Shown piece by piece: positions 1-64,000 of a DNA stretch of 64,000 nt. This DNA is from Sphaerisporangium rubeum (lineage in GTDB: Bacteria; Actinomycetota; Actinomycetes; Streptosporangiales; Streptosporangiaceae), in NCBI RefSeq assembly GCF_014207705.1, contig NZ_JACHIU010000001.1, positions 744,001 through 808,000 on the forward strand. The letters are read 5' to 3'. A model generated the notes under the pieces. That model was not told the origin of the DNA, made no database searches, and saw only the letters and a list, made by a program, of their open reading frames with translations. How positions within the stretch are numbered: the stretch's first letter is position 1; every line of letters begins with the position of its first letter. The translations under genes and the position numbers were made by a program.

Positions 1-379
1 GATGGGCCCGCGCGGCACGCCTGAGCGCGTGCTTGGAGATGTCCAGCGCGATGCCGGCGGCCTCCGGCCGAAGCGCCGTGGCCAGGTGGTACCCGGTGCC
101 GGCCCCGGCGTCCAGCACGACGTGCGCCGACTCGGCCAACTCGCGCAGGCGTGCCGCCACCGGAGCGAAGTGCCCGGCGCCGAGGAACGCGGCGCGGGCC
201 TCCACCATGGCCGGGGTGTCGGCCGTGCCGGCCGGCGCGGAGCCGGTGCGCAGGCTCACGTACCCCTGGCGCGCGACGTCGAAGGCGTGGCCGTTCAGGC
301 AGCGCGCCGTCCCGCCGGCGAGGGTCAGGTCCCCCCGGCACACCGGACAGGCGAGGTGCTCGATGACGTCGGCCAGCAT
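1..379 (-). CDS. rlmA: 23S rRNA (guanine-N1)-methyltransferase, RlmA family (5' part, runs off left edge)
   Basis: This would transfer a methyl group from SAM to a guanine N1 of 23S rRNA; the actinomycete relatives include RlmA(II)/TlrB-type enzymes that can affect macrolide sensitivity. The N-terminus starting at the ATG at 377-379 reads MLADVIEHLACPVC, then a second zinc-ligand pair CLNGH (CxxC...CxxxH zinc ribbon, residues about 11-35), then the SAM-binding motif VVLDAGAGTG near residue 85. Only about 126 of the usual 270-280 residues are in the window; the C-terminal half lies beyond base 1. The zinc ribbon plus class I methyltransferase layout is characteristic of RlmA. It is transcribed in the same direction as the fad genes, 84 bases downstream of fadB. 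Confidence 0.85.
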   Translation of the reverse strand, partial: MLADVIEHLACPVCRGDLTLAGGTARCLNGHAFDVARQGYVSLRTGSAPAGTADTPAMVEARAAFLGAGHFAPVAARLRELAESAHVVLDAGAGTGYHLATALRPEAAGIALDISKHALRRAARAH

Positions 380-463
380 GCCCCAATCATCCACCGGCCG
401 CGCGGTGGTCCCGGCCCGGCCCCTGCCGCGTCCGGACACGCGGGACAGGGGCCGTGCCGGTGC

Positions 464-2554
464 TCAGGCGGGGACCGAGGCCACCCCGGGGTCGAGGAAC
501 GCGCGGCCGTTGACCGCGGCGGAGACACCGGTGCGGTCCAGGTACGGCGTGATGCCGCCGGTGTGGAACGGCCAGCCGGCGCCGAGGATCAGGCACAGGT
601 CGATGTCCTGCGCCGCGGCGACCACGCCTTCGTCCAGCATCAGCCGGATCTCCTCGGCGAGGGCCCGCAGCGCGCGGTCGCGCACCTCGTCCGCGCCTGG
701 CCCCGTGCCGGACCCTGCGAAGATCGCGCGCGCCTCGGGGTCGACGCTCAGGTCCGCCGCGTACACCCCCGGCTTGCCGGCCTTCACCAGCTCGGCGAGG
801 TTGTCCGAGACCCGGAACCGGGACGGGAACGCCTCGTGCAGCGTCTCCGCGACATGCAGCGCGACGGCCGGGCCGACGAGCTGGAGCAGGGTGAACGGTG
901 TCATCGGCAGGCCGAGGCCGTCCAGCGCGTGGTCGGCCACCTCGATGGTCGTGCCTTCGTCGACCGCGCCGATCACCTCACCCATGAGGCGGACGAGCAG
1001 CCGGTTCACCACGAACGCCGGCGCGTCCTTCACCAGGACGCTCGACTTGCGCAGCGACTTGCCGACCGCGAACGCCGTGGCCAGCGTGGCGTCGTCGGTG
1101 CGGTCGCCACGCACGATCTCCAGCAGCGGCAGCACCGCCACCGGGTTGAAGAAGTGCAGGCCCACGACCCGCTCGGGGTGCCGCAGGTCGGCCGCCATCG
1201 CGGTGACAGGCAGCGAGGAGGTGTTGGTCGCGAGCACGCACTCGGGCCCGACGACGTCCTCGACCTCGGCGAACACCTGCTTCTTGACCTTGAGGTCCTC
1301 GAAGACGGCCTCGATCACCAGATCGGCCCCCGCGAAGGCGTCCTTGGTCAGCGATCCGCTGACCAGGCCCTTCAACCGGTTCGCCTTGTCGGCGTCGATC
1401 CGGCCCTTGGCGAGCAGCCGGCCGATCTCGTCGTGGACGTACGCCACGCCTTTGTCCAGCCGCGTCCGGTCCAGGTCGGTGAGCACCACCGGGACCTCCA
1501 GGCGGCGCGCGAACAGCAGCGCCAGCTGTGAGGCCATCAGGCCCGCGCCGACCACGCCGACCTTGGTGACCGGCCGCGCCAGCGCCTTGTCCGGCGCGCC
1601 GGCGGGCCGCTTGGCCCGCCGCTGCACCAGGTCGAACGAGTACAGCCCGGCGCGCAGCTCGTCACCCATCAGCAGGTCGGCGAGCACCCGCGTCTCGGCC
1701 GCGAAACCCTCGTCCCTGCTCGCGGTGCGCGCCTGCTCGATCAGCTCGAGAGCGCGGTACGGCGCCGGCGACGCGCCGCGCACCTTGAGGTCGAGCGCGC
1801 CGCGCGCGGCGTCCACGGCGGCCTGCCACGCGTCGGCGTCCGCGGTGAACGGCGGCCGCGCGACGGCGGCCTCACCGGTCAGCACCCGGGCCGTCCAGCG
1901 CAGCGACTCCTCCAGGAAGTCGGCCGCGTCGAAGATCGCGTCGGCGACGCCGAGCCGGTACGCCTCCCTGCCGTCGATCATGCGGTTCTGCGCCAGAGGG
2001 TTGTCGATGATCAGCTTGAGCGCGTTGGTGGGCCCGATCAGCCGCGGCAGCAGCTGCGTGCCACCCCAGCCCGGCACCAGGCCGAGGAAGCACTCAGGCA
2101 GCGCGACCGCGGTGACCCCCGAGGAGATCGTGCGGTAGGTGCAGTGGAGCGCGACCTCCAGGCCGCCTCCCATCGCCGCGCCGTTGACGTACGCGAACGA
2201 CGGCACCTCCATCTCGCCGAGCCGCCGGAACACCTCGTGGCCGAGCGCGCCGAGCTCCTCGGCCTGCTCGCGGGCCCGCACCAGCGCCGCACCCTTGAGG
2301 TCGGCACCCACCGCGAAGATGAACGGCTTGCCGGTGACGCCGACCGCGGCGATGTCGTCCCGCGCCTCGATCGCGTCCAGCGCCGCGCCGAGCTCGGTCA
2401 GGCCACGCGGCCCGAACGTGCTCGGCTTGGTGTGGTCGAAGCCGTTGTCCAGCGTGATCAGCGCCATCGTGCCGGCGCCGTCCGGCAGCCTCACGTCGCG
2501 CACCAGCGCGTGGGTGACGACCTCGTCGTCGAAGATCTCGGTGATGCCGCTCAC
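464..2554 (-). CDS. fadB: 3-hydroxyacyl-CoA dehydrogenase / enoyl-CoA hydratase fusion (beta-oxidation alpha subunit)
   Basis: A bifunctional fatty-acid oxidation enzyme of 696 residues: it hydrates trans-2-enoyl-CoA and then oxidises the 3-hydroxyacyl-CoA with NAD+. The crotonase half (about residues 1-220) shows the oxyanion-hole segments AVGADLKGAA and GAAMGGGLEVAL and the motif GLVPGWGGTQLLPRL. The dehydrogenase half begins near residue 330 with the Rossmann motif VGVVGAGLMASQLA and carries HFFNPV. The usual GxMGxxIA is altered to LMASQLA, a variant that appears in actinobacterial FadB proteins. The start is GTG at 2552-2554, whose GTGA overlaps the stop of the thiolase gene, so the two are translationally coupled and probably form the alpha2-beta2 complex. 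The chain is about 20-30 residues shorter than E. coli FadB. Confidence 0.93.
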   Translation of the reverse strand: MSGITEIFDDEVVTHALVRDVRLPDGAGTMALITLDNGFDHTKPSTFGPRGLTELGAALDAIEARDDIAAVGVTGKPFIFAVGADLKGAALVRAREQAEELGALGHEVFRRLGEMEVPSFAYVNGAAMGGGLEVALHCTYRTISSGVTAVALPECFLGLVPGWGGTQLLPRLIGPTNALKLIIDNPLAQNRMIDGREAYRLGVADAIFDAADFLEESLRWTARVLTGEAAVARPPFTADADAWQAAVDAARGALDLKVRGASPAPYRALELIEQARTASRDEGFAAETRVLADLLMGDELRAGLYSFDLVQRRAKRPAGAPDKALARPVTKVGVVGAGLMASQLALLFARRLEVPVVLTDLDRTRLDKGVAYVHDEIGRLLAKGRIDADKANRLKGLVSGSLTKDAFAGADLVIEAVFEDLKVKKQVFAEVEDVVGPECVLATNTSSLPVTAMAADLRHPERVVGLHFFNPVAVLPLLEIVRGDRTDDATLATAFAVGKSLRKSSVLVKDAPAFVVNRLLVRLMGEVIGAVDEGTTIEVADHALDGLGLPMTPFTLLQLVGPAVALHVAETLHEAFPSRFRVSDNLAELVKAGKPGVYAADLSVDPEARAIFAGSGTGPGADEVRDRALRALAEEIRLMLDEGVVAAAQDIDLCLILGAGWPFHTGGITPYLDRTGVSAAVNGRAFLDPGVASVPA

Positions 2555-3750
2555 TTGGCGCCCTCCCAGGCGAGGTTCTCCCAGACGACCGTCCCACCCA
2601 TTCCCATGCCGACGCACATCGTGGTCAGCCCGTACCGCACGTCGGGCCGCTCGCCGAACTGGCGCGCGAGCTGCGTCATCAGCCGCACCCCCGAGGAGGC
2701 CAGCGGGTGGCCGAACGCGATGGCCCCGCCGTACGGGTTGACCCGCGGGTCGTCGTCGGCGATCCCGAAGTGCGACAGGAAGGCGAGCACCTGCACGGCG
2801 AACGCCTCGTTGATCTCCACCAGGCCCATGTCCTCGATGGACAGCCCGGCGAGGCGCAGCGCGCGCTCGGTCGACGGGATCGGCCCGACCCCCATGACCT
2901 CGGGATCCACCCCGGCGAAGGCGTACGACACCAGCCGCATCTTCGCGGTGAGGCCGAGCTCGGCCGCCACGTCGGCCGCGGCGACCACGCACCCGGTGGC
3001 CCCGTCGTTCAGCCCCGCCGCGTTCCCCGCCGTGACCCGGCCGTGCGGCCGGAACGGCGTCTTGAGCGACGCCAGGCCCTCCATGGTGGTGCCGGGCCGC
3101 GGCGGCTCGTCCTCGGTGGCGAGGCCCCAGCCGAGCGCGCCGGTGCGGATCGCCGTCGGCACCAGGTCGGGCTGGATCTTGTTGTTGGCGTACGCCTTGG
3201 CGACCTTCTCCTGCGAGGCGACGGCGTAGGCGTCGGCGCGCTCCTTGCCGATCTCGGGGTAGCGGTCGTGCAGGTTCTCCGCCGTCATCCCCATGACCAG
3301 CGCCGACCCGTCCACCAGCTTCTCCGACAGGAAACGCGGGTTCGGGTCGATCCCCTCACCCATCGGGTGGCGTCCCATGTGCTCGACCCCACCGGCGATG
3401 GCGACGTCGTACGCGCCGAACGCGATGCCGCCTGCGACGTTGGTGACCGCCGTCATCGCACCCGCGCACATGCGGTCGATCGCGTACCCCGGCACGGACT
3501 TCGGCAGGCCGGCGAGCACGGCGACGGACCGGCCGATGGTGAGGCCCTGGTCGCCGATCTGGGTGGTGGCCGCGATCGCGACCTCGTCCACCCGCTCAGG
3601 CGGCAGGCCGGGGTTGCGGCGCATGAGTTCACGGATGACGCGCACCGCCAGGTCGTCGGCGCGCGTCTCGGCGTACAGGCCCTTCGGCCCGGACCTCCCG
3701 AACGGTGTGCGCACGCCGTCGACGAAGACGACGTCACGAGACGTTGGCAC
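2551..3750 (-). CDS. fadA: acetyl-CoA acyltransferase (thiolase)
   Basis: This 399-residue thiolase catalyses the last step of beta-oxidation, CoA-dependent cleavage of 3-ketoacyl-CoA. The nucleophilic cysteine is Cys95 in DRMCAGAMT; the histidine motif FGHPLASSG lies near residue 340 and the second cysteine motif MCVGMGMGG near residue 380. Length and motif spacing are normal for the family. It overlaps fadB by four bases (GTGA), giving a classic fadAB operon. The start ATG at 3748-3750 is followed by PTSRDVVFVDGVRTPFG, the usual thiolase N-terminus. No regulator site is obvious in the 145 bases upstream. Confidence 0.95.
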   Translation of the reverse strand: MPTSRDVVFVDGVRTPFGRSGPKGLYAETRADDLAVRVIRELMRRNPGLPPERVDEVAIAATTQIGDQGLTIGRSVAVLAGLPKSVPGYAIDRMCAGAMTAVTNVAGGIAFGAYDVAIAGGVEHMGRHPMGEGIDPNPRFLSEKLVDGSALVMGMTAENLHDRYPEIGKERADAYAVASQEKVAKAYANNKIQPDLVPTAIRTGALGWGLATEDEPPRPGTTMEGLASLKTPFRPHGRVTAGNAAGLNDGATGCVVAAADVAAELGLTAKMRLVSYAFAGVDPEVMGVGPIPSTERALRLAGLSIEDMGLVEINEAFAVQVLAFLSHFGIADDDPRVNPYGGAIAFGHPLASSGVRLMTQLARQFGERPDVRYGLTTMCVGMGMGGTVVWENLAWEGAK

Positions 3751-3895
3751 GGGCTGGCTCCTCGCTGTCGAGCCGCTTCACGGCTTGATGCTACTCGTGG
3801 GTAACATCATGCCACGCCATCGCCGCGAGACCTACCCGCCGCCCCGTCGCGCGACGCCGCGACCCGGTCCCGGCCCTCGGCCGCTCGCCGGGCCG

Positions 3896-4504
3896 TCAGG
3901 CGATGCCGCGCAGCACCGTGCCGGCCAGCCCCGCCGCGAAGTCGTCCAGTGAGCGCTCGTGCACCTCGGGCCCCATGAAATGACTGAGGAAGGCGCGCTG
4001 GTAGCAGGCGCCGAGCAGCAGCGCCGCCGCCGACTCCACGTCGGCGTCCGCGCGGAAGACCCCCCGTGACCGCATCGTGCGCAGCAGATCGGTGAGGAAC
4101 TCCAACGGCTTCTGCGGCCCCGCGCCGATCTTGCGCATCCCCTCGCGGTGCCGCTCCAGCAAGGCGGGTTCCGCGAACAGCGACGACGCGACCGGCATGG
4201 TGGCCTCGTAGAACCGCGTGGCCACCGTCGCGACCTCGACCAGGCACTCGACCGGCGTCCGTTCCCCCGAGTCCTCCGCCAGCCGGGCCAGCAACGCCGT
4301 GAACGGCGGCATGCGCTCCTGCAGCACCGTCACGAACAACTCCTCCTTGCCGGAGAAGTGCCGGTAAAGGGCCGCCTCGGAGCACCCGGCCGCCTTGGCG
4401 ATCTCCTTGGTCGTGACCCGCGCCAGCCCGAGCGTCCGCATGAGCTCGACCGCCGCGTCCAGGATGCGGGCCCGGGTGAGGGCACCGCTGCGCTCATGTG
4501 GCAT
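3896..4504 (-). CDS. TetR/AcrR family transcriptional regulator
   Basis: A 202-residue TetR-type repressor. The N-terminal helix-turn-helix spans about residues 8-55, with RARILDAAVELM, TTKEIAKAAGCSEAALYRHF and the SGKEELF signature; the C-terminal part is an all-helical ligand and dimer domain. The start chosen is the ATG at 4502-4504 (MPHERSGALTR); an upstream in-frame ATG would add 28 residues that do not look like TetR and would cover the operator region. It is divergent from the NAD(P)-binding protein gene at 4606, and the 101 bases between them contain two perfect 12-bp palindromes, so autoregulation and control of the neighbour are likely. The effector is unknown. Confidence 0.9.
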   Translation of the reverse strand: MPHERSGALTRARILDAAVELMRTLGLARVTTKEIAKAAGCSEAALYRHFSGKEELFVTVLQERMPPFTALLARLAEDSGERTPVECLVEVATVATRFYEATMPVASSLFAEPALLERHREGMRKIGAGPQKPLEFLTDLLRTMRSRGVFRADADVESAAALLLGACYQRAFLSHFMGPEVHERSLDDFAAGLAGTVLRGIA

Positions 4505-4558
4505 CGCCGGGAATCTGCCTTTCGCCGTAAGAACCTTGATACACGCCAGACGTGTCCC

Positions 4559-4585
4559 CATCCTAGGATGTAAGTGAGTACTCAC
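4559..4585. promoter_or_regulatory. two adjacent perfect palindromes, probable TetR operators
   Basis: CATCCTAGGATG (4559-4570) and GTGAGTACTCAC (4574-4585) are each perfect 12-bp palindromes, three bases apart, between the divergent tetR-like gene and the NAD(P)-binding protein gene. A weaker ACACG...CGTGT inverted repeat lies just upstream at about 4541-4555. Position and symmetry fit binding sites of the adjacent TetR protein; this is inferred and not demonstrated. Confidence 0.6.
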
Positions 4586-4605
4586 CAACCACGGGGAGAC
4601 GACGT

Positions 4606-5241
4606 ATGAAAATCACCGTCTTCGGCGGCACCGGTCGCACAGGGCAGCACATCGTCCGCCAGGCCCTGGACGCCGGCCACGAGGTCGCCGCCGTAGTCCG
4701 CGACCCCGCACGCCTCCCGATCAGCCACTCGGCCCTGGAAGTCATCACCGCCGACCTCACCTCCCCCGCACCTCTCCGTCCCGCACTCACCGGCCGCGAA
4801 GCCGTCATCTCCGCCATCGGCCCCCGCACCCGCAAGGACGTCGGCGTGGCCTCCAACGCCACCCGCGTCATCCTCCGCGCCATGGACCAGAGCGACATCC
4901 GCCGAGTGGTCCTCCTCAGCGCCGCACCCGTGGGCCCCGTCCCCGAAGGGGAGAGCCTCATCTACCGAACAGTCCTCTACCCCCTGCTCCGCCGCATCCT
5001 GCGCGACCCCTACGCCGACCTCGCCGCCATGGAAGAAGAAGCCCGCCGCAGCAACACCGAATGGACCGTCATCCGGCCCCCCCGCCTCACCGACAAACCC
5101 CTCACAGAGCGCTACCGCCGAGAAATAGGCTCCAACGTCCCACGAGGCCACTTCCTCTCCCGAGCCGACCTGGCCCACGCCATGCTCGCCGCTCTGGAAG
5201 ACCCCGCCACCGTCAAACAACCCGTAGGCGTCGCCTACTGA
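4606..5241 (+). CDS. NAD(P)H-binding protein, atypical SDR (NmrA/SDR_a5-like)
   Basis: A 211-residue Rossmann-fold protein. The N-terminus MKITVFGGTGRTGQHIV is the GxxGxxG dinucleotide-binding loop of atypical short-chain dehydrogenases, and the segment RRVVLLSAAP precedes the expected active-site region. No YxxxK catalytic pair is obvious, which fits NAD(P)H-sensing or flavin-reductase-like members of the family. ATG at 4606 follows GGGGAGACGACGT with a good ribosome binding site. It is divergent from the TetR regulator and is probably its target. The substrate cannot be told from sequence. Confidence 0.85.
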   Translation: MKITVFGGTGRTGQHIVRQALDAGHEVAAVVRDPARLPISHSALEVITADLTSPAPLRPALTGREAVISAIGPRTRKDVGVASNATRVILRAMDQSDIRRVVLLSAAPVGPVPEGESLIYRTVLYPLLRRILRDPYADLAAMEEEARRSNTEWTVIRPPRLTDKPLTERYRREIGSNVPRGHFLSRADLAHAMLAALEDPATVKQPVGVAY

Positions 5242-5339
5242 CCCACGTCACCCGAGGCGCGGGCCCACCTCCGCGGAGCCCGCGCCTGTCCGGGTCCGTC
5301 GTGATCTAGTCTGGCGGTACGCCGATCCGTGGGGGTTCC

Positions 5340-6110
5340 ATGTCGTACGTGCCCAGGCTGGTGGACGGGGTCGAGGTCACGCCGATTCTGGACGCGGTGG
5401 GGCCGTTGGGGGCGGGGTTGCGGCGGCCGTTGACGGAGCTGTTCTCCGGGGGGTCGGCGGAGGACTGGGACGTCGTGGGGGACGGGGAGTGGGTTCTGCA
5501 CTTCCGGTGTTATCTGTTGCGGGGGCCGGGCCGGGTCGTGCTGGTGGACGCGGGGATCGGGGGGAACGATTCTCCGGCGTCCACGTGGGCTCCGGTGCCG
5601 GGGAGGCTGGTACAGGAGCTGGCGGGGGTGGGGGTGGCGCCAGGGGATGTGGACACGGTCGTGCTCACGCATCTGCACAGTGATCACGCGAGTGGGGCGA
5701 TCGGGGAAGGGGTGCCGGTCTTTCCGAACGCGCGGCATGTGATCCAGCGGGCCGAGATCGAGTGGATCGAGGGGGGTGGGCCGAGTCCCACTCTGGAGCG
5801 GGTGGTGCGGCCGCTCACGATGCTGATCGACGCGGTGAACGGTGCGGCGCCGGTCATGCCGGGGGTGCGCGTGGCGCCGGCGCCGGGGCACACGCCGGGG
5901 CACCAGGTGGTCGAGGTGGGGAACGTGACGCTGACCGGGGATCTGGTGGTTCATCCCGTGCAGGTGGTCAACCCCCGGGTCGTGTACGCGCACGACGAGG
6001 ACTCCGAGCGGGCCGTGGAGAGCAGGCGGGCCGTCCTGGACGGCGTGCGGGCCAGAGGCGGCGCGATCGGCACGTCCCACTTCGCGGAACCGTTCACCGA
6101 GCTCGGGTGA
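5340..6110 (+). CDS. MBL-fold metallo-hydrolase
   Basis: A 256-residue metallo-beta-lactamase-fold hydrolase. The metal-binding motif HLHSDHASG lies at about residues 111-119, the second histidine motif PAPGHTPGH at about 180-188, and a metal-ligand Asp in LTGDLVVHP near residue 200. An N-terminal strand leads into VLVDAGIGG. Architecture and length match the lactonase / quorum-quenching-like and general MBL hydrolase subfamily; the substrate is unknown. It ends 7 bases before a strong bidirectional hairpin shared with the MMPL gene on the other strand. Confidence 0.88.
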   Translation: MSYVPRLVDGVEVTPILDAVGPLGAGLRRPLTELFSGGSAEDWDVVGDGEWVLHFRCYLLRGPGRVVLVDAGIGGNDSPASTWAPVPGRLVQELAGVGVAPGDVDTVVLTHLHSDHASGAIGEGVPVFPNARHVIQRAEIEWIEGGGPSPTLERVVRPLTMLIDAVNGAAPVMPGVRVAPAPGHTPGHQVVEVGNVTLTGDLVVHPVQVVNPRVVYAHDEDSERAVESRRAVLDGVRARGGAIGTSHFAEPFTELG

Positions 6111-6117
6111 GACATGT

Positions 6118-6158
6118 CGGACCGGTGTCACCTTCCCCATGGAGGTGACACCGGTCCG
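6118..6158. terminator. bidirectional hairpin terminator
   Basis: A perfect 16-bp stem (CGGACCGGTGTCACCT at 6118-6133 and its complement at 6143-6158) with a 9-base loop, between the convergent MBL-hydrolase and MMPL genes. No long T-run follows on either strand, as is common for actinomycete terminators. Confidence 0.8.
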
Positions 6159-6213
6159 GCCCCCGTCGCGGAGCCCCGGGAGGACGGCGTCGTCCGGCCC
6201 GGGGCCGCTCTTG

Positions 6214-8472
6214 TCAGCCGACCGGGAGGGGTTCCCGGTGGGAGGGGACGGGGTCGGGGTGGTCGTCGTCGTCCTCGTCGCCGTGCGAGAGCTGGGGGAG
6301 CCAGGTCAGCCAGCGGGGGAGGTACCAGTTCCAGTCACCGAGGAGTTTCATGGTGGCGGGGAGCAGGACGGCGCGGATGACGGTGGCGTCGATGAGGATG
6401 GCGGCGGCCAGGCCGATACCCATCTGCATGAAGGTCAGCAGGGACAAGGTGGCGAAGGTCGCGAAGACGGCGACCATGATGAGGGCCGCGCTGGTGACCA
6501 CGCCGGCGGTGCTGCGGATGCCGAACGCCACGGCGTCCTCGGTGCGCATGCCGCGGTCGTACGCCTCACGGATGCGGCTGAGGATGAAGACGTGGTAGTC
6601 CATCGACAGGCCGAACAGGATGACGAAGAGGAACAGCGGCAGCCAGTCGGTGATGGCGCCGGTCGAGGTGAAGCCGAGCAGCCCTTCGCCGTAGCCGCGC
6701 TGGAAGACCAGCACCAGCACGCCGTACGCCGCCGCGACCGACAGCAGGTTCAGCAGGATCGCCTTGACGGCCACCACCAGGGAGCGGAACGACACCAGCA
6801 GCAGCAGGAAGGCCAGCAGCAGGACGAAGCCGAACACCAGCGGCATCGACCTGGCGAGTTGCCGGTTGAAGTCCATGGATCCGGCGACCTCGCCGGTGAC
6901 GTGGACCTCGCCGGCGCCGGTCAGTGTCGCGGGGATGACCTTCTCGCGCAGTGTGCGGACGGCCTGTTCGGCGGTCGCGCCTTCACCCTTGATGCCGATG
7001 CTGATGCGGGCCACCGTCTTGTCGGGGTTGACCTCCACGTTGAACGGCTCGTTGGCCTGGCCGGTGGCCATCGCACGGTCCTTGAAGGCCGCGATGGAGC
7101 TCTTCACCTCAGGAGTCGTCACGTCCGCCGCCTTGAGCACGACGACCGCCGGAGCGTTGCCGCCGGGGAACGCCGCGTCGATCCGCTTGAACGTGTCGGC
7201 GATGGCGTAGTTCCCCTGCAGGTCGTCGATGGTCTGCGGGCCGGTGCGCAGCCCGAAGGCCGGGATGGCGAGCGCGAGCAGCAGGCCGCCGGCGATCACC
7301 ACGGACACCAGCGGGTGGCGCAGCACCGGGGTCAGCACGGCGGTCCACAGGCGGCCCTCGCCGCCGCGGCCGAGGCGGCGCTCCCAGGTGACCCGGCCCC
7401 GCGTGACCGCGCGCACGGTGCCGTGGATCAGCCTGGCGTTGATCTTGTCGCCGATCAGGGACAGCAGCGCGGGGAGCACGGTGAGCGAGCCCACCATGGC
7501 CACCAGCACCACGAGGATCGTCCCTTCGGCGAAACCCATGAAGACCCCGTTGCCGGTGAGGAACATGCCGGCCATCGCGACGATCACCGTGATCCCCGAG
7601 ATCAGCACCGCGCGTCCCGACGTGGCCGCCGCGATCTCGATGGCCCGCCGCTTGTCCCGGCCCTTGGCGCGCTCCTCGCGTTCCCTGCGGATGTAGAACA
7701 ACGAGTAGTCCACACCGACCGCGAGACCGATCAGCAGCATGAGGTTCGGCGTGGCCGCGTCCACGTGCAGCAACTGGCTGGTCAGCGCCAGCAGCCCCGT
7801 GGCGGCGACGATGGCCGTCATGGCGAGCGCCAGCGGCACCAGCGCCGCGAGCAGCGCGCCGAACGCCGCGAGCAGGATGCCGAACGTGAGAGGAAGCGAG
7901 AGCTGCTCGGCCCGCACGAAGTCCTTGTCGATGGCCTCCCCGATGAGCTTGTCCGCGCTCGCCCCACCGGCCTGTTCGATCCGCAGCTCGGGGAAGCTCT
8001 TCCCGACCCCCGCGACCGCGTCCAACACCGGTTTCACCCGGTCCCCCGCGGTCTTGGCCTCACCCTTCATGTCGAACTGCACAAGCGTGGTGTGCTTGTC
8101 CGGCGTCACCGGCGACGGCGGGTCGTCGTACGGCGTCCGCACATTGGTGACCTGCCCCGTGGCGGTCACCGCGTCCTTCACCTTCGTGACGGCCGCACGG
8201 AACCGCGCGTCGGTCACCACCGGCCCCCCACCGGCCGACTGCACCAGCACGACCTCACCCGCGACGTCAGGGAACCGCGCACCGTCGAGGATCCGCCCCG
8301 CCTCCCGCGAGTCCCCGTTCGCGCTCTCGTACCCCTTCATCTGCGCCGTGCCGACCGCACCTCCCACAACGGTCGCCACCGCCACGAACGCCACCCAGAT
8401 CAAGATCGCCGACCACCGGTGCCTGGCACTCCACCCACCGACGGTGGCGGCCAGATTTCTCCGCCGTCTCAT
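6214..8472 (-). CDS. MMPL family RND-type transporter
   Basis: A 752-residue inner-membrane exporter of the MmpL/RND superfamily, driven by the proton motive force and typically moving lipids, glycolipids or hydrophobic drugs. It has two repeats of one transmembrane helix, a periplasmic domain and a helix bundle. The repeat signatures GLAVGVDYSLF (first bundle) and FGLSMDYHVFILSR (second bundle) carry the aspartates used for proton relay. The first membrane helix follows the cationic start MRRRRNLAAT. The C-terminus after the last helix is short and acidic (GDEDDDDHPD). The gene is monocistronic, ending at the shared hairpin. Cargo unknown. Confidence 0.93.
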   Translation of the reverse strand: MRRRRNLAATVGGWSARHRWSAILIWVAFVAVATVVGGAVGTAQMKGYESANGDSREAGRILDGARFPDVAGEVVLVQSAGGGPVVTDARFRAAVTKVKDAVTATGQVTNVRTPYDDPPSPVTPDKHTTLVQFDMKGEAKTAGDRVKPVLDAVAGVGKSFPELRIEQAGGASADKLIGEAIDKDFVRAEQLSLPLTFGILLAAFGALLAALVPLALAMTAIVAATGLLALTSQLLHVDAATPNLMLLIGLAVGVDYSLFYIRREREERAKGRDKRRAIEIAAATSGRAVLISGITVIVAMAGMFLTGNGVFMGFAEGTILVVLVAMVGSLTVLPALLSLIGDKINARLIHGTVRAVTRGRVTWERRLGRGGEGRLWTAVLTPVLRHPLVSVVIAGGLLLALAIPAFGLRTGPQTIDDLQGNYAIADTFKRIDAAFPGGNAPAVVVLKAADVTTPEVKSSIAAFKDRAMATGQANEPFNVEVNPDKTVARISIGIKGEGATAEQAVRTLREKVIPATLTGAGEVHVTGEVAGSMDFNRQLARSMPLVFGFVLLLAFLLLLVSFRSLVVAVKAILLNLLSVAAAYGVLVLVFQRGYGEGLLGFTSTGAITDWLPLFLFVILFGLSMDYHVFILSRIREAYDRGMRTEDAVAFGIRSTAGVVTSAALIMVAVFATFATLSLLTFMQMGIGLAAAILIDATVIRAVLLPATMKLLGDWNWYLPRWLTWLPQLSHGDEDDDDHPDPVPSHREPLPVG

Positions 8473-8642
8473 TGTCTTCCCCCAGCTCAGTTTTTTCTTC
8501 GAAGGTAGAAGCGCCGAATGGGGGATACATCAGCCGCGAATGGCAATTCACAGGTACTGCCTCAGGGGTAGCCCCGCCACGAACCGTCCACCTGAAGACG
8601 TACGGGACCCTCCCTAGGGGGAGACGGCGATACCGTCGGACC

Positions 8643-9107
8643 ATGACCCATCTGCCGGCCGACGTCTTCTACGCGCGCCTCAACAAGAACGTCGCCGCCG
8701 CAGGCGCACTCATCACCGACCCCGAGGGCCGCGTACTCCTCGTGAAGCCCAACTACCGCGACCACTGGGGCTGGCCCGGCGGCCACGTGGACGAACACGA
8801 AACCCCCGACCAGGCCTGCGCACGCGAGGTCACCGAGGAGGTCGGCCTCACCCTCCCCGTAGGCCGCCTGCTCGTCGTCCACTGGGTCGCGCCGTACGAC
8901 GACCGCCCCATCCCGCTCATCCACTTCCTGTTCGACTGCGGCCAGATCCCGACCGGCGAACAGATCATCCTCCAGGAGGAGGAACTGGACGAGTACCGCT
9001 TCTTCCCCCCTGCCGAGGCGGCCGACCTTTTGCCGGCCCACCTCGCCAGGCGCCTCCTCGCGTCCCTGACCGCGAGGAGCCAGGGGACCACGATCTACCT
9101 CACCTGA
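8643..9107 (+). CDS. NUDIX hydrolase
   Basis: A 154-residue pyrophosphohydrolase acting on a nucleoside diphosphate linked to another group. The Nudix box begins at GGHVDEHE and continues as REVTEEVGL, matching GX5EX7REUXEEXGU in full, including the metal-binding glutamates. The start is the ATG at 8643 (MTHLPADVFYARL), the one that gives a normal-length Nudix protein; a longer frame upstream is non-coding. The 170 bases upstream, shared with the divergent MMPL gene, should hold both promoters. Substrate is not predictable from sequence. Confidence 0.9.
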   Translation: MTHLPADVFYARLNKNVAAAGALITDPEGRVLLVKPNYRDHWGWPGGHVDEHETPDQACAREVTEEVGLTLPVGRLLVVHWVAPYDDRPIPLIHFLFDCGQIPTGEQIILQEEELDEYRFFPPAEAADLLPAHLARRLLASLTARSQGTTIYLT

Positions 9108-9273
9108 GGCTCCAGCGAAGTCATTCGATTACTCGGCGTATGGCCTCGGCCGGTGGTACTGATGCACAGAGATTCAGGCAGCCTCACCGGTGACGACTGT
9201 AATGGCGGGGCGAGTGACCGGGCCGCCAGGCGGTGAGCAAAGATGACAAGGCAAGTGAGAGGAGGTGTGCGAC

Positions 9274-9939
9274 GTGGACGACCTCAGAACCAGCACCGGT
9301 CTGCTCAATCAGAGCGACGCCGCCCGCTTCCTCGGGATCCCGCAGCAGACGTTCCACCACTGGGCTCGTGGCTACCAGCAAGGCGAGCCGCTGCTGCATG
9401 TGCTGCCGAAGCAGGTGGAGCGCCAGGCCAGCGTCCCGTTCGCCGCGATGGCGGAGGCCCATGTCCTGAAGGCCCTACGGGAGGCGGGGGTGAAGCCCCA
9501 CAAGATCCGCCCTGCTCTCAGGAAGCTCCAGCAGGAGTTCGGCACGGAGTACGTCCTTCTTGCCCCGGAACTGGCCACCGATGGCATCGACGTCCTGTGG
9601 GACTACTCGCGGACACGCGCCGGTGCGGGCCTGATCGAGGCCCGGACGGGTCAGGGAGTGATCAGAGAGATCGTCACGGACTACCTGCAGTACGTGATCC
9701 GCGACAAGGACGGCTTTCCCGCCGTTCTCCGGCTGGACCGGTGCCTGCCATCCGAAGTCGTGGTGGATCCGCACAAACTCTTCGGCCAACCGTACTTCGC
9801 CGGCACGCGAACCCGTGTCGCCGAGGCCGCCGCCATGATGAAGGCCGAGGAGAAGCCCGAGGTGATCGCCGATGAGCTCGGCATCACCGTCGCCGACGTC
9901 CGCATCGCCGCTCGCGTCCTCCTGGGCCACGCCGCCTGA
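9274..9939 (+). CDS. DUF433-containing antitoxin of a PIN-like toxin pair
   Basis: A 221-residue protein with an N-terminal MerR-like helix-turn-helix (NQSDAARFLGIPQQTFHHWA, about residues 12-32) and a C-terminal DUF433 domain (FAGTRTRVAEAAAMM and DELGITVADVRIAARVL). DUF433 proteins are antitoxins or DNA-binding partners of DUF5615/VapC45-type PIN-like toxins, and such a gene follows directly. Start: AGGAGG at 9260-9265 sits 8 bases before GTG at 9274; the in-frame GTG at 9265 overlaps that Shine-Dalgarno and is rejected. The toxin reading frame overlaps the 3' end by 68 bases. A second, diverged pair of this family is at 62.6-63.3 kb. Confidence 0.82.
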   Translation: MDDLRTSTGLLNQSDAARFLGIPQQTFHHWARGYQQGEPLLHVLPKQVERQASVPFAAMAEAHVLKALREAGVKPHKIRPALRKLQQEFGTEYVLLAPELATDGIDVLWDYSRTRAGAGLIEARTGQGVIREIVTDYLQYVIRDKDGFPAVLRLDRCLPSEVVVDPHKLFGQPYFAGTRTRVAEAAAMMKAEEKPEVIADELGITVADVRIAARVLLGHAA

Positions 9940-10351
9940 GTTCTACCTGGACGAGAACAGCGTCACCCGCCGGGTCCGGAGGTTCCTCGTCGGCCTGGGC
10001 TACAAGGTCCATACTCCCGCCGAGTTGCACGGCAGCCGAGACGACGCTCTCGGCGTGAACGACGAGGTCTGGCTGCCGCTGGTCGGCCGGCGAGGCTGGA
10101 TCGTGATCGCGACCGACATCCGTATCTTCGAGCGGGAACATGAGTATCAGGCGTACCTGAAGGCGCGCGTTCATGTCTTCCTGTTGCCCGCGGAGTCCAA
10201 GGTCGCCGAACGAGTCGACTTGGTCGACCGGAACCTCGCGATCATGTGCGGCCATGCGAGCCGGCGTGGGCCTGGAGTGTGGAGGCTCACCCCGAGAGGG
10301 CCGGAGCCATATGAGCCGCCCGCCGCCAGGAAAAGGGGGCGGCGGTCCTGA
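9872..10351 (+). CDS. PIN-like (VapC45/DUF5615 type) toxin
   Basis: A 159-residue putative PIN-fold ribonuclease toxin. The family N-terminal motif FYLDENSVTRRV supplies the first acidic pair, and IVIATDIRIFER carries the central acidic residue; R/K-rich residues end the chain. The only usable in-frame start is the ATG at 9872, giving a 68-base overlap with the antitoxin, strong translational coupling and about 23 poorly conserved residues before the domain. In this family the antitoxin neutralises the nuclease by direct contact and the complex represses its own promoter; that is family knowledge and not visible here. Confidence 0.78.
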   Translation: MSSASPSPTSASPLASSWATPPEFYLDENSVTRRVRRFLVGLGYKVHTPAELHGSRDDALGVNDEVWLPLVGRRGWIVIATDIRIFEREHEYQAYLKARVHVFLLPAESKVAERVDLVDRNLAIMCGHASRRGPGVWRLTPRGPEPYEPPAARKRGRRS

Positions 10352-10355
10352 TGCC

Positions 10356-10397
10356 GAGCCGTGCGAGGCGCTGGTTGGCCGCGTCCTCGCACGGCTC
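10356..10397. terminator. hairpin between convergent toxin and lyase genes
   Basis: GAGCCGTGCGAGG (10356-10368) pairs perfectly with CCTCGCACGGCTC (10385-10397), a 13-bp stem with a 16-base loop, just after the toxin stop and just before the lyase stop on the opposite strand. It probably terminates both transcripts. Confidence 0.7.
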
Positions 10398-10408
10398 CTC
10401 GGCCGAGG

Positions 10409-12706
10409 TCAGGGGGTGTAGACGTTCGGCCGTGGGGGTTCGGACATGTTGTTGCCGATGAAGAAGCTGGGGTGGGGGGGCTGGTTGTAGGCGGTGTTCT
10501 GCCAGGCGATGGCTACTCGGTATTGGGGGTCGTGCATGAGGGTGGTGATGCGGCGGTCGGTGGTTGTGGTGGTGGAGTAGACGCGCAGAGCGCGGTTGTC
10601 CGAGGTGGGCCAGACGACCTCTTCGCGCCAGTCTCCGAGGAGGTCCGCCGAGAGGCTGGGGGTGGCTTTCGTGCCGTTGTTGCTGTGGACGCCTGAGGCG
10701 GTGAGGAGGCGGGTGTCGCCGCTCGGGGTGTACTTGGCGATGTAGGTCTGGTCGAGGAGTTCTCTGACGGGGTCGCCGTCCCACCAGATGAGGAAGTTGG
10801 TGGAGCCCGGTTTGTTGCCCACGTTGCGGCCTCGGGTGTCCAGGAGGCCGGTGGCGGCGGCGGACCAGGATTCGGCGCCGGGGCTGCCTGACCAGATGTC
10901 GCCGGAGACGCCTCGGCCGTTGTCGCCGTTGGCGGGGGTGGTCCAGATCATCTGGCCGGTGCGTGCGTCGGCCATCCAGGAGCTGGGTTTGCTGCCGTCC
11001 TCGTCGACCTTGAAGACCTCGAGGCCGGCGCGGGACGGGTCGAGGTCGCCGACGTGCATGGCGTCGCCGTGGCCGTTGCCGGTGTTCCACAGGCCGCGGC
11101 CGGTGTCGTCGAGGCACATGGCGCCGTACACGATCTCGTCGCGGCCGTCGGCGTCGACGTCGGCCACCGACAGGTTGTGGTTGCCTTGGCCGGCGTAGCC
11201 GCTGTTGCCTGAGGAGTTGGAGTCGAAGCCCCAGCGCCTGGTCAGCGAACCGTTCCTGAAGTCCCAGGCCACGATGACGGTGCGGGTGTAGTAGCCGCGG
11301 GCCATCACGAGGCTCGGACGGCGGCCGTCCAGGTAGGCGGTGGCGGCGAGGAAGCGGTCCACGCGGTTGCCGTAGTTGTCGCCCCAGGACGAGACGGTGC
11401 CGCGCGCCGGGTCGTAGTTCACCGTGGACATGGCGGCGCCGGTCTGGCCGTTGAACATGGTGAGGTACTCGGGGCCGGACAGCACGTAGCCGGAGGAGTT
11501 GCGGTAGTCGGCCGACGAGCTGCCGATGACGCGGCCGGTGCCGTCCACGGTGCCGTCGGCGGTCTTCATGGCGACCTCGGCGCGGCCGTCGCCGTCGTAG
11601 TCGTACACCTGGAACTGGGTGTAGTGCGCGCCGGCCCTGATGTTGCGGCCGAGGTCGACGCGCCACAGCCGCGTGCCGTTCAGCCGGTAGGCGTCCACGT
11701 ACACGTTGCCGGTGTAGCCGGACTGCGAGTTGTCCTTGGCGTTGGAGGGGTCCCATTTGAGGATGAACTCGTACCGGCCGTCGCCGTCGAGGTCGCCTAC
11801 GCTCGCGTCGTTGGCGCTGTAGGTGTAGGCCACGCCGTCGGGTGAGGTGCCGCCGCCGGGGGGCTGGATCGGCACGTCGAGGTAGGTGCCGCCGGTGAAG
11901 CGCAGCGACGACTCCGAAGCGGACTGCTCGGCGCCGTTCACGACCGGCCGCACGGTGTACGACGCGTCGGCGGCGGCGCCGTTGTCCAGGTAGCTCGTGG
12001 CGCCGGTGAGCGGGGAGGAGTTGACCTTGGTGGTGCCGCGGTAGAGGTTGAAGCCGACGCCTGCGGGGTCGGTGCCGAGCACCCGCCACGAGACGAGGTT
12101 GCCGCTGCCGGAGCGCACGCTGATCAGGCCGCGGTCCAGCCGCTCGACCTGGCGGCCGTTGCTCGGGGTCGGCGTCGGCGTCGGTGTGGGGGTCGGCGTC
12201 GGGGTCGGGGTGACCGTGGGGGTGACGGTCGGCGTCACGGTGGGGGTGACCGTCGGGGTCGGTGTGGGGGTGGCGGTGGGGCCGGTGCCGCCGGTGCAGG
12301 TGACGCCGTTCAGGGTGAACGACGTGGGGATCGGGTTGCTGGAGTTGTTCCAGGAGGCGTTGAAGCCGAACGACACGTTGCCGCCGTTCGGGATGGACGC
12401 GTTGTAGCCGGCGTCGGCGGCGGTCACCTGCGCGCCGCTCTGCGTGACGGTGGCGTTCCACGCCTGCGTGACCTGCTGGCCGGCGCCGAAGCTCCACCCG
12501 AGGCGCCACCCGTTCACCGGGTCGCCGAGGTTGTTGATGGTCACGTTGGCGCCGAAACCGCCACCCCACTGGGAGGAGATGGCGTAGTTCACCTCGCAGG
12601 CCACCGCGGCCGCGTCGGCGGTGAGCGACGTCACCGTGGCGGCGAGAGCGGCGGCGGAGGCGACGGCGACGGCCGCCGCTCGACGGACGGGGGACCTCGC
12701 GCGCAT
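10409..12706 (-). CDS. secreted rhamnogalacturonan lyase (PL11) with N-terminal CBM2
   Basis: A 765-residue secreted pectin-degrading enzyme that cleaves the rhamnogalacturonan-I backbone by beta-elimination. A Tat/Sec-like signal peptide (MRARSPVRRAAAVAVASAAA, cleaved after TADAAA) is followed by a CBM2 cellulose-binding module (about residues 35-140; CEVNYAISSQWGGGF, NGWRLGWSF, with paired Cys), a long Thr-Pro linker (about 145-180) and the PL11 catalytic domain with repeated calcium-binding loops DLDGDGRYEF, DYDGDGRAEV and DVDADGRDEI, and GNHNLSVAD. Start: ATG at 12704-12706 with AGGA upstream; the longer frame adds residues ahead of the signal peptide. It is a single-gene unit, suggesting plant-cell-wall saprophytism. 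Confidence 0.92.
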   Translation of the reverse strand: MRARSPVRRAAAVAVASAAALAATVTSLTADAAAVACEVNYAISSQWGGGFGANVTINNLGDPVNGWRLGWSFGAGQQVTQAWNATVTQSGAQVTAADAGYNASIPNGGNVSFGFNASWNNSSNPIPTSFTLNGVTCTGGTGPTATPTPTPTVTPTVTPTVTPTVTPTPTPTPTPTPTPTPSNGRQVERLDRGLISVRSGSGNLVSWRVLGTDPAGVGFNLYRGTTKVNSSPLTGATSYLDNGAAADASYTVRPVVNGAEQSASESSLRFTGGTYLDVPIQPPGGGTSPDGVAYTYSANDASVGDLDGDGRYEFILKWDPSNAKDNSQSGYTGNVYVDAYRLNGTRLWRVDLGRNIRAGAHYTQFQVYDYDGDGRAEVAMKTADGTVDGTGRVIGSSSADYRNSSGYVLSGPEYLTMFNGQTGAAMSTVNYDPARGTVSSWGDNYGNRVDRFLAATAYLDGRRPSLVMARGYYTRTVIVAWDFRNGSLTRRWGFDSNSSGNSGYAGQGNHNLSVADVDADGRDEIVYGAMCLDDTGRGLWNTGNGHGDAMHVGDLDPSRAGLEVFKVDEDGSKPSSWMADARTGQMIWTTPANGDNGRGVSGDIWSGSPGAESWSAAATGLLDTRGRNVGNKPGSTNFLIWWDGDPVRELLDQTYIAKYTPSGDTRLLTASGVHSNNGTKATPSLSADLLGDWREEVVWPTSDNRALRVYSTTTTTDRRITTLMHDPQYRVAIAWQNTAYNQPPHPSFFIGNNMSEPPRPNVYTP
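12163..12290. repeat. low-complexity Thr-Pro linker repeat
   Basis: Degenerate 6-base repeats (plus strand GGCGTC/GGGGTC/GGTGTG) encode the (Thr-Pro/Val)n interdomain linker between CBM2 and the PL11 domain of the lyase. This is a normal protein linker in secreted actinomycete glycan-degrading enzymes, prone to length change by slippage. Confidence 0.85.
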
Positions 12707-12961
12707 GGCGGTCCTTTCCGCGGCGTAATCGAAACGCGTCGATCGGAGGGAGCCGGAAAGGACGGCACTGTCTTCCAGCCGGGTGGATCCGCGCGAAACA
12801 TAAACGAAACCCTGGTACGGCGCCATGGACCGCCGCACGCCACGGCGCGGGCCTCGCGGTTCACCTGGAGTGATCGCGAGGCCGCGCACCTGCGGGAACT
12901 GAAATTTACAGCGGCCGTTCAGCGGGCTGAACGGGTGCGGTGGCCAGGACGCGTGGCACGG
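12707..12961. promoter_or_regulatory. lyase upstream region with partial palindrome, and operon-end hairpin
   Basis: This gap of about 255 bases holds the lyase promoter. ATCGAAACGCGTCGAT at 12728-12743 is symmetric at 12 of 16 positions and could be a LacI-type operator 22 bases upstream of the lyase start. Near the other end, CCGTTCAGC (12915-12923) pairs with GCTGAACGG (12926-12934) and lies just after the stop of the glycan operon, a probable terminator. I see no gene in this gap. Confidence 0.4.
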
Positions 12962-13948
12962 TCAGGAGGCGGGACGGGTCGCGAGGAGTTGTTGTTCGAA
13001 CCACGCGATGGTGCGCCGCAGGCCGCTGGTGACGTCGACCTGCGGTGTCCAGCCGAGGCGGGCCGCCGCCAGCGCGGTGTCGGGACGCCGTACCTCCGGG
13101 TCGTCCACCGGCCGGTCCACGAACTTGACGGACGAGTCCGACCCGGTGAGACGCCGGATCGTCTCGGCCAGGGTCAGCATCGACAGCTCGGCCGGGTTGC
13201 CGATGTTCACGGGGCCGGCGAAGTCGCTCGCGGCGAGCGCCAGGACGCCGCGCACCGTGTCGTCCACGTAGCAGATGGACCTGGTCTGCGTGCCGTCGCC
13301 GGTGACGGTGAGCGGTTCCCCGTAAATGGCCTGCCGGACGAACGTCGGGATGGCCCGGCCGTCGTGGGGCCGCATCCGGGGGCCGTAGGTGTTGAAGATG
13401 CGCACGATCGCGGTGTCCACGCCGTGCGAGTTGCGGTACGCCGTGGTCAGCGACTCGGCGAACCGCTTGGCCTCGTCGTACACGCTGCGCGGCCCGACGG
13501 GGTTGACGTTCCCCCAGTACGTCTCCCGCTGCGGGTGTTCGAGCGGGTCGCCGTACACCTCGCTCGTGGACGCCAGCACGAACCGCGCGCCTTTCTCCTT
13601 GGCGAGCCCGAGCGCGTGCAGCGTGCCGATGCTGCCGACCTTGAGCGTGGCGATGGGGTGGCGCAGGTAGTCGGCAGGGGAGGCGGCCGAGGCGAAGTGC
13701 AGCACCAGGTCCACCGGGCCCGGCACGTGGACGTACCCGGTGAGGTCGCACTCCACCAGCCGGAACCCCGGCCGGCCGAGCAGGTGCTCGACGTTGCCGG
13801 GTGACCCGGTGAGGAAGTTGTCCATGCAGATGACGGACGCGCCTTCGCCGAGCAGCCGTTCGCACAGGTGCGACCCGATGAACCCGGCGCCGCCGGTCAC
13901 CAGGACCCGCCGCGCGGCCACCGCGATCCCGTCCAGGTCGTGCCTCAC
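12962..13948 (-). CDS. NAD-dependent epimerase/dehydratase, UDP-glucuronate decarboxylase-like
   Basis: A 328-residue extended SDR that would modify a nucleotide sugar. The Rossmann motif is [18 protein letters not shown] (about residues 13-30); the catalytic set is the Ser in LASTSEVYG and Tyr/Lys in [14 protein letters not shown], a signature shared with UDP-xylose synthases (UDP-glucuronate decarboxylases). The start GTG at 13946-13948 overlaps the stop of the SDR gene as GTGA. It is the last gene of the eight-gene operon and may supply the pentose or modified sugar for the glycan; the exact substrate is inferred from family resemblance only. Confidence 0.82.
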
Positions 13949-14619
13949 GGCCAGGACGTCTCTGTGCCGGGACACATCACCAGCTCGCGGACCTCGCACC
14001 CCGGCGGCTGGCCGAGCGCGAACACCACGGCCGCCGCGACGTCCTCGGGCTGGTTGAGCCCGGCGCCTGGACCCGGCCGGTACTTCTCGTCGCGGCCGTC
14101 GAAGAAACCGGTCCGCATGCCACCCGGCACCAGCAGCGTCACCCCGATCCGGCCCGCCGTCTCGGCGGCGAGGGCCCGGGTGAAGCCGACGACCCCCGCC
14201 TTGGCCGCGCAGTACGCGGTGGCGTCGCCGACCGCGCGCAGCCCGAGCGTCGAGGCGACCGTCACGACCCGGCCGCCGTCCAGGTACGGCAGCGCGGCCC
14301 GTACCACGGACACGGTGCCGAGCAGGTTGACCCGCACGACGCGTTCCCACTCCTCGGCCGGCACCTGGTCCAGCGGTCCGCACCGGTCGATCCCGGCGGC
14401 GGTCACCACGCCGTCCAGCCCGCCGGCGCGTGCCGCCAGCTCATGCACCGCGAGCTCCACCTGCTCGCGGTCGCCGACGTCCGCGACGACGTGGTCCGCG
14501 CCGTTGTCGGCAGGGACGAGGTCGATGACCAGCGGCCGTCCGCCGGCCTTGACGACGGCGGTCGCGGTGGCCCTGCCGAGGCCGGCCGCACCGCCGGTGA
14601 TCAGCACGTTCCCGATCAT
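13945..14619 (-). CDS. short-chain dehydrogenase/reductase
   Basis: A 224-residue classical SDR. The cofactor motif [11 protein letters not shown] follows VLIT near the N-terminus; the acidic DLVPADN loop after strand 2 suggests NAD+ preference; NLLGTVSVV, the Ser in [11 protein letters not shown] and the YCAAK catalytic pair are all present. Start: two in-frame ATGs lie six bases apart; GGAG at 14627-14630 is one base from the first but 7 bases from the ATG at 14617-14619, so the second is chosen. It sits between the hldE-like gene and the epimerase in the operon and probably oxidises or reduces a sugar intermediate. Confidence 0.82.
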
Positions 14620-14667
14620 CCGCATGCTCCTTCAGGTAGGTGGGGGCCGGTCGGACAGCCGTGAGAG

Positions 14668-16014
14668 TCACATCACCGCCTGAGCGGCGGCGATGAGCCC
14701 GGTCGTCGAGTGGCCGGGGACGGTCGGCAGCACCACGACGTCTCCTCCGCAGCGGCGTACGGCCTCCGCCTCCGGCAGTTCCAGGCCCGTGTAGTCGCCG
14801 CCTTTGACCCACACGTCCGGACGAAGCGTCTCGATCAGGACGTTCGGCGTGTCCTCGGTGAACACCGCGACGCCGTCCACGCAGCCGAGGGCCCGCAGGA
14901 TCTCCACCCGGTCCCGTTCGGCCACCACCGGCCGGCCGGGGCCCTTGAGCCGGCGCACCGACTCGTCGGAGTTGACGCACACGATGAGCGCGTCGCCGAG
15001 GGCCCGTGCCTGGCGCAGCAGACTGACGTGGCCGGCGTGCAGCAGGTCGAAGCATCCGCCGGTCGCGACCAGCGTGCCGCCGGAGGCGCGGGTCAGCGCG
15101 GCCAGCTCCGGCGCCGTACGCGGCAGGTCAGGCGCCGCCGGTTCCGGCAGGCGGATCGCGGCCGCGCCGCCGGCCCGCACGAAACGGGTCGCCTCGGCGA
15201 CGGCCTCACGCACCGCCTCCTCGGCGTCGGCGCCGTCGCGCAGCGCCACCACCGCGGCGGCGGCGAACCGGTCGCCGGCGCCGCACGTGTCGAACCCGGT
15301 GGCGGGGGAGGGGGACGGCACGCGGACGGTGTGACCCCGGTCGGTGGCGAGCACCGCGCCGTGGCCGCCGAGCGTGACCGCCACCGCCGCCGCGTGCAGC
15401 TCGCGGGCCAGTCCGCGCGCCGCCAGCTCCGGCAGGGGGTACGGCCGTGCGCACAGCTCACCGGCCTCCCTCTCGGTCGGGGTGACCAGCGCGCAGCCCG
15501 GCACCGGCAGCGACCCGGCGGGGTGCGGGTCCCACACCAGCGGCATGGTCAGGCATCCGAGCAGTTCACGCACGGCTTCGACGGTGCCTCTGCCGTAGTC
15601 CGACACCAGCACCGCGCCGGCGTTCCGCAGCGCACGCGCGGCCCGGCCGCCTTCGGGGCCGCACCACGCCTTGCCGTCCCCGGTGTCCACCCTGAGCATG
15701 GTCTGGCCTCTGGCGCGCACCCGCGTCTTGCGTGCGGTGGCGCCGCGCAGGGGGAGCCGTACGACCTCGGCGAACTGCGCCAGCAGGCCACGCAGGCACC
15801 GGCCCGCGGTGTCCTCACCGAGCGCCGTGATCAGCACGACCTCCGCGCCGGCGCGGGCCGCGAGCAGCGCCGCGAGGCCGGCCCCGCCGGGCCGCCGCCG
15901 CTCGGTCAGCCCGCGCACCACCGGCACGGGAGCGTCGGGGCACAGCCGCTCGGCGTCCCCTTCGACGTCCACGTCGAGCAGCGAGTCCCCCACCACGACG
16001 ATCGGCCCGCTCAC
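14668..16014 (-). CDS. hldE: bifunctional sugar kinase/nucleotidyltransferase, HldE (RfaE)-like
   Basis: This 448-residue protein combines a PfkB-type kinase with a cytidylyltransferase-fold domain, as in HldE, which makes D-glycero-beta-D-manno-heptose-1,7-bisphosphate and later ADP-heptose. Kinase domain (about 1-300): GDSLLDVDVEGDAERL, PDAPVPVV and the active-site DTCGAGDRFAAA. Nucleotidyltransferase domain (about 315-448): GCFDLLHAGHVSLL (HxGH) and KGGDYTGLELPEAE with GHSTTGLI. GTG start at 16012-16014, 13 bases after gmhA. No GmhB phosphatase or HldD epimerase is in the operon, so either another genomic phosphatase serves or the product is not standard ADP-heptose. Confidence 0.87.
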   Translation of the reverse strand: MSGPIVVVGDSLLDVDVEGDAERLCPDAPVPVVRGLTERRRPGGAGLAALLAARAGAEVVLITALGEDTAGRCLRGLLAQFAEVVRLPLRGATARKTRVRARGQTMLRVDTGDGKAWCGPEGGRAARALRNAGAVLVSDYGRGTVEAVRELLGCLTMPLVWDPHPAGSLPVPGCALVTPTEREAGELCARPYPLPELAARGLARELHAAAVAVTLGGHGAVLATDRGHTVRVPSPSPATGFDTCGAGDRFAAAAVVALRDGADAEEAVREAVAEATRFVRAGGAAAIRLPEPAAPDLPRTAPELAALTRASGGTLVATGGCFDLLHAGHVSLLRQARALGDALIVCVNSDESVRRLKGPGRPVVAERDRVEILRALGCVDGVAVFTEDTPNVLIETLRPDVWVKGGDYTGLELPEAEAVRRCGGDVVVLPTVPGHSTTGLIAAAQAVM

Positions 16015-16027
16015 GGCTCCTCCTCGC

Positions 16028-16588
16028 TCACGCCACCGACTCCTCGATCACGTCGCACAGCATGTGGATCATGGCGAGGTGGACCTCCTGGACGGTGGCG
16101 GTGTCGCGGGACGGCACCGCCACCGCCTCGTCGCACAGCGAGGCCAGCGGGTTCGGCGCCTTCCCGGTGAGGGCCCATGTCAGCAGCCCTCCGGTGCGGC
16201 CCGCCGCGGCGGCGGCGAGCACGTTGCCGCTGGACCCGCTGGTGGACAGGCAGATCAGCACGTCACCGGGCCTGCCGTGCGCGCGTACCTGCCGCGCGTA
16301 GACCTCGTCGGCGCCGAAGTCGTTGGCGATGGCCGTCGCCGTGGAGGTGTCGGCGTGCAGGGGGATCGCGGCGTACGGATCGCGGTCGGCGCGGAACCGG
16401 CCGACGAGTTCGGCGGTGAGGTGCTGCGCCTCGGCGGCCGATCCGCCGTTCCCGCAGGCCAGCAGGCGTCCGCCGCCGGCGAGTACGGCCGCGAGCTTGC
16501 GGCCCCACATGTGGATGCGCGGCGTCTCGACGCTGACCGCCGCGAGCGCTCCCCTGAGCCGCACCAGATGTGGATGCATGGGCCTCAC
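16028..16588 (-). CDS. gmhA: SIS-domain phosphosugar isomerase, GmhA-like
   Basis: A 186-residue sedoheptulose-7-phosphate isomerase-like protein, the expected first step of heptose nucleotide synthesis. The phosphosugar-binding loops are CGNGGSAAEAQHLTAELVGRF (in two pieces: GNGGSAAEAQ and HLTAELVGRF, about residues 46-66) and STSGSSGNVL (about 114-123); the C-terminal helix has the histidine-containing QEVHLAMIHMLCD. Length equals that of GmhA. GTG start at 16586-16588 overlaps the GT4 stop as GTGA. Its pairing with the HldE-like gene is the main reason to call this a heptose pathway. Confidence 0.85.
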   Translation of the reverse strand: MRPMHPHLVRLRGALAAVSVETPRIHMWGRKLAAVLAGGGRLLACGNGGSAAEAQHLTAELVGRFRADRDPYAAIPLHADTSTATAIANDFGADEVYARQVRAHGRPGDVLICLSTSGSSGNVLAAAAAGRTGGLLTWALTGKAPNPLASLCDEAVAVPSRDTATVQEVHLAMIHMLCDVIEESVA

Positions 16589-17778
16589 CCCTCCGCCGTC
16601 GCGAGCCGGCCGGTGCGCTCACCGATGAGGCTCCGGTACACCGACTCGGTCCGTGCCGCGACCTGCGGCCAGCCGTACCGCGCGCGGGCCCGGCGCAGCC
16701 CCGCCTGTGCGATGGACGCGCGCCGTTCGGGGGCCGCGAGCAGGTCGCGCAGGGCCCTGGCGACGGCACGTGGCCGGCGTGGCGGCACGAGGACGCCGCA
16801 GCCGGACACCGTGTCGAGGTGGCCGCCGACGGCCGAGGCGATCACCGGCACGCCGCAGGCCATGGCCTCGACCGGCACCATGCCGAACGGCTCGTACCAC
16901 GGCACGGTCACCACGACCTGCGCCGACCGCATCAGCGCCGGTACGTCGCGGCGGGGGACGGCCCCGATGAGGCGTACCCGGCCGGCGAGGCCGGACGCCG
17001 ACGCGAGGGACCGCAGCCGCAGCCACTCGGCGTCGCCTGGTTCGCCACCGGCGACGACGAGCCGCGCGTCCGGCACCCGGGGCAGGGCCTCGATGATGGT
17101 GTCCACACCTTTGCGTGGCACGAGCCGGCCGATGCTCAGCACCAGCGCGGCGCGGCCGTCCCGCGCGGCCGGGCCGTCCGGCCGGAACAGCGTGAGGTCC
17201 ACGCCGCACGGCACCACGGTGATCCGTTCCGGTGGCACCCCCATCGCGACCAGTTCGCGTATCTCGTCGGCGCAGGTCGCGATGACCGCCGCGGCCCGGC
17301 GGCCGATGTCGCGTTCCACGGCGAGCCGTTCCGGCGGGCTGGTGTCGGCGGCACCCTGCCAGCGGCGCTTGACGGTGCCGAGCGCGTGGAACGTCTGCAC
17401 CACAGGCACACCGAGCCAGGTGGCGGCACGCAGCGCCGCCATGCCGCTCATCCAGAAGTGCGCGTGCGCCACGTCCGGCCGGTCCGCCGACCACCGGCGG
17501 GCCAGCCACGCGGCGAAGGCCGGCATGTGCGGCGGCAGGTCGTCCTTCGGCAGCCGCTCAGGCGGCCCGGCCGGCACGTGCTCCACCACGGCGCCAGGCG
17601 CCAGCGGCACCGGGACGTCCTGACCGGGGGCCGTCCTGCGCGTGTACACGGTCACCTCGTGGCCGAGGGCCGCCAGCGCGACGGCGAGCCCCGCGACGTG
17701 CACGTTCTGGCCACCCGCGTCCACGCCGCCGATCGCGGCCAGCGGGTCGGCGTGCTCCGACACCATGGCGATCCTCAT
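16585..17778 (-). CDS. glycosyltransferase family 4
   Basis: A 397-residue retaining GT-B glycosyltransferase. The N-terminal domain starts MRIAMVSEHADPL with the GGVDAGGQNVHV glycine loop of SPS/GT4-type enzymes; the C-terminal domain has VLSIGRLVPRKGVD and the nucleotide-sugar binding EX7E motif in EPFGMVPVEAMACGVPVI. It is cytoplasmic, with no membrane segment seen. It overlaps gmhA by GTGA and the GT9 gene by ATGA-type coupling. Donor and acceptor are not predictable, but the context suggests heptosyl or related transfer onto a glycan or secondary metabolite. Confidence 0.9.
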   Translation of the reverse strand: MRIAMVSEHADPLAAIGGVDAGGQNVHVAGLAVALAALGHEVTVYTRRTAPGQDVPVPLAPGAVVEHVPAGPPERLPKDDLPPHMPAFAAWLARRWSADRPDVAHAHFWMSGMAALRAATWLGVPVVQTFHALGTVKRRWQGAADTSPPERLAVERDIGRRAAAVIATCADEIRELVAMGVPPERITVVPCGVDLTLFRPDGPAARDGRAALVLSIGRLVPRKGVDTIIEALPRVPDARLVVAGGEPGDAEWLRLRSLASASGLAGRVRLIGAVPRRDVPALMRSAQVVVTVPWYEPFGMVPVEAMACGVPVIASAVGGHLDTVSGCGVLVPPRRPRAVARALRDLLAAPERRASIAQAGLRRARARYGWPQVAARTESVYRSLIGERTGRLATAEG

Positions 17779-18911
17779 CGCACCCCCTCCCGCAGCGCTT
17801 CGGCCGCGTCGTCCGCGTCATCCGCGTCGACGAGCGCCGGTGCGGTCGCGTGGCGCAGCGCGCCGGGGGTCGAGACCGCGATGAGCTCGCGCACCGCCGC
17901 CACCACCCGCTCCGGGGTCACCGACGACAGGCAGGGATGGCCCGCCACCGGACACACACGGACCCGGGTGCCGCGGCACGGCGCGTCCTGGTCGCCGAGC
18001 AGCGTCACCGGCACCTGGTACGGAGCCCAGCGCGCCGCCGGGACGACCGGTGCGAAAAGGCTCACCACCGGTGTGCCGACCGCCGCCGCCAGGTGCGCGG
18101 GGCCGGTGTTGGCGACGACGACCGCCGCCGCGCCTGCCAGCACCGCCGCCAGCTCGTGCAGCGTCGTCACCCCGCCGAGGTCCATGCCGTACGCTCCGGC
18201 GACCCGCGCGGTGAGGGCCTGCTCGTCGGGGTCCCCGGTGACGACGACACGCAGGCCGCCGAGCACCAGGTCCCGCACGGCGCGCGCGTGGTGATCGGCG
18301 GGCCAGGCCCGGGCCGGCGCCGACGTGCCGGGATGCGCGACCACGTACCCCGGCGGGCCGGTCAGGTGCTCCACCGGCGGCAGGGGCCGTCGTACGTCGA
18401 GCGCACCGTCGTCACCCGCGGGAAGCTCGAAGCCCGCGTCGCGGACCAGGGCCAGCATGCGCAGCGCCTCCGGGACGTCGGCGGTCTCGTCCACCAGGTG
18501 CCGCACGTCGAGCAGCGACCCGGGGTAGTCCTCGCTGACGGCGGCGATCCTCGGCACGCCGGCGAGGCGCAGCAGCAGGGCCAGCGGCAGCGACGACTGG
18601 TGGAACGACGTGAGGATCACCGCCAGGTCCGGCGCCACGTCCCGCACCATGGACAGCAGGTCGTCGGTGTGCCGCGGCGTCAGCGGCACCGGATCGGGGT
18701 CGATCCACGGCGCGCGCCACTCGATCACCTGGTCCACACCCGGCAGCAGCCCCGCGGCGGCCGTACCGTTCGGCCCGGTCAGCGCCACGACCCGCGCGGC
18801 GCGCGCCGCCACGGCCCGGATCGCCGGCCCGGCGAGCAGCACGTCACCGGCGTTGTCGAGCCGTGCCACCAGCACGGTTCCCACGGGATCCGCCGGCGAT
18901 CCGCGTGTCAC
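17775..18911 (-). CDS. glycosyltransferase family 9 (heptosyltransferase-like)
   Basis: A 378-residue GT-B inverting transferase of the family that includes LPS heptosyltransferases WaaC/WaaF. Motifs: VLVARLDNAGDVLLAGPAIRA at the N-terminus (in pieces VLVARLDNAGD and GPAIRAVA), VVAHPGTS near the middle, and VANTGPAHLAAAVGTPVV near residue 275 for nucleotide binding. GTG start at 18909-18911 overlaps the GT2 stop as GTGA. An ADP-heptose-using family next to gmhA/hldE homologues reinforces the heptose interpretation in a bacterium with no LPS. The C-terminus has an acidic tail (ADDADDAAEAL). Confidence 0.87.
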   Translation of the reverse strand: MTRGSPADPVGTVLVARLDNAGDVLLAGPAIRAVAARAARVVALTGPNGTAAAGLLPGVDQVIEWRAPWIDPDPVPLTPRHTDDLLSMVRDVAPDLAVILTSFHQSSLPLALLLRLAGVPRIAAVSEDYPGSLLDVRHLVDETADVPEALRMLALVRDAGFELPAGDDGALDVRRPLPPVEHLTGPPGYVVAHPGTSAPARAWPADHHARAVRDLVLGGLRVVVTGDPDEQALTARVAGAYGMDLGGVTTLHELAAVLAGAAAVVVANTGPAHLAAAVGTPVVSLFAPVVPAARWAPYQVPVTLLGDQDAPCRGTRVRVCPVAGHPCLSSVTPERVVAAVRELIAVSTPGALRHATAPALVDADDADDAAEALREGVR

Positions 18912-19864
18912 CGGCGCACCTGGAGCTCGCCGCGCAGGCGGTGGACGCAGGCCAGCGGGGGGATGACGACACTGGTGACGGCCATCCGCACCACCTCCTC
19001 CGGTGTACGGGGCCCCGGTGCGAGCCTGGCCCAGGCGAACTCGGCCGTCAGGCCCAGCCAGCCGGCCGAGGCCAGCAGCGCGCCACGCGCGGCCCTGCGT
19101 CCGACGTCGTCGCGGCGTGCGGCCGCCGCGGCCGCGCCGAGCACGCACGACAACACGCCGAGCGTGGTGGTGGCGGCGTGCCGGGTCAGCCGGCCGGGTG
19201 CGCCGCCGACGGCGGCCCGCCAGCCGGGGCCGTGCACGCGGCGCATCAGCGCGTCGTCGGCGTTGCCTCGCTGCGCGCGCACACTGGTCCAGAACCCGTC
19301 GTCCCGCGCCGGGTGGCACGTCACCCTGCGGCCCTTGACCAGGCGGTACCCGTGGCGCATCAGCCGCAGCGCGAGGTCGGCGTCCTCGCGGTACGCGCGG
19401 GGGAACCGCTCGTCGAACCCGCCGGCCCGCTCCAGCGCGGCCCGCCGGTACGCCATGTCGGCGGTCACCCAGACGGCCCCGGTCAGGCCGGCCGTGCCGC
19501 GTTCGGCGTCGTTCGGCCGACGGCCCTCAGGCAGCGGCACGACCAGGCGGCCCTGGCTGCCGGCGACGTCCGGCGGCAGGCCCGCCAGGTCGGCGGCGAG
19601 GTCCGCCGGCCATCCCGGTTGCGGCACCACGTCGTCGTCCAGGAACGCGACCCACAGGGTGCGGGCCGCGCGCCACCCCGCGTTGCGTGCCGCCGCGGGA
19701 CCGCGGCCCCCCGTGCGCAGCACCTGCGCGTGCGCGGGGACCTTCAGTTCGGGGCAGAACCTCGGCCGGTCGTCGACCACGATGATCGGTGTCGCGGATC
19801 CGAGCGCGGCCAGTGTGCGGGCCAGGCTGCGCCGTCCGATGGTGGGGATCACGACGGTGATCAC
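18908..19864 (-). CDS. glycosyltransferase family 2
   Basis: A 318-residue GT-A transferase: VITVVIPTIGRRSLARTL, the DxD-type metal motif in LDDDVVPQPGW, and a catalytic-acid region near FDERFPRAYREDADLALRL. The C-terminal 70 residues are hydrophobic (SVVIPPLACV and an Ala-rich stretch) and may associate with the membrane. Start GTG at 19862-19864 is preferred because its GTGA overlaps the carbamoyltransferase stop, the pattern used throughout this operon; an in-frame GTG three codons upstream is the alternative. The longer frame to 20473 is antisense shadow. Confidence 0.87.
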   Translation of the reverse strand: MITVVIPTIGRRSLARTLAALGSATPIIVVDDRPRFCPELKVPAHAQVLRTGGRGPAAARNAGWRAARTLWVAFLDDDVVPQPGWPADLAADLAGLPPDVAGSQGRLVVPLPEGRRPNDAERGTAGLTGAVWVTADMAYRRAALERAGGFDERFPRAYREDADLALRLMRHGYRLVKGRRVTCHPARDDGFWTSVRAQRGNADDALMRRVHGPGWRAAVGGAPGRLTRHAATTTLGVLSCVLGAAAAAARRDDVGRRAARGALLASAGWLGLTAEFAWARLAPGPRTPEEVVRMAVTSVVIPPLACVHRLRGELQVRR

Positions 19865-21501
19865 GCGGAGCACACCTCCCCGCGGCGCACCAGGTACGGC
19901 CCGAGCACGAGCAGGTCCACCGGCGCGGAGCCGAAGCATTCGAGCGCGTCGCGCGGGTCGTCCACCATGGGCCGTCCCGCCGTGTTCAGGCTGGTGTTGA
20001 CCAGCACCGGCAGACCGGTGCGTGCCTCGAACTCCGTGAGCAGCCGCGCCAGCAGCGGCTCGGCCGCGCGGTCGACGGTCTGCGCGCGCGCCGTGCCGTC
20101 GACGTGCGTCACGGCCGGCAGGCGGTCGCGCCACCCGGGCCGCACGTCGTGCACGAACAGCATGTACGGGCTCGGCAGGGGGCCGCGTGCGAACACCTCG
20201 CCGGCGCGTTCGGCGAGCACCATGGGGGCCACCGGCCGGAACGGCTCGCGGCCCTTCACCGCGTTCAGCCGGTCGGTGTTCGCGGCGCGGCCGGGGTGCG
20301 CGAGCAGCGACCGGTGGCCGAGCGCGCGGGGGCCGTACTCCGACCGTCCCTGGAACCACGCGACGATCCGGTCCGCGGCGAGCTCGGCCGCGACGGCCGC
20401 CGCGAGGTCGGCGGGCCGCCGGAACGGCACGGCCGCGGTGGTCAGCCACGCGGCGAGCTCCTCGTCGGTCCACTCACGACCGAGGCCGGCCCCCGGCATC
20501 GGCGCCACCGGCTCGCTGTGCAGCCGCGCCAGGTGCAGCGCGCCGCCGAGCGCCGTCCCCGCGTCCCCGGCCGCGGGCTGCACCCAGACCTGCTCGAACG
20601 GCCCCTCGCGCAGCAGTCGCGTGTTCGCCACGCAGTTGAGCGCCACGCCGCCGGCCATCGTCAGGCACCGCTCGCCGGTGCGCTCGTGCAGCCATGCGGC
20701 CAGTTCGAGCAGCACCTCCTCCAGGCGCCGCTGCACGCCGGCCGCGAGGTCCGCCTGTCCGGCCGTCCACCGGCCGTCGCCGGTGCCTGCCTTGGCGTAA
20801 ACGCTCCAGTCCACCGGCTCCACGTGGAACCCGCCGTCACCCGTGGTGTAGATCAGTTCTCGCAGCTCACCGAGGTGGCGCGGCTCGCCGTACGCCGCGA
20901 GCGCCATCACCTTGTACTCGTCGCTGGACCGCTGGAACCCCAGATGCGCCGTCACGTCCTCGTACATCAGCCCGAGCGAGTGCGGCAGTTCCTGCGCCGC
21001 CAGCACACTGAGGTCCCCGTCCCGGTACACCCCCGCGAGGTGCGACACGGCCTCCCCCCGGCCGTCGCACACCAGCACCGCCGACCGCCGGTACGGCGCC
21101 GCCAGCCCCGCCGACGCCGCGTGCGCCACGTGATGCGGCACGAACGTCACCTTGGCCCCGTCCAGGCCCGGCAACGCCGACGCGAGGAACGCCGGCGCGC
21201 GCCGCGCGTACGTCGTCCGCAGGTCCTCCCACCCCGTGTCCAGCCCCGCCGTCCCCGGCCGCACCAGCTCCGGGTCGTACGAGTACGCCACCCCGTCCAG
21301 GTCCTCGGCCCGCAGCCCCGCGCGCTGGAGACACCACGCCGCCGCCTGCTCCGGCAACTCCCACGCGGAGAAGGCCACCGGTCGCTTGCCGTGCTTACGC
21401 CGGCTGAACCTTTCCTCCTCCGCCGCCGCGACGACTTCCCCGTCCACGACCAGCGCCGCCGCGGGGTCGTGAAATATGGCATTGATCCCGAGAAACCGCA
21501 T
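19861..21501 (-). CDS. carbamoyltransferase (NodU/CmcH/TobZ family)
   Basis: A 546-residue O-carbamoyltransferase that makes carbamoyl-adenylate from carbamoyl phosphate and ATP and passes the carbamoyl group to a hydroxyl of a sugar or antibiotic. N-terminal Kae1-like domain: FLGINAIFHDPAAALV, AAAEEERFSRRKH, and the metal-binding HHVAHAASA near residue 125. C-terminal YrdC-like domain: FQGRSEYGPRALGHRS and PVLVNTSLN. Start: the ATG at 21499-21501 has GGAGG 7 bases upstream, while the ATG at 21507 is too close. It is the first gene of the glycan operon; the 147 bases upstream should hold its promoter. It suggests the final product carries a carbamoylated sugar. Confidence 0.92.
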   Translation of the reverse strand: MRFLGINAIFHDPAAALVVDGEVVAAAEEERFSRRKHGKRPVAFSAWELPEQAAAWCLQRAGLRAEDLDGVAYSYDPELVRPGTAGLDTGWEDLRTTYARRAPAFLASALPGLDGAKVTFVPHHVAHAASAGLAAPYRRSAVLVCDGRGEAVSHLAGVYRDGDLSVLAAQELPHSLGLMYEDVTAHLGFQRSSDEYKVMALAAYGEPRHLGELRELIYTTGDGGFHVEPVDWSVYAKAGTGDGRWTAGQADLAAGVQRRLEEVLLELAAWLHERTGERCLTMAGGVALNCVANTRLLREGPFEQVWVQPAAGDAGTALGGALHLARLHSEPVAPMPGAGLGREWTDEELAAWLTTAAVPFRRPADLAAAVAAELAADRIVAWFQGRSEYGPRALGHRSLLAHPGRAANTDRLNAVKGREPFRPVAPMVLAERAGEVFARGPLPSPYMLFVHDVRPGWRDRLPAVTHVDGTARAQTVDRAAEPLLARLLTEFEARTGLPVLVNTSLNTAGRPMVDDPRDALECFGSAPVDLLVLGPYLVRRGEVCSA

Positions 21502-21648
21502 CGGCATACCTCCGTAAGGCTGCGATGGTCTGGTTACCGAGAGAAGCCGTCACCAAACGCCGCTTTGCGCATACCACGAGGTAGAAAGGCCATGAATCTT
21601 GAACTTAGTCACTGTGAGTGATCAAAGATCAGTCCAAATCCTGATTTG

Positions 21649-22479
21649 TCAGCAGGCGGCGCTGTGCTCGGGAACCTGGTCGATGGCCAGTGGCTGCCGG
21701 GGGTGCGGGACGGCCGGGGTGGCGGCGCGGCCGCGTTCGCGGAACAGGGTCTTGAGCACGCGCCAGCCGTCCCGGACGGCGTGCAGGTTGCTGACGCCGT
21801 GGATGCGGCTGCGCTCGTGGCTCGGCACCTCGTGGACCTTCAGCCCGGCCCGCGCGGCGCGGATGTTCATCAGGGTCTCGATCTCGAAGCCGTCGCAGTC
21901 GAGGGCCAGCGCGGGGAGGTGGCGCGACCAGAAGGCGTTGTAGCCGTAGCACAGGTCGGTGTAACGGGTGCGGTACAGGCGGTTGGCCAGGGTGGTCAGC
22001 ACGCGGTTGCCGAGGGAACGGGTGGGGCTGATGTCGTCGGAGCCGGCGCCGGAGGCGTACCTGGAGCCCTTGGCGAAGTCGGCGCCTGCCACCAGCGTGG
22101 CGACGAACCGGACGATCTCGCGGCCGTCGGTGGAGCCGTCGGCGTCGATCATGACGATGATGTCGCCGGTCGCGGCGGCGAACCCCTCGATGAGCGCGTT
22201 CCCCTTGCCTCTGCGGCTCTGGGTGACGACGCGCAGGCCCGGCCGCAGGCGGCGGGCCACCGCCACCGTGTCGTCGGTGGAGTGGCCGTCCACCAGCACC
22301 ACCTCGTGGATCCACGGCGGCAGGGTGGCGAACACGTGCGGCAGGTTCGCGGCCTCGTTCATGGCGGGGACGACCACGCTGACCGTCACACCGATGGCCA
22401 GGCTCTCGCTGACCGGGGTGTGGCCGGTACGACGGATGTGCTTGGTTCGCGGTACGGAGACGATCCCGTGCGGTGTCAT
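21649..22479 (-). CDS. glycosyltransferase family 2, dolichyl-phosphate-mannose-synthase-like
   Basis: A 276-residue GT-A transferase that would load a sugar onto a polyprenyl phosphate. Motifs: VSVVVPAMNEAANLP, VLVDGHSTDDT, RRGKGNALIEGFAAATGD, the DxD motif in MIDADGSTDG and FAKGSRYASG. It has no C-terminal membrane helices, as in DPM1-type enzymes. Start: ATG at 22477-22479 is embedded in the stop of a four-codon leader that has the good AGGAGG; an in-frame GTG at 22497 is only one base from that Shine-Dalgarno. It lies 147 bases downstream of the carbamoyltransferase start on the same strand, so it is a separate unit ahead of the operon. Confidence 0.85.
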   Translation of the reverse strand: MTPHGIVSVPRTKHIRRTGHTPVSESLAIGVTVSVVVPAMNEAANLPHVFATLPPWIHEVVLVDGHSTDDTVAVARRLRPGLRVVTQSRRGKGNALIEGFAAATGDIIVMIDADGSTDGREIVRFVATLVAGADFAKGSRYASGAGSDDISPTRSLGNRVLTTLANRLYRTRYTDLCYGYNAFWSRHLPALALDCDGFEIETLMNIRAARAGLKVHEVPSHERSRIHGVSNLHAVRDGWRVLKTLFRERGRAATPAVPHPRQPLAIDQVPEHSAAC

Positions 22480-22490
22480 GCGCGAAGCAT
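22476..22490 (-). promoter_or_regulatory. possible four-codon leader peptide with ATGA coupling
   Basis: On the minus strand AGGAGG (22499-22504) is 8 bases before ATG CTT CGC GCA TGA (peptide MLRA), whose TGA overlaps the ATG of the DPM1-like gene as ATGA. The main gene has no Shine-Dalgarno of its own, so re-initiation after the mini-ORF is plausible. It could also be chance. Confidence 0.35.
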
Positions 22491-22662
22491 GCCGCACGCC
22501 TCCTGCATGTCACTTGACGTCCCCTTGCACCCCATGATCGCCGCCACCGGCTCGCGGGACGGGTCGGCGTCCCCGACTCCGCGTGGCCAGAGGTCCCACG
22601 AGCAGGCCCGCCTCCGCACCCTTGACGCCGTGGCTACAGGTGGCGGGGCTAATCTGCGGGGC

Positions 22663-23451
22663 ATGCGAGACTCTTCGCCGTACACCGCCGAGGACGCGCG
22701 GCCCTTCACGCCGCGGCTCGTCGGCACCGAGATCGTCGTCGTCTTCGCGGTGTCGCTCGGCGCCAGCGCGCTGCGTTCCTTGGTATCCCTGATCGGGTCG
22801 CTCACGGCCCCTCGCGAGCTCGGGGCCCAGCGCGCCGTCCTGGTCGGCACCCTGGCCCCCGGCCGGCCCTGGCTCGACCTCGCCTACCAGCTCACCGGCA
22901 TCGTCATCTCCCTGGCCCCGGTCGCGCTGGTCGGCTACCTGCTCGCGCGGTCCGGCGAGTCCCTGCGCACCATCGGCGCCGACCGCCGCGAACCGGGCCG
23001 CGACCTGCTGCGCGGCGCCGCGCTCGCCGCCGTCGTCGGCGGCACCGGCCTGGTCTTCTATCTTTTCGCCTACCAGGCCGGCATCAACCTCGACGTCGTC
23101 CCCGACCGCCTCCCCGACACCTGGTGGCGCGTCCCCGTCCTGGTCCTCGCCGCCGCCGAGAACGGCGTCCTCGAGGAGGTCGTCGTCGCCGGCTATCTCC
23201 TGCACCGCCTGGACCGTCTCGGCTGGTCCCCCTGGCGCGCCGTGGCGCTGTCGGCCGTCCTGCGTGCCTCCTACCACCTGTACCAGGGCTTCGGCGGCTT
23301 CATCGGCAACCTCGCCATGGGCCTGCTCTTCGGCCGCCTGTACCAGCGCTGGGGCCGCGCGATGCCTCTGATCGTCGCACACACCTTGATCGACATCGTC
23401 GCCTTCGTCGGCTACGGCCTCCTCCGGGGCCGCGTGAGCTGGCTCCCCTGA
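22663..23451 (+). CDS. CPBP-family intramembrane protease-like membrane protein
   Basis: A 262-residue polytopic membrane protein of the CPBP (Abi/CAAX protease and bacteriocin-processing) family. About seven or eight hydrophobic segments are visible from residue 20 on. The catalytic motifs appear as ENGVLEEVVVAGYL (EE dyad), RASYHLYQG (first histidine) and VAHTLIDI (second histidine). The arginine of the usual EExxxR is replaced by alanine, so activity is uncertain, though similar variants are seen in actinomycetes. Start ATG at 22663 follows GGCGGGGC. Role unknown; often immunity or envelope maintenance. Confidence 0.82.
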   Translation: MRDSSPYTAEDARPFTPRLVGTEIVVVFAVSLGASALRSLVSLIGSLTAPRELGAQRAVLVGTLAPGRPWLDLAYQLTGIVISLAPVALVGYLLARSGESLRTIGADRREPGRDLLRGAALAAVVGGTGLVFYLFAYQAGINLDVVPDRLPDTWWRVPVLVLAAAENGVLEEVVVAGYLLHRLDRLGWSPWRAVALSAVLRASYHLYQGFGGFIGNLAMGLLFGRLYQRWGRAMPLIVAHTLIDIVAFVGYGLLRGRVSWLP

Positions 23452-23466
23452 CGCCTCCCGCGCGGC

Positions 23467-23512
23467 TGTCAATGTAGGTTGACAGGATCATGAGTGTCAA
23501 CCTACATTGACA
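23467..23512. promoter_or_regulatory. 18-bp perfect inverted-repeat operator with embedded promoter
   Basis: TGTCAATGTAGGTTGACA (23467-23484) and its exact complement TGTCAACCTACATTGACA (23495-23512) flank a 10-base centre. Each arm is itself a TGTCAA-N6-TTGACA inverted repeat, so two operator half-units are present. TTGACA (23479-23484) and TACATT (23503-23508), 18 bases apart, make a near-consensus sigma-70-type promoter inside the element, directed at the alpha/beta hydrolase 30 bases downstream. The regulator is probably TetR/MarR/PadR-like and is not adjacent. Confidence 0.78.
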
Positions 23513-23541
23513 GCAATCGATCCGGGAAGGGTGACCTCGTC

Positions 23542-24354
23542 ATGAAGACCGCGAAACTCGACGTGCCAGGAGCACACCTCTACTACGAGATCCAAGGCTC
23601 GGGCCCCGTGCTCCTGCTCATCGCCGGCGGAAACGGCGACACGGCCGGCTTCACCGCCCTGTCCCGCCTGCTGGCCGACCGCTACACCGTGGTGGCGTAC
23701 GACCCCAGGGGAAACTCCCGCAGCACCCTGACCGAGCCCCCCGGCCCCCAGACGGTGGAGACCCACGCCGAAGACGCTCACCTGCTTCTGACCGAAGTGA
23801 CCGAGCACCCGGCATACGTCTTCGGCAGCAGCTCAGGAGCCCTGGTGGGCCTCGACCTGATAACCCGCCACCCCGGCCAGGTCCGCACCCTGGTGGCCCA
23901 CGAGCCCCCCGCCGTCACCCTGCTGACCGACCGCGACCACTGGCTGACCTTCCTGGACGCCGTACGCGAGACCTACTTCACCCATGGCGTGGACGCCGCC
24001 GCCGCCAAGTTCGCCGGCGCGATGGGCCAGCGACCCGTCATGGAACCCCAAGGCGACCTCCCACCCCACGTCCAGGAGATCATCACCCGCATCCGCCGCA
24101 ACTTCGACTTCTTCTTCGCGCACGAGGTGACCACTTTCCCCCGCTACGAACCCGACCTCCAAGCCCTCCGCACCCTCCCCCTGATCGTCGCCGGCGGCAC
24201 CGCCTCCCACCACCAGATGCCGTACGAGGCCGCCACCAGCCTCGCCACCCACCTCGACCTCCCGCTCACCCCCTTCCCCGGCGACCACGTCGGCTACATC
24301 CCCCACGCCGGCGCCTTCGCCGAACGCCTGCACGAGGTGCTCGGCGGCCGGTGA
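23542..24354 (+). CDS. alpha/beta hydrolase
   Basis: A 270-residue alpha/beta-fold hydrolase. The oxyanion region is LLLIAGGNGDTAGF (GG instead of the HG of many esterases), the nucleophile elbow is GSSSGALVG (central Ser of GxSxG), and the C-terminal histidine is in FPGDHVGYIPH; the acid is probably in the VAGG strand region before it. Start is the ATG at 23542 (MKTAKLDVPG); the in-frame upstream codon lies inside the operator. Expression should be repressed by whatever binds the adjoining 46-bp inverted-repeat element. Typical neighbours in related loci are TetR regulators, absent here. Substrate unknown. Confidence 0.88.
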   Translation: MKTAKLDVPGAHLYYEIQGSGPVLLLIAGGNGDTAGFTALSRLLADRYTVVAYDPRGNSRSTLTEPPGPQTVETHAEDAHLLLTEVTEHPAYVFGSSSGALVGLDLITRHPGQVRTLVAHEPPAVTLLTDRDHWLTFLDAVRETYFTHGVDAAAAKFAGAMGQRPVMEPQGDLPPHVQEIITRIRRNFDFFFAHEVTTFPRYEPDLQALRTLPLIVAGGTASHHQMPYEAATSLATHLDLPLTPFPGDHVGYIPHAGAFAERLHEVLGGR

Positions 24355-24472
24355 CGGACACATGATCATTAGTGTCGAAGACGGGTTTTATGGGGATCAC
24401 ACTGGCGGGCCATCGGCGTGAGGACTTCGGGAGGCGGCGCTGGGTGCTCGCGAGATCGTCGGGGTTTTCGCT

Positions 24473-25177
24473 GTGGCGGCGGTGCTGGTCTCTCTCGCGG
24501 GGCAGGGCGATGGGAAGGATGTGCCTGGTGGTGCGGCGCGTCCGTCGAAGCAGGCCAAGCCGTTGGACAATCCCGATGGCACGAAACGGGGGTTGTCGCC
24601 TGTCACCACGCGGTCGGATCGGGCTTCGGCGCGTGCGCTCATCGGGAGGCTGCGAGTCGGGAGGTCGGGGTCGCTGGTGGGGTACAGCCGTACGCGTTTC
24701 GGGGAGAAGTGGGCCGATGACGCGCGGGGGGTGCCTTACGCGCGCAACGGGTGCCGTACTCGGGACGACGTGCTGGCCAGGGACGGACGGGAGGTCGAGT
24801 GGCGGGACGGGTCGGGGTGTGTGGTGGTGGCCTTCCGGCTGACCGACCCCTATACCCGGCGGGACATCGTGTGGCGAAGGTCGGACGCCGATCGGGTGCA
24901 GGTGGACCATGTCGTGCCGCTCGCCTACGAGTGGCGGATGGGAGCTCGGTGGTGGCCCATGGCCAAGCGGCTGCGTATCGCCAACGATCCGCTCAACCTG
25001 CTGCCGGTGTCCCGTGAGGTCAACGTCGCGAAGGGAGGTGCGGGGCCGGCCTCGTGGTTGCCGCCGTCGCATCGAGTGCGTTGCGCGTACGTCGCACGTT
25101 TCGCGCAGGTCGCGTTGAAGTACGGGCTGCCGGTGACCGCGACGGACAAGCGGGTCATGCTGCGGCAGTGCCGCTGA
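24473..25177 (+). CDS. DUF1524 (GmrSD C-terminal-like) HNH nuclease family protein, probably secreted
   Basis: The product is at least 234 residues. The HNH-type core is visible as VQVDHVVPLAYEW (DHxxPL), NDPLNLLPVSREVNVAKGG (N and K ligands) and WLPP; a Cys pair (NGCRTRDD, GSGCVVV) fits an extracellular protein. The hydrophobic segment FAVAAVLVSLAG at the start looks like a truncated signal peptide. Only GTG at 24473 is a standard start, but CTG at 24440 with GGGAGG 5 bases upstream would give a complete signal sequence (MGAREIVGVFAVAAVLVSLA), so the true start may be non-canonical. Members are common secreted or lipoprotein nucleases of actinomycetes. Confidence 0.8.
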   Translation: MAAVLVSLAGQGDGKDVPGGAARPSKQAKPLDNPDGTKRGLSPVTTRSDRASARALIGRLRVGRSGSLVGYSRTRFGEKWADDARGVPYARNGCRTRDDVLARDGREVEWRDGSGCVVVAFRLTDPYTRRDIVWRRSDADRVQVDHVVPLAYEWRMGARWWPMAKRLRIANDPLNLLPVSREVNVAKGGAGPASWLPPSHRVRCAYVARFAQVALKYGLPVTATDKRVMLRQCR

Positions 25178-25242
25178 CCGGCCGGTCGAGCCGACGGCGG
25201 CTGGACGGTTCGCCGGGGTCGACGAGGGGGTCGCCGGGTGGG

Positions 25243-26130
25243 TCAGAGGCGGCGGAGGAGGGACTGTTTGGCGGTGGTGAACTCCTCCTCGGTGAGCACG
25301 CCTTCGCGGTGGAGTTCGCCGAGTTCGCGCAGACGGCGCAGGAGAGCGTCGGGGTCGTCGCCGGTGGACGGGGTGGTGGGGGGTTCGAGCGCGGCGGGGG
25401 TGGGCCGGGGAGCGTCGGCGGGGGTGGAGGGGTGGGGGAGGCGGGCCGTCATGGCGGTGAGGAGCATCGCTATGGTGCGGGTTTCCTTTTCCAGGCCCCA
25501 CAGGACCAGGCAGTGGGGGTCGTGCTTGGGTGGCTGGCGGGTGTCGGGGGCACCTTTCAGGCGGAAGCGGACGAAGCCGTTCTCCAGGCCGGCCGAGGGG
25601 GTCCAGTCCACGCCGGCGACGTCGCGCAGGGAGAACTCCTGTGAGCCGGCGGAGCGTTTGCCTGACTCGGTGGCCCAGTTCCAGTTGAGGTGCACGCGTT
25701 CGCCGTCGAACGTCGCCGAGCCGTCGCCGGCGGCCGCGGTCAGGGGGACGGCGGGGCCGGGGAGCAGCCAGGAGTCGCACGGGGTGTCGGGGACCTGCTC
25801 GATGAGCAGCGAGTTGCGCACCTCGTCGGCGAAGTATTCGGCCACGCCGGTACGGCCGGCGTCCACGGCGAGCCGGTAGGGGTCGGCGGCGTCGGGGATG
25901 CGGCCCTGCGTGGCGGTCACGAACGGGTCGGCGCCGTCACGCAGCCGCAACCGCAACCTGCCTGTCCTGCGGCCGGGTTCGTACGCGATGCCGGCGATGG
26001 CGGCGAGAGGGATGGACCGCTCGCCGAGCAACTGCCGGAGTTTGTGGACGTGACGGTCCCGTGAGGGGGTCACGCGCACGGTCTCACCGTCGAACGTCCA
26101 CATGCCGTCTCGTGCAAGGACCTCCGCCAT
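25243..26130 (-). CDS. DUF4429 and SHOCT domain-containing protein
   Basis: A 295-residue protein of a family common in actinomycetes. Two DUF4429-type beta-rich repeats start with DGMWTFDGETVRVTP (residues about 8-22) and GDGSATFDGERVHLNW (about 136-152). A proline/alanine-rich linker (about 230-255) leads to a C-terminal SHOCT helix pair (LRRLRELGELHREGVLTEEE then FTTAKQSLL). SHOCT domains mediate oligomerisation. Function unknown, with a possible link to membrane or stress processes by analogy only. It is convergent with the nuclease gene 66 bases away. Confidence 0.85.
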   Translation of the reverse strand: MAEVLARDGMWTFDGETVRVTPSRDRHVHKLRQLLGERSIPLAAIAGIAYEPGRRTGRLRLRLRDGADPFVTATQGRIPDAADPYRLAVDAGRTGVAEYFADEVRNSLLIEQVPDTPCDSWLLPGPAVPLTAAAGDGSATFDGERVHLNWNWATESGKRSAGSQEFSLRDVAGVDWTPSAGLENGFVRFRLKGAPDTRQPPKHDPHCLVLWGLEKETRTIAMLLTAMTARLPHPSTPADAPRPTPAALEPPTTPSTGDDPDALLRRLRELGELHREGVLTEEEFTTAKQSLLRRL

Positions 26131-26235
26131 ACCGGGATCCTATTGTCCGTCCGCGCGCGCCGGGCTCGTGTGCGGCCCGGCGCCGGAGATCGGTGGGACC
26201 GGGCCGTCCGGTGACGGGCCGGGACGCGGACGGCG

Positions 26236-26571
26236 TCAGTCGCGTGCGGTGCGCGCGCCGACCGGCTCTCTGCTGTGCCGTGGTTCGGTGTGGCCCGGGA
26301 AGGGACGCATGGTCTCCGAGCCCTGGATCTCACGCACACCCTGCGGCTCCGGAGCGCGCTCGGGAAGCGGGGTGCCGTCGGTCATGTGACGCACGACGTC
26401 CACGAGCTCCTCGGGGGTGTCCGCCTCGGCGAGTACGCCTCGCGCCGCGGCCTTGGAGCGCGGGGTGGCCCAGTAGCGGCGGGTGTGCTCGCCGTACCAG
26501 ACCATCCAGCCGGGTAGCCGGGCCGCCAGCTCGCGCGCGGCGGTCTTGCCTTCCGTGACCTCGTTCGTCAT
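26236..26571 (-). CDS. conserved actinomycete hypothetical protein
   Basis: A small soluble protein of about 111 residues. The region LPGWMVWYGEHTRRYWA is the recognisable feature of an uncharacterised actinomycete family often found near signalling genes; the C-terminal half is proline/arginine-rich and probably disordered. Start at ATG 26569-26571 (MTNEVTEG) has GAGG five bases upstream; an ATG five codons earlier lacks a ribosome binding site. It is in tandem with the DUF4429 gene, 105 bases upstream. No function can be assigned. Confidence 0.6.
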   Translation of the reverse strand: MTNEVTEGKTAARELAARLPGWMVWYGEHTRRYWATPRSKAAARGVLAEADTPEELVDVVRHMTDGTPLPERAPEPQGVREIQGSETMRPFPGHTEPRHSREPVGARTARD

Positions 26572-26800
26572 CACGACCTCTTCCATGGTTCATCTGTCGC
26601 CGGCCGCATGGCCGTCGCCACCGCTGTGAACGCCCTCGCGAGCGTGTCGGCGGTCAGCCACCTACGGCGGTTGATCGACCAGCTCGAACCAGGTCGCAGC
26701 TTCCCTTGATCTCGTGGTAGTAACCTCGCCCCACCACTAAGGTACGCGGAAATGCCTCACATATTCCGATAAAATCCAACATCATTTAGATCGCCATCGT

Positions 26801-27826
26801 TCAGTGCGCCACGACAGGCGGCGGCGCCGTGCTTCCCCGCGGGGTCAGCCGCGCCGCCTCGTCCTCGAAGCCTCCCACCTCGTCCCCCGCGATGAGGCTC
26901 ATCAACCGCCGCGCCGCGTGCGCGCCGTAGGCGGGGATGTCCCGGCTGAGCGCGGTCAGCGCGGGCCGTACCACTTGGGAGAGCGGCGAGTCGTCCCACG
27001 CCACGATGGACAGGTCCCCGGGTACGTCGAGCCGCATCTCCTGTGCGACCGACAGCCCCGCGACGGCCATGATGTCGTTGTCGTACACGATCGCGGTGGG
27101 CCGGTCCGGCGAGCTGATCAGCCGCCGGGTGGCCCGCGCGCCTTCCTCACCGGTGTAGTCGGTGTGCACGACGGTGTGGCCGGTCAGCCCGAGCTGTCCG
27201 CACACGGTGTCGAAGGCGCGGTCGCGCAGCACGGTGTGCACGAGCTGCGGCAGGCCGGCGACCCTGGCGATCCTGCGGTGGCCGAGCGCGTACAGGTACC
27301 GCACGGCCTCGTGGACGGCGGGGGACTCGTCCGACCACACCGGCAGCAGGCCGCCGGACTCCGACGGGTGGCCGACGACGACGGCGGGAAGGCCGAGCAC
27401 CCGCAGCTCGGCCACCCGGGGGTCGCCGAAGTGGAGGTCGACCAGGATGGCGCCGTCGATGCGGCCCTCGCCCCACCAGCGGCGGTACGCCTCGATCTCC
27501 TGCTCGTGGTCGGCCACGACCTGGAGCATCAAGGCGAACGACCGCGCGGACAGCTCACCCTCGATGCCGCTGATCAGCTCCATGAAGAACGGCTCCATGC
27601 CGAGGACGCGCGCGGGCCTGCACACTACGAGGCCGACGGTGCGCGCCTGCGCGCCGTTGAGCGCGCGCGCGGCGCTGTTGGGCCGCCAGCCGATCTCCTT
27701 GGCGATGGCCTTGATCGCGGCGCGTTTGGACTCGGACACGCCGGGACGGTCGTTCAGCGCGTAAGAGACGGCGACCTTGGAGACCCCGGCCCGGCGCGCG
27801 ATGTCTGCGATCGTCGGTCGTTTCAC
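26801..27826 (-). CDS. LacI family transcriptional regulator
   Basis: A 341-residue LacI/GalR repressor. The N-terminal helix-turn-helix and hinge are intact: TIADIARRAGVSKVAVSYAL (residues 5-24), NDRPGVSESKR and RPNSAARALNGA; the periplasmic-binding-protein-like effector domain follows (TVGLVVCRP, DGAILVDLHFGD, GHRRIARVAG, AIVYDNDIMAVAGL). Start GTG at 27824-27826 with GGGAG upstream. It diverges from an Opp-type ABC transporter whose upstream region holds a TGGGAGCGCTCCCA palindrome, the operator recognised by CebR/CelR LacI proteins, so this protein probably represses the transporter and responds to an oligosaccharide. Confidence 0.9.
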   Translation of the reverse strand: MKRPTIADIARRAGVSKVAVSYALNDRPGVSESKRAAIKAIAKEIGWRPNSAARALNGAQARTVGLVVCRPARVLGMEPFFMELISGIEGELSARSFALMLQVVADHEQEIEAYRRWWGEGRIDGAILVDLHFGDPRVAELRVLGLPAVVVGHPSESGGLLPVWSDESPAVHEAVRYLYALGHRRIARVAGLPQLVHTVLRDRAFDTVCGQLGLTGHTVVHTDYTGEEGARATRRLISSPDRPTAIVYDNDIMAVAGLSVAQEMRLDVPGDLSIVAWDDSPLSQVVRPALTALSRDIPAYGAHAARRLMSLIAGDEVGGFEDEAARLTPRGSTAPPPVVAH

Positions 27827-28394
27827 GTCCGCTCCCTGGCTGAACCGGTTATGTTGCGGCGTTCTGCCGCGCACCTTACTACGCACCCTGCGACGACGTC
27901 CCCCGTGTCGTGGCGGAGCGTGATCGACCGTCGACCAGGAAGTCGTGCAAAGAACTACAAACCGACCACGCATCCCCATTAATACTAGGGCCTAATCCCT
28001 GGCTCGCCGCGTCCGGAACGGGCTTCCCGGGAAACCTCCCTGGGGCTGGACGATGTCTCAAACGGGTCACGCCTATTGACACACCGGACACAGGAAATTT
28101 ACTTTCACGGTACTTATCCGGTTCATCATCCGCTGCCTGAGCTGCCGCGACGGCAACGGCCGGCCGGCTGTCCCCGGTCCGGGGATGAGGTGTGACGACA
28201 ATCGAATCCTTGACCGAGCAAGCGGCGACCCGCGTATGGGAGCGCTCCCAAGAGCGCTCTCACGCTGGGTCACCGTGATCACGTACCAGGACCCCGTCCC
28301 GCCAGGGAGCACGCTCCCGTCAATCCCCCCTCCATCGGAGCCTGAAGGTTGTTCGGAACCCTCCGCGATCAGCTCGCGGAGGAAGGAGAAATCG
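27827..28394. promoter_or_regulatory. divergent intergenic region between lacI-like regulator and ABC transporter operon
   Basis: These 568 bases contain no convincing gene. Visible elements are TTGACA (28076-28081) with TACTTT 18 bases on (28100-28105), a near-consensus promoter facing the transporter; TTGACC at 28210-28215; the TGGGAGCGCTCCCA operator; and a looser GGGAGCACGCTCCC inverted repeat at about 28307-28320. A transcript from the upstream promoter would have a leader of about 280 bases. The minus-strand promoter for the regulator is not obvious. Confidence 0.55.
28237..28260. promoter_or_regulatory. CebR/CelR-type LacI operator plus adjacent palindrome
   Basis: TGGGAGCGCTCCCA at 28237-28250 is a perfect 14-bp palindrome identical to the operator described for CebR (Streptomyces) and CelR (Thermobifida), repressors of cello-oligosaccharide use. 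AGAGCGCTCT at 28251-28260 is a directly adjoining 10-bp palindrome sharing the same GAGCGCTC core, so a tandem or extended site is likely. It lies 145 bases upstream of the binding-protein start. Confidence 0.85.
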
Positions 28395-30155
28395 ATGCGA
28401 AACCGAGCGCGGTACCTGATCCCGCTCCTCGTCGCCGGTGTGGTGGCCGCCGGGTGTACCGGCGGCGGATCCACGCCACCCGCACCCCAGGGCTCCGGCT
28501 CGGCCAGCGCGCCAGGAGCGGCGGCGGCGAACCCGAATTCGCTGCCACGCAACGAGACGCTCTACATGAGCGGCACCCAGTGGGGCCCGCCGGCCAACTT
28601 CAACCCCATCCGTGAATGGGACTCGGCCACCGGCACCAAGGGCCTCGCGTACGAGACCCTGTTCCACTTCGACCCCAACGCCGGCAAGCTCATCCCCTGG
28701 CTCGCCGAGAGCGGCGACTGGGTCGACGACAAGACCTACCAGGTCAAACTCCGCTCCGGCGTCACCTGGTCGGACGGCAAGCCGTTCACCTCGGCCGACG
28801 TGAAGTACACCTTCGAGCTCGGCAAGATGGAGACCATCCCGTATCACAACATCTGGGACTTCCTGACCACCGTCGAGGCCGTCGACCCGCAGACGGTGAA
28901 GTTCAGCTTCTCCAAGGCCAACTACCAGCAGTGGAGCTTCAACCTGTACAGCAGGTCCATCGTGCCTGAGCACATCTGGAAGGACCGCTCCGAGCAGGAC
29001 GTGCTGGACGGCGTCAACGAGAACCCCGTCGCCACCGGCGCCTACAAGTACATGAGCCACGACCAGGACCGCGTGATCTGGGTCAAGCGCGACGACTGGT
29101 GGGGCAAGACGGCCCTGCGGATGGACCCCAAGCCCAAGTACATCGTCGACATCGTCAACTCCAGCAACGAGGTCGCGATGGGCCTGCTGCTGCAGAAGGG
29201 CCTGGACCTCAGCAACAACTTCCTCCCCGGCGCGGCGAACCTCGTCAAGGGGAACTTCGGCGTCTCGACGTTCTACCCCGAGCCGCCGTACATGCTGTCG
29301 GCCAACACGGCGTGGCTCGTGCCGAACACCACCAAGAAGCCGATGGACGACCCCGAGTTCCGCAAGGCGCTGGCGTACTCCGTCGACACCAAGAAGATCA
29401 TCGAGGGTGTGTACGGCAACCTGGTGAAGGTGTCCAGCCCGACCGGCCTGCTGCCGCAGTGGGACCAGTACGTCGACCAGTCCGTGGTCGGCCAGTCCGG
29501 CTTCACGTTCGACACCGCCAAGGCCAAGAAGCTGCTCGCCGACGCCGGCTACCGCGACCGCGACGGCGACGGCCTGGTGGAGAACAAGGACGGCTCCAAG
29601 ATCAACCTCAAGCTGATCGTGCCGTCCGGCTGGACCGACTGGATGGAGTCCATCCGGGTCATCGCCGCCAGCGCCAAGGACGCCGGGATCAACGTCACCC
29701 CCGACTTCCCCGACTTCAACGCTCTGGTGGAAGTGCGCAACAGCGGCAAGTTCGACCTGCTCATCAACAACGAGCGCGGCCTGTCCAGCACCCCGTGGAC
29801 GTACTACGACTACATCTTCCAGCTCCCCATCAGGAAGGTGCAGAACACGGTCAACTTCGGCCGGTACGAGAACAAGGAGGCCTGGGACCTGGTGCACGAG
29901 CTCGACCAGGTGAAGGCCGACGACGTCGAAGGCATGAAAGCCGTCATCTCCAAGCTCCAGAAGATCCACCTGGACGAGATGCCGATCATCCCGCTCTGGT
30001 ACAACGGCCTGTGGTCGCAGGTCAGCAGCTCGGTCTGGAAGAACTGGCCGTCCTCGGCGCCGAACGCGCCGAAGACCGCGCCGGTGGCGTGGCGCAACTG
30101 GATGGAGCTCGGCGGGTTCGAGACCATCGCACAGCTCCAGCCGGCGAACCCCTGA
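28395..30155 (+). CDS. ABC transporter substrate-binding lipoprotein (SBP_bac_5, Opp/Dpp type)
   Basis: A 586-residue extracellular solute receptor. The lipoprotein signal peptide MRNRARYLIPLLVAGVVAAG ends at the lipobox cysteine (Cys21), followed by a Gly/Ala/Pro-rich linker and the family-5 binding domain (LAYETLFHFDP, VTWSDGKPFTSADVKYTFE, DPEFRKALAYSVD, AKKLLADAGY). ATG at 28395 has GGAAGGAG six bases upstream. Family 5 proteins bind peptides, nickel or oligosaccharides; the upstream CebR/CelR box and LacI regulator favour beta-glucan or cello-oligosaccharides, as in thermophilic cellobiose Opp-type systems. First gene of the transporter operon, followed by an intergenic hairpin. Confidence 0.92.
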   Translation: MRNRARYLIPLLVAGVVAAGCTGGGSTPPAPQGSGSASAPGAAAANPNSLPRNETLYMSGTQWGPPANFNPIREWDSATGTKGLAYETLFHFDPNAGKLIPWLAESGDWVDDKTYQVKLRSGVTWSDGKPFTSADVKYTFELGKMETIPYHNIWDFLTTVEAVDPQTVKFSFSKANYQQWSFNLYSRSIVPEHIWKDRSEQDVLDGVNENPVATGAYKYMSHDQDRVIWVKRDDWWGKTALRMDPKPKYIVDIVNSSNEVAMGLLLQKGLDLSNNFLPGAANLVKGNFGVSTFYPEPPYMLSANTAWLVPNTTKKPMDDPEFRKALAYSVDTKKIIEGVYGNLVKVSSPTGLLPQWDQYVDQSVVGQSGFTFDTAKAKKLLADAGYRDRDGDGLVENKDGSKINLKLIVPSGWTDWMESIRVIAASAKDAGINVTPDFPDFNALVEVRNSGKFDLLINNERGLSSTPWTYYDYIFQLPIRKVQNTVNFGRYENKEAWDLVHELDQVKADDVEGMKAVISKLQKIHLDEMPIIPLWYNGLWSQVSSSVWKNWPSSAPNAPKTAPVAWRNWMELGGFETIAQLQPANP

Positions 30156-30167
30156 CCGGACGACCTC

Positions 30168-30198
30168 GCCCCCTCCCGCCAGGCGGGAGGGGGCTTTT
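30168..30198 (+). terminator. intrinsic terminator/attenuator within the ABC operon
   Basis: GCCCCCTCCCGCC (30168-30180) and GGCGGGAGGGGGC (30182-30194) form a perfect GC stem followed by TTTT, between the binding-protein gene and the first permease gene 14 bases downstream. Partial termination here would give an excess of binding protein over membrane components, as is usual for ABC importers. Confidence 0.85.
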
Positions 30199-30212
30199 CT
30201 GGAGATGATCTC

Positions 30213-31208
30213 GTGCGCCACTACTTCGGCAGAAAGCTGCTCATCTACGGCCTGACGTTCTTCGTCGCCGTCACGGTGAACTGGATGATCCCGCGCTTCA
30301 TGCCCGGTGATCCCGTCGCCAGCATGCTGGCCAGGGCCCGGGTGAGCCAGCCCGAGGCGCTGGAGGCCATGCGGGCCTACTACACCAACTTGTTCGGGCT
30401 CGACGAGCCCCTGTGGCGGCAGTACCTCAACTTCTGGGCCGCGCTGCTGCAAGGCGACTTCGGCATCAGTGTGTGGGTCTTCCCGACGCCGGTCGCCACG
30501 GTCATCCTCGGCGCCGTGCCGTACACCCTCGGCCTGATGATCCCGGCGGTGCTGCTCAGCTGGGTCGTCGGCAACCGCCTCGGCGCGTTCGCGGCGCGGC
30601 GCAAGCTGCTCGACAACACGGTGCTGCCGGTGGGGTACCTGCTGACCGCGACGCCGTACATGTGGATCGCGGTGATCCTCGCCTGGGGTCTCGGCGTGGT
30701 CGCGGGGATCTTCCCCGTCGCCGGCGGCTACGGCTTCTCGCTCAGGCCCACGTGGTCGCTGGAGTTCATCGGGAGCCTCCTGCTGCACTGGGCCCTGCCG
30801 TTCGCGTCGCTGTTCCTCGTCGCGCTCGGCGGCTGGGCCATCGGCATGCGCAACATGATCATTTACGAGCTGGAGTCGGACTACTCCAACTACCTGGCCG
30901 CGCTCGGCGCGCCACAGCGGCTCATCCGCAGGTACGCCTTCCGTAACGCCGTCCTGCCGCAGATCACCGGCCTCGCGCTGCAACTCGGCGTGCTGGTCGC
31001 CGGCGCGCTGGTCACCGAGATCGTCTTCTCCTACCCGGGCCTCGGCAGCCTGATTCTCAAAGCCATCCAGAACCAGGACTTCTTCCTGCTCCAGGGCACG
31101 TTCCTGTTCATCGTGCTCGGCGTGCTGATCGCCAACTTCATCATCGACATCGTCTACGTCGTCGTCGACCCCCGCACCCGGGCCGGTATGGCGGGAGCCG
31201 CCGCATGA
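30213..31208 (+). CDS. ABC transporter permease (DppB/OppB-like)
   Basis: A 331-residue inner-membrane permease with an N-terminal helix (LLIYGLTFFVAVTVNWMIP), the conserved PRFMPGDPV segment, about six transmembrane helices and the cytoplasmic EAA-type loop near residues 225-250 (YLAALGAPQRLIRRYAFRNA) that contacts the ATPases. GTG start at 30213 follows the hairpin and GGAGATGATCTC. It overlaps the next permease gene by ATGA, so the two are translationally coupled and form the heterodimeric channel. Confidence 0.92.
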   Translation: MRHYFGRKLLIYGLTFFVAVTVNWMIPRFMPGDPVASMLARARVSQPEALEAMRAYYTNLFGLDEPLWRQYLNFWAALLQGDFGISVWVFPTPVATVILGAVPYTLGLMIPAVLLSWVVGNRLGAFAARRKLLDNTVLPVGYLLTATPYMWIAVILAWGLGVVAGIFPVAGGYGFSLRPTWSLEFIGSLLLHWALPFASLFLVALGGWAIGMRNMIIYELESDYSNYLAALGAPQRLIRRYAFRNAVLPQITGLALQLGVLVAGALVTEIVFSYPGLGSLILKAIQNQDFFLLQGTFLFIVLGVLIANFIIDIVYVVVDPRTRAGMAGAAA

Positions 31209-32089
31209 CCGTCATCGACACCGCACTGCCGCAAAGCGCGACGAGCGTACGGCGCGAGGCGCTGTACTTCGCGTTCCGCAACGTCAAACTGCTCATCGGT
31301 CTCGGCGTCATCCTCGTGCTGCTCGCGATCGGGATCTTCGGCCCCCTGCTGGTCGCCGGCACGCCGAACGCCTACTCCGGCCTGCCGATGCAGCCGCCGT
31401 CGTCGCAGTACTGGCTCGGCACCAACACCTTCGGCCAGGACATCTGGGTCCAGTTCGTGTACGGCCTGCGCACCACGTTCATCGTGGGGGTACTCGGCGG
31501 CGGCCTCGCGGCGATCATCGGCATGGCCGTCGGCTTCCTCGCGGGCTACCGCGGCGGGCTGGTCGACGAGATCCTCAACATGCTCACCAACGTGATCCTC
31601 GTGCTGCCGACCCTGGCCGTCCTGCTGATCATCAACGCTTACCTCGGCATCCGCAGCGTCGGCGTGCAGGCCCTGTTCATCGGCCTGACGAGCTGGCCGT
31701 GGGCCGCGCGCGCCATCAGGGCCCAGACGTTCTCGCTGCGCACCCGCGAGTTCGTCGACCTGGCCAGGCTCAGCGGCGTGCGCACCCCGAAGATCATCCT
31801 GCGGGAGATCGCGCCGAACATGAGCTCCTACCTGTTCATGACGTTCATCCTGCTCTTCGGTGGTTCCATCCTCATCGCGTCCTCGCTCGACTTCATCGGC
31901 CTCGGCCCCACAGAAGGCGTGTCCCTCGGCCTGATGCTCCAGAACGCGCACCAGTGGAGCGCGCTGCATCTCGGCCTGTGGTGGTGGTTCGTCCCACCAG
32001 GCGCCGGCATCACCGCGATCGTCGGCGCGCTGTACGTCGCCAACGTCGGCCTCGACGAGGTCTTCAACCCGAAGCTGAGGGATTCATGA
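31205..32089 (+). CDS. ABC transporter permease (DppC/OppC-like)
   Basis: A 294-residue inner-membrane permease, partner of the preceding one. The N-terminal OppC-type helix (LLIGLGVILVLLAIGIFGPL) is followed by the conserved YWLGTNTFGQDIWVQFVYGL and FIVGVLGGGLAAIIG, and the EAA loop (FVDLARLSGVRTPKIILREI, about residues 180-200) binds the ATPase. ATG at 31205 overlaps the previous stop; its own stop overlaps the next ATG (ATGA). All motifs are normal and no defects are visible. Confidence 0.93.
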   Translation: MTVIDTALPQSATSVRREALYFAFRNVKLLIGLGVILVLLAIGIFGPLLVAGTPNAYSGLPMQPPSSQYWLGTNTFGQDIWVQFVYGLRTTFIVGVLGGGLAAIIGMAVGFLAGYRGGLVDEILNMLTNVILVLPTLAVLLIINAYLGIRSVGVQALFIGLTSWPWAARAIRAQTFSLRTREFVDLARLSGVRTPKIILREIAPNMSSYLFMTFILLFGGSILIASSLDFIGLGPTEGVSLGLMLQNAHQWSALHLGLWWWFVPPGAGITAIVGALYVANVGLDEVFNPKLRDS

Positions 32090-33030
32090 GCCTCACGGTC
32101 AACGACCTCCAGGTCTACTACCGGACCCTGAAAGGCGACGTGAAGGCGCTGGACGGCGTCACGTTCTCCGTCAGGGACGACGAGATCCTCGGTCTCGCCG
32201 GCGAGTCCGGGTGCGGCAAGACCACGCTCGGCAAGAGCCTGATCCGCATGGACGGCCGCATGAAGCACGTCGGCGGCACCGTCGAGCTGGACGGCGAGAC
32301 GCTTCCCATCGGCGACGACGCGCGCATGAACGCCTTCCGCTTCCACCACGTCTCGCTCATCCCGCAGTACTCGATGAGCGCCATGAACCCTACCCGCAAG
32401 ATCGGCAAGATGGTGGCGGAGCTGGTCAGGTCGCGCGGCGCCAGGCTGGACCGCGACGAGCTGCTGTCCCGCCTGGATCAGGTGGAGCTGTCGCACGAGG
32501 TGCTCGACCGGTACCCGATCGAGCTGTCCGGCGGCATGAAGCAGCGCATGGTCATGGTCATCTCGACCCTGCTCAACCCGTCGCTGCTCATCGCGGACGA
32601 GATCACCTCGGCGCTGGACGTGTCCACGCAGAAGGCCGTCGCCAAGGCGCTGGTCGGCTTCCGCCGGTCGGGCTTCGTCAAGAGCATGATCTTCATCACG
32701 CACGACATCTCGCTGACGTACCAGATCGCCGACACGATCATGGTGATGTACGCCGGCCGGCTCGCCGAGAAGGCCCCCGCGAGGACCATCGTCAACGCAC
32801 CGAAACACCCCTACACCCAGCTCCTCATCAACTCGCTCCCCGAGGTCGGCGTCCGCTACGCCGACAAGAAGCTGACCGGCATCCCCGGCAGCCCCCCCTC
32901 GCTGCTCGACCCCCCCTCCGGCTGCCGGTTCCGCGACCGGTGCCCCCTCGCGTTCGCCAAGTGCGCCGAGGAGGAACCGCCGGTGACAGAGCTCGAACCC
33001 GACCACTTCGTCGCCTGCTGGAAGGCATGA
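32086..33030 (+). CDS. ABC transporter ATP-binding protein (DppD/OppD-like)
   Basis: A 314-residue nucleotide-binding subunit. Walker A GESGCGKTT (about residues 39-47), Q-loop LIPQYSMSAMNP, ABC signature LSGGMKQR, Walker B LLIADEITSALD and the switch histidine in FITHDI are all intact. The C-terminal oligopeptide-transporter extension with GIPGSPPSLLDPPSGCRF and CPLAFAKC carries the cysteine cluster that often binds an iron-sulfur centre in Opp/Dpp ATPases. ATGA overlaps join it to the upstream permease and downstream ATPase genes. The usual ADEPT is ADEIT here and in the partner. Confidence 0.93.
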   Translation: MSLTVNDLQVYYRTLKGDVKALDGVTFSVRDDEILGLAGESGCGKTTLGKSLIRMDGRMKHVGGTVELDGETLPIGDDARMNAFRFHHVSLIPQYSMSAMNPTRKIGKMVAELVRSRGARLDRDELLSRLDQVELSHEVLDRYPIELSGGMKQRMVMVISTLLNPSLLIADEITSALDVSTQKAVAKALVGFRRSGFVKSMIFITHDISLTYQIADTIMVMYAGRLAEKAPARTIVNAPKHPYTQLLINSLPEVGVRYADKKLTGIPGSPPSLLDPPSGCRFRDRCPLAFAKCAEEEPPVTELEPDHFVACWKA

Positions 33031-33908
33031 TGCTCGTACTCGATGACGTCACGAAGGTCTACAAAGTAGGCGCCTTCGGTGGCAAGACGATGACGGCCGT
33101 CGGCGGGGTCAGCTTCGACGTACGGCCCGGTGAGGTCGTGTCCCTGATCGGGGAGAGCGGCAGCGGCAAGAGCACCATCGGCCGCATGATCCTCGGCCTC
33201 ACCCCCGTCACGTCCGGCACCATCTCCTTCGACGGCACCCCCGTGAAACCCGGCAAGGACTACTACCGGCACGTCCAAGGGGTGTTCCAGGACCCGTTCA
33301 GCTCCTACAACCCGGTGTTCAAGGCCGACCGGGTCTTCGGCATGATCAAGGAGCAGTACCACCCGGCCGACAAGGCGTGGGACCAGCGCGTCGAGGAGGC
33401 CCTCACCTCGGTCCGGCTCAACCCCGGCCAGGTCCTGAACAAGTACCCCCACCAGCTCAGCGGCGGCCAGCTCCAGCGTCTCCTCATCGCCAGAGCGCTG
33501 CTGCTCGACCTCAAGCTCCTGGTCGCCGACGAGATCACCAGCATGCTCGACGCCTCCACCCGCATCGACGTGCTCAACCTGCTGGCCGACCTCAAGACCC
33601 GCGGCCTCGGCGTCCTGTACATCACCCACGACCTGTCCCTCGGCAACTACCTGGCCGAACGCACCGTCGTCCTGCGCCGCGGCGCCATCGTCGAGACGGG
33701 GCTCACCGGCAAGGTCTTCGGCGACCCCCTGCACCCCTACACCCGCCAGTTGCTGTCCGCCGTCCCCCGCCTGCACGCCTCCTGGGAGGACGCCGCCGCC
33801 GTGGACACGTGCCTGTACCACGCGAGCGGCGCCACCGGCGCGCTGCACGAAGCCGAGGAAGGTCATCTCGTGGCGTGCGCACGCCTTCCGTCCTGTCCCG
33901 CGGCCTGA
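33027..33908 (+). CDS. ABC transporter ATP-binding protein (DppF/OppF-like)
   Basis: The second nucleotide-binding subunit, 293 residues. Walker A GESGSGKST (about 42-50), Q-loop FQDPFSSYNP, signature LSGGQLQR, Walker B LLVADEITSMLD and H-loop YITHDLS are complete. It begins with ATGATG overlapping the previous stop; MMLVLDDVTKVYK fits the family. The C-terminal extension keeps HPYTRQLLSAVP and two cysteines. It is the last transport gene; a strong hairpin lies four bases after its stop. The ATPase heterodimer should power import of the ligand chosen by the SBP. Confidence 0.93.
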   Translation: MMLVLDDVTKVYKVGAFGGKTMTAVGGVSFDVRPGEVVSLIGESGSGKSTIGRMILGLTPVTSGTISFDGTPVKPGKDYYRHVQGVFQDPFSSYNPVFKADRVFGMIKEQYHPADKAWDQRVEEALTSVRLNPGQVLNKYPHQLSGGQLQRLLIARALLLDLKLLVADEITSMLDASTRIDVLNLLADLKTRGLGVLYITHDLSLGNYLAERTVVLRRGAIVETGLTGKVFGDPLHPYTRQLLSAVPRLHASWEDAAAVDTCLYHASGATGALHEAEEGHLVACARLPSCPAA

Positions 33909-33911
33909 CAT

Positions 33912-33944
33912 CGTGGGTCCGCTCCGGCACGGAGCGGACCCACG
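33912..33944. terminator. strong hairpin after the ABC operon
   Basis: CGTGGGTCCGCTCCG (33912-33926) pairs perfectly with CGGAGCGGACCCACG (33930-33944) across a 3-base loop. There is no T-run after it. It lies only 8 bases before the AAGGAG ribosome binding site of the AMP-ligase gene, so it either ends the transporter transcript or tunes expression of the ligase. Confidence 0.7.
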
Positions 33945-33963
33945 TATTCGTAAGGAGCTGGAC

Positions 33964-35502
33964 ATGCACGACGACCCGCCGTTCCCGTACCCCGTCCTCG
34001 AGTCACTGCGGAAGGCACCCGGCGACATCGCCTTCGAGCACGGGGACCGGCTGGTCTCACGCGGCGAGCTGCTCGACCTGATCGAACGCCTCGCCGCCGC
34101 GCTGCGCGACAAGGGTCTCGGCCCGGGTCGCGGCGTCGCACTGTACACCGGCGTCTCGCCGGAGGGGTTCGCCGCACACATGGCCGCGCACCTCTTAGGC
34201 TGTCGCGTCCTTTGTGTACGTCCCGGGCTCACCCCTCGCCTGCTCGCGCACGTCCTCGGCATGGAGGTCGACGCCGTCGTCGCCGACGCCTCGACCGCCA
34301 CCCCGGACCTGTTCACCGCCGCCGGTCCCGCCGCGGTGCTGTCGCTCGGCCCCGTCGAAGGCGCGGCCGACCTGCTGACGTGCACCGACCGCGTCACCGA
34401 GTGCATGGGCCGCATGGACGACGTGGCACTGCTGACCTTCACCAGCGGCAGCACCGGCGTCCCCAAAGGCTGCGCGTTCACCTACCGCGGCCTGGCCGCG
34501 CACTGGTCGTGGAACCCCCGCAACTGGACCCCGATGGCCGCAGTCGTCGCCGCGTCCTTCGAGCGCTTCGCGGTGTTCGGCACCCTGGCCGCCTCGGTGA
34601 TCCTCGACTATGTGGTGCTGTGCGTCCTCGGCGGCGGCACCGCCGTGATCCCGGTCGACGACGGCCGTCCCCTGTACCCGTACGCCATCGAACGCCACCG
34701 CCTCACCGGCACCGTCATGGCCGCACCCCGCCTGTGCCAGATGCTCGACGTGCTCCGCGAGGAGAAAGCCGACACCAGCAGCCTGCGCGTCGTCATGGTC
34801 GGCGGATCCCCGATCACCCCACACCGCCTCGCCGAGGCCGTGGAACGCCTCGGCCCCGTCGTCTACCACGGCTACGGCATGACCGAAGGCAGCCTCATCT
34901 CCATGCTCACCCCCGCCGACCTCGCGCGTTTCCCCAACGCCACCGCCTCCGCCGGCCTCGCGCACCCCGCCGTCGAGATCAGCGTCCGCGACGAGCAAGG
35001 CCGCGACCTCCCCACCGGCCACACCGGCGAACTGTACGTCCGCAGCCCCTACCTCATGACGTCCTACTGGAACCAGCCGGAGGAGACCCGGGAGGTCCTC
35101 CACGACGGCTGGCTCCGCACCCGCGACCTCGGCCACCTCGACACCGACGGCCTCCTCTACCTCTCCGGCCGCATCAGAGACGTCATCCTCGTCCACGCCT
35201 CCGTCGTCTACGCCGGCCCCATCGAACGCCTCCTCGCCACCCACCCCACCGTGGCAGAGGCGTACGTCACCGCGGCCCCCGACGACCGCACCGGCGAAGC
35301 CGTCCACGCCTTCATCGTCCCCGTCCCCGGCCGGACCCCCGACCCCGCCGCCTTGACCACTCTGGTCCGCGCCGAACTCGGCGCCGACTCCGTCCCCAAG
35401 ACCATCACGACCGTCACCGACGTCCCGGTGGCCCCCAGCGGCAAACCCGACAAACGCGCGCTACTGGCACAGTACGGCCCAGAGGCGCTCGGCAGTCTCT
35501 GA
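33964..35502 (+). CDS. AMP-forming acyl-CoA ligase / adenylating enzyme (ANL superfamily)
   Basis: A 512-residue enzyme that activates a carboxylic acid as an acyl-adenylate, then usually transfers it to CoA. Phosphate-binding motif LLTFTSGSTGVPKG (about residues 155-168), VYHGYGMTEG for the adenine pocket, WLRTRDLGHLDTDGLLYLSG with the hinge Asp, and the C-terminal catalytic Lys in PSGKPDKRALL. ATG at 33964 has AAGGAG six bases upstream. It follows the ABC operon on the same strand after a hairpin. Its acid substrate is unknown; a role in using the imported compound is possible but unproven. Confidence 0.9.
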   Translation: MHDDPPFPYPVLESLRKAPGDIAFEHGDRLVSRGELLDLIERLAAALRDKGLGPGRGVALYTGVSPEGFAAHMAAHLLGCRVLCVRPGLTPRLLAHVLGMEVDAVVADASTATPDLFTAAGPAAVLSLGPVEGAADLLTCTDRVTECMGRMDDVALLTFTSGSTGVPKGCAFTYRGLAAHWSWNPRNWTPMAAVVAASFERFAVFGTLAASVILDYVVLCVLGGGTAVIPVDDGRPLYPYAIERHRLTGTVMAAPRLCQMLDVLREEKADTSSLRVVMVGGSPITPHRLAEAVERLGPVVYHGYGMTEGSLISMLTPADLARFPNATASAGLAHPAVEISVRDEQGRDLPTGHTGELYVRSPYLMTSYWNQPEETREVLHDGWLRTRDLGHLDTDGLLYLSGRIRDVILVHASVVYAGPIERLLATHPTVAEAYVTAAPDDRTGEAVHAFIVPVPGRTPDPAALTTLVRAELGADSVPKTITTVTDVPVAPSGKPDKRALLAQYGPEALGSL

Positions 35503-35524
35503 CACAGGGACCGCCGAGCTCCAG

Positions 35525-35716
35525 TCAGATGGTCGTGCGGCTGCGTTCTTTCACCTCCAGAGCACGCGCGAAGGCCAGCTGGTCCCGCCGCGCGTCGGTG
35601 ATCGACGCGATGACCGACAGCCCGGACGTCCGGCACATCCGCACGTCCGTGATGGCGTCCACGAGAGCGATAAATATCCGATGGTCAATCGGTCCTATTG
35701 GTAGCGTTAAATGCAT
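35525..35716 (-). CDS. possible small or remnant ORF, unrecognised
   Basis: A 63-codon frame lying in the 268-base gap between the ligase and amidohydrolase genes, with a less GC-biased composition at its 5' end (AT-rich bases at about 35668-35735). The C-terminal half (SVIASITDARRDQLAFARAL) looks protein-like but I recognise no family, and there is no clear ribosome binding site. It could be the remnant of a longer gene or non-coding. Confidence 0.2.
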   Translation of the reverse strand: MHLTLPIGPIDHRIFIALVDAITDVRMCRTSGLSVIASITDARRDQLAFARALEVKERSRTTI

Positions 35717-35770
35717 TGAAAGCGGTAAATGCCGGTCTTGTCCGGTGGGGGCCGCGCACCGGCCGCGCGG

Positions 35771-36904
35771 TCAGACCTGGTCGAGCCGGTACACCCGCCT
35801 CGCGTTCCCCGCGCCGGTCAGGTACGCGATCCGCTCGGCGTCGCCGTACGTCCACTCACCCGCATCGACCCCCGGCCGCAGGAACGCGTCCAGCCCGCGC
35901 CTGAACCACAACGCGCCGAGATAATGCAGCTCAGGCAGCCCGAACCCGTCAGAGGAGAACAGGAACTTACCGAACGGCGCGAGCTCCAGCGTCTCCGCGA
36001 TCACCGCGGCGGCCCGGTACCCCGCGTTGTGCGTGGCGAGCCCGACGTCCACATACACGTGCGGGAAAACCTGCGCCAGGTAGGCGGCGTTCCGGTGGAA
36101 CGGGTAATTGTGCAGGAGCATGACCGGCGTACCGGCCGCCGCCGTGGCACGCAACCAGCCGGTCAGCAGCAGCGGGTCACCGCGGCCGAGGTCGGCGTCC
36201 GCGTCCCCGTACCCCACGTGGAACTGCACCGGCAGCCCGAGATCCACCCCGCACCAGGCGAGAAACGCGTGCAACGTCATGTCGGCGAGCCGAGGCGCCG
36301 CGTCGTCATTGATCGAGTACAGCCAACGCCGCGCCGCCGCCGTCACCTCCGCACCGGACGGTCGTGCGGCCGGCAACGCCAGCCCGGCCCGATAAGCGGC
36401 CACCGACTTCACCCCGACCGCGTGCTCGGCTCGCTCCGTCAGCCGAGCACGCACCGCGTCCCCGAACTCCTCCGGCGACGGCCGCTCCGCCGCCACCTCC
36501 TCCGCCACCTGCTCAAGCCGCACGATCTCATGCGCTCGTGCTTCCGCGACCTCCCCCATCCGCGCCGGCGAAAGCAACCGTCCACCCCCGTACCCGGTGT
36601 CCACACACAGCTCCGCCACCCCCGCGGCCCGCAGAAACCGCCGATTCACCTCGACACCCCCCACCTCCCCCCGCCGCGCCACGTACTCATCAGCGGACAC
36701 ATGCGCCGCCAGCCCCAGCACCGGCGCACACCACCGCCGCACCGCCAGCCCCGCCAACGAGTCGAACACCGTGGTCCCCACCGCCACCTCACCCGCCTCG
36801 GTCAACAGCGACTCGAACTCCGCACGACCCACATCGTCCCCCACCACCCCGTGACAGTGGTGATCCACCAGCCGAAGCCCCGCCACGCACCCGAGCAAGT
36901 TCAT
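35771..36904 (-). CDS. amidohydrolase family protein (FluG N-terminal-like)
   Basis: A 377-residue TIM-barrel metal-dependent hydrolase. The first metal motif is LVDHHCHGV at residues about 15-23, a strand with VQFHVGYGD supplies another histidine near residue 220, MLLHNYPFHRNA a further one, and FSSDGFGLPE the final Asp. Start ATG at 36902-36904 (MNLLGCVAGLRLVDHHCH) matches the typical beginning of the family; upstream in-frame ATGs would run into the divergent gene. It is divergent from a glutamine-synthetase-like gene only 35 bases away. The same two domains are fused in fungal FluG, so the proteins may act in one pathway on a gamma-glutamyl compound. Confidence 0.85.
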   Translation of the reverse strand: MNLLGCVAGLRLVDHHCHGVVGDDVGRAEFESLLTEAGEVAVGTTVFDSLAGLAVRRWCAPVLGLAAHVSADEYVARRGEVGGVEVNRRFLRAAGVAELCVDTGYGGGRLLSPARMGEVAEARAHEIVRLEQVAEEVAAERPSPEEFGDAVRARLTERAEHAVGVKSVAAYRAGLALPAARPSGAEVTAAARRWLYSINDDAAPRLADMTLHAFLAWCGVDLGLPVQFHVGYGDADADLGRGDPLLLTGWLRATAAAGTPVMLLHNYPFHRNAAYLAQVFPHVYVDVGLATHNAGYRAAAVIAETLELAPFGKFLFSSDGFGLPELHYLGALWFRRGLDAFLRPGVDAGEWTYGDAERIAYLTGAGNARRVYRLDQV

Positions 36905-36939
36905 GGACGTCACGCCACCCATCATGTACAAGAAGCGAA

Positions 36940-37107
36940 ATGGACCGACCAGAACGCGACCGCCGCGCCACACCGGCCCCCATGGACCACCAGGAACGCG
37001 ACGAACGCACAGAACCGGCCGCCATGGACCGTCAGGAACGCGGCCAACGCGCCGAGCCGGCCGGCCTGGACCGACCAGAACGTGACCGCCGCGCCGCGCT
37101 GGCCCGC
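36940..37107 (+). repeat. four 42-bp tandem repeats at the 5' end of the glutamine-synthetase-like gene
   Basis: Units begin at 36940, 36982, 37024 and 37066, exactly 42 bases apart. Each encodes a variant of (M/L)D-(R/H)-(P/Q)-ER-D/G-x-R-x-x-x-A-x. The first three start with ATG and the fourth with CTG. Sequence divergence between units indicates an old duplication. No other copy is seen nearby. Confidence 0.9.
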
Positions 37108-38421
37108 GACAAGGCCCGTGACCTCGCCGCCAAAGGCGTCACCGGCGTGGCCGTCACCTGGGTCGACACCAGCGGCATCACCCGCGTCAAAGCCGTCCCC
37201 TTGGACCGCCTCCCGCACGCCGCCGCCTGGGGCATCGGCGCGTCCCCGGTCTTCGACACCTTCCTGCTCGACGACTCCACCGTCCAGGGCCGCTTCGCCG
37301 GCGGCCCCGTAGGCGACCTGCGCCTCCACCCCGACCTCGACCGCCTCACCCCGCTGGCGGCCCTCCCCGGCTGGGCCTGGTCCCCCGCCGACCGCTACGA
37401 CCAGCACGGCGACCCCCACCCCCTGGACGCACGCCACCTGCTCCGCCGCGAAGTGAGCAAACTCGCCGCCGACGGCCTCACCGTACGCGCCGCCTTCGAG
37501 GTCGAATGGGCCGCCTCCATAGGGGACGGCGACGACTTCACCCCCGCCTGCACCGGCCCCGCGTACGGCATGACCCGCCTCACCGAACGCGCCGACTACC
37601 TGCGCGACATCATGGAAGCCGTAACGGCCGCTGGCATTGAAGTACGGCAGATCCACCCCGAATACGCCGCCGGCCAGTACGAGATCTCCGTAGCCAAAGA
37701 CACCCCCATAGCCGCCGCCGACACCACCATTTTGGTCCGAGAAACCATCCGCGCCATAAGCCTCGACCACGGCCTCCGCGCCTCGTTCTCCCCCAAGGTC
37801 CTCGCGGACGGCGTAGGAAATGGCGGCCATGTGCACCTGAGTCTGTGGCGCGACGACACCAACCTGATGACCGCCGGCGAAGGCCCCCACGGCCTGACCA
37901 AAGAAGCCGAATCCTTCACCGCCGGCATCCTCACCCACCTCCCCGCACTCCTCGCCATAGGTGCCCCCTCAGTAGCGAGCTATCTCCGCCTCATCCCCTC
38001 CCACTGGGCCGGCGCCTACGCCTGCTGGGGCCTGGAGAACCGCGAAGCCGCCCTACGCCTCATAACCGGCGCAGAAGGCGAACACCACACCGCCGCCAAC
38101 ATAGAAATCAAATGCATAGACCAATCCGCTAACCCCCACCTGATCCTCGCCGCCCTCCTCGCCACCGCACAAACCGGCCTCAAAGAGACGACCCCCCTCC
38201 CCCCTCCCGTGACCACCGACCCGGCCACCCTCGACGACCAGCCCCGCCTCCCGACCACCCTGGACGCCGCACTCCGATCGTTCGAAGCCGACCCCGTCCT
38301 GACCGAAGCCTTCGGCGAAGCCGTCATCGACACCATCACGACCGTTCGCCGCGGCGAAATCGCCTTGTTCGCCGACGCCACCCCCGAGCAGATCGCGTCC
38401 CGCACCCGCTGGCGGCATTGA
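36940..38421 (+). CDS. glutamine synthetase family protein (gamma-glutamyl ligase-like)
   Basis: This protein has up to 493 residues and contains a type I glutamine-synthetase catalytic domain from about residue 55. Motifs seen: VTWVDTSGITRVKAVPL (beta-grasp), GQYEISVAKD with metal-ligand Glu, ASFSPKVLADGVGNGGHVHL (ATP/Glu loop, in pieces SPKVLADG and NGGHVHL), IPSHWAGAYACWG, ENREAALRL and IEIKCIDQSANPH. Such paralogues ligate glutamate to amines or similar. The first 56 residues are four tandem 14-residue repeats (MDRPERDRRATPAP and variants) with ATG at 36940, 36982 and 37024, so the real start could be any of these. It pairs with the divergent amidohydrolase, as in FluG. Confidence 0.85.
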   Translation: MDRPERDRRATPAPMDHQERDERTEPAAMDRQERGQRAEPAGLDRPERDRRAALARDKARDLAAKGVTGVAVTWVDTSGITRVKAVPLDRLPHAAAWGIGASPVFDTFLLDDSTVQGRFAGGPVGDLRLHPDLDRLTPLAALPGWAWSPADRYDQHGDPHPLDARHLLRREVSKLAADGLTVRAAFEVEWAASIGDGDDFTPACTGPAYGMTRLTERADYLRDIMEAVTAAGIEVRQIHPEYAAGQYEISVAKDTPIAAADTTILVRETIRAISLDHGLRASFSPKVLADGVGNGGHVHLSLWRDDTNLMTAGEGPHGLTKEAESFTAGILTHLPALLAIGAPSVASYLRLIPSHWAGAYACWGLENREAALRLITGAEGEHHTAANIEIKCIDQSANPHLILAALLATAQTGLKETTPLPPPVTTDPATLDDQPRLPTTLDAALRSFEADPVLTEAFGEAVIDTITTVRRGEIALFADATPEQIASRTRWRH

Positions 38422-38922
38422 GTCGACCACGCCTGCCTGGATGTGTGTTTATCCACAGCTTGTGAATGGGCTACATGGACGCTGTGGCGTAGGTGCTGTC
38501 GAGGTATGAGGCTAAGTGAAACTTTCACGACTTAATGCGGACACCGGTACACGATCGGAACACGGGTAGCTAGAAACCATGATGTGCCGCAAACGGTGAT
38601 CAAACGTTCAATCGGACATACTCATGCGCTACGAGCGCCACTCCTCTAATCTACTGTCACAGTGATCTCGGCATGTGCTGATCGAACTTATGTTCGCGAC
38701 ATTTCTGGGGGTGGGAGTCGTTACGGTCAGAAATAAAGTTCTGCTGCGTATGTCCTAAACGTTCGCCTCAATAGATTAATTGGTGGCTTGTCTGTCTGGC
38801 GGCAAGAGCTACACCGATTGGCGTAATTAGTCAAGGTATAAGCATTGTTGCTTTACTTTGGATGCCATTTCTTGTTAGCATGCAGACGGCCCCGATCTGA
38901 TGTAGACAAGGAGACGGGCTTC
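38422..38922. promoter_or_regulatory. 501-base AT-richer leader region of the defence cassette
   Basis: Base composition drops sharply after the glutamine-synthetase gene and stays lower until about 41.4 kb, marking the left edge of acquired DNA. I find no gene in it. It holds the LexA-type box at 38682-38697 and several A/T-rich candidate promoter segments (for example GGTATAAG at about 38835-38842). No direct repeat, tRNA or integrase gene marking an attachment site is visible. Confidence 0.6.
38682..38697. promoter_or_regulatory. LexA-binding SOS box
   Basis: TCGAACTTATGTTCGC matches the actinobacterial LexA consensus TCGAAC-N4-GTTCGA at 11 of 12 defined bases (only the final A is C). It lies 225 bases upstream of the first gene of the MazG/kinase/HhH/radical-SAM operon and is the only good match noticed in the window. 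Placement implies DNA-damage induction of the cassette; this is inferred. Confidence 0.7.
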
Positions 38923-39249
38923 ATGTTGCAGTTGGGGGCCGACCCGGGACTCAATGCGATTCAGGACTATGTCCAAAAGCTGGAAGAAGAGCGCGGCTTC
39001 ACGGGAAACAGCGTACAGCAAACCGCGCTGCTGCTCGGCGAGGAGATCGGCGAGCTGTTCAAGGCCCTGCGTAAGCAGCAGAAAATGGCTATGGACAGCA
39101 AGTCCAACGTCGGTACGGTCGAAGAGGAACTGGCCGATATTCTCATCTACCTGTGTGCGCTTTCCAACAGACTGGGCATAAACCTGGAAACCGCCTTCAG
39201 AGACAAGGAGGAGATTAATAAGCTGCGTACTTGGAGCACCGGTGCGTAG
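38923..39249 (+). CDS. MazG-like nucleotide pyrophosphohydrolase
   Basis: A 108-residue all-alpha NTP pyrophosphatase-like protein of the MazG/dUTPase-2 superfamily. Metal-binding glutamates are in LGEEIGELFKAL (EExxE, about residues 40-51) and EEELADILIYLCAL (ExxxD, about 70-83), followed by KEEINKLRTW near the C-terminus. Length is that of a single MazG domain. Start ATG at 38923 has AAGGAG nine bases upstream; the longer in-frame extension is unlike the family. First gene of a four-gene operon; predicted role is hydrolysis of a specific or aberrant (d)NTP to the monophosphate. Confidence 0.85.
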   Translation: MLQLGADPGLNAIQDYVQKLEEERGFTGNSVQQTALLLGEEIGELFKALRKQQKMAMDSKSNVGTVEEELADILIYLCALSNRLGINLETAFRDKEEINKLRTWSTGA

Positions 39250-39288
39250 CCGAGGCCGAGATCTTTGATACTCAGCTAAGGGGACCCG

Positions 39289-39924
39289 ATGAGTGGGCCA
39301 ACGGGCTTGTTCGTCGCTGTGGACGGTCCAAAGCATGCCGGTAAGACATCGGTACTTCCATTGGTGGTCCAGCTCCTACGTCAGCGACGGTACTCGGTCT
39401 TGCTCACCAAGGAGCCGACTCCCGCTTTTGATCTGACGAACGAAGAGCGGCACAACGGTCTGGCCCTGGCGGAGCTGCTGGCTGCTGACCGAGCCCAGCA
39501 CCTCAGGCAAATCATTGTTCCTGCGCTTGGTACAGAAGACGTGGTGATCACTGATCGTTACATCGCTTCATCTATGCATTTTCAGGTGCAGGATGGCTTG
39601 TCATTCGATCAAGTGCGGCAGTTGAACGCAGATTTTATATTACCGGATATCAACATATTTATGATGGCGGACGAATCCAGCCTGGATTCACGTCGTAGCC
39701 GCCGAGGCGTCCTGACGCGATTCGACGGTGTTGGCGACTTTGCCGGGGAGGTCAGCTCATGGCGAGTCGTAAAAGGTCACATGGCGAGCTGTGGTGTGCA
39801 GGTGGTCATCATACAGAACAACGACGACGTCGCTCCTGAGCAGACCGCGTACACCATGGCCAAGGTGATAATGGAGCGGTTGGAGGAGGTAGGGAATGGG
39901 CGGCCCGAGTCCACTTCCTATTGA
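39289..39924 (+). CDS. thymidylate-kinase-like P-loop nucleotide kinase
   Basis: A 211-residue P-loop kinase of the dTMP kinase family. Walker A is GPKHAGKTS (residues 13-21), preceded by FVAVD; KEPT follows strand 2 as in Tmk, and VITDRYIASSMHFQ (DRY/H motif) binds the nucleotide. A LID region rich in arginine (DSRRSRRGVLTRFD) lies near residue 140. It differs from housekeeping Tmk in its divergent substrate regions, so it may act on another or a modified nucleotide. The HhH gene begins 29 bases before its stop. The organism surely has its own tmk, so this is an accessory copy. Confidence 0.85.
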   Translation: MSGPTGLFVAVDGPKHAGKTSVLPLVVQLLRQRRYSVLLTKEPTPAFDLTNEERHNGLALAELLAADRAQHLRQIIVPALGTEDVVITDRYIASSMHFQVQDGLSFDQVRQLNADFILPDINIFMMADESSLDSRRSRRGVLTRFDGVGDFAGEVSSWRVVKGHMASCGVQVVIIQNNDDVAPEQTAYTMAKVIMERLEEVGNGRPESTSY

Positions 39925-40408
39925 GGATATAACTGATGAGCCTACTGCCTTCGCATTTCTGCTTGGAGTGCTGTTCAACCAGCGCATGAAAGCGGAGCGG
40001 GCATGGCGTGCACCCTATGAATTGAGCTCACGAATTGGCGGGATGGGTCCAGACAAAATTCTGGTGCTTCCGTTGCCGGTGTTTACCGAGCGATTCGCAA
40101 GCCCTTTTGCCATACACCCTTTCAAGTTCGCGATGGCGGAAAATACGTACCGAGCGGCAGAGATCGTGTCAGCCGATTATGACGGAGACGCGCGAAATAT
40201 CTGGACAGATGTCACTGCCTCGCAGTTCACCGCGCGACTGCAGCGGTTCCCAGGGATAGGGGCCGGCAAGGCGCGTGTCGCCCTCTTCGTTGCAACGGTT
40301 GCCCTGGGTATAAGAGTGCGTGCCGATTCCGGCTTCTACAGTATAAAGTCTTGCGGCAGTCTCGCCGCGCTCTATCATCCTGTTCACCAGCCCTTGCTGG
40401 TCAACTAG
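39896..40408 (+). CDS. HhH-GPD-type DNA glycosylase-like protein (TIGR03252-like)
   Basis: A 170-residue helical protein. An N-terminal FLLGVLFNQRMKAERAW segment resembles the opening helices of HhH-GPD base-excision proteins, and LQRFPGIGAGKARVALFV (about 115-132) is a helix-hairpin-helix; D144 in RVRADSG is a possible catalytic acid. No iron-sulfur cysteine cluster is present. ATG at 39896 has GGAGG just upstream and overlaps the kinase gene by 29 bases. It is closest in feel to the uncharacterised actinobacterial HhH-GPD family TIGR03252. Predicted to bind or excise damaged or modified bases; substrate unknown. Confidence 0.72.
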   Translation: MGGPSPLPIEDITDEPTAFAFLLGVLFNQRMKAERAWRAPYELSSRIGGMGPDKILVLPLPVFTERFASPFAIHPFKFAMAENTYRAAEIVSADYDGDARNIWTDVTASQFTARLQRFPGIGAGKARVALFVATVALGIRVRADSGFYSIKSCGSLAALYHPVHQPLLVN

Positions 40409-40428
40409 GTAAAGAGGAGAGTCGAAAG

Positions 40429-41406
40429 ATGACGGAAGGATTATTACCAGACCTGCACTTCGATGATGATGACCAGTGTTACAAGACGGACGATGAGCTC
40501 GGCGTCGAAGATCTCGTCGCGTCGATGGACCGACCGTTGAGTGCGACCTACCAACTGACGCGGGAGTGTAATCTCCGTTGCACCTACTGCTCCGAGCCCC
40601 CGGGAATCAGCAGTAGCTCACTCGACCAGCACAAAGAGAAGATCGATAAGCTCGTCGGCATGCGTCGCATAATTTTGTCCGGCGGTGAGCCGATGGACTC
40701 TCCATACTTCTGGGAGATACTGGAGTATGTCCAGAGGAAGTTCGAGCTGATCGTTCTTTCTACTAATGCGACACGCATAGGCCGGGAAGAGGCTTTACGC
40801 CTCAAAAGTATGGTCGATTACGTCGACGTTACCGTGGATGGCCCCCGGCGGCAGCATAACCGGATTCGTGGCCAGTACGACGCCGTTGTCGACGGTCTTA
40901 TGCATCTTCGCCTCGCCAGGATACCGCTGTCCGTGATCTGTGTATACATGCCTGAAGAAAAACTCGACGGGTCCAACCTTCTCAAGACACCCCGGCCAGG
41001 CAACCGTGATGTCATACATTACATTTGTCAGCAGGGCGATATGCTCGGTGCCAAGAAGGTGAAGATACTCACTCCGATCCCCAAGGGCCGGAGTGCCGGT
41101 TTCTTCGAGGATTTCGCCACTGGACCGGAGTTGGAAGAGCTCGCCGATTTCCTTACGGCCGAGAAGAAGAAGAACGGCTGGAAGGTCCGTATAGTGATCT
41201 CGGATTGGATGAAGATCGGCCAAGGTCACGCGTGGCTTATCGAGCCCGACGGTCGAGTGATCGCATCACCTGTTTGGGATCAGGCGAACTGCTTGGAGCG
41301 CATAGGCGATCTTTCTGATCAGAGCAGCGCCGAACTGTGGAGACGCTACCCTTACAAGCAACAGCACCTCGCCAAGTATCTGGAGCGCACGTTGATCGTG
41401 CGGTAG
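40429..41406 (+). CDS. radical SAM enzyme
   Basis: A 325-residue radical SAM protein. The cluster-binding motif is CNLRCTYC at residues 47-54 (CxxxCxxC), with the SAM-binding GGEP at 85-88 and LSTNAT downstream; the barrel continues with VDVTVDGPRRQHN and ILTPIPKGRS. No SPASM/Twitch cysteine cluster is visible; only one late Cys (ANCLERIGD). Start ATG at 40429 has GAGGAG nine bases upstream, 20 bases after the HhH gene stop. Its closest look is MoaA/PqqE-type; it lacks viperin-type NYKCGFC. Substrate unknown; the neighbours suggest a nucleotide or nucleic acid. Confidence 0.85.
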   Translation: MTEGLLPDLHFDDDDQCYKTDDELGVEDLVASMDRPLSATYQLTRECNLRCTYCSEPPGISSSSLDQHKEKIDKLVGMRRIILSGGEPMDSPYFWEILEYVQRKFELIVLSTNATRIGREEALRLKSMVDYVDVTVDGPRRQHNRIRGQYDAVVDGLMHLRLARIPLSVICVYMPEEKLDGSNLLKTPRPGNRDVIHYICQQGDMLGAKKVKILTPIPKGRSAGFFEDFATGPELEELADFLTAEKKKNGWKVRIVISDWMKIGQGHAWLIEPDGRVIASPVWDQANCLERIGDLSDQSSAELWRRYPYKQQHLAKYLERTLIVR

Positions 41407-41509
41407 GTCATTGTTCTTCGATGAAGCCACTTCACATCTGTCGGCCGCGCATCGTTCCGGACAAAATCGCGGGATCTAATCGTCGTCGCGAGGCAATCAC
41501 TCGGCATAC

Positions 41510-42850
41510 TCACGTGCGGGTCGCTGACTCCCCGCTCCAGGTGACGTGAAGGCGCAAGTCGTTGAGGAGCGTCGGCAGAACGGTCTCCTCGTGAATGGCG
41601 ATGTTCCGGCGGCTCATGACATCCGCGAGAGCGGGCTCCCAGGGGGTGGGGGCCGGTGTGCCGGTCAAGGGGAGCACCATGTCCGGTGGACGGGTGGTCA
41701 CGGCGTTCGAATAGTCGTCGGCGCTCATCCGCCATGGCTTCGCGCCGATCGTGAGCAGGCGTGCCGTGATGGCGACTCCAGGCCAGTCGAAATCACCGTG
41801 GTAGTGCACGGTCACGCCGCCGTCGATGAGTCGTCGCAGTGTCGTCAAGGCCGCTACGGATGGGTTACCCGCGAAGCAGATCAGCGGGACCGGCACCTCG
41901 GTCCGCGCGGCTGCCTGGAGGATCTGGGGGTTCTCGCAGGCGAAGACGTGTGTCCCTGGGACGGACAGGTGCTTGTCCTTCGCGGCGCCGCGAAGTTCGT
42001 ACAGGCTCAGATGGGTCACGAGCTTCAGACCGGCGCGAACGCGCATCATCTCCGACCAGGGGTCGGGGCCAGGTGGCCGCAGGTACCAGCTGAGCACGCT
42101 GCTGGACAGCAGATCCGTCGTCACCCCGAGCCGTGCCCATAGGTTGCGGCGTTCCTCAGCCGACACGGGTGCGGGGACGCCAGAGGCGGCGGCTGCTGCG
42201 CGGAGCATCAGCGAACTCGCGAGGCGTCCGTCGTCAAGGGCATGTGCGTCGCCGGCGCATCGTCCGGCCAGCTCGGCCAGTTCCCAGCTTGACTGAGTCG
42301 TGTCGGCCGCAGCGAAGAGCGCGCTCGACGCCGTGCATTCGGCCAGAACGGCCGAGAACTGCGCGACCGCTACCGTGGCGGCTTCGACACCGGCCCGAGT
42401 CAGCAGTCCAGAGCGGCGTACCCCCTCGGTGAACGCCGGAGCCCAGTCCGCGTCCACGACTCCGGCCACGGATAGAGCGGCGTCCAACGCGGCCCAGATG
42501 CCGGCCCAGGAGGCGCGCGCTGTCTCTCTGGCCGCCACGCGGTCGACGAGATCGCCTTCGGTGAGCTGTCCGACGACCGTCACCAGGCCGGCGGCGGCAG
42601 GAGATGATCGCAAGGCAAGGTCGAGCTCGTTGAGGGGGACGCGGATCCGTCCGGCGGAGAATGACTTGCCGAGCAAGCCGGAAAGCCTGTCGGCCCCGCG
42701 CTCGTCCAACGTGACGAGAACGGTGCCTGTCACGGCCAGCCTGCCGCGTTCTAGCTTGGTGCATACCGCGGCCCACAGCGGTGCGAGGCAGGCGTCGGCG
42801 AGATATTTTCGAGTCTTCTCTGGCAGGTGATGCCGTGTCGGTCCGCTCAT
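41510..42850 (-). CDS. jetD: Wadjet-type JetD, DUF3323/DUF2399 TOPRIM-like nuclease (TIGR02679)
   Basis: A 446-residue protein of the TIGR02679 family, the nuclease of the DUF2397-DUF2398-SMC-DUF2399 cluster classed among Wadjet systems. The C-terminal half is TOPRIM-like: acidic HVFACENPQILQAA near residue 300 and HGDFDWPG (DxD) near residue 350. In Wadjet, JetD cleaves plasmid DNA held by the SMC complex. The ATG at 42848-42850 overlaps the SMC-gene stop as ATGA. It ends 103 bases from the convergent radical SAM gene. It appears full length, with no frameshift. Confidence 0.88.
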   Translation of the reverse strand: MSGPTRHHLPEKTRKYLADACLAPLWAAVCTKLERGRLAVTGTVLVTLDERGADRLSGLLGKSFSAGRIRVPLNELDLALRSSPAAAGLVTVVGQLTEGDLVDRVAARETARASWAGIWAALDAALSVAGVVDADWAPAFTEGVRRSGLLTRAGVEAATVAVAQFSAVLAECTASSALFAAADTTQSSWELAELAGRCAGDAHALDDGRLASSLMLRAAAAASGVPAPVSAEERRNLWARLGVTTDLLSSSVLSWYLRPPGPDPWSEMMRVRAGLKLVTHLSLYELRGAAKDKHLSVPGTHVFACENPQILQAAARTEVPVPLICFAGNPSVAALTTLRRLIDGGVTVHYHGDFDWPGVAITARLLTIGAKPWRMSADDYSNAVTTRPPDMVLPLTGTPAPTPWEPALADVMSRRNIAIHEETVLPTLLNDLRLHVTWSGESATRT

Positions 42851-45800
42851 CGTGCGGCTCGCAGGTGACGGTTGTGGCCGTCCCAGTGCATGTGTGTGGT
42901 CACGGCGGCTGTTCCTTCGCCGCGCCGGATCTCGTAGCAGTCCAATGCGGGAACCTGCTCGTAAAAGCCCCACAACGCGTGGCCGGTCATGGCGAAGTCG
43001 AGGTCGAGACGGACCAGCAACCCCATCAGCTCGCCGATCGTCGGATCGTCGACCTTGGCGAAGGCGTCGTCGAGCAGGATGAGCCGAAGAGCACGTGACG
43101 TGTCAGGCAGTCCCGACAGGTACGCGTCGGCGGCGCCGAAGAGCGTCACGTACGACACGAAGCGGGTCTCCCCCTGACTCAGCTTGGCGCGACGGCTGAT
43201 TTTCCGCTCCTGGCCCGGCTCCGGTCCGGTGATGAAGACCACCACCTCATGCCAGGCGCGGTAGTCCAGGGCCGATTTCAAGTGGTCGGCGTATCCCGCG
43301 GTGGGATCTGTCGCGAAACGCCGTTCGACGCGGGTCTTGAGAAGGTCGGTCAGTTCCTCGGTGAGATCTGGGGCCCGCACATCGTCGGCTATCGCGATCA
43401 GTTCGCGGATCCTCGTGACATCCGCGTCCACGCCTTCGGCGAGACTCCAGCGAAGCCGGACTCCGATGCCGTGGCTGGTACGGATATCCGCGAGGGTCGT
43501 GTTCATCGCCTTGATCAGAGCTTCCGCCTGGCGGAGTCGCTGCCGGAGTTCCTCTGCGACACCGCCGACCACGAATTCGGTGAAGATATTCCTCTCGCGC
43601 TCGGTCAGTGCTTTCTTGCCTTTGGTTCTGCGGTGCTCCAGATCGGCGGCGGCCTCCGGCAGCGAGCGCCGGCCGTTGGCGTCGGCGATCGCCATCAGCC
43701 TGACACCGTCCTGCACCGTGGAGATGACATCGAGCTCCCCGGAGAGTTCACGTTCCGCGTTCTGCTGAGCACGAATCAGGACATTCTCGTCGGCGAGTCG
43801 GCCATCTCGGCCGATCGCGGCAAGCACCTCCGCGACGCCGGCCTCGACACTCGCGGGATCGCTTTCCGTGATCGTGAGCTGGAAGCGTGGCTGTCCGGTC
43901 GCGGATGCCGCCAGCCCCGGCAGCCCCAGCCGGGTCGTCAGTTTTCCCGCCGCCTCGATGAGGAGGCGGCGGGTCTGTGTGGCCGTGTCTCGCGCGATTC
44001 GCGCCTCAGCCTCAGCGGTGCCTTTCCGCTCGGCGAGGCCGGATGCACGTGTCCGCATTTCCTTCAGATCACGACGGCACGCCGTCAATTCCGTCTCAGC
44101 CGCACGCAGCTCCTTACGCACGGTTTCGGCCTCGACGCCGATGCTGGAGCTCAACGCCGCAAGTTCGGCGGCCTCCCCCTGCCACGTCACCCATTGTGTC
44201 TCGGCTGTCTCCTCGGCTTCGCGTCGTTTCAAGCGGGCGGCCTCGCACTCCGCCACGGCCGTCACGTGGGTGCGTATCCTGCGCCGTGCCTCAGTGAGGT
44301 ACCGGACGCTGCTCTCGCACAGATGTAAGGATTCCTGAAGCGCGTGACGTGCGGCGGCGAGTTCCTCGGCCGAGTCCGGCAGGCCGAAGTCGGCACACGC
44401 GTCCCGGTGTGCGGCAAGGGCTTCGGTCCATTCACGGCGGAGCCTTACCGCGGCCCCCCGTTCCTTGCGTGCCTCCGCCTCGGCCTTCTTCGCCTGACGT
44501 TCGCCGGCCGTGACAAGGACTTCGGCTGTTCGCACTGCATGACCGCGCGGAGCGGAACGCACCAGCGCGTCGAGTTCCTGGCGTTTGCCGAGCAGAGCCG
44601 ACTGTTGGACGACGCGAGCCTCGGCGGAAGCGGTCAGCATGGCGAGTGACTCGTCGATCTCGGCGATTCGTGCGGCTCTGGCGGCGGCTCGGGTGGCTGC
44701 GCCGATGTGCCGGGCCGTCGTCGCTCGGTGGCGGCCGGCCAGAGGACCGTTGCCCCATGCTCCATCGGTGTCCACCCAGGTCGGGTGACTGCGATCGTTC
44801 AGCGCGATCCTGGAGAGCACGCCACGGACCTGCTCGGCGGATAGCCGGCTTGTCGGGTCTGGAGTCAGCGCTTCATTCAGGGAGCACGTCGCCATGGGGC
44901 CGGTAGGACGCAGGAGTAACTGTCCGTCGGAGGCGATGAGAGCGCCATCGGTGGTGATCGTGGCCGTGAGCAGTCCCGATGCGAGCAGGGCGGCTTCAAG
45001 GCCGGCACGTTGCGGTGCGTCGAGATGGGAAGCGAAGTCCACGGCGCGCCACAGTGGCACCTCTCCCTCGGACGGTACGCGTGTCCAGTGTGGCGCCGGG
45101 GGATCGGGGTCGTGCGCGGCGAGCAGCCCGGTCCGCTCCGCCATCAGCTCTCGACGTTCCTTGTCTTCGGTCTCCTGCGCTATGTCGAGTAGGTAAAGCT
45201 CGCGGGAGATCTCGTCGTGGACCGGGGAGGAGGCCCGCGCGGCGACATCCTCGAGTTCGGTGAGCAGATCGGCGCTGTCGCCACCGGTGAGCACGTCGGC
45301 GTTCTCCAGTACCGCTCTGAGCGCGGTGCGGCGCCAGTCGACGTCACTCAGCAGTTCTCTGGTGGCCTCCGCATCCAGCCACGCACGCCATGAGCGCGCC
45401 AAGGCGAGTCCGGCCTCGTCCCTGGCCTGCTCCTTCTCTGCCACCTCCTGCAGTAGGTCGGCGAGGCGTTGCTCCGCCTCAGAGGCGCGATCGTCGGCTG
45501 TCCGCACCCTGAGCGCCTGCTTGTCAAGGCGCTGGGCCTGATCCAGCCGCGCTGCCGCGTGTACGTTCCGCTGCCGCGCCGCCTGCGCCACCGACTTCAC
45601 TTGCTCGACGGTCCCGCTGAGGTCCTCAGGCGTCACTTCGAGGCGGACGGGTGCCGGCCGGGTTACCGGCTCCGGGTCGGAGTGCAGGGTGGGCCTGGAC
45701 ACCTCCACTGATCCCGGCTGGTCGATTCGGACGCAATCGACGTGAGGCAGGGATGCGTGGAGGCCGGCTCGCGACAAACAGTCGCGTGCCTCTGCCATGC

Positions 45801-47067
45801 CGGCGACGGCGTCGCCGGTCGCTTCCACGGCCTCGGCGGCGCATTCGTCGGCTTTTCTCACCTTCGCGTGCTCGTTGTCCCCGGCGGTGTTCGCGGCTTG
45901 GATGGCCAGCTCGGCGGCGCGCTCAAGAGCCCGGACCGTCTGCTCCCTGTCCTCCAGGTCTCTGGCGTCGCCGTACTCCTTGGACCCGCGGATGCCTTCC
46001 ACGGTCCTGCTCAGCTCGTCCTCGGTGGCCGCCAGCTCTCCCACGCGTGCCTCGGTCAGGGAGTGCTCCTCGGTCAGCCGCAGGTGTATGTCGCGGGCTT
46101 CATCGGCCTCCCGTTCGGCTTCTGTCACGGCTACGGCGGTGGCCTGGGTGGCCTTGGCGGTCTCGCTCAGAACCCCTGCGGCGTAACGCCGGTATGTGTC
46201 GAGGAAGGCGGCCACCACGCGGTGTGCTGTTTCCAGGCGCTGCTGAGCGTCTCGTGTCTCCGAGAGCTCGTCGAGCCGTTCACCTGCCCGGCCCAGTGCG
46301 GCCTCGCTCGGCGGCGGCAGCGCGTCGGACAGAATCTGCGGCAGCTTCCCTTCGTCGATTCGGTTGCCGACGTCGGGAGACCGTAGCGTACGCAGAAGCT
46401 GGAGCAGGCCGGCGAAACGGTCCTTTCCCGAGTCACCCGGCAATCCGAAGATGGCCGTCCGGACACGCTCGCGATGAATCTCCGGCGAATCGGTGATCCG
46501 ATCCGCACCGATCAGGCTCGCCAGATCATCCCGCGACAACGGAACGCGGTCCTCACTGAGAAGATGAAGGTCATGCCCCACCCGGTTCGGCGTCGTGAAG
46601 TACCACGCCTTCGCTTCCCCTGCGGACCTCGAGAACCGAATCAATGCCCCAAGGGTGATGTGTTCGCGCTGCGCCGCACCACCCTGCGTCACCGTGGTGT
46701 CGTCACCATGGCGCATGAGTTCGAGCCACAGGTATCCCAGCCGGTTCTGCTGGTCGTCACCGCCGACCCGCATGAGGTCTTCCAGTCGGACACGGCCCGA
46801 TCCGGTGGCGTCCATCTTGCGGCGGTCGGCGTCGAGGAGGAACGGCAGAAGCATCTCAAGCGCACGGGATTTCCCCGAGCCATTGGTGCCTCGCAGCACC
46901 ATCCTTCCACCGGAGAACTCGAACTCGGTGTCGTAGTAGTACCAGACATTGACGACGCCGGCCCGATGAAGGCGCCACCGATGTGGATGATGCTTGGCCG
47001 GAGTCATTTCGACGCCAACGGGACCGCCGGTCAGGGGAACGGTGTGTGCACGGCTCAGGATGGTCAT
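42847..47067 (-). CDS. jetC: Wadjet-type JetC, SMC/SbcC-like ATPase (TIGR02680)
   Basis: A 1,406-residue SMC-like ATPase. The N-terminal half-site has Walker A GTNGSGKS at residues 60-67; a long arginine/glutamate/alanine-rich coiled coil fills the middle (about 300-600 and 900-1150); the C-terminal half-site has the signature SQGE near 1297 and Walker B LRLILLDDAFAKVDD near 1327-1341, then the switch-like TGHALWGFYE. In Wadjet the SMC motor senses and extrudes small circular DNA. Start ATG 47065-47067 has GGAG five bases upstream, 16 bases after the DUF2398 gene. All expected ATPase motifs are intact. Confidence 0.92.
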   Translation of the reverse strand: MTILSRAHTVPLTGGPVGVEMTPAKHHPHRWRLHRAGVVNVWYYYDTEFEFSGGRMVLRGTNGSGKSRALEMLLPFLLDADRRKMDATGSGRVRLEDLMRVGGDDQQNRLGYLWLELMRHGDDTTVTQGGAAQREHITLGALIRFSRSAGEAKAWYFTTPNRVGHDLHLLSEDRVPLSRDDLASLIGADRITDSPEIHRERVRTAIFGLPGDSGKDRFAGLLQLLRTLRSPDVGNRIDEGKLPQILSDALPPPSEAALGRAGERLDELSETRDAQQRLETAHRVVAAFLDTYRRYAAGVLSETAKATQATAVAVTEAEREADEARDIHLRLTEEHSLTEARVGELAATEDELSRTVEGIRGSKEYGDARDLEDREQTVRALERAAELAIQAANTAGDNEHAKVRKADECAAEAVEATGDAVAGMAEARDCLSRAGLHASLPHVDCVRIDQPGSVEVSRPTLHSDPEPVTRPAPVRLEVTPEDLSGTVEQVKSVAQAARQRNVHAAARLDQAQRLDKQALRVRTADDRASEAEQRLADLLQEVAEKEQARDEAGLALARSWRAWLDAEATRELLSDVDWRRTALRAVLENADVLTGGDSADLLTELEDVAARASSPVHDEISRELYLLDIAQETEDKERRELMAERTGLLAAHDPDPPAPHWTRVPSEGEVPLWRAVDFASHLDAPQRAGLEAALLASGLLTATITTDGALIASDGQLLLRPTGPMATCSLNEALTPDPTSRLSAEQVRGVLSRIALNDRSHPTWVDTDGAWGNGPLAGRHRATTARHIGAATRAAARAARIAEIDESLAMLTASAEARVVQQSALLGKRQELDALVRSAPRGHAVRTAEVLVTAGERQAKKAEAEARKERGAAVRLRREWTEALAAHRDACADFGLPDSAEELAAARHALQESLHLCESSVRYLTEARRRIRTHVTAVAECEAARLKRREAEETAETQWVTWQGEAAELAALSSSIGVEAETVRKELRAAETELTACRRDLKEMRTRASGLAERKGTAEAEARIARDTATQTRRLLIEAAGKLTTRLGLPGLAASATGQPRFQLTITESDPASVEAGVAEVLAAIGRDGRLADENVLIRAQQNAERELSGELDVISTVQDGVRLMAIADANGRRSLPEAAADLEHRRTKGKKALTERERNIFTEFVVGGVAEELRQRLRQAEALIKAMNTTLADIRTSHGIGVRLRWSLAEGVDADVTRIRELIAIADDVRAPDLTEELTDLLKTRVERRFATDPTAGYADHLKSALDYRAWHEVVVFITGPEPGQERKISRRAKLSQGETRFVSYVTLFGAADAYLSGLPDTSRALRLILLDDAFAKVDDPTIGELMGLLVRLDLDFAMTGHALWGFYEQVPALDCYEIRRGEGTAAVTTHMHWDGHNRHLRAAR

Positions 47068-47083
47068 GACCTCTCCACGGTTC

Positions 47084-48304
47084 TCAGTCGGCGACCAGCA
47101 GTTCTTGGACGTACCGCGGACCGTCGTTCAGACGCTGCTTGGAGCGTGTCGTGGCCGGTGTGTGCACCGCGGGACGGTACCGGGCCGCGGCGGGATGGAC
47201 GATGAGGCCGTCGGTGACGACGGTCACCAGGCCCACCGATCGCAGCAGGTGGACGACGTCGTCGCGCAGCCGCCGGGGATCGTCGAGTACGTCGCCACGC
47301 CACGCCTTGGCGTGGACGCGTGCGAGATTCCTGAGGCGGTCGTCGATGACGGGCCAGGGGGCGAGCACACCGGGTAAGGTCCGGCCGTCGAGGGTCGACT
47401 GGGTGGCCGCGTCCGGCTGGAGGCTGTCGATGAGCGCGGCGATGAGAAGCAGCGAAGCCTGCCGTACCGTCCCGGTACCGGGGAACGCGATGTCGGTGAG
47501 TTCTTCGTCGGTGTCGTAGGCCAGAGCACCTTCAGCGCGGACCTCCAGGCTGAGGCCGAAAATCTCGTCGAGGACACGCGTGAGTTCCCTGCGTTCCCTT
47601 CTCAGGACGTCGCGCTCGGCATCGCTGAGATCACTCCGATGCGACACCGGGTTCTCCACCAGCTTGCGGCGCAACGTGATCCGGGGCTGCTCGGGTGTGT
47701 CGGGATCCACGGCCCACATCAGGCTCGGCCAGTCGAGATCATGCAGTGGTCGTTTGATGAGGTGAGGCAGCAATCCCCTGGTGATGGACAGCAGCGCCTC
47801 ATCGTGGCGCTCGCTCCAGGCCGCCACGGTTCCATCTGTTTCGCTCAGCACCCCCCACGACACGAGAAGCTCGATCGCGGTGACGAGGTCGCGGCGTTCG
47901 GCGAGGGTGTCGTCGAACGTGAGTCCGGTGGCGGCCGCGTCGGTCCGGATCTGTGCGACGAGCTGTGACAGCAGGATCTGCTCACCCACATCCCGCAGCA
48001 GCAGGCCGGCGCAGACCAGCGAGAGATAGGTGTAGGTCCGCGGCGTGAACTCGGCGCCGGAGGAGCGGCGAGCCGGCCGGACAGGAGCATCGACGGAGAG
48101 CGGCGTCTTGGTGAGGCGCGCGAAACCGGATTCGACGACGAGAGCGTAACCGAGCACGCGTGCGAAGGCCTGTTTGAGCGTGCCGGCGTGCCGGCGTACG
48201 AGCGCGAGCTGCTCAGGGTGGCGATGCGCCGTGAGCACGGGCTGCTGGAGAAGCACCCTGGCGGCCCGGCGCCGCTCCTCCGCATCATGGGCCGCGGTGG
48301 TCAT
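47084..48304 (-). CDS. jetB: Wadjet-type JetB, DUF2398 family (TIGR02678)
   Basis: A 406-residue DUF2398 protein, corresponding to the KITE/MukE-like partner of the SMC complex in Wadjet. It is rich in winged-helix-type segments (VLLQQPVLTAHRHPEQLALV, RRDLVTAIELLVSWGVLSE); no enzymatic motif is visible. The ATG at 48302-48304 overlaps the DUF2397 gene as ATGA and is followed 16 bases downstream by the SMC gene. Assignment rests on cluster order plus the characteristic FTPRTYTYLSLVCAGLL segment. Confidence 0.87.
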   Translation of the reverse strand: MTTAAHDAEERRRAARVLLQQPVLTAHRHPEQLALVRRHAGTLKQAFARVLGYALVVESGFARLTKTPLSVDAPVRPARRSSGAEFTPRTYTYLSLVCAGLLLRDVGEQILLSQLVAQIRTDAAATGLTFDDTLAERRDLVTAIELLVSWGVLSETDGTVAAWSERHDEALLSITRGLLPHLIKRPLHDLDWPSLMWAVDPDTPEQPRITLRRKLVENPVSHRSDLSDAERDVLRRERRELTRVLDEIFGLSLEVRAEGALAYDTDEELTDIAFPGTGTVRQASLLLIAALIDSLQPDAATQSTLDGRTLPGVLAPWPVIDDRLRNLARVHAKAWRGDVLDDPRRLRDDVVHLLRSVGLVTVVTDGLIVHPAAARYRPAVHTPATTRSKQRLNDGPRYVQELLVAD

Positions 48305-49803
48305 CTCTCTGTTCCCGTCCGGTCGTCGTCGGCTCGAACATCGGTGGAGCCGTCGAGTGGTGTGACGTGCAGGCTTATGTCGTGGACTACGAGCCGGCCG
48401 TCATCGGAGTGAATGCGGGTCGCTCCACCCGGCCGAGGTACGGCGACCAGCGTGAGGCGCAGATCGGTGTCCGATGAGGTCACCGGACCGGTCAGATCAT
48501 GTGCGATGGCGAGCAGGCCGGAGAGCTTCTCGAGTAGCAGGTCGCGGGCCGCTCGGGAGATCCGCGCGTCGCTGAGATCACCCACTGCGACAAGCTCGGC
48601 CGCCGCACCCGCTTTGCGTTCCGCCTCCTCGCGTGCCTCCGCCAACAGCCGCTCACGATCGATACCAGGGTCGGGAACCCGTGCGGTACGGCCTCGTGCG
48701 GTCCGGTCCCCGCGTTCCCGCAGCGACACCGGCACATCCACGGGGTCGGTCTCCCACCACGACGTGGCCGGTGCGACGTCGGCCCCCGTCTCGTCGGGCC
48801 CCATGAGCAGGTGCCGGGAGGGGTAGGCGCCGAAGGCCGCCGCGAAGATGCGGTGCGCTTCCTCTGTCTCGGCCTCGGCGAACCACGCGGCGAGCCGGAG
48901 GAAGTCGTTGCGGCGGGAGACCCCGGTCTCTGCGGCGGCCAGCATGCGTTTGGCGTTCGCGAGGAGCTGGCCGAGCGCCTGTTCGGCGGCCGACCGCAAC
49001 TGGGCCGGTCCGGAGCGGCCTTCTCCGCCGCTGTACCAGGCACGCAGGTCGTGCCATTCGGCGGCTGTCCGGCCCGGTGATCGCTCCGCGGGGCTCCCGT
49101 CGGGGCCGGTGAGCTGAGGGAGCGTGGCGAGGGCCGCGAGAAGCCGGTCGAGATCGGTGATGACCCTTTCGACCCGATCGGCGACCGCAGGCGCGTGCCT
49201 GGCGACATCGGCTGTGATGAGATCGACGTACTGCAGAAGCATGGTCTTGAATTCCGTGTACTCCGATCCCGCCAGATCGTAGCGGGAGAGCACCTCGTGC
49301 AGATTGCTGTAGAAGTCCCGCACGCTCTCGGTGAACAACCGCTGGTTGTTGAAGACGGTCGTCACATCGGCGGCCAGCGCCTCCTTGTCCATGCGCCGTC
49401 GCTCGGCAAGCCGCGCCAGGATGCGGTCGAGGAGTTCGACGGTACGGCCGAGCAGTTCCCTGGCGACCTCGCGTGCGCCGTCGGTCGCGGAGAGCAGTTC
49501 CTCGATCTGCCGATGGACCCGGCCGCCGAGTTTGGAGACCTGATATCGGGAACGTGAGCGCAGCAATTCCGCGACCGTGGAGACCCGCGCGTCGCGCACC
49601 GACCGGACGAGGTTGCCCCACGCCTCCAGTTGCTTGCACCGCTGCTCCACGTCGTCCGCGATCATGACGACCCCGGCCTTGGCCAGCAACGCGGTGGCCT
49701 CCGCGGCGGACAGATCTGTGAGCAAGGTGTCGGTGAAGATCCTCATGAGCGCGATGTATTCATGAGCACACTTGTCCGCGGTGGCGTATCGATAAAGATC
49801 CAA
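48301..49803 (-). CDS. jetA: Wadjet-type JetA, DUF2397 family (TIGR02677)
   Basis: A 500-residue DUF2397 protein, equivalent to the kleisin/MukF-like subunit. It starts with LYRYATADKCAHEYIALMRI, typical for the family, and contains long helical regions plus a Ser/Arg-rich stretch. The only initiation codon in frame after the upstream TAA is TTG at 49801-49803, with no good Shine-Dalgarno; the codons before it (GLPPGIQAR) still look coding, so a rarer start (ATT) or sequence change upstream is possible. It is first in the jetABCD operon and overlaps jetB by ATGA. Confidence 0.85.
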   Translation of the reverse strand: MDLYRYATADKCAHEYIALMRIFTDTLLTDLSAAEATALLAKAGVVMIADDVEQRCKQLEAWGNLVRSVRDARVSTVAELLRSRSRYQVSKLGGRVHRQIEELLSATDGAREVARELLGRTVELLDRILARLAERRRMDKEALAADVTTVFNNQRLFTESVRDFYSNLHEVLSRYDLAGSEYTEFKTMLLQYVDLITADVARHAPAVADRVERVITDLDRLLAALATLPQLTGPDGSPAERSPGRTAAEWHDLRAWYSGGEGRSGPAQLRSAAEQALGQLLANAKRMLAAAETGVSRRNDFLRLAAWFAEAETEEAHRIFAAAFGAYPSRHLLMGPDETGADVAPATSWWETDPVDVPVSLRERGDRTARGRTARVPDPGIDRERLLAEAREEAERKAGAAAELVAVGDLSDARISRAARDLLLEKLSGLLAIAHDLTGPVTSSDTDLRLTLVAVPRPGGATRIHSDDGRLVVHDISLHVTPLDGSTDVRADDDRTGTER

Positions 49804-50132
49804 TCGCGCCTGTATACCGGGGGGTAAGCCTGCGGTGTCGTCCTGTCCAATGGCCTGTCCGCTTTACTCCTGTCATCGGCAGAAGATCTCGAACCGCTGG
49901 CATGCGGAACTGTTCGGACCAAGCTAGACCACGTTCACGACATTTTTCCGGCTAATGACGCCGAACGCCTCGCGTCGAAAATCTTTTCGAGACGGCGATG
50001 GTCGGGGGAATGTGAAGTGCTCTCGCAGTCACGGTATAAATCTTGAATTTGGACAAATCCTGAAATAAATCTATTAGGCGATGTCATTTGGGGCTGTCCG
50101 ATCTGGCGTGCCGAACTCGGTCGCCGGCCCTG
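49804..50132. promoter_or_regulatory. intergenic region between DISARM and Wadjet operons
   Basis: These 329 bases carry no gene. They should hold the jetABCD promoter and the drmABC terminator. TCGAAAA-TC-TTTTCGA (49975-49990) is a 7-bp-arm inverted repeat that could be an operator or short hairpin; the stretch at about 50030-50090 is A/T-rich (including GGTATAAATC) and is the best place for a minus-strand promoter. I cannot assign -35/-10 boxes with confidence. Confidence 0.45.
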
Positions 50133-50924
50133 TCACCTTGAGAACGGCGGCCGGTCCGTCGCTACCAGGAGGCCTACGTCCGGCCGCATCAAGGCGCGCA
50201 GATGGGTGACGATGCGGGACACCGTGGCGGGGTCGCGGAGGATGACGCCGATCTCGATGTTGGACATGAGAGCGCGGGTGGTGAGGTTGGCGCTGCCGAG
50301 GAGGACGGTAGTGGTGTCGGCGGCGAGGAGCTTGGCGTGGAGTGCGGCGCCTTGGGGTCGGCGAGCGGGGGGCCAGGTCCAGAAGGTGGCCTTGCCGGTG
50401 AGTAATCGGAAGGCGTCGGCGCTGGAGGGGCCTCTGAGGGTGCCGCCTTCCTCGGCGGCCGTCTCCAGTACGAGGTCCACGCGGACGCCGCGATCCGCTG
50501 CGGCGGCGAGTTCCTCCGCGACCTCATGGACGCCGTACGCGGCGTAACTCACCACCAGCAGCGATTCCTTGGCGGCGCGCACGATCTCGGTGACGGCGGA
50601 GACGGTGAGGCGGACGGGGACGGCCTCGGTGGTGGGGCCGCTGACCACGACGGAGGGACGGCGCGCGGACTCCGTTACGTGGACGCGAGTGGCGGCCTCC
50701 AAGGCGAGTGCCACGCCGGAGCCGGATACCTCAGGTGCGTGGCGTCGCCAGGCGTCCACCAGGCGGATCGCCTGGGGCGAGGCGGAGGGACGGGACTCGA
50801 TCAGGCGGGGGAGCACACCGTCGGGGGTTTCGGCGGTCCGAAGAAGGGTGACCCAGGCCTTGAGATGGGAGAGCGGCAGGTCCGTGGCCAGGGCCGCGAT
50901 CGTCTGGCTGAGATGGCCGGTCAT
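50133..50924 (-). CDS. drmC: DISARM protein DrmC, phospholipase D-like
   Basis: A 263-residue phospholipase-D-superfamily protein. The HxK motif lies in ALHAKLLAADTTTVLLGSANLT (in pieces LHAKLLAADTTTVLLG and SANLT, about residues 196-217), giving one PLD half-site, so it probably dimerises. Such proteins act as nucleases in defence contexts; in DISARM, DrmC is dispensable for some phages. The ATG at 50922-50924 overlaps drmB as ATGA. The N-terminal 90 residues are helical and lack motifs. Confidence 0.87.
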   Translation of the reverse strand: MTGHLSQTIAALATDLPLSHLKAWVTLLRTAETPDGVLPRLIESRPSASPQAIRLVDAWRRHAPEVSGSGVALALEAATRVHVTESARRPSVVVSGPTTEAVPVRLTVSAVTEIVRAAKESLLVVSYAAYGVHEVAEELAAAADRGVRVDLVLETAAEEGGTLRGPSSADAFRLLTGKATFWTWPPARRPQGAALHAKLLAADTTTVLLGSANLTTRALMSNIEIGVILRDPATVSRIVTHLRALMRPDVGLLVATDRPPFSR

Positions 50925-52765
50925 GGCGGGAAGAAACCGGCGCCGCCACCGAGGATGGTGTCCACGAGCAGAGACCGGTCGAGGTAGTGGTTGCCGCGTT
51001 CGCAGGAGGTCTCGGCGGCGAACAGGCAGGCGTGGCACGCGGCGCCGTACAGCCGGCCGTGGGTCCGCGGGTCGTGGCCGGCGCACAGCGGGTCGGAGCT
51101 GCACAGGCGTGCCGCGTCCAGCGCCTGCTCGATCAAGGTGCCGAGACGGTCGTGGTGGCCGAGCGACACCAGGCCGCCGAGGGTGCCTTCGCTGTCGGGT
51201 GCGGCGGTGTACAGCAGCACACCGGCCATCTCGCGGTCGGGATCGGCGTAGACGCGCTCACCGATGCCGGAGGCGCCGTAGCCGCATTCCAGAGCGAACT
51301 CCCTGATCAGGACGTGAGCGAAGGTGTGCAGCAGCAGGTAACGCGCGCCGGGGAAACGACCCGGCGGCAGGCGCCGTTGCCGCCGCCACGTGTCGTGCGC
51401 GGTGGTCAGTTGGCGGACCCGCCGCTCGACCTCGCGACGTTCCTCCCAGCGGCGCAGGTTTTCCTCGGAGAACCTGAGGAAGATGCCTTCGCCGCGGGTC
51501 TCGGCACACGGCACCCACGTCGGCGGCGCCACCGACAGCGGCGCACGGCCGGGTTCGGAGCCGTCGACCACCCCCCACTCCGGCGCGTCGATGCGGGTGA
51601 AGCCGTACAGCGCGGCCACCTCGCGCAGCCGCGGCACCAGCGTGACACCGGCGAGCCAGTCACCCGTGCCAGGCGGTGTCCTGCCGCGCCGGGTGGTGAA
51701 GTCACGCAACTCGGTGCCGGTGTCGGCGGTGAACGCCTGCCACTCGGGGCCGCGCAGGTCGAGCGGGTCGGCGGCGGCCTCCCCCTCATGGACGCCGGCG
51801 TACCGGACGATCGCCTTCCACACCGCGTCGGCGCCGTACTGCTCCAGCTCCGGCCAGCACGACTGGGTCCGCATCAGTTGCTTGGCCACACCGGCGTCCA
51901 GCGACGCGAGCAGTTCGAGCTGACCCCAGTACTGCTTCACCATCTGGTCGAGCCCGGTACGCGCACGCGGCAGGCTGAAGACCCGCAACTGCATCGCGAA
52001 CCACGTGTTGGTGGCGCCGAGCGCGAGCGTGCGGGTAGCCGTTGTGCAGCCGTCCGCGGTGCCGAGATGCGGGTGCCTGCCGCGGCATCCTGGGAGGTTG
52101 CGTTCGGCCTTTTCGCCGTATGCCTCCGACATGGCCCGCGCATTGACCCCGCAGGAGCACTCGACGTAGACGTTGGCCGCCTCGCCGGACGTGCCGCGTT
52201 CCCGCAGCCGGTAAGTGTGCGGCTCGTCGGCGGGTGGCAGGACACCCCGGTGCACGAAGAAGGCCCACGGGAAGTCGTCCAGATGACCGCTCTCGCAGGC
52301 CAGCACGAACCGCGCCGGCACCGCCACCGGCCGGCTTCCGCCTTGTCCCTTGCAGCCGTGTACGTACCGCGTCTTCTCCGGCTGGTAGGCGTTCTGCACC
52401 AGCTCGAACACACCGGACGACGCCGGCGCCAGCCGGTTGCACTGGACCCGGGAGCACCGCAACCACTGGGGGAACAGCGTCACCGGAACCCCGACACGGG
52501 CCCACTCGTCGAACACGTCCCCGGTTTCCGGCAGGTACGGCGGCATGCGCAGGTGCTCCACCTGGTCGCCGAGCCTGGCGCGCACGGCGGCCAGCAGCCG
52601 GTCCTCGGTCACCTCCGCCGACCGTGACCGTTCCCAGAAGTCCAGCCCGAGCACCGTGACCGACAGGTTCGGCAGGTCGAGCACCGAGCCCACGCCGTAG
52701 GTGTGCAGCAACTGGCTCGGCCGCAGCTCACCGACCCGCAGCGGCCCCGAGGCGGTCGTCGTCAC
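50921..52765 (-). CDS. drmB: DISARM protein DrmB, DUF1998
   Basis: A 614-residue DUF1998 protein that forms the DrmAB complex with the helicase, sensing and processing incoming phage DNA. The N-terminal region has zinc-type cysteines (RCSRVQCNRL near residue 107; VECSCGVNA near 205) and the DUF1998 core has RYLLLHTFAHVLIREFALEC (about 472-492) and GYGASGIGERVY; a C-terminal cysteine set CHACLFAAETSCERGN may bind a further zinc. It starts MTTTASGPLRVGELRPSQLL and overlaps drmA by ATGA. Complete. Confidence 0.92.
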   Translation of the reverse strand: MTTTASGPLRVGELRPSQLLHTYGVGSVLDLPNLSVTVLGLDFWERSRSAEVTEDRLLAAVRARLGDQVEHLRMPPYLPETGDVFDEWARVGVPVTLFPQWLRCSRVQCNRLAPASSGVFELVQNAYQPEKTRYVHGCKGQGGSRPVAVPARFVLACESGHLDDFPWAFFVHRGVLPPADEPHTYRLRERGTSGEAANVYVECSCGVNARAMSEAYGEKAERNLPGCRGRHPHLGTADGCTTATRTLALGATNTWFAMQLRVFSLPRARTGLDQMVKQYWGQLELLASLDAGVAKQLMRTQSCWPELEQYGADAVWKAIVRYAGVHEGEAAADPLDLRGPEWQAFTADTGTELRDFTTRRGRTPPGTGDWLAGVTLVPRLREVAALYGFTRIDAPEWGVVDGSEPGRAPLSVAPPTWVPCAETRGEGIFLRFSEENLRRWEERREVERRVRQLTTAHDTWRRQRRLPPGRFPGARYLLLHTFAHVLIREFALECGYGASGIGERVYADPDREMAGVLLYTAAPDSEGTLGGLVSLGHHDRLGTLIEQALDAARLCSSDPLCAGHDPRTHGRLYGAACHACLFAAETSCERGNHYLDRSLLVDTILGGGAGFFPP

Positions 52766-55700
52766 GTGTCGTCTCCTGACTCGGCCGCCGGGGCCGCCTC
52801 GAAGTCCCGCAGCTCGCCGGTCCCCGGGTCGGGAAGCAGCAGCAGCCGGATACCCGGCTCCACGTCACGCAGCGAAGTGGGACACGAGGCGAGCCCCCAC
52901 GGCCCTTCCTCGGGTTTGCGCAGCAGCCCCACCACGTCGTCGGCGCGTGGCGGCTTGGCGTACGCGAGCCGCGTGCCGGGTTCCCTGCGCCTGCGGTCCC
53001 AGTGGTCGAGCCGGGACAGAAGCTGGTCCTCGACCTGCCGCTCCACCTCCCTGTCGCTGGCCACCTCACCGGCCCGGCGTTTGAGGAACATCACCACGTG
53101 GTCGGCGAGTTCACTGTGCCGGTCGAACCTCTGCGCCGCGTCGTTGGCGTTGTAGGTGCCTTCCAGGTCCCTGATCAGCGCGACGAGCAGCCCCGTGAGC
53201 CCACGGTCCACGGCACGCGGCGCGAACGGCGTCACCGACAGCGCCTCCACATGCCGGTACACGGTGCCGTGGAACTGGCCGAACGTCTCGTAGTGCGACA
53301 GGTCACGCGGCCGGGACCAGTTGTAGACGGTGAACACCAGCCCCGGCGCGACACGGCCGACCCGGCTGGTCGCCTGGATGTACTCGGCGGTGGACTTCGG
53401 CTGGTTGGCCACCACCATGACTCCGAGGCGCGGCACGTCCACCCCGACCGCGATCATGTTGGTGGCGAGCAGCACGTCGATGGGCCGCCGCTCACCTCTG
53501 GCACGTGTGCCGGTGAACGGCACGCCGAGCCCGTCCAGGACCTCGGGGATGTCACCGGACGACAGCCGCGACGTCAGCTCACGCAGCGCGGGGTCGTACC
53601 GGCGCGCGAGGCCCCGCTCGTCGGCGCGGGCCAGCCGGGTCGAGATGTCGTCCTCGACGAGGCGCCGCATGCCGCCGAGGTCCCGCAGGCTGTTGAAGTA
53701 GCCGACCAGCGTCATGTAGGGGTCGGTGACCTCGTTGTGGCCGTAGGTGTCGTGCAGCTTCTGCGCGGCGCCGAGCACCGCGACGTACACCCGGATCAGC
53801 GTGGACCTGATGCGCACACCGTGCGCGCAGATGCCGACGTACCGGCGTCCCGGCCGCACCGAGACGTCCCGCCGCCTGGAGAAGAAGTTGTCCCCCGCGT
53901 CGAGGCCCGGCGGCGGGAACACCTCGGTGGGCCGGTAGAACAGCGCGTCGATCTGCCGCGCCGCGCGCCGCACCGTCGCCGTGGACGCGATCACCTTGGG
54001 CCTGACCCGCTCACCGGGCCTGCCTTCGAAGGACGCGAGCCGGTCCACCGCCGTCTCGTACAGCCCGGTGAGCGAGCCGAGCGGCCCGGAGATCAGGTGC
54101 AGCTCGTCCTGGACGATCAGGTCAGGCGGTCGCAGCCGCACCGCCGGGACGATCCGCGCCGCCGGCGCCGAGCCTTTGGCGACGTGTCCGGTACGGCTCT
54201 CGCACACCGTCCGCGCGAGGTCGTCGGTCAGGTGGCCGTGCCGTTCGCAGCGCAGCGTGGGCCGTCCGAACAGCGTCGCCGTCTGTCCCTTCCAGGCGAG
54301 TTGCGCGAACTTGTCCACGGTACCGATGACCAGCGAGGGAAGCAGCCGGTAGATCTCCTCGTCGACCACCAGGACCGGCAGCCCCTCCTGCTGACCGGTC
54401 CACGCGCTGAACGGACAGAACACGTCGGGACAGTGGATCAGCGTGCGGCCCCGCACGGCGTCCACCTGGATGTCCTTACCCGGCTCGATCGTGGAGCCGC
54501 ACCACGGACACGACGTGAGCTGGTGCGGCGACCCCCCCGACCCGCGCACCCCCCGGCCGCCGCGCAGCTCCTTGACGGCCTCGGCGGCCTTCTCCGTGGT
54601 GTTGGGGGTCACCCGGCCCCCCACCCACAGGCCGACACGGAACGGTGTGCGGCCCCACACGTCCTCGTCGGCGCGCCGCAGCGTCTCGCACGCGCAGATC
54701 AACGCCGCGGCCCGCTGGAACTGCTGGATGGTGAGCAGCCGCAGTGTGTACCGCATCAGCACCGCCACCCCGTCGTCGGCCCGCAGGCCGCCGAGCGCCG
54801 GTTGCAGCCGCCGCGCGGCGAGCGTGAACGCCGTCAGGCCGAGATACGCCTCGGTCTTACCGCCACCGGTGGGGAACCACAGCAGGTCGGCCACCGCCTT
54901 GTCCCGGTCGGCGGACCGCTCCGGATGCAGCGGATCGGCCAGCGACGGCAGGTTGAGCAGCAGGAACGCGAGCTGGAACGGCCGCCAGCGCGGCGTCTCC
55001 TGCCGCTCGGCCCGCGCGACGGCCTCCGCGAGCGACAGCCGGTCGTCCGCGCGCCGCAGCCCTCCGGCCAGCGTGTGCACCCGCTGCAAATGCATCGCGT
55101 GGTTGGCGAACGCGAACGCGAACGCGCGCCGCGCGACCGGGTCCGTGCGCAGCAGCCGCGCACCGCGCTCGATCCGGTCGGCGGCCCTGCGCGCCGCGGC
55201 GAGCGTGCTCCGCACCTCGGGCCGGTAATCGGCCAGGTGACGCGCGGGGTCGCCTGCGGACTCCTCGGCCCGGTCGATCCAGGCACGGTACCCGGTGACC
55301 AGCGGCGCGAGCCCCGCCGTGAGCGCCGTCAGATCCTCCGCCGGCCCATCGGCCAGCTCCGCCAGCCGCTTCATCTCCAGCACCAGATCGGCCAGCTCAG
55401 GCAGATCGGGGTCCTTCCCGGCGTCCGGCACGTCGGTGAACGGGATCTCGTACTCAGGTACGGCCGCCGAGCGGATCTCGACCGCGCGCATCGGGTCGCC
55501 GTCCGCGCAGGTCCACTGCACCGCGACCCCGTGACCGACCGCGAACTCCGGTGTCATGCGGTACGCCATCGCCAGCCGCCGCTGCTCGGCCCGGTCCCCG
55601 TCGTCCCCACCCGACTCGCGTTGCGGCCGAGGCAGGAATACCGGCGCGCCGTCGACCCCCGTGACCGTCAGCGCCGCCTGGAACACCCACCGGTCGGCCC

Positions 55701-56307
55701 GCCGCTCCGGTGTCCACCGCTGCGTGTTGACCAGGAACAACGACACCAGCCACCCGCCGCCGTGCCGCAGAGCCCGGCCCTCGACCACGACCTCAGGCAG
55801 GTCGCCGTGCAGATGCACCGGCACCAGCCTGCCTTCACGCAACGTCACCCCACCCGTGCCGGCCATCGGCACCCGCCGCCACACCCTGCGTCCCGTCATC
55901 TCGGACGGGGCCCGTTCGTGCCGGGCCCACCTGCCGGTCACCGCCAGCCGCTCGACGTCCCCCGCCACGAAACACGAGAACCCGAGCGCCGACGCCGCCA
56001 GACTCGGCACATTAGGCGCCGACGGCTCCGGATCCCCCTCCCCAGGCGCCGCCGCCTCGGAGCCGGCCAACTCGTCCATCTCCTCCGGCGGCACCTGCGT
56101 GCCACTCGGCGCCAGCCGTCCAAGGAGATAACGGTCGAGCGGATCCTCGTCGAACTCCTCGACCTCGTCCCCGTACGGCCCATGCAGATCATCGACGACC
56201 AGCCGCTGCAACTCGTCCCGGATCACCGCCGCGTCCGGCGCCACGAGCACCGACCCACCCACCGCTACCTGTGCCACAGCCCCGACTCTAGGCGTCCCGG
56301 CCGACAT
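52762..56307 (-). CDS. drmA: DISARM protein DrmA, SF2-type helicase
   Basis: A 1,181-residue helicase. Walker A FPTGGGKTEAYLG lies near residue 476, the DEXH-like DLIVQDELHLIS near 730, a CxxC...CxxxxC zinc region (CPWCGS, HCPDVFCPF) near 600-630 and the helicase C motif ATSRVGRVAPG near 984. In DISARM it unwinds or loads on unmodified phage DNA with DrmB. Start ATG 56305-56307 lies 28 bases after the RloB/transposase scar, so its promoter is probably within or beyond that scar. No drmMI, drmMII, drmD or drmE gene is present in the window. Confidence 0.93.
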   Translation of the reverse strand: MSAGTPRVGAVAQVAVGGSVLVAPDAAVIRDELQRLVVDDLHGPYGDEVEEFDEDPLDRYLLGRLAPSGTQVPPEEMDELAGSEAAAPGEGDPEPSAPNVPSLAASALGFSCFVAGDVERLAVTGRWARHERAPSEMTGRRVWRRVPMAGTGGVTLREGRLVPVHLHGDLPEVVVEGRALRHGGGWLVSLFLVNTQRWTPERRADRWVFQAALTVTGVDGAPVFLPRPQRESGGDDGDRAEQRRLAMAYRMTPEFAVGHGVAVQWTCADGDPMRAVEIRSAAVPEYEIPFTDVPDAGKDPDLPELADLVLEMKRLAELADGPAEDLTALTAGLAPLVTGYRAWIDRAEESAGDPARHLADYRPEVRSTLAAARRAADRIERGARLLRTDPVARRAFAFAFANHAMHLQRVHTLAGGLRRADDRLSLAEAVARAERQETPRWRPFQLAFLLLNLPSLADPLHPERSADRDKAVADLLWFPTGGGKTEAYLGLTAFTLAARRLQPALGGLRADDGVAVLMRYTLRLLTIQQFQRAAALICACETLRRADEDVWGRTPFRVGLWVGGRVTPNTTEKAAEAVKELRGGRGVRGSGGSPHQLTSCPWCGSTIEPGKDIQVDAVRGRTLIHCPDVFCPFSAWTGQQEGLPVLVVDEEIYRLLPSLVIGTVDKFAQLAWKGQTATLFGRPTLRCERHGHLTDDLARTVCESRTGHVAKGSAPAARIVPAVRLRPPDLIVQDELHLISGPLGSLTGLYETAVDRLASFEGRPGERVRPKVIASTATVRRAARQIDALFYRPTEVFPPPGLDAGDNFFSRRRDVSVRPGRRYVGICAHGVRIRSTLIRVYVAVLGAAQKLHDTYGHNEVTDPYMTLVGYFNSLRDLGGMRRLVEDDISTRLARADERGLARRYDPALRELTSRLSSGDIPEVLDGLGVPFTGTRARGERRPIDVLLATNMIAVGVDVPRLGVMVVANQPKSTAEYIQATSRVGRVAPGLVFTVYNWSRPRDLSHYETFGQFHGTVYRHVEALSVTPFAPRAVDRGLTGLLVALIRDLEGTYNANDAAQRFDRHSELADHVVMFLKRRAGEVASDREVERQVEDQLLSRLDHWDRRRREPGTRLAYAKPPRADDVVGLLRKPEEGPWGLASCPTSLRDVEPGIRLLLLPDPGTGELRDFEAAPAAESGDDT

Positions 56308-56334
56308 TCCGCTTCACGATCGCTGAGCGCGGAA

Positions 56335-56427
56335 GGGTTGTTGTGAGGGGAAGGCAATTCCGTCGCGTTGGTGGCGTTCGGCGAGGTCTGCGGCGTGTCG
56401 TGCCGCCGCGTGGCGTCGGTCCATGTA
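56335..56427 (-). pseudogene. RloB gene fragment (C-terminal part)
   Basis: Read on the minus strand from 56425, this encodes MDRRHAAARHAADLAERHQR then DGIAFPSQQPF, closely matching MDRRHVAARNAADLAARHQR-DETAFPHDNP of the intact RloB at 63371-63988. The DNA is near-identical over about 93 bases (56335-56427 versus 63423-63514), with a one-base indel that shifts the frame at the end. Only about 30 codons survive; it is a dead fragment. Confidence 0.85.
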
Positions 56428-56600
56428 TCACATCCGTAGATTTCTTTGGATGGCGTGGCCGCGGTTGCGGTAGTGGCTGAGTTAGGACTCTCGTTCGGTG
56501 GAGACGCCGGTGGTGGAACCAGGCGAGAACGTGATCGACGGCGTTGGCGGCGGGGATGAGGAGTCGGGGCAGGACTTGGCAGTCGACCCCCGCGCTGGTC
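56428..56600 (-). pseudogene. decayed transposase C-terminus
   Basis: The minus strand reads AVDHVLAWFHHRRLHRTR, then after a one-base shift LSHYRNRGHAIQRNLRM and stop at 56428. The HxLAWxxxRRxHxxxA...SHYRxRG(H)...QRNLRL ending is typical of IS701/IS4-type transposases of actinomycetes. The rest of the element and its terminal inverted repeats are not recognisable. The stop abuts the RloB fragment. Confidence 0.5.
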
Positions 56601-56679
56601 ACGGGGGTCGTCGATCTATACTTCACGTAGATCTTATGTGATGATCACTCCGTTTTGCCTTCCCACCAGAAAGGCCGGA

Positions 56680-59600
56680 GTGAATTTACAACGAGCAAAT
56701 GCTGGCGTGCCTGCGCGAATACGGCGCGTCACTGCCGTCATTACGGCCATCGTCTTCTTGGCGTCGATGCTGACCTCTCCCGCGCTCGCCGATCCGCAGA
56801 AACCCCCTCTGACGCCACAGCGAGCGACCGGCACAAGCCCCGTTGAGATCGCCAAAGCCGAGGCCAAAGAGCAGAACAAGCGGATCGAGATCCCCGCCTA
56901 CCGCACTGAGAACTCGACCATATTCGCCAACCCTGACGGCAAGACCCTGCACATGGAAATGTCCACCGAGCCCGTTCGCGTGATGCGTAACGATGTCTGG
57001 GAGCCGATTGACACGACGTTGGTCATGCAGGGCAACATGGTCAAGCCGCGGACAGCAAAGTCGGAGCTGGCCTTGTCGAATGGCGGCAAGACCGACCTTC
57101 TGACCGCCATCACCGAGCCCGCCAAGCGTGATGGCAAGGACGCCAAGGTCCAGCTCTTCGCCCCGGCGAAGCTTCCCGCTCCACGCCTATCAGGCAGTCG
57201 CGCGGAGTACACCTCCGCCTACGGGGACGGCATCGATCTTGTCGTCACGGCTACCCCGACTGGGTTCCGTCAGCAGATCGTCATCCGGCAGCGGCCCGCC
57301 AAGCCACTGACTTTGCGGGTACCGGTCGATCTGCCTGAAGGATTCGCTTTCAAGACCGATTCTGGCAAGACCGAGCTGATCAGGAACAACAGCAAGGGGA
57401 AGCAGGAGCAGGTCCTTGACATCTCCACAACGATGATGCTGGATGCGGTAGCTGCTGAAGGCAGCAGTGGACCGGATGCGGGCAAGGTTGGCCAGGCCAC
57501 CACGAGCTTGGACAAGACCGAGGGCGGCTCTACCTTGGTGCTCACCCCCGACGCCGGCTACCTGGCCGACCCGGCCGTCACCTACCCCGTCATGGTGACC
57601 GCCGCCTCCTCCGCCTGGTGGGAAGGCACCGTGGCCTCCGACACCTTCGTCAACAATGACGCATACCCCACAAGCCGTGACAATCAACTCTTGGATCGCA
57701 TTCTGGCGGGCAAGTCCAACTCTGGTGCGGTCCGCTGGCGCAGCTACATCCGCTTCGAGGACATTCCCACCGGCTCCTTACTGCGTGGTGGCACGGTCAC
57801 AAACGCCGACCTGGTGTTGTGGAACCACCTGTCGAATGACTGCGGGAAGCCCGTCGGATCCGGCATCACAGCCCGCCGGATCACCAGCAGCTGGACCCCT
57901 GGATCGCTGACCTGGGACAACCAGCCGACGGTGACCTCCACCGGTGCCAACACGGAAACGGGTGCCTACAGTCCGGACTGCACGAATGGCGCTGCCAGCT
58001 GGGCCAAGAAGGAGTGGGACCTTATCCACTCAGTCAACGCCATCACTCAAGCCTGGGCCGATGGTCAGCCCAACTACGGCTTCCAGCTGGCCGCGGCCAA
58101 CGAGTCCGACATCACCAACTGGCGCCGTTACCGGACCACCGAATACACCATCTGCAACGGCGGCATACTCTGCGAGGGACAGCGTCACCAGCCGCTACTC
58201 CTCGTCGACTTCGAGCCTGCGATTGAACAGATACAAGGATTCTTCATTCCCGGCCCTACTGACGGCACTCCTCCCACCGCCGGTGAAGTCGAAGCGCATC
58301 TGGTGGATCGGGCCGACAACCCAGTCCTGCCTGAGCTCAGCGCGGAGCAGACGCGCGCACTGCGCGAGGATGCCAAGCAGGCCTTCGTACAGGACTCCGG
58401 ATTCGGTTTTTACCCTGTAGAGGAGGTGGGTCGGGAAGACTGGCTGGCGGAGTTGGATCCAGATGAAGCGATCTACACGCCGGACCGGCCGGTGGTCGTC
58501 TCCACCGACCCTGCCGCCAACGCCATAGACGTCCCGACCTCAGCTGCCATACGGGTGACTTTCGACAAGCCCATCTCCAGCCCCACGTTCGTTCTCAAAG
58601 ACGCCGCAGGGACGCCGGTACAAGGCGAACTGACCTTCCAGGGCCCGTCTATGACCTTCGTGTCGGCGCAAGCGCTTGCCCTGTCCGCCACTTATACGGC
58701 CGAGGTCAGCGGCGCCAAGGACGTGGAAGGCAACGTCATGGCGGCCCCGTACACTTGGAGCTTCACCACGACAACCACTGCTCCGGTTGCGGGCTTGGTC
58801 GCGGCGTACGGCATGAACGAGGGCACCGGATCATCGGTGGGTGACGCGTCCAGCAAGAGCAACAACGGTCAGGCACGCGACACCATTTGGGTCCCCGGCA
58901 AGTACGAGCAGGCAATGTCGTTCAATGGTGCCTCTAGCTGGGTCACCGTCAACGACGCCGAATCACTGCATCTGACGAACGGGGCGACCCTGTCGGCATG
59001 GGTCAAGCCCACCGCCACCGGTGACTGGCGTGCCGTGGTGACGAAAGATCACAAAGCTGGCGCATCCTATGGGCTATACGCTTCCAACGGCAGCTCGCTG
59101 GTGTCGGGCATGACATTCGAGAGTCACTCCGACAATGGGTATGTGCTGTTCACCGGCACGAACGGCGCTCAGCTCACCTACACCCGGCAGACGGACGGCA
59201 TCTACAAGCGTGACTCTGACCCTGCCGACGCGTCCAAAGTGGTCGAGGATTCACCCACCCAGTTCACCCACACTGACGCGCACGGGGTCAGGACTGTCTT
59301 CAAGGCGGTCAACGTGTCCGGGAGCGCCCCCGCACACCTTTTCGCCGGCACGGCCACCCCGGAGGTTGCGGCGGTCGATGAGTCCGACTCGTTGGAGCTG
59401 GGGGTGAAGTTCACCGTCGACCAGCCTGGCCTCATCACGGGGGTTCGGTTCTACAAGGGGCCGGGGAACACCGGAGAACATGTCGGGAACCTGTGGACCG
59501 CCTCCGGGCAGAATCTGGCGACTGGGACCTTCGCTGACGAGACCGCGTCGGGATGGCAGACGCTTACCTTCGCCGCGCCGGTTCAGGTGGTTCCTGGTAC

Positions 59601-61902
59601 GACATATGTAGCGTCTTACTTCGCTCCTGCCGGGCACTACTCGTTCAACGACAATTTCTTCAGTACGGCCACCGACAGCCCTCCGTTGCACGCCCCGGCC
59701 ACCACGGAGGTCCATGGCGGCAACGGTGTCTACGCCTACGGCGCATCCTCCCAGATGCCGTCCGGCAGTTATCGCGGAGGCAATTACTGGGTGGATGTCG
59801 AGTTCGTTCCCAACCAGGGCCAACCCGATCCCGCTCTGCCAACGGTGAGCACCACGCACCTGTTCGGTGCGGCGGCGGTGCCGGGGAGTGTGGCCTCCAG
59901 CGATCCTGACTCGTTGGAGTTGGGGGTGAAGTTCACGGTTGACCAGCCTGGTTTCATTACGGGGGTTCGGTTCTACAAGGGGCCGGGGAACACCGGGGAG
60001 CATGTCGGGAACCTGTGGACCGCCTCCGGGCAGAATCTGGCGACCGGGACGTTCACGGGTGAGACCGAATCCGGGTGGCAGACGCTCAGCTTCGCCGCAC
60101 CGGTTCGGGTGACTTCAGGAACGACATATGTGGCGTCCTACTTCGCCCCTGCCGGACACTACGGGTTCGACGCCAACTACTTCGCCACGGCCACCGACAG
60201 CCCTCCCCTGCACGCCCCGGCCACCACGGAGGTGTACGGCGGCAACGGCGTTTACGCCTACGGCACATCCTCCCAGTTCCCCATCAGCACCTACGGTGGC
60301 GGCAACTACTGGGTCGATGTGAACTTCGCCTCAGACTTGACACGCTGGGTCGTCTCCGGTGAACCCGTGATTACAGCTCCCTCCGGTGGGTTCCTATCAG
60401 AAGGGGCGACAGCAGAAACAGTCCAAGGGACAACAGAGCTGCCGCTCAACCAATGGAGCCATATCGCGACCACCTATGACGGCTCCACCGCCCGCATGTA
60501 TGTCAATGGCAACCAGGTTGGCGAAGCTGCCATCAGCGGTGATCTTCAACTTGACGATGGAGCCCTCCACATCGGCGGTGACACCCTCTGGGGCGAATAC
60601 TTCAGCGGGATTATCGACGAAGTGCGCATCTACAACATCGTCCAAAATGCCGCTCAAATCCAAGCCGACATGAGTACCCCCATCGGAGACGCCGCCGGAC
60701 TGATGCGAACGGCGTCATCCGACGCACAGGCCGTCCAGGCGGCGGCAGGTAGGGAATTCCCGTATGACCGTATAAGCCAGGAAGACTGTCAGAACAGCCG
60801 TCCTAGTTCTGACTGGACCTATCGATGGAACAAAAATTCTTTCAACGTCTGTTATGCCGGCATTATCGGTGAAGAGAGAAAGATCAACGAGATACGAACG
60901 GGCTTGTGGAGCGCGCGTATCAGCATCGTGGTGCACACGTATGTGGGATACCCAAATAGAACAGAGGCGCGAGGTATGCCAGGCACCGACAGTCGCCAGA
61001 TGAAAGTTTGGATCAGAGTGGACAGATTCAGCCCTGGGACTTTCGGTACCGATGCCCCTTCTCGTCCCATTTCCGTGCATGTCAATAACACCAATACCTG
61101 CACCTCTGACAAACCGAACGGGATCTCCGGCACGGCAGTCGGCTGGACGCTAGGACAAGACCGGCAAATAACTCTCACGTCACCTAAGTCCAACTTCTCC
61201 GCACCCGATTATATTGGTTATTGCGGCATCCAGCCCTCGGTGTACTACCCGCAGACCAGCGAACCCGAGAAGAGGACCGGTTTGCTGGACGACGAGCGGG
61301 TGCAATTCCGCTGCGATAGTTCACCCCAGGTCAAGTACTTCTCGGCTGGCTGCGTCACCTGGAGCTTGCGGCCGACCTGGACGCTGAACGGCAACGAAAA
61401 GCGATCCGAGCAGGTGGCGGCGCACATCTGGAAAGCTCTCTACAATTCACAGGAAACGGAGCCTAAGTTCCCTGGGCAAACCAAGAGGATTCCGGGGAGG
61501 CTTAATGTCTTTGATCGTGGTTGCGCGAGTATGGTCGGATGTCTGACTCGGAGCACGAGCGATCGGAAGGTAGCGGGGAGCGTGGCAGCTCAAAACTATG
61601 CAGTCGCCAGCAAGGCATGCGACAAGCTCTTGACGAACGGCATCAGAGTTCCCTCCTGCGACGAATATCCCTTCGCCTCCACACATCAGGGATCTGCGTT
61701 CGCGGGCATCAACTATTCTGTGGCCATCGTGGAGAGGTCAGATAACTGCAGCGCCGGCACGAAACTCAAGAACTGGTATATCTGGAATCGTATTCTCGAA
61801 AGGGACCCGTTCTGGGTGGACGTGACTCCGAAGGGCCAAACCCCTCCGTCCACCGTCACCGCACCGGACGGACCAGACCCTCTTCCTGAATGCGATAGCT
61901 GA
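56680..61902 (+). CDS. secreted polymorphic toxin: DNRLRE, Big_5, split LamG, DUF4082 x2, NucA/NucB DNase C-terminus
   Basis: A 1,740-residue exported effector. A signal peptide (NLQRANAGVPARIRRVTAVI with hydrophobic core, cleavage near SPALA) leads into DNRLRE-type beta domains (about 313-510), a Big_5 Ig-like domain (about 603-697), a LamG jelly-roll whose two halves (about 704-803 and 1218-1334) are separated by an insertion, and two near-identical DUF4082 domains (about 882-1040 and 1056-1218). The last 150 residues form a NucA/NucB DNase with CDEYPFAST (from residue 1660). The GTG start at 56680 has AAAGG five bases upstream and is preferred over ATG 56641, which lacks one. The toxin should degrade DNA of rivals; the next gene is its likely immunity. 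Confidence 0.82.
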   Translation: MNLQRANAGVPARIRRVTAVITAIVFLASMLTSPALADPQKPPLTPQRATGTSPVEIAKAEAKEQNKRIEIPAYRTENSTIFANPDGKTLHMEMSTEPVRVMRNDVWEPIDTTLVMQGNMVKPRTAKSELALSNGGKTDLLTAITEPAKRDGKDAKVQLFAPAKLPAPRLSGSRAEYTSAYGDGIDLVVTATPTGFRQQIVIRQRPAKPLTLRVPVDLPEGFAFKTDSGKTELIRNNSKGKQEQVLDISTTMMLDAVAAEGSSGPDAGKVGQATTSLDKTEGGSTLVLTPDAGYLADPAVTYPVMVTAASSAWWEGTVASDTFVNNDAYPTSRDNQLLDRILAGKSNSGAVRWRSYIRFEDIPTGSLLRGGTVTNADLVLWNHLSNDCGKPVGSGITARRITSSWTPGSLTWDNQPTVTSTGANTETGAYSPDCTNGAASWAKKEWDLIHSVNAITQAWADGQPNYGFQLAAANESDITNWRRYRTTEYTICNGGILCEGQRHQPLLLVDFEPAIEQIQGFFIPGPTDGTPPTAGEVEAHLVDRADNPVLPELSAEQTRALREDAKQAFVQDSGFGFYPVEEVGREDWLAELDPDEAIYTPDRPVVVSTDPAANAIDVPTSAAIRVTFDKPISSPTFVLKDAAGTPVQGELTFQGPSMTFVSAQALALSATYTAEVSGAKDVEGNVMAAPYTWSFTTTTTAPVAGLVAAYGMNEGTGSSVGDASSKSNNGQARDTIWVPGKYEQAMSFNGASSWVTVNDAESLHLTNGATLSAWVKPTATGDWRAVVTKDHKAGASYGLYASNGSSLVSGMTFESHSDNGYVLFTGTNGAQLTYTRQTDGIYKRDSDPADASKVVEDSPTQFTHTDAHGVRTVFKAVNVSGSAPAHLFAGTATPEVAAVDESDSLELGVKFTVDQPGLITGVRFYKGPGNTGEHVGNLWTASGQNLATGTFADETASGWQTLTFAAPVQVVPGTTYVASYFAPAGHYSFNDNFFSTATDSPPLHAPATTEVHGGNGVYAYGASSQMPSGSYRGGNYWVDVEFVPNQGQPDPALPTVSTTHLFGAAAVPGSVASSDPDSLELGVKFTVDQPGFITGVRFYKGPGNTGEHVGNLWTASGQNLATGTFTGETESGWQTLSFAAPVRVTSGTTYVASYFAPAGHYGFDANYFATATDSPPLHAPATTEVYGGNGVYAYGTSSQFPISTYGGGNYWVDVNFASDLTRWVVSGEPVITAPSGGFLSEGATAETVQGTTELPLNQWSHIATTYDGSTARMYVNGNQVGEAAISGDLQLDDGALHIGGDTLWGEYFSGIIDEVRIYNIVQNAAQIQADMSTPIGDAAGLMRTASSDAQAVQAAAGREFPYDRISQEDCQNSRPSSDWTYRWNKNSFNVCYAGIIGEERKINEIRTGLWSARISIVVHTYVGYPNRTEARGMPGTDSRQMKVWIRVDRFSPGTFGTDAPSRPISVHVNNTNTCTSDKPNGISGTAVGWTLGQDRQITLTSPKSNFSAPDYIGYCGIQPSVYYPQTSEPEKRTGLLDDERVQFRCDSSPQVKYFSAGCVTWSLRPTWTLNGNEKRSEQVAAHIWKALYNSQETEPKFPGQTKRIPGRLNVFDRGCASMVGCLTRSTSDRKVAGSVAAQNYAVASKACDKLLTNGIRVPSCDEYPFASTHQGSAFAGINYSVAIVERSDNCSAGTKLKNWYIWNRILERDPFWVDVTPKGQTPPSTVTAPDGPDPLPECDS
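59332..60319 (+). repeat. 522-bp direct tandem duplication encoding two DUF4082 domains
   Basis: Copy 1 covers about 59332-59797 and copy 2 about 59854-60319, with corresponding bases 522 apart. Long stretches are identical (for example the segment encoding TGVRFYKGPGNTGEHVGNLW). The divergence is mostly at third positions, implying a fairly recent duplication under purifying selection or gene conversion. Confidence 0.9.
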
Positions 61903-62011
61903 TCGACCATGCGTCGTCTGCCGACAGGTGCCTCTCTGCCGGCGGACGACCGCAGGTCGGTGATCCGCTAGCCTTGGCGAACAGCCAAGCTGTGGACAGG
62001 GAAGGCGGACG

Positions 62012-62554
62012 GTGTCGATGATCGATGCGCAATATCTCGAGTGGTTCAACGAGCAGTTCGATTACGCCGATACCTTGACCTGGTGCACGACCACATCGCT
62101 GCATGACGTGCTGGCTGCCTACGACATGCAAGCTGAGCATGCACAACCGGGCCATCTCGACGATCTATACGAGTTCCGCTTATTCGCGGGGCGGCTCGTC
62201 CACGGGACGCTCGTCGTCCAGCCAAATGGCTGCCCTACCAGAGAAGCTCTGCTCGCGCTCGCTCAACACGGCCCATGCCTGAGCGTGCAATGGAGTGACA
62301 CTGCACCGCCAGGAGTCACCTACCTTGACAAAGGCCAGGTCATCGCCTTCTTCGATCCATTCCATCGGGAATTTCATCCGGTGCCTGACTATGCGAGCGT
62401 GGAACGCTGGATCGCTGCCACACCGGCAGGACAGGGAATGTGGGACGAGGATTGGGCTCTAGCCACTATCATCACTGCTGAGGCGCTGTTCCAAGGCGCG
62501 GTTGATGAGGAGTGGGTGCAAGCCACGCATACAGCAGTTCCCGAAGACGAATAA
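62012..62554 (+). CDS. probable immunity protein to the NucA/NucB toxin (DUF6461-like)
   Basis: A 180-residue acidic soluble protein directly after the toxin gene, 109 bases downstream on the same strand. The pattern DYADTLTWCTTTSLHDVLAA, LVVQPNGCPTREALLALAQ, VTYLDKGQVIAFFDPFHREF resembles the DUF6461 fold used as actinomycete immunity proteins. High Asp/Glu content fits binding to a basic nuclease. Start GTG at 62012 has GGGAAGG six bases upstream; ATG 62018 is the alternative. The assignment to immunity is by context. Confidence 0.6.
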   Translation: MSMIDAQYLEWFNEQFDYADTLTWCTTTSLHDVLAAYDMQAEHAQPGHLDDLYEFRLFAGRLVHGTLVVQPNGCPTREALLALAQHGPCLSVQWSDTAPPGVTYLDKGQVIAFFDPFHREFHPVPDYASVERWIAATPAGQGMWDEDWALATIITAEALFQGAVDEEWVQATHTAVPEDE

Positions 62555-62582
62555 AAGCGCTGGTGTTCTCCTCCAATGCCGT

Positions 62583-62798
62583 TTAGATAGATCCACAACG
62601 AGCCGTTTCCTCGCCGGTGCTCGAAGCGAGGCCCAGTGCCGAACGATTCCTCGCGATGTGATCAGGCGCTGGCTTCTCGTCACGCGTCCCCGACCAGCCC
62701 GGCAGCTCAAGAAGATGATCGATCTCATGGTTGCGGGTGAAGGCGGTGAGCACCCGGTGGAGCGGCATGGGGACGTTCTCATCCAGCAGCAGCCTCAC
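62583..62798 (-). pseudogene. truncated PIN-like (DUF5615) toxin
   Basis: The N-terminus VRLLLDENVPMPLHRVLTAF followed by HEIDHLLELPGW is the characteristic opening of DUF5615/Mut7-C PIN-like toxins, but after about 45 residues the frame becomes unrelated (PAPDHIARNRSALG...) and stops at 71 codons, compared with 110-150 in the family. The central TNDxxQ acidic motif is missing. GTG at 62796-62798 overlaps the antitoxin gene by 20 bases. Probably inactivated. Confidence 0.72.
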
Positions 62799-63294
62799 GC
62801 GTTTCCCTGGAGGGCTCGTAGCTGTCGATGTAATCGGCGAAGTCGGCGGCGTCGATCGCGGCCGGGGCCGTGACGGCCGGGTAGTAGTCACGGACGCGCT
62901 CGGCCGGAACGCCGTCACGCAACAAGGCCGTCACCTCGTCGTACGGGATGCGCGTGCCGACGATCACGGGGTCCCCGCCGCGGACCGCCGGATCGACGGT
63001 CACGTGCCGGCGTGGACGGAGCAGATCGGGGATGTGCCGGCCATCGCGATAGAAGGGCCGCAGGACGTCGACCGAGTGATGAACGGTGATGTCCGCCTTC
63101 CGCGGTGACGTGCCGCGCAGCCTGACGAAGGTACTGATCGCTACCACGTCGCCGAAGGAATAGAGGACCGGACGCACAGGCGAGATCTGCGGCGTCAGCA
63201 CGGCTTCAAGGCCTGGAGCGGGCCTGCGCCAGTGAGCGAGCTGCCGGAGCGTCGCACCTGACAGCGCCGCGGCGAGGTGGGGACTGTAGGACAC
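62779..63294 (-). CDS. DUF433 antitoxin (orphaned by toxin truncation)
   Basis: A 171-residue protein with a MerR-like N-terminal segment (LSGATLRQLAHWRR) and C-terminal DUF433 (RGGDPVIVGTRIPYDEVTALL, in pieces GGDPVIVGTRIPYDEV and TALL; ERVRDYYPAVTAPAAIDAAD). Start GTG 63292-63294 with AGGGAG just upstream; the longer frame adds 20 residues of low plausibility. It overlaps the damaged toxin gene by 20 bases and is transcribed from the same strand as RloB, 76 bases downstream of it. It is a distant paralogue of the pair at 9.3 kb. Confidence 0.78.
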   Translation of the reverse strand: MSYSPHLAAALSGATLRQLAHWRRPAPGLEAVLTPQISPVRPVLYSFGDVVAISTFVRLRGTSPRKADITVHHSVDVLRPFYRDGRHIPDLLRPRRHVTVDPAVRGGDPVIVGTRIPYDEVTALLRDGVPAERVRDYYPAVTAPAAIDAADFADYIDSYEPSRETREAAAG

Positions 63295-63370
63295 GGATCT
63301 CCCTTCGGCCCGGTATGACGTTTTCGGCTCGTCGGAGACGGGTCGCGATCGCAAGGAAGTCGATTTCAGC

Positions 63371-63988
63371 TCAAGGGGAGTTCGGTTCTATCGCCTTGAG
63401 TAATTCGTGCATGTTGGTGGAGGGGTTGTCGTGCGGGAAGGCGGTTTCGTCGCGTTGATGGCGTGCGGCGAGGTCTGCGGCGTTTCGTGCCGCCACGTGG
63501 CGTCGGTCCATGTAGCGGTCGGCGTCGAGGCGCTTTCCTTCCCTGCCGTCGAGTTCGCGGCTCCGGCGTTCGGCGTCCTTGGTGGACATGAACGCGTGCC
63601 GGCGTTCGTGGTGCAGAATCAGCCACAGCTCGAAGCAGGGGTTCGATATGACGAGACGGATGCCGTGCTTCTCGGCTAATCGGATGGCGGGTGCGAGGTT
63701 CGGGTGGTTCTGCGGCCATTCGACGTCGAACACGCACCAGCATTCGTCGACCTCGTCGTCCTGGCTGCGCTCGACCGCGCACTTCACCAGCTCAAGGGGA
63801 ACTCCCCATTCAGGGGCTATCTCTATGTTTATCGCGGTGTTGGCTCGAATGGCGGGGAGGCGCTTCAATGCGCTGATGTAGTCCGGCTCAGAGGCTTTTC
63901 CCTCACAGAATATGACCACCGTCTTGCGTTCCGGACGGGTCGCGGTGGTGCGTTTGAGCCCTTTCGCCGCCGTCCTGCGTGATGGCAT
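63371..63988 (-). CDS. rloB: RloB family protein (TOPRIM-like, abortive-infection associated)
   Basis: A 205-residue RloB protein. The N-terminal ETVVIFCEGKASEPDYISAL-like segment (read as VVIFCEGKASEPDY) and CWCVFDVEWPQNHPN supply the acidic E...DxE/D motif of the TOPRIM-like RloB nuclease; SNPCFELWLILHHE is the conserved RloB middle motif. RloB is usually encoded after an AAA+ ATPase (RloA-like). A TGA in the last bases of the window (complement 63995-63997) may be the stop of that gene, lying just outside. Start ATG 63986-63988. A fragment of a second copy lies at 56.3 kb. Confidence 0.82.
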   Translation of the reverse strand: MPSRRTAAKGLKRTTATRPERKTVVIFCEGKASEPDYISALKRLPAIRANTAINIEIAPEWGVPLELVKCAVERSQDDEVDECWCVFDVEWPQNHPNLAPAIRLAEKHGIRLVISNPCFELWLILHHERRHAFMSTKDAERRSRELDGREGKRLDADRYMDRRHVAARNAADLAARHQRDETAFPHDNPSTNMHELLKAIEPNSP

Positions 63989-64000
63989 GCCGGATCAGCC

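Follow-up and report, generated by a model that had tools for sequence, protein, structure and literature searches.

Our question was whether four neighbouring genes, in a 64-kb stretch of DNA, are parts of one system and what that system might do. We refer to the whole 64-kb stretch as the window. The genes, on the plus strand at 38923-41406, encode a MazG-like protein, a thymidylate kinase (TMPK)-like protein, a predicted HhH-GPD-fold protein, and a radical SAM enzyme (rSAM). They are listed in Table 1 with a LexA/SOS-type box found upstream. Successive genes are separated by a 39-bp gap, a 29-bp overlap, and a 20-bp gap. A preliminary description, made from the sequence alone, had given this same-strand arrangement exactly to the base. 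It also had GC content below that of the surroundings and, indeed, the value is 55.6% for 38923-41406 and 68.6% for the window. The sequence AAGGAG lies 5' of the ATG start of the MazG-like gene, and GGAGG is found 5' of the HhH gene.

Table 1. Positions, in the window, of the four genes and the upstream box
Feature	Position	Strand	Supporting observation
LexA/SOS-type box TCGAACTTATGTTCGC	38682..38697		~225 bp 5' of first gene, 11/12 match
MazG-family NTP pyrophosphohydrolase-like protein, 108 aa	38923..39249	+	Pfam MazG PF03819 E=1.4e-7
Thymidylate-kinase-family nucleotide kinase, 211 aa, accessory paralogue	39289..39924	+	Thymidylate_kin PF02223 E=8e-21
HhH-GPD-fold protein (predicted), 170 aa, paralogue of actinobacterial TIGR03252 family	39896..40408	+	TIGR03252 E=2e-21
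Radical SAM enzyme, 325 aa, single CxxxCxxC cluster motif	40429..41406	+	Radical_SAM PF04055 E=6e-19

A recurrent and mobile cassette

Searching genome contigs with the single rSAM protein gave no relatives; an alignment-based search found them. The TMPK, HhH, and rSAM genes, together with a MazG-family gene, recur in Actinomadura, Thermomonospora, Herbihabitans, and Phytohabitans. The rSAMs of these loci form one clade, referred to here as type I. A larger sister branch includes Streptomyces, Micromonospora, Frankia, Bacillota, Patescibacteria, and Streptomyces phages of ~125 kb, such as Gilgamesh. In this branch, a nucleotide kinase and an NTP pyrophosphohydrolase (NUDIX or MazG) are usually kept, and another family takes the place of HhH. 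Across 62 loci of the cassette family, a kinase is present at 52, a pyrophosphohydrolase at 51, and all three partner types at 47. HhH or the replacing families, EXOA/EXOB, occur at 60 of the 62 (HhH at 10, EXOA/EXOB at 50, never both). Note that the neighbourhood HMMs were trained on these family loci, which hence score highly by construction, and the informative part is the comparison with control loci alone: at 29 unrelated rSAM loci there was no kinase, no pyrophosphohydrolase, and no HhH or replacement.

The individual slots are filled in more than one way. The pyrophosphohydrolase can be NUDIX, MazG, or a second MazG-like family, and the kinase can be TMPK or of the AAA_28 type. Since non-homologous enzymes of one activity swap places, NTP hydrolysis itself is arguably what is needed. 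EXOA and EXOB are two protein families with no Pfam match above cut-off. Their motifs, DxE and GHQxxxD, are reminiscent of the DnaQ/RNase H fold, and RNase_H_2 matches at only E=0.036. Comparison with PDB profiles gave no match and hhalign, against the RNase_T family, aligned motif II with no significance. Our guess, from the motifs, is that EXOA/EXOB may be exonucleases with a DnaQ/RNase H fold.

We conclude that the four genes are a real cassette and constitute one system. The preliminary description had envisaged this, with the system built around a modified nucleotide, and had expected co-located homologues, products distinct from housekeeping proteins, and a conserved upstream box. The first two expectations are borne out and the third is not (see below). 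As to housekeeping, the window genome has a separate tmk elsewhere (173 bits with TIGR00041), its nearest other MazG-type protein is just 31% identical to that of the cassette, and 10 further genomes from its genus all lack rSAM.

The cassette is horizontally mobile: its GC content is low, it is missing from the 10 genus relatives, and, in the tree, phage copies nest among those of Streptomyces. Among 50,697 phage records, the cassette was found in one phage genome, Gilgamesh (two records), where gp39-43 make up a type II cassette. The complete cassette is also on several IMG/VR viral contigs and, in temperate phages, adjoins the portal gene.

In the window, the operon abuts an island containing Wadjet JetABCD, DISARM DrmABC, and AbiLii. 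Other type I neighbourhoods contain type I restriction-modification and a DRT reverse transcriptase, none of which was present at nine random loci, in what is a small comparison (9 versus 9 loci). Sequence comparison with four genus relatives did not define the island ends. Upstream, a glutamine-synthetase-like gene is conserved in most genus relatives. PADLOC 2.0.0 gave no convincing system match: there were 0 matches for the MazG-like and HhH proteins, 17-22 bits for the TMPK-like kinase, and weak scores (38-46 bits) for rSAM with the pVip models. A literature search returned nothing for rSAM with thymidylate kinase and MazG, for TIGR03252, or for Gilgamesh; earlier surveys of nucleotide systems were outside its scope and may mention the combination.

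The four proteins

The MazG-like protein scores 32.1 bits with Pfam MazG, above the gathering score of 22, and the metal-binding motif EExxE...EExxD is legible in the alignment. It is 41-47% identical to MazG proteins encoded 3' of rSAM in Actinomadura, and 49-59% identical to rSAM-adjacent MazG in Patescibacteria. The TMPK-like kinase has an intact P-loop and DRY motif. Its TIGR00041 score, 79.5-81.6 bits, is under the 83.25 cut-off for dTMP kinase.

The HhH protein scores 76.2 bits with TIGR03252, under the cut-off of 136.5. The AlphaFold2 model has a pLDDT of 78, and Foldseek places NTHL1, EndoIII, and AlkA as the best matches (probability 1.00, best E=4e-4). Together, the TIGR03252 match and the predicted structure support an HhH-GPD fold. 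The protein is clearly related to housekeeping TIGR03252 copies (~28-37% identity), and both lack the catalytic Lys position. However, the cassette proteins form a separate, rSAM-cassette-linked branch. This has the signatures FNQ, HPF, GIGxHKA, and a C-terminal SCPRL; FPGIGxHKA here corresponds to GxGxQKA in TIGR03252. In the cassette family, His takes the position of the Nth/OGG1 catalytic Lys (the window protein has Gly there), the next residue is an invariant Lys, and the alignment has no conserved Asp after the HhH motif. Hence, of the 'base-excision-like' label first given to this protein, the fold is supported and the activity is not: the catalytic residues do not support an ordinary base-excision glycosylase. 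Pfam models for aGPT-PPlase did not match the protein.

Among 42 rSAM homologues, C47, C51, and C54 are the sole invariant cysteines. The protein has one cluster motif, with no SPASM or other auxiliary-cluster cysteines, and a single predicted [4Fe-4S] site, as in viperin and pVip. Invariant basic residues are many, including R80, R147, K210, K212, and K316, and are suggestive of a phosphorylated substrate. The AlphaFold2 model (pLDDT 90) has the peptide maturase SkfB as its best Foldseek match. Other solved structures close to the model are BlsE, from the blasticidin S pathway, and CTP-bound viperins; viperin structures align over most of it, with TM 0.53-0.66 by query length. By sequence, viperin is no nearer than NirJ or mycofactocin maturases. 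The curated scores rule out viperin or pVip: rSAM has 35.9 bits with the prokaryotic viperin model NF038283 (NCBIfam), where the cut-off is 180, and the PADLOC scores are those given above.

The upstream LexA-type box

The box fits TCGAACNNNNGTTCGA at 11 of 12 defined bases, as the preliminary description had it, and is the sole site in the window with no more than one mismatch. It agrees with the consensus tCGAAC-N4-GNNCGa, derived from LexA ChIP-seq in S. venezuelae (PMC9380542). In the 7.5-Mb genome, TCGAACNNNNGTTCG occurs 7 times, compared with 3 for the control pattern read backwards. Of the 6 other genomic sites, one precedes recA by 114 bp, with the same pattern, and another lies between ku and a ligD-like gene. 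At that density, the probability of a chance site in the 501-bp intergenic region is ~2-5 in 10,000. A LexA-type box upstream of the operon is therefore credible, on sequence grounds, in the window genome. For 15 related cassettes, the 700 bp upstream of each contained no site with two or fewer mismatches. This rules out SOS control as a family-wide trait. Control of this kind would be, at most, local to the window genome, and regulation tells little about the cassette family.

Possible roles of the cassette

The co-conservation, mutual replacement of parts, fold assignments, mobility, and island context are observed, and the substrate, chemistry, and biological role proposed here are inferred. 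The four genes are a type I member of a widespread mobile family, in which a single-cluster rSAM would make a modified (deoxy)nucleotide, most likely for anti-phage defence. We judge the case for this reading to be evenly balanced. That rSAM would modify a nucleotide is suggested by the neighbouring genes alone. The TMPK-family kinase, by its known family activity, would phosphorylate the presumed substrate or product towards the triphosphate. MazG, or NUDIX elsewhere, may hydrolyse the triphosphate, and this would remove the analogue or else deplete its normal competitor. In what is the weakest step, the HhH protein would recognise or remove the analogue in host DNA, a task falling elsewhere to an unrelated, perhaps exonuclease-like, family. 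The analogue would most likely be used against phages. In the window strain, LexA might keep expression low, with DNA damage releasing it. Phage attack, also named as an inducer in the preliminary description, might act in this way too.

The pairing of kinase and rSAM would follow a viperin-like logic. Viperin and pVip convert a ribonucleoside triphosphate to its 3'-deoxy-3',4'-didehydro form, and CMPK2, the partner of vertebrate viperin, belongs to the thymidylate-kinase family. In both settings a single-cluster rSAM is linked to a nucleotide kinase and located among defence genes. However, the surroundings of the rSAM cysteine motif differ (CNxxCxYCSEPPG), and the cassette adds MazG/NUDIX and HhH or its replacement. 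We know of no pVip operon that carries MazG/NUDIX, HhH, or the replacing family. Defence built from nucleotide-metabolism domains also emerged from the DefensePredictor study, where thymidylate synthase, dNMP kinase, 5-hmdU kinase, and NMAD domains were tested, and aGPT-PPlase and MazG were predicted (PMC13092281). Those systems differ in composition, and the main text has no radical SAM enzyme (whole-word 'SAM': 0) (PMC13092281).

More broadly, and tentatively, the cassettes may be a new family acting in immunity or inter-element conflict. A non-viperin rSAM would make a new nucleotide analogue, the kinase and NTP pyrophosphohydrolase would set its level, and the HhH-fold protein or EXOA/EXOB, as interchangeable modules acting on DNA, would shield the host genome, in at least Actinomycetota, Bacillota, Chloroflexota, Patescibacteria, and temperate phages. 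If an antiviral nucleotide is indeed made, viperin would no longer be the only radical SAM enzyme leading to natural chain terminators or base analogues, and this would be the second such route. It would also be a source of new nucleotide drugs and enzymes, with the self-protection parts within one operon. Should defence play no part, the linkage is still predictive of the substrate class of a large, unassigned radical SAM family. It also places a TIGR03252 HhH relative, and two families with no Pfam match above cut-off, in a functional context for the first time.

As a counterpoint to an analogue used in defence, carriage by temperate phages is also consistent with DNA modification, or with some other advantage for the lysogen. 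For DNA modification, rSAM would act on a dNMP, the kinase would form the dNDP, and the pyrophosphohydrolase would destroy unmodified dNTP. The modified base would then enter DNA, with HhH or its replacement policing the unmodified or modified base, and DNA of the phage or island would be protected. Base replacement in T4-type phages relies on the same enzyme set, namely a dNTP pyrophosphohydrolase, a dNMP kinase, and a base modifier. An HhH-fold enzyme (aGPT-PPlase) also takes part in thymidine hypermodification, as does, in some phages, a radical SAM enzyme. Gilgamesh and the viral contigs, with their complete cassettes, are in keeping with this. However, the cassette has no hydroxymethylase or thymidylate synthase homologue, and is mostly, and patchily, on bacterial chromosomes, with the single phage genome noted above; this is not phage-typical. 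Furthermore, neither a DNA polymerase nor a thymidylate synthase is annotated in Gilgamesh, which resembles a ParA/ParB phage-plasmid relying on host replication. The cassette has no conserved restriction partner. We consider DNA modification unlikely.

Repair or pool sanitation, rather than defence, is quite unlikely. MazG and the kinase would clean or recycle a damaged nucleotide, HhH would excise it, and rSAM would convert or reverse the lesion, all under SOS control. While the window operon has a credible LexA box, and MazG, NUDIX, and HhH-GPD are classical sanitising and excision families, the box is missing from other cassettes and the HhH catalytic positions are not retained. The rare, mobile, and phage-borne distribution is also unlike that of core repair.

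We think it very unlikely that the cassette makes a minimal nucleoside natural product, with rSAM converting a nucleotide to a secreted antibiotic or signal, and the kinase and pyrophosphohydrolase providing activation or self-resistance. Nucleoside antibiotics of actinobacteria do involve rSAM enzymes, and NUDIX hydrolases such as TunN of tunicamycin, and BlsE is among the Foldseek matches. However, conserved neighbours of the cassette include no transporter, phosphatase, or assembly enzyme. The cassette is also present in Patescibacteria, rumen Bacillota, and phages, and the window operon has defence systems as neighbours.

Finally, that four unrelated genes gathered by chance in a variable region, as an island of low GC and mixed gene content might allow, has negligible probability, being already refuted by recurrent linkage of overlapping or abutting genes in many genera and at 0 of 29 control loci.

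A recurrent radical SAM cassette

On re-derivation of the reading frames, the four genes and the upstream box lie where the preliminary description placed them (see table). Successive spacings, 5' to 3', are 39, -29 and 20 bases. As also described, operon GC content (55.6%) is below that of the window (68.6%).

Positions of the operon and adjoining defence genes
Feature	Position	Strand	Identification
LexA/SOS-type box	38682-38697		
MazG-like gene	38923-39249	+	Pfam/NCBIfam, direct
TMPK-like gene	39289-39924	+	Pfam/NCBIfam, direct (thymidylate kinase)
HhH gene	39896-40408	+	TIGR03252 match; AlphaFold2/Foldseek fold
rSAM gene	40429-41406	+	Pfam/NCBIfam, direct (radical SAM)
JetD	41510-42973	-	Wadjet (system complete, JetA-D)
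JetC	42847-47067	-	Wadjet
JetB	47084-48304	-	Wadjet
JetA	about 48301-49692	-	Wadjet
DrmC, DrmB, DrmA	50133-56307	-	DISARM, directly after Wadjet
AbiLii/RloB-like gene	63371-63988 (right edge of window)		PADLOC, E=3e-26

Such genes might be neighbours by chance. Within 4 kb of rSAM at 62 family loci (partly non-independent, since some are one genome taken from two collections), we counted a kinase at 52, a pyrophosphohydrolase at 51, HhH or EXO (the EXOA and EXOB families) at 60, and all three together at 47. At 29 loci built round other radical SAM proteins, all these counts were zero. The recurrent linkage excludes chance. HhH (10 loci) and EXO (50 loci) are mutually exclusive. We conclude that the cassette exists and that the four genes are one system, as first proposed.

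The rSAM search identified 14 of 347 genomes of the same order, including S. rubeum, with no match in 10 other genomes of its genus. The TMPK-HhH-rSAM triad is present in the rSAM-positive type I genomes, in most cases accompanied by a MazG gene 3' of rSAM rather than 5' as in the window. When 84,980 species genomes and IMG/VR were scanned with an alignment, further type I members (Herbihabitans, Phytohabitans) and a larger sister branch emerged. Type II cassettes, from Actinobacteria and phages, combine rSAM with EXOA, EXOB (one sometimes missing), an AAA_28-type kinase and a NUDIX hydrolase. Other lineages have simpler sets: in Bacillota and Chloroflexota rSAM pairs with EXOB, sometimes plus a kinase; in Patescibacteria it pairs with MazG, sometimes plus EXOB; and one alphaproteobacterial MAG combines rSAM, EXOB and a MazG-like gene. 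In a maximum-likelihood tree, the window rSAM falls on a long branch within the type I clade (support 100/100), and phage rSAMs nest in a Streptomyces group. A. rubrisoli holds one cassette of each type; its type I MazG frame apparently has two MazG-like domains.

No entry found in Pfam, NCBIfam, PHROGs or PADLOC describes the gene set, and our search, which covered literature outside subscription, found no paper combining these genes.

Predicted nucleotide chemistry

Three families, MazG, NUDIX and a second MazG-like one, can fill the pyrophosphohydrolase slot; TMPK-type or AAA_28-type proteins serve as the kinase, and HhH or EXO takes the third slot. That non-homologous enzymes converting NTP to NMP plus PPi stand in for one another implicates a nucleoside triphosphate, either as the substrate or as the product. 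TMPK-like kinases retain the P-loop and DRY motif. The genes are not housekeeping orthologues: S. rubeum has its own dTMP kinase (at 559784; 173 bits), the operon kinase scores under that family's cut-off, the nearest other MazG-like protein in the genome is just 31% identical, and HhH diverges from TIGR03252.

Among 42 rSAM homologues, the only invariant cysteines are those of CxxxCxxC. Hence, no auxiliary cluster is expected. R80, R147, K210, K212 and K316 are invariant, and R140 and K219 nearly so; this conservation suggests a phosphorylated substrate. The confident structure model (pLDDT 90) most closely matches SkfB, anSME, SuiB and CTP-bound viperins, with BlsE, which works on a nucleoside, further down the list. 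Viperins are a known nucleotide-modifying defence. Judged by the curated score, rSAM is not itself a viperin.

The third gene had been called base-excision-like. Its sole Pfam or NCBIfam match is TIGR03252 (76 bits, under cut-off). The AlphaFold2 model (pLDDT 78) has NTHL1, endonuclease III and AlkA as top Foldseek matches, supporting an HhH-GPD fold. The fold therefore stands, but neither the canonical catalytic Lys position nor a conserved Asp was found in the family. Hence, the protein may bind, have altered chemistry, or act on free nucleotides like DUF2419, an HhH-fold queuosine enzyme also among the matches. Roughly 70% of the order's genomes have a match to the TIGR03252-type protein, and none of the 10 genus relatives (G216-G225) does; the operon HhH is the sole match in S. 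rubeum. EXOA and EXOB are homologous (hhalign 99.4%), and neither (L066, an EXO locus, and relatives) has a Pfam match above cut-off. EXOB motifs DxEWxKN and GHQxxxD are invariant across phyla. Both families may be exonuclease-like.

We favour a viperin-like logic. Here, rSAM would produce a nucleotide analogue, a dedicated kinase would activate it, the pyrophosphohydrolase would hold it in check, and HhH or EXO would shield host DNA. Nucleotide chemistry is strongly suggested and a defence role is likely; the part given to HhH is speculative. The rivals to viperin-like logic are T4-like DNA modification, repair and a natural product. Nucleotide-modifying defence is already known as a kind (viperins; PMC13092281).

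Regulation and defence context

The box conforms to the experimentally determined S. venezuelae LexA consensus, tCGAAC-N4-GNNCGa (PMC9380542). Further sites of this pattern in the S. rubeum genome, one 114 bp ahead of recA and one separating ku from a ligD-like gene, make LexA control of the operon credible. The box is missing from all 15 other cassettes examined. Hence, the proposed SOS box is credible for this operon but is not a defining family feature.

Convergent with the operon, on its 3' side, are Wadjet (JetD, C, B, A), DISARM (DrmC, B, A) and the AbiLii/RloB-like gene. The 41510-56307 segment is a double plasmid/phage defence island. A glutamine-synthetase-like gene (37144-38421), directly 5' of the operon, is in 7 of 10 genus relatives, so the island as a whole probably begins just past it. 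Inside the defence island, between DISARM and the AbiLii/RloB-like gene, 56638-61902 encodes a protein of 1754 aa. It contains repeated DUF4082, laminin-G/lectin and Ig-like domains and ends in a NucA/NucB-type DNase domain, an architecture that resembles a large nuclease, either secreted or displayed on the surface.

Nine type I loci have 114 neighbouring genes, among which PADLOC gave specific matches to a type I restriction-modification system and a DRT reverse transcriptase, whereas 112 genes at nine random loci, drawn from cassette-bearing actinobacterial genomes, gave only generic ones (kinase, ATPase and similar). In this small sample, type I neighbourhoods point to defence.

In the Streptomyces phage Gilgamesh (NC_073461; loci L003, L143 and L144) and related viral contigs, the portal gene is immediately preceded by the type II cassette, which in Gilgamesh comprises gp39-43. 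This phage carries ParA/ParB and an integrase; its genome has no annotated DNA polymerase. The phage also encodes a queuine tRNA-ribosyltransferase-like gp114 and a PAPS-reductase-like gp116, which could be part of a second, 7-deazaguanine-type DNA modification pathway.
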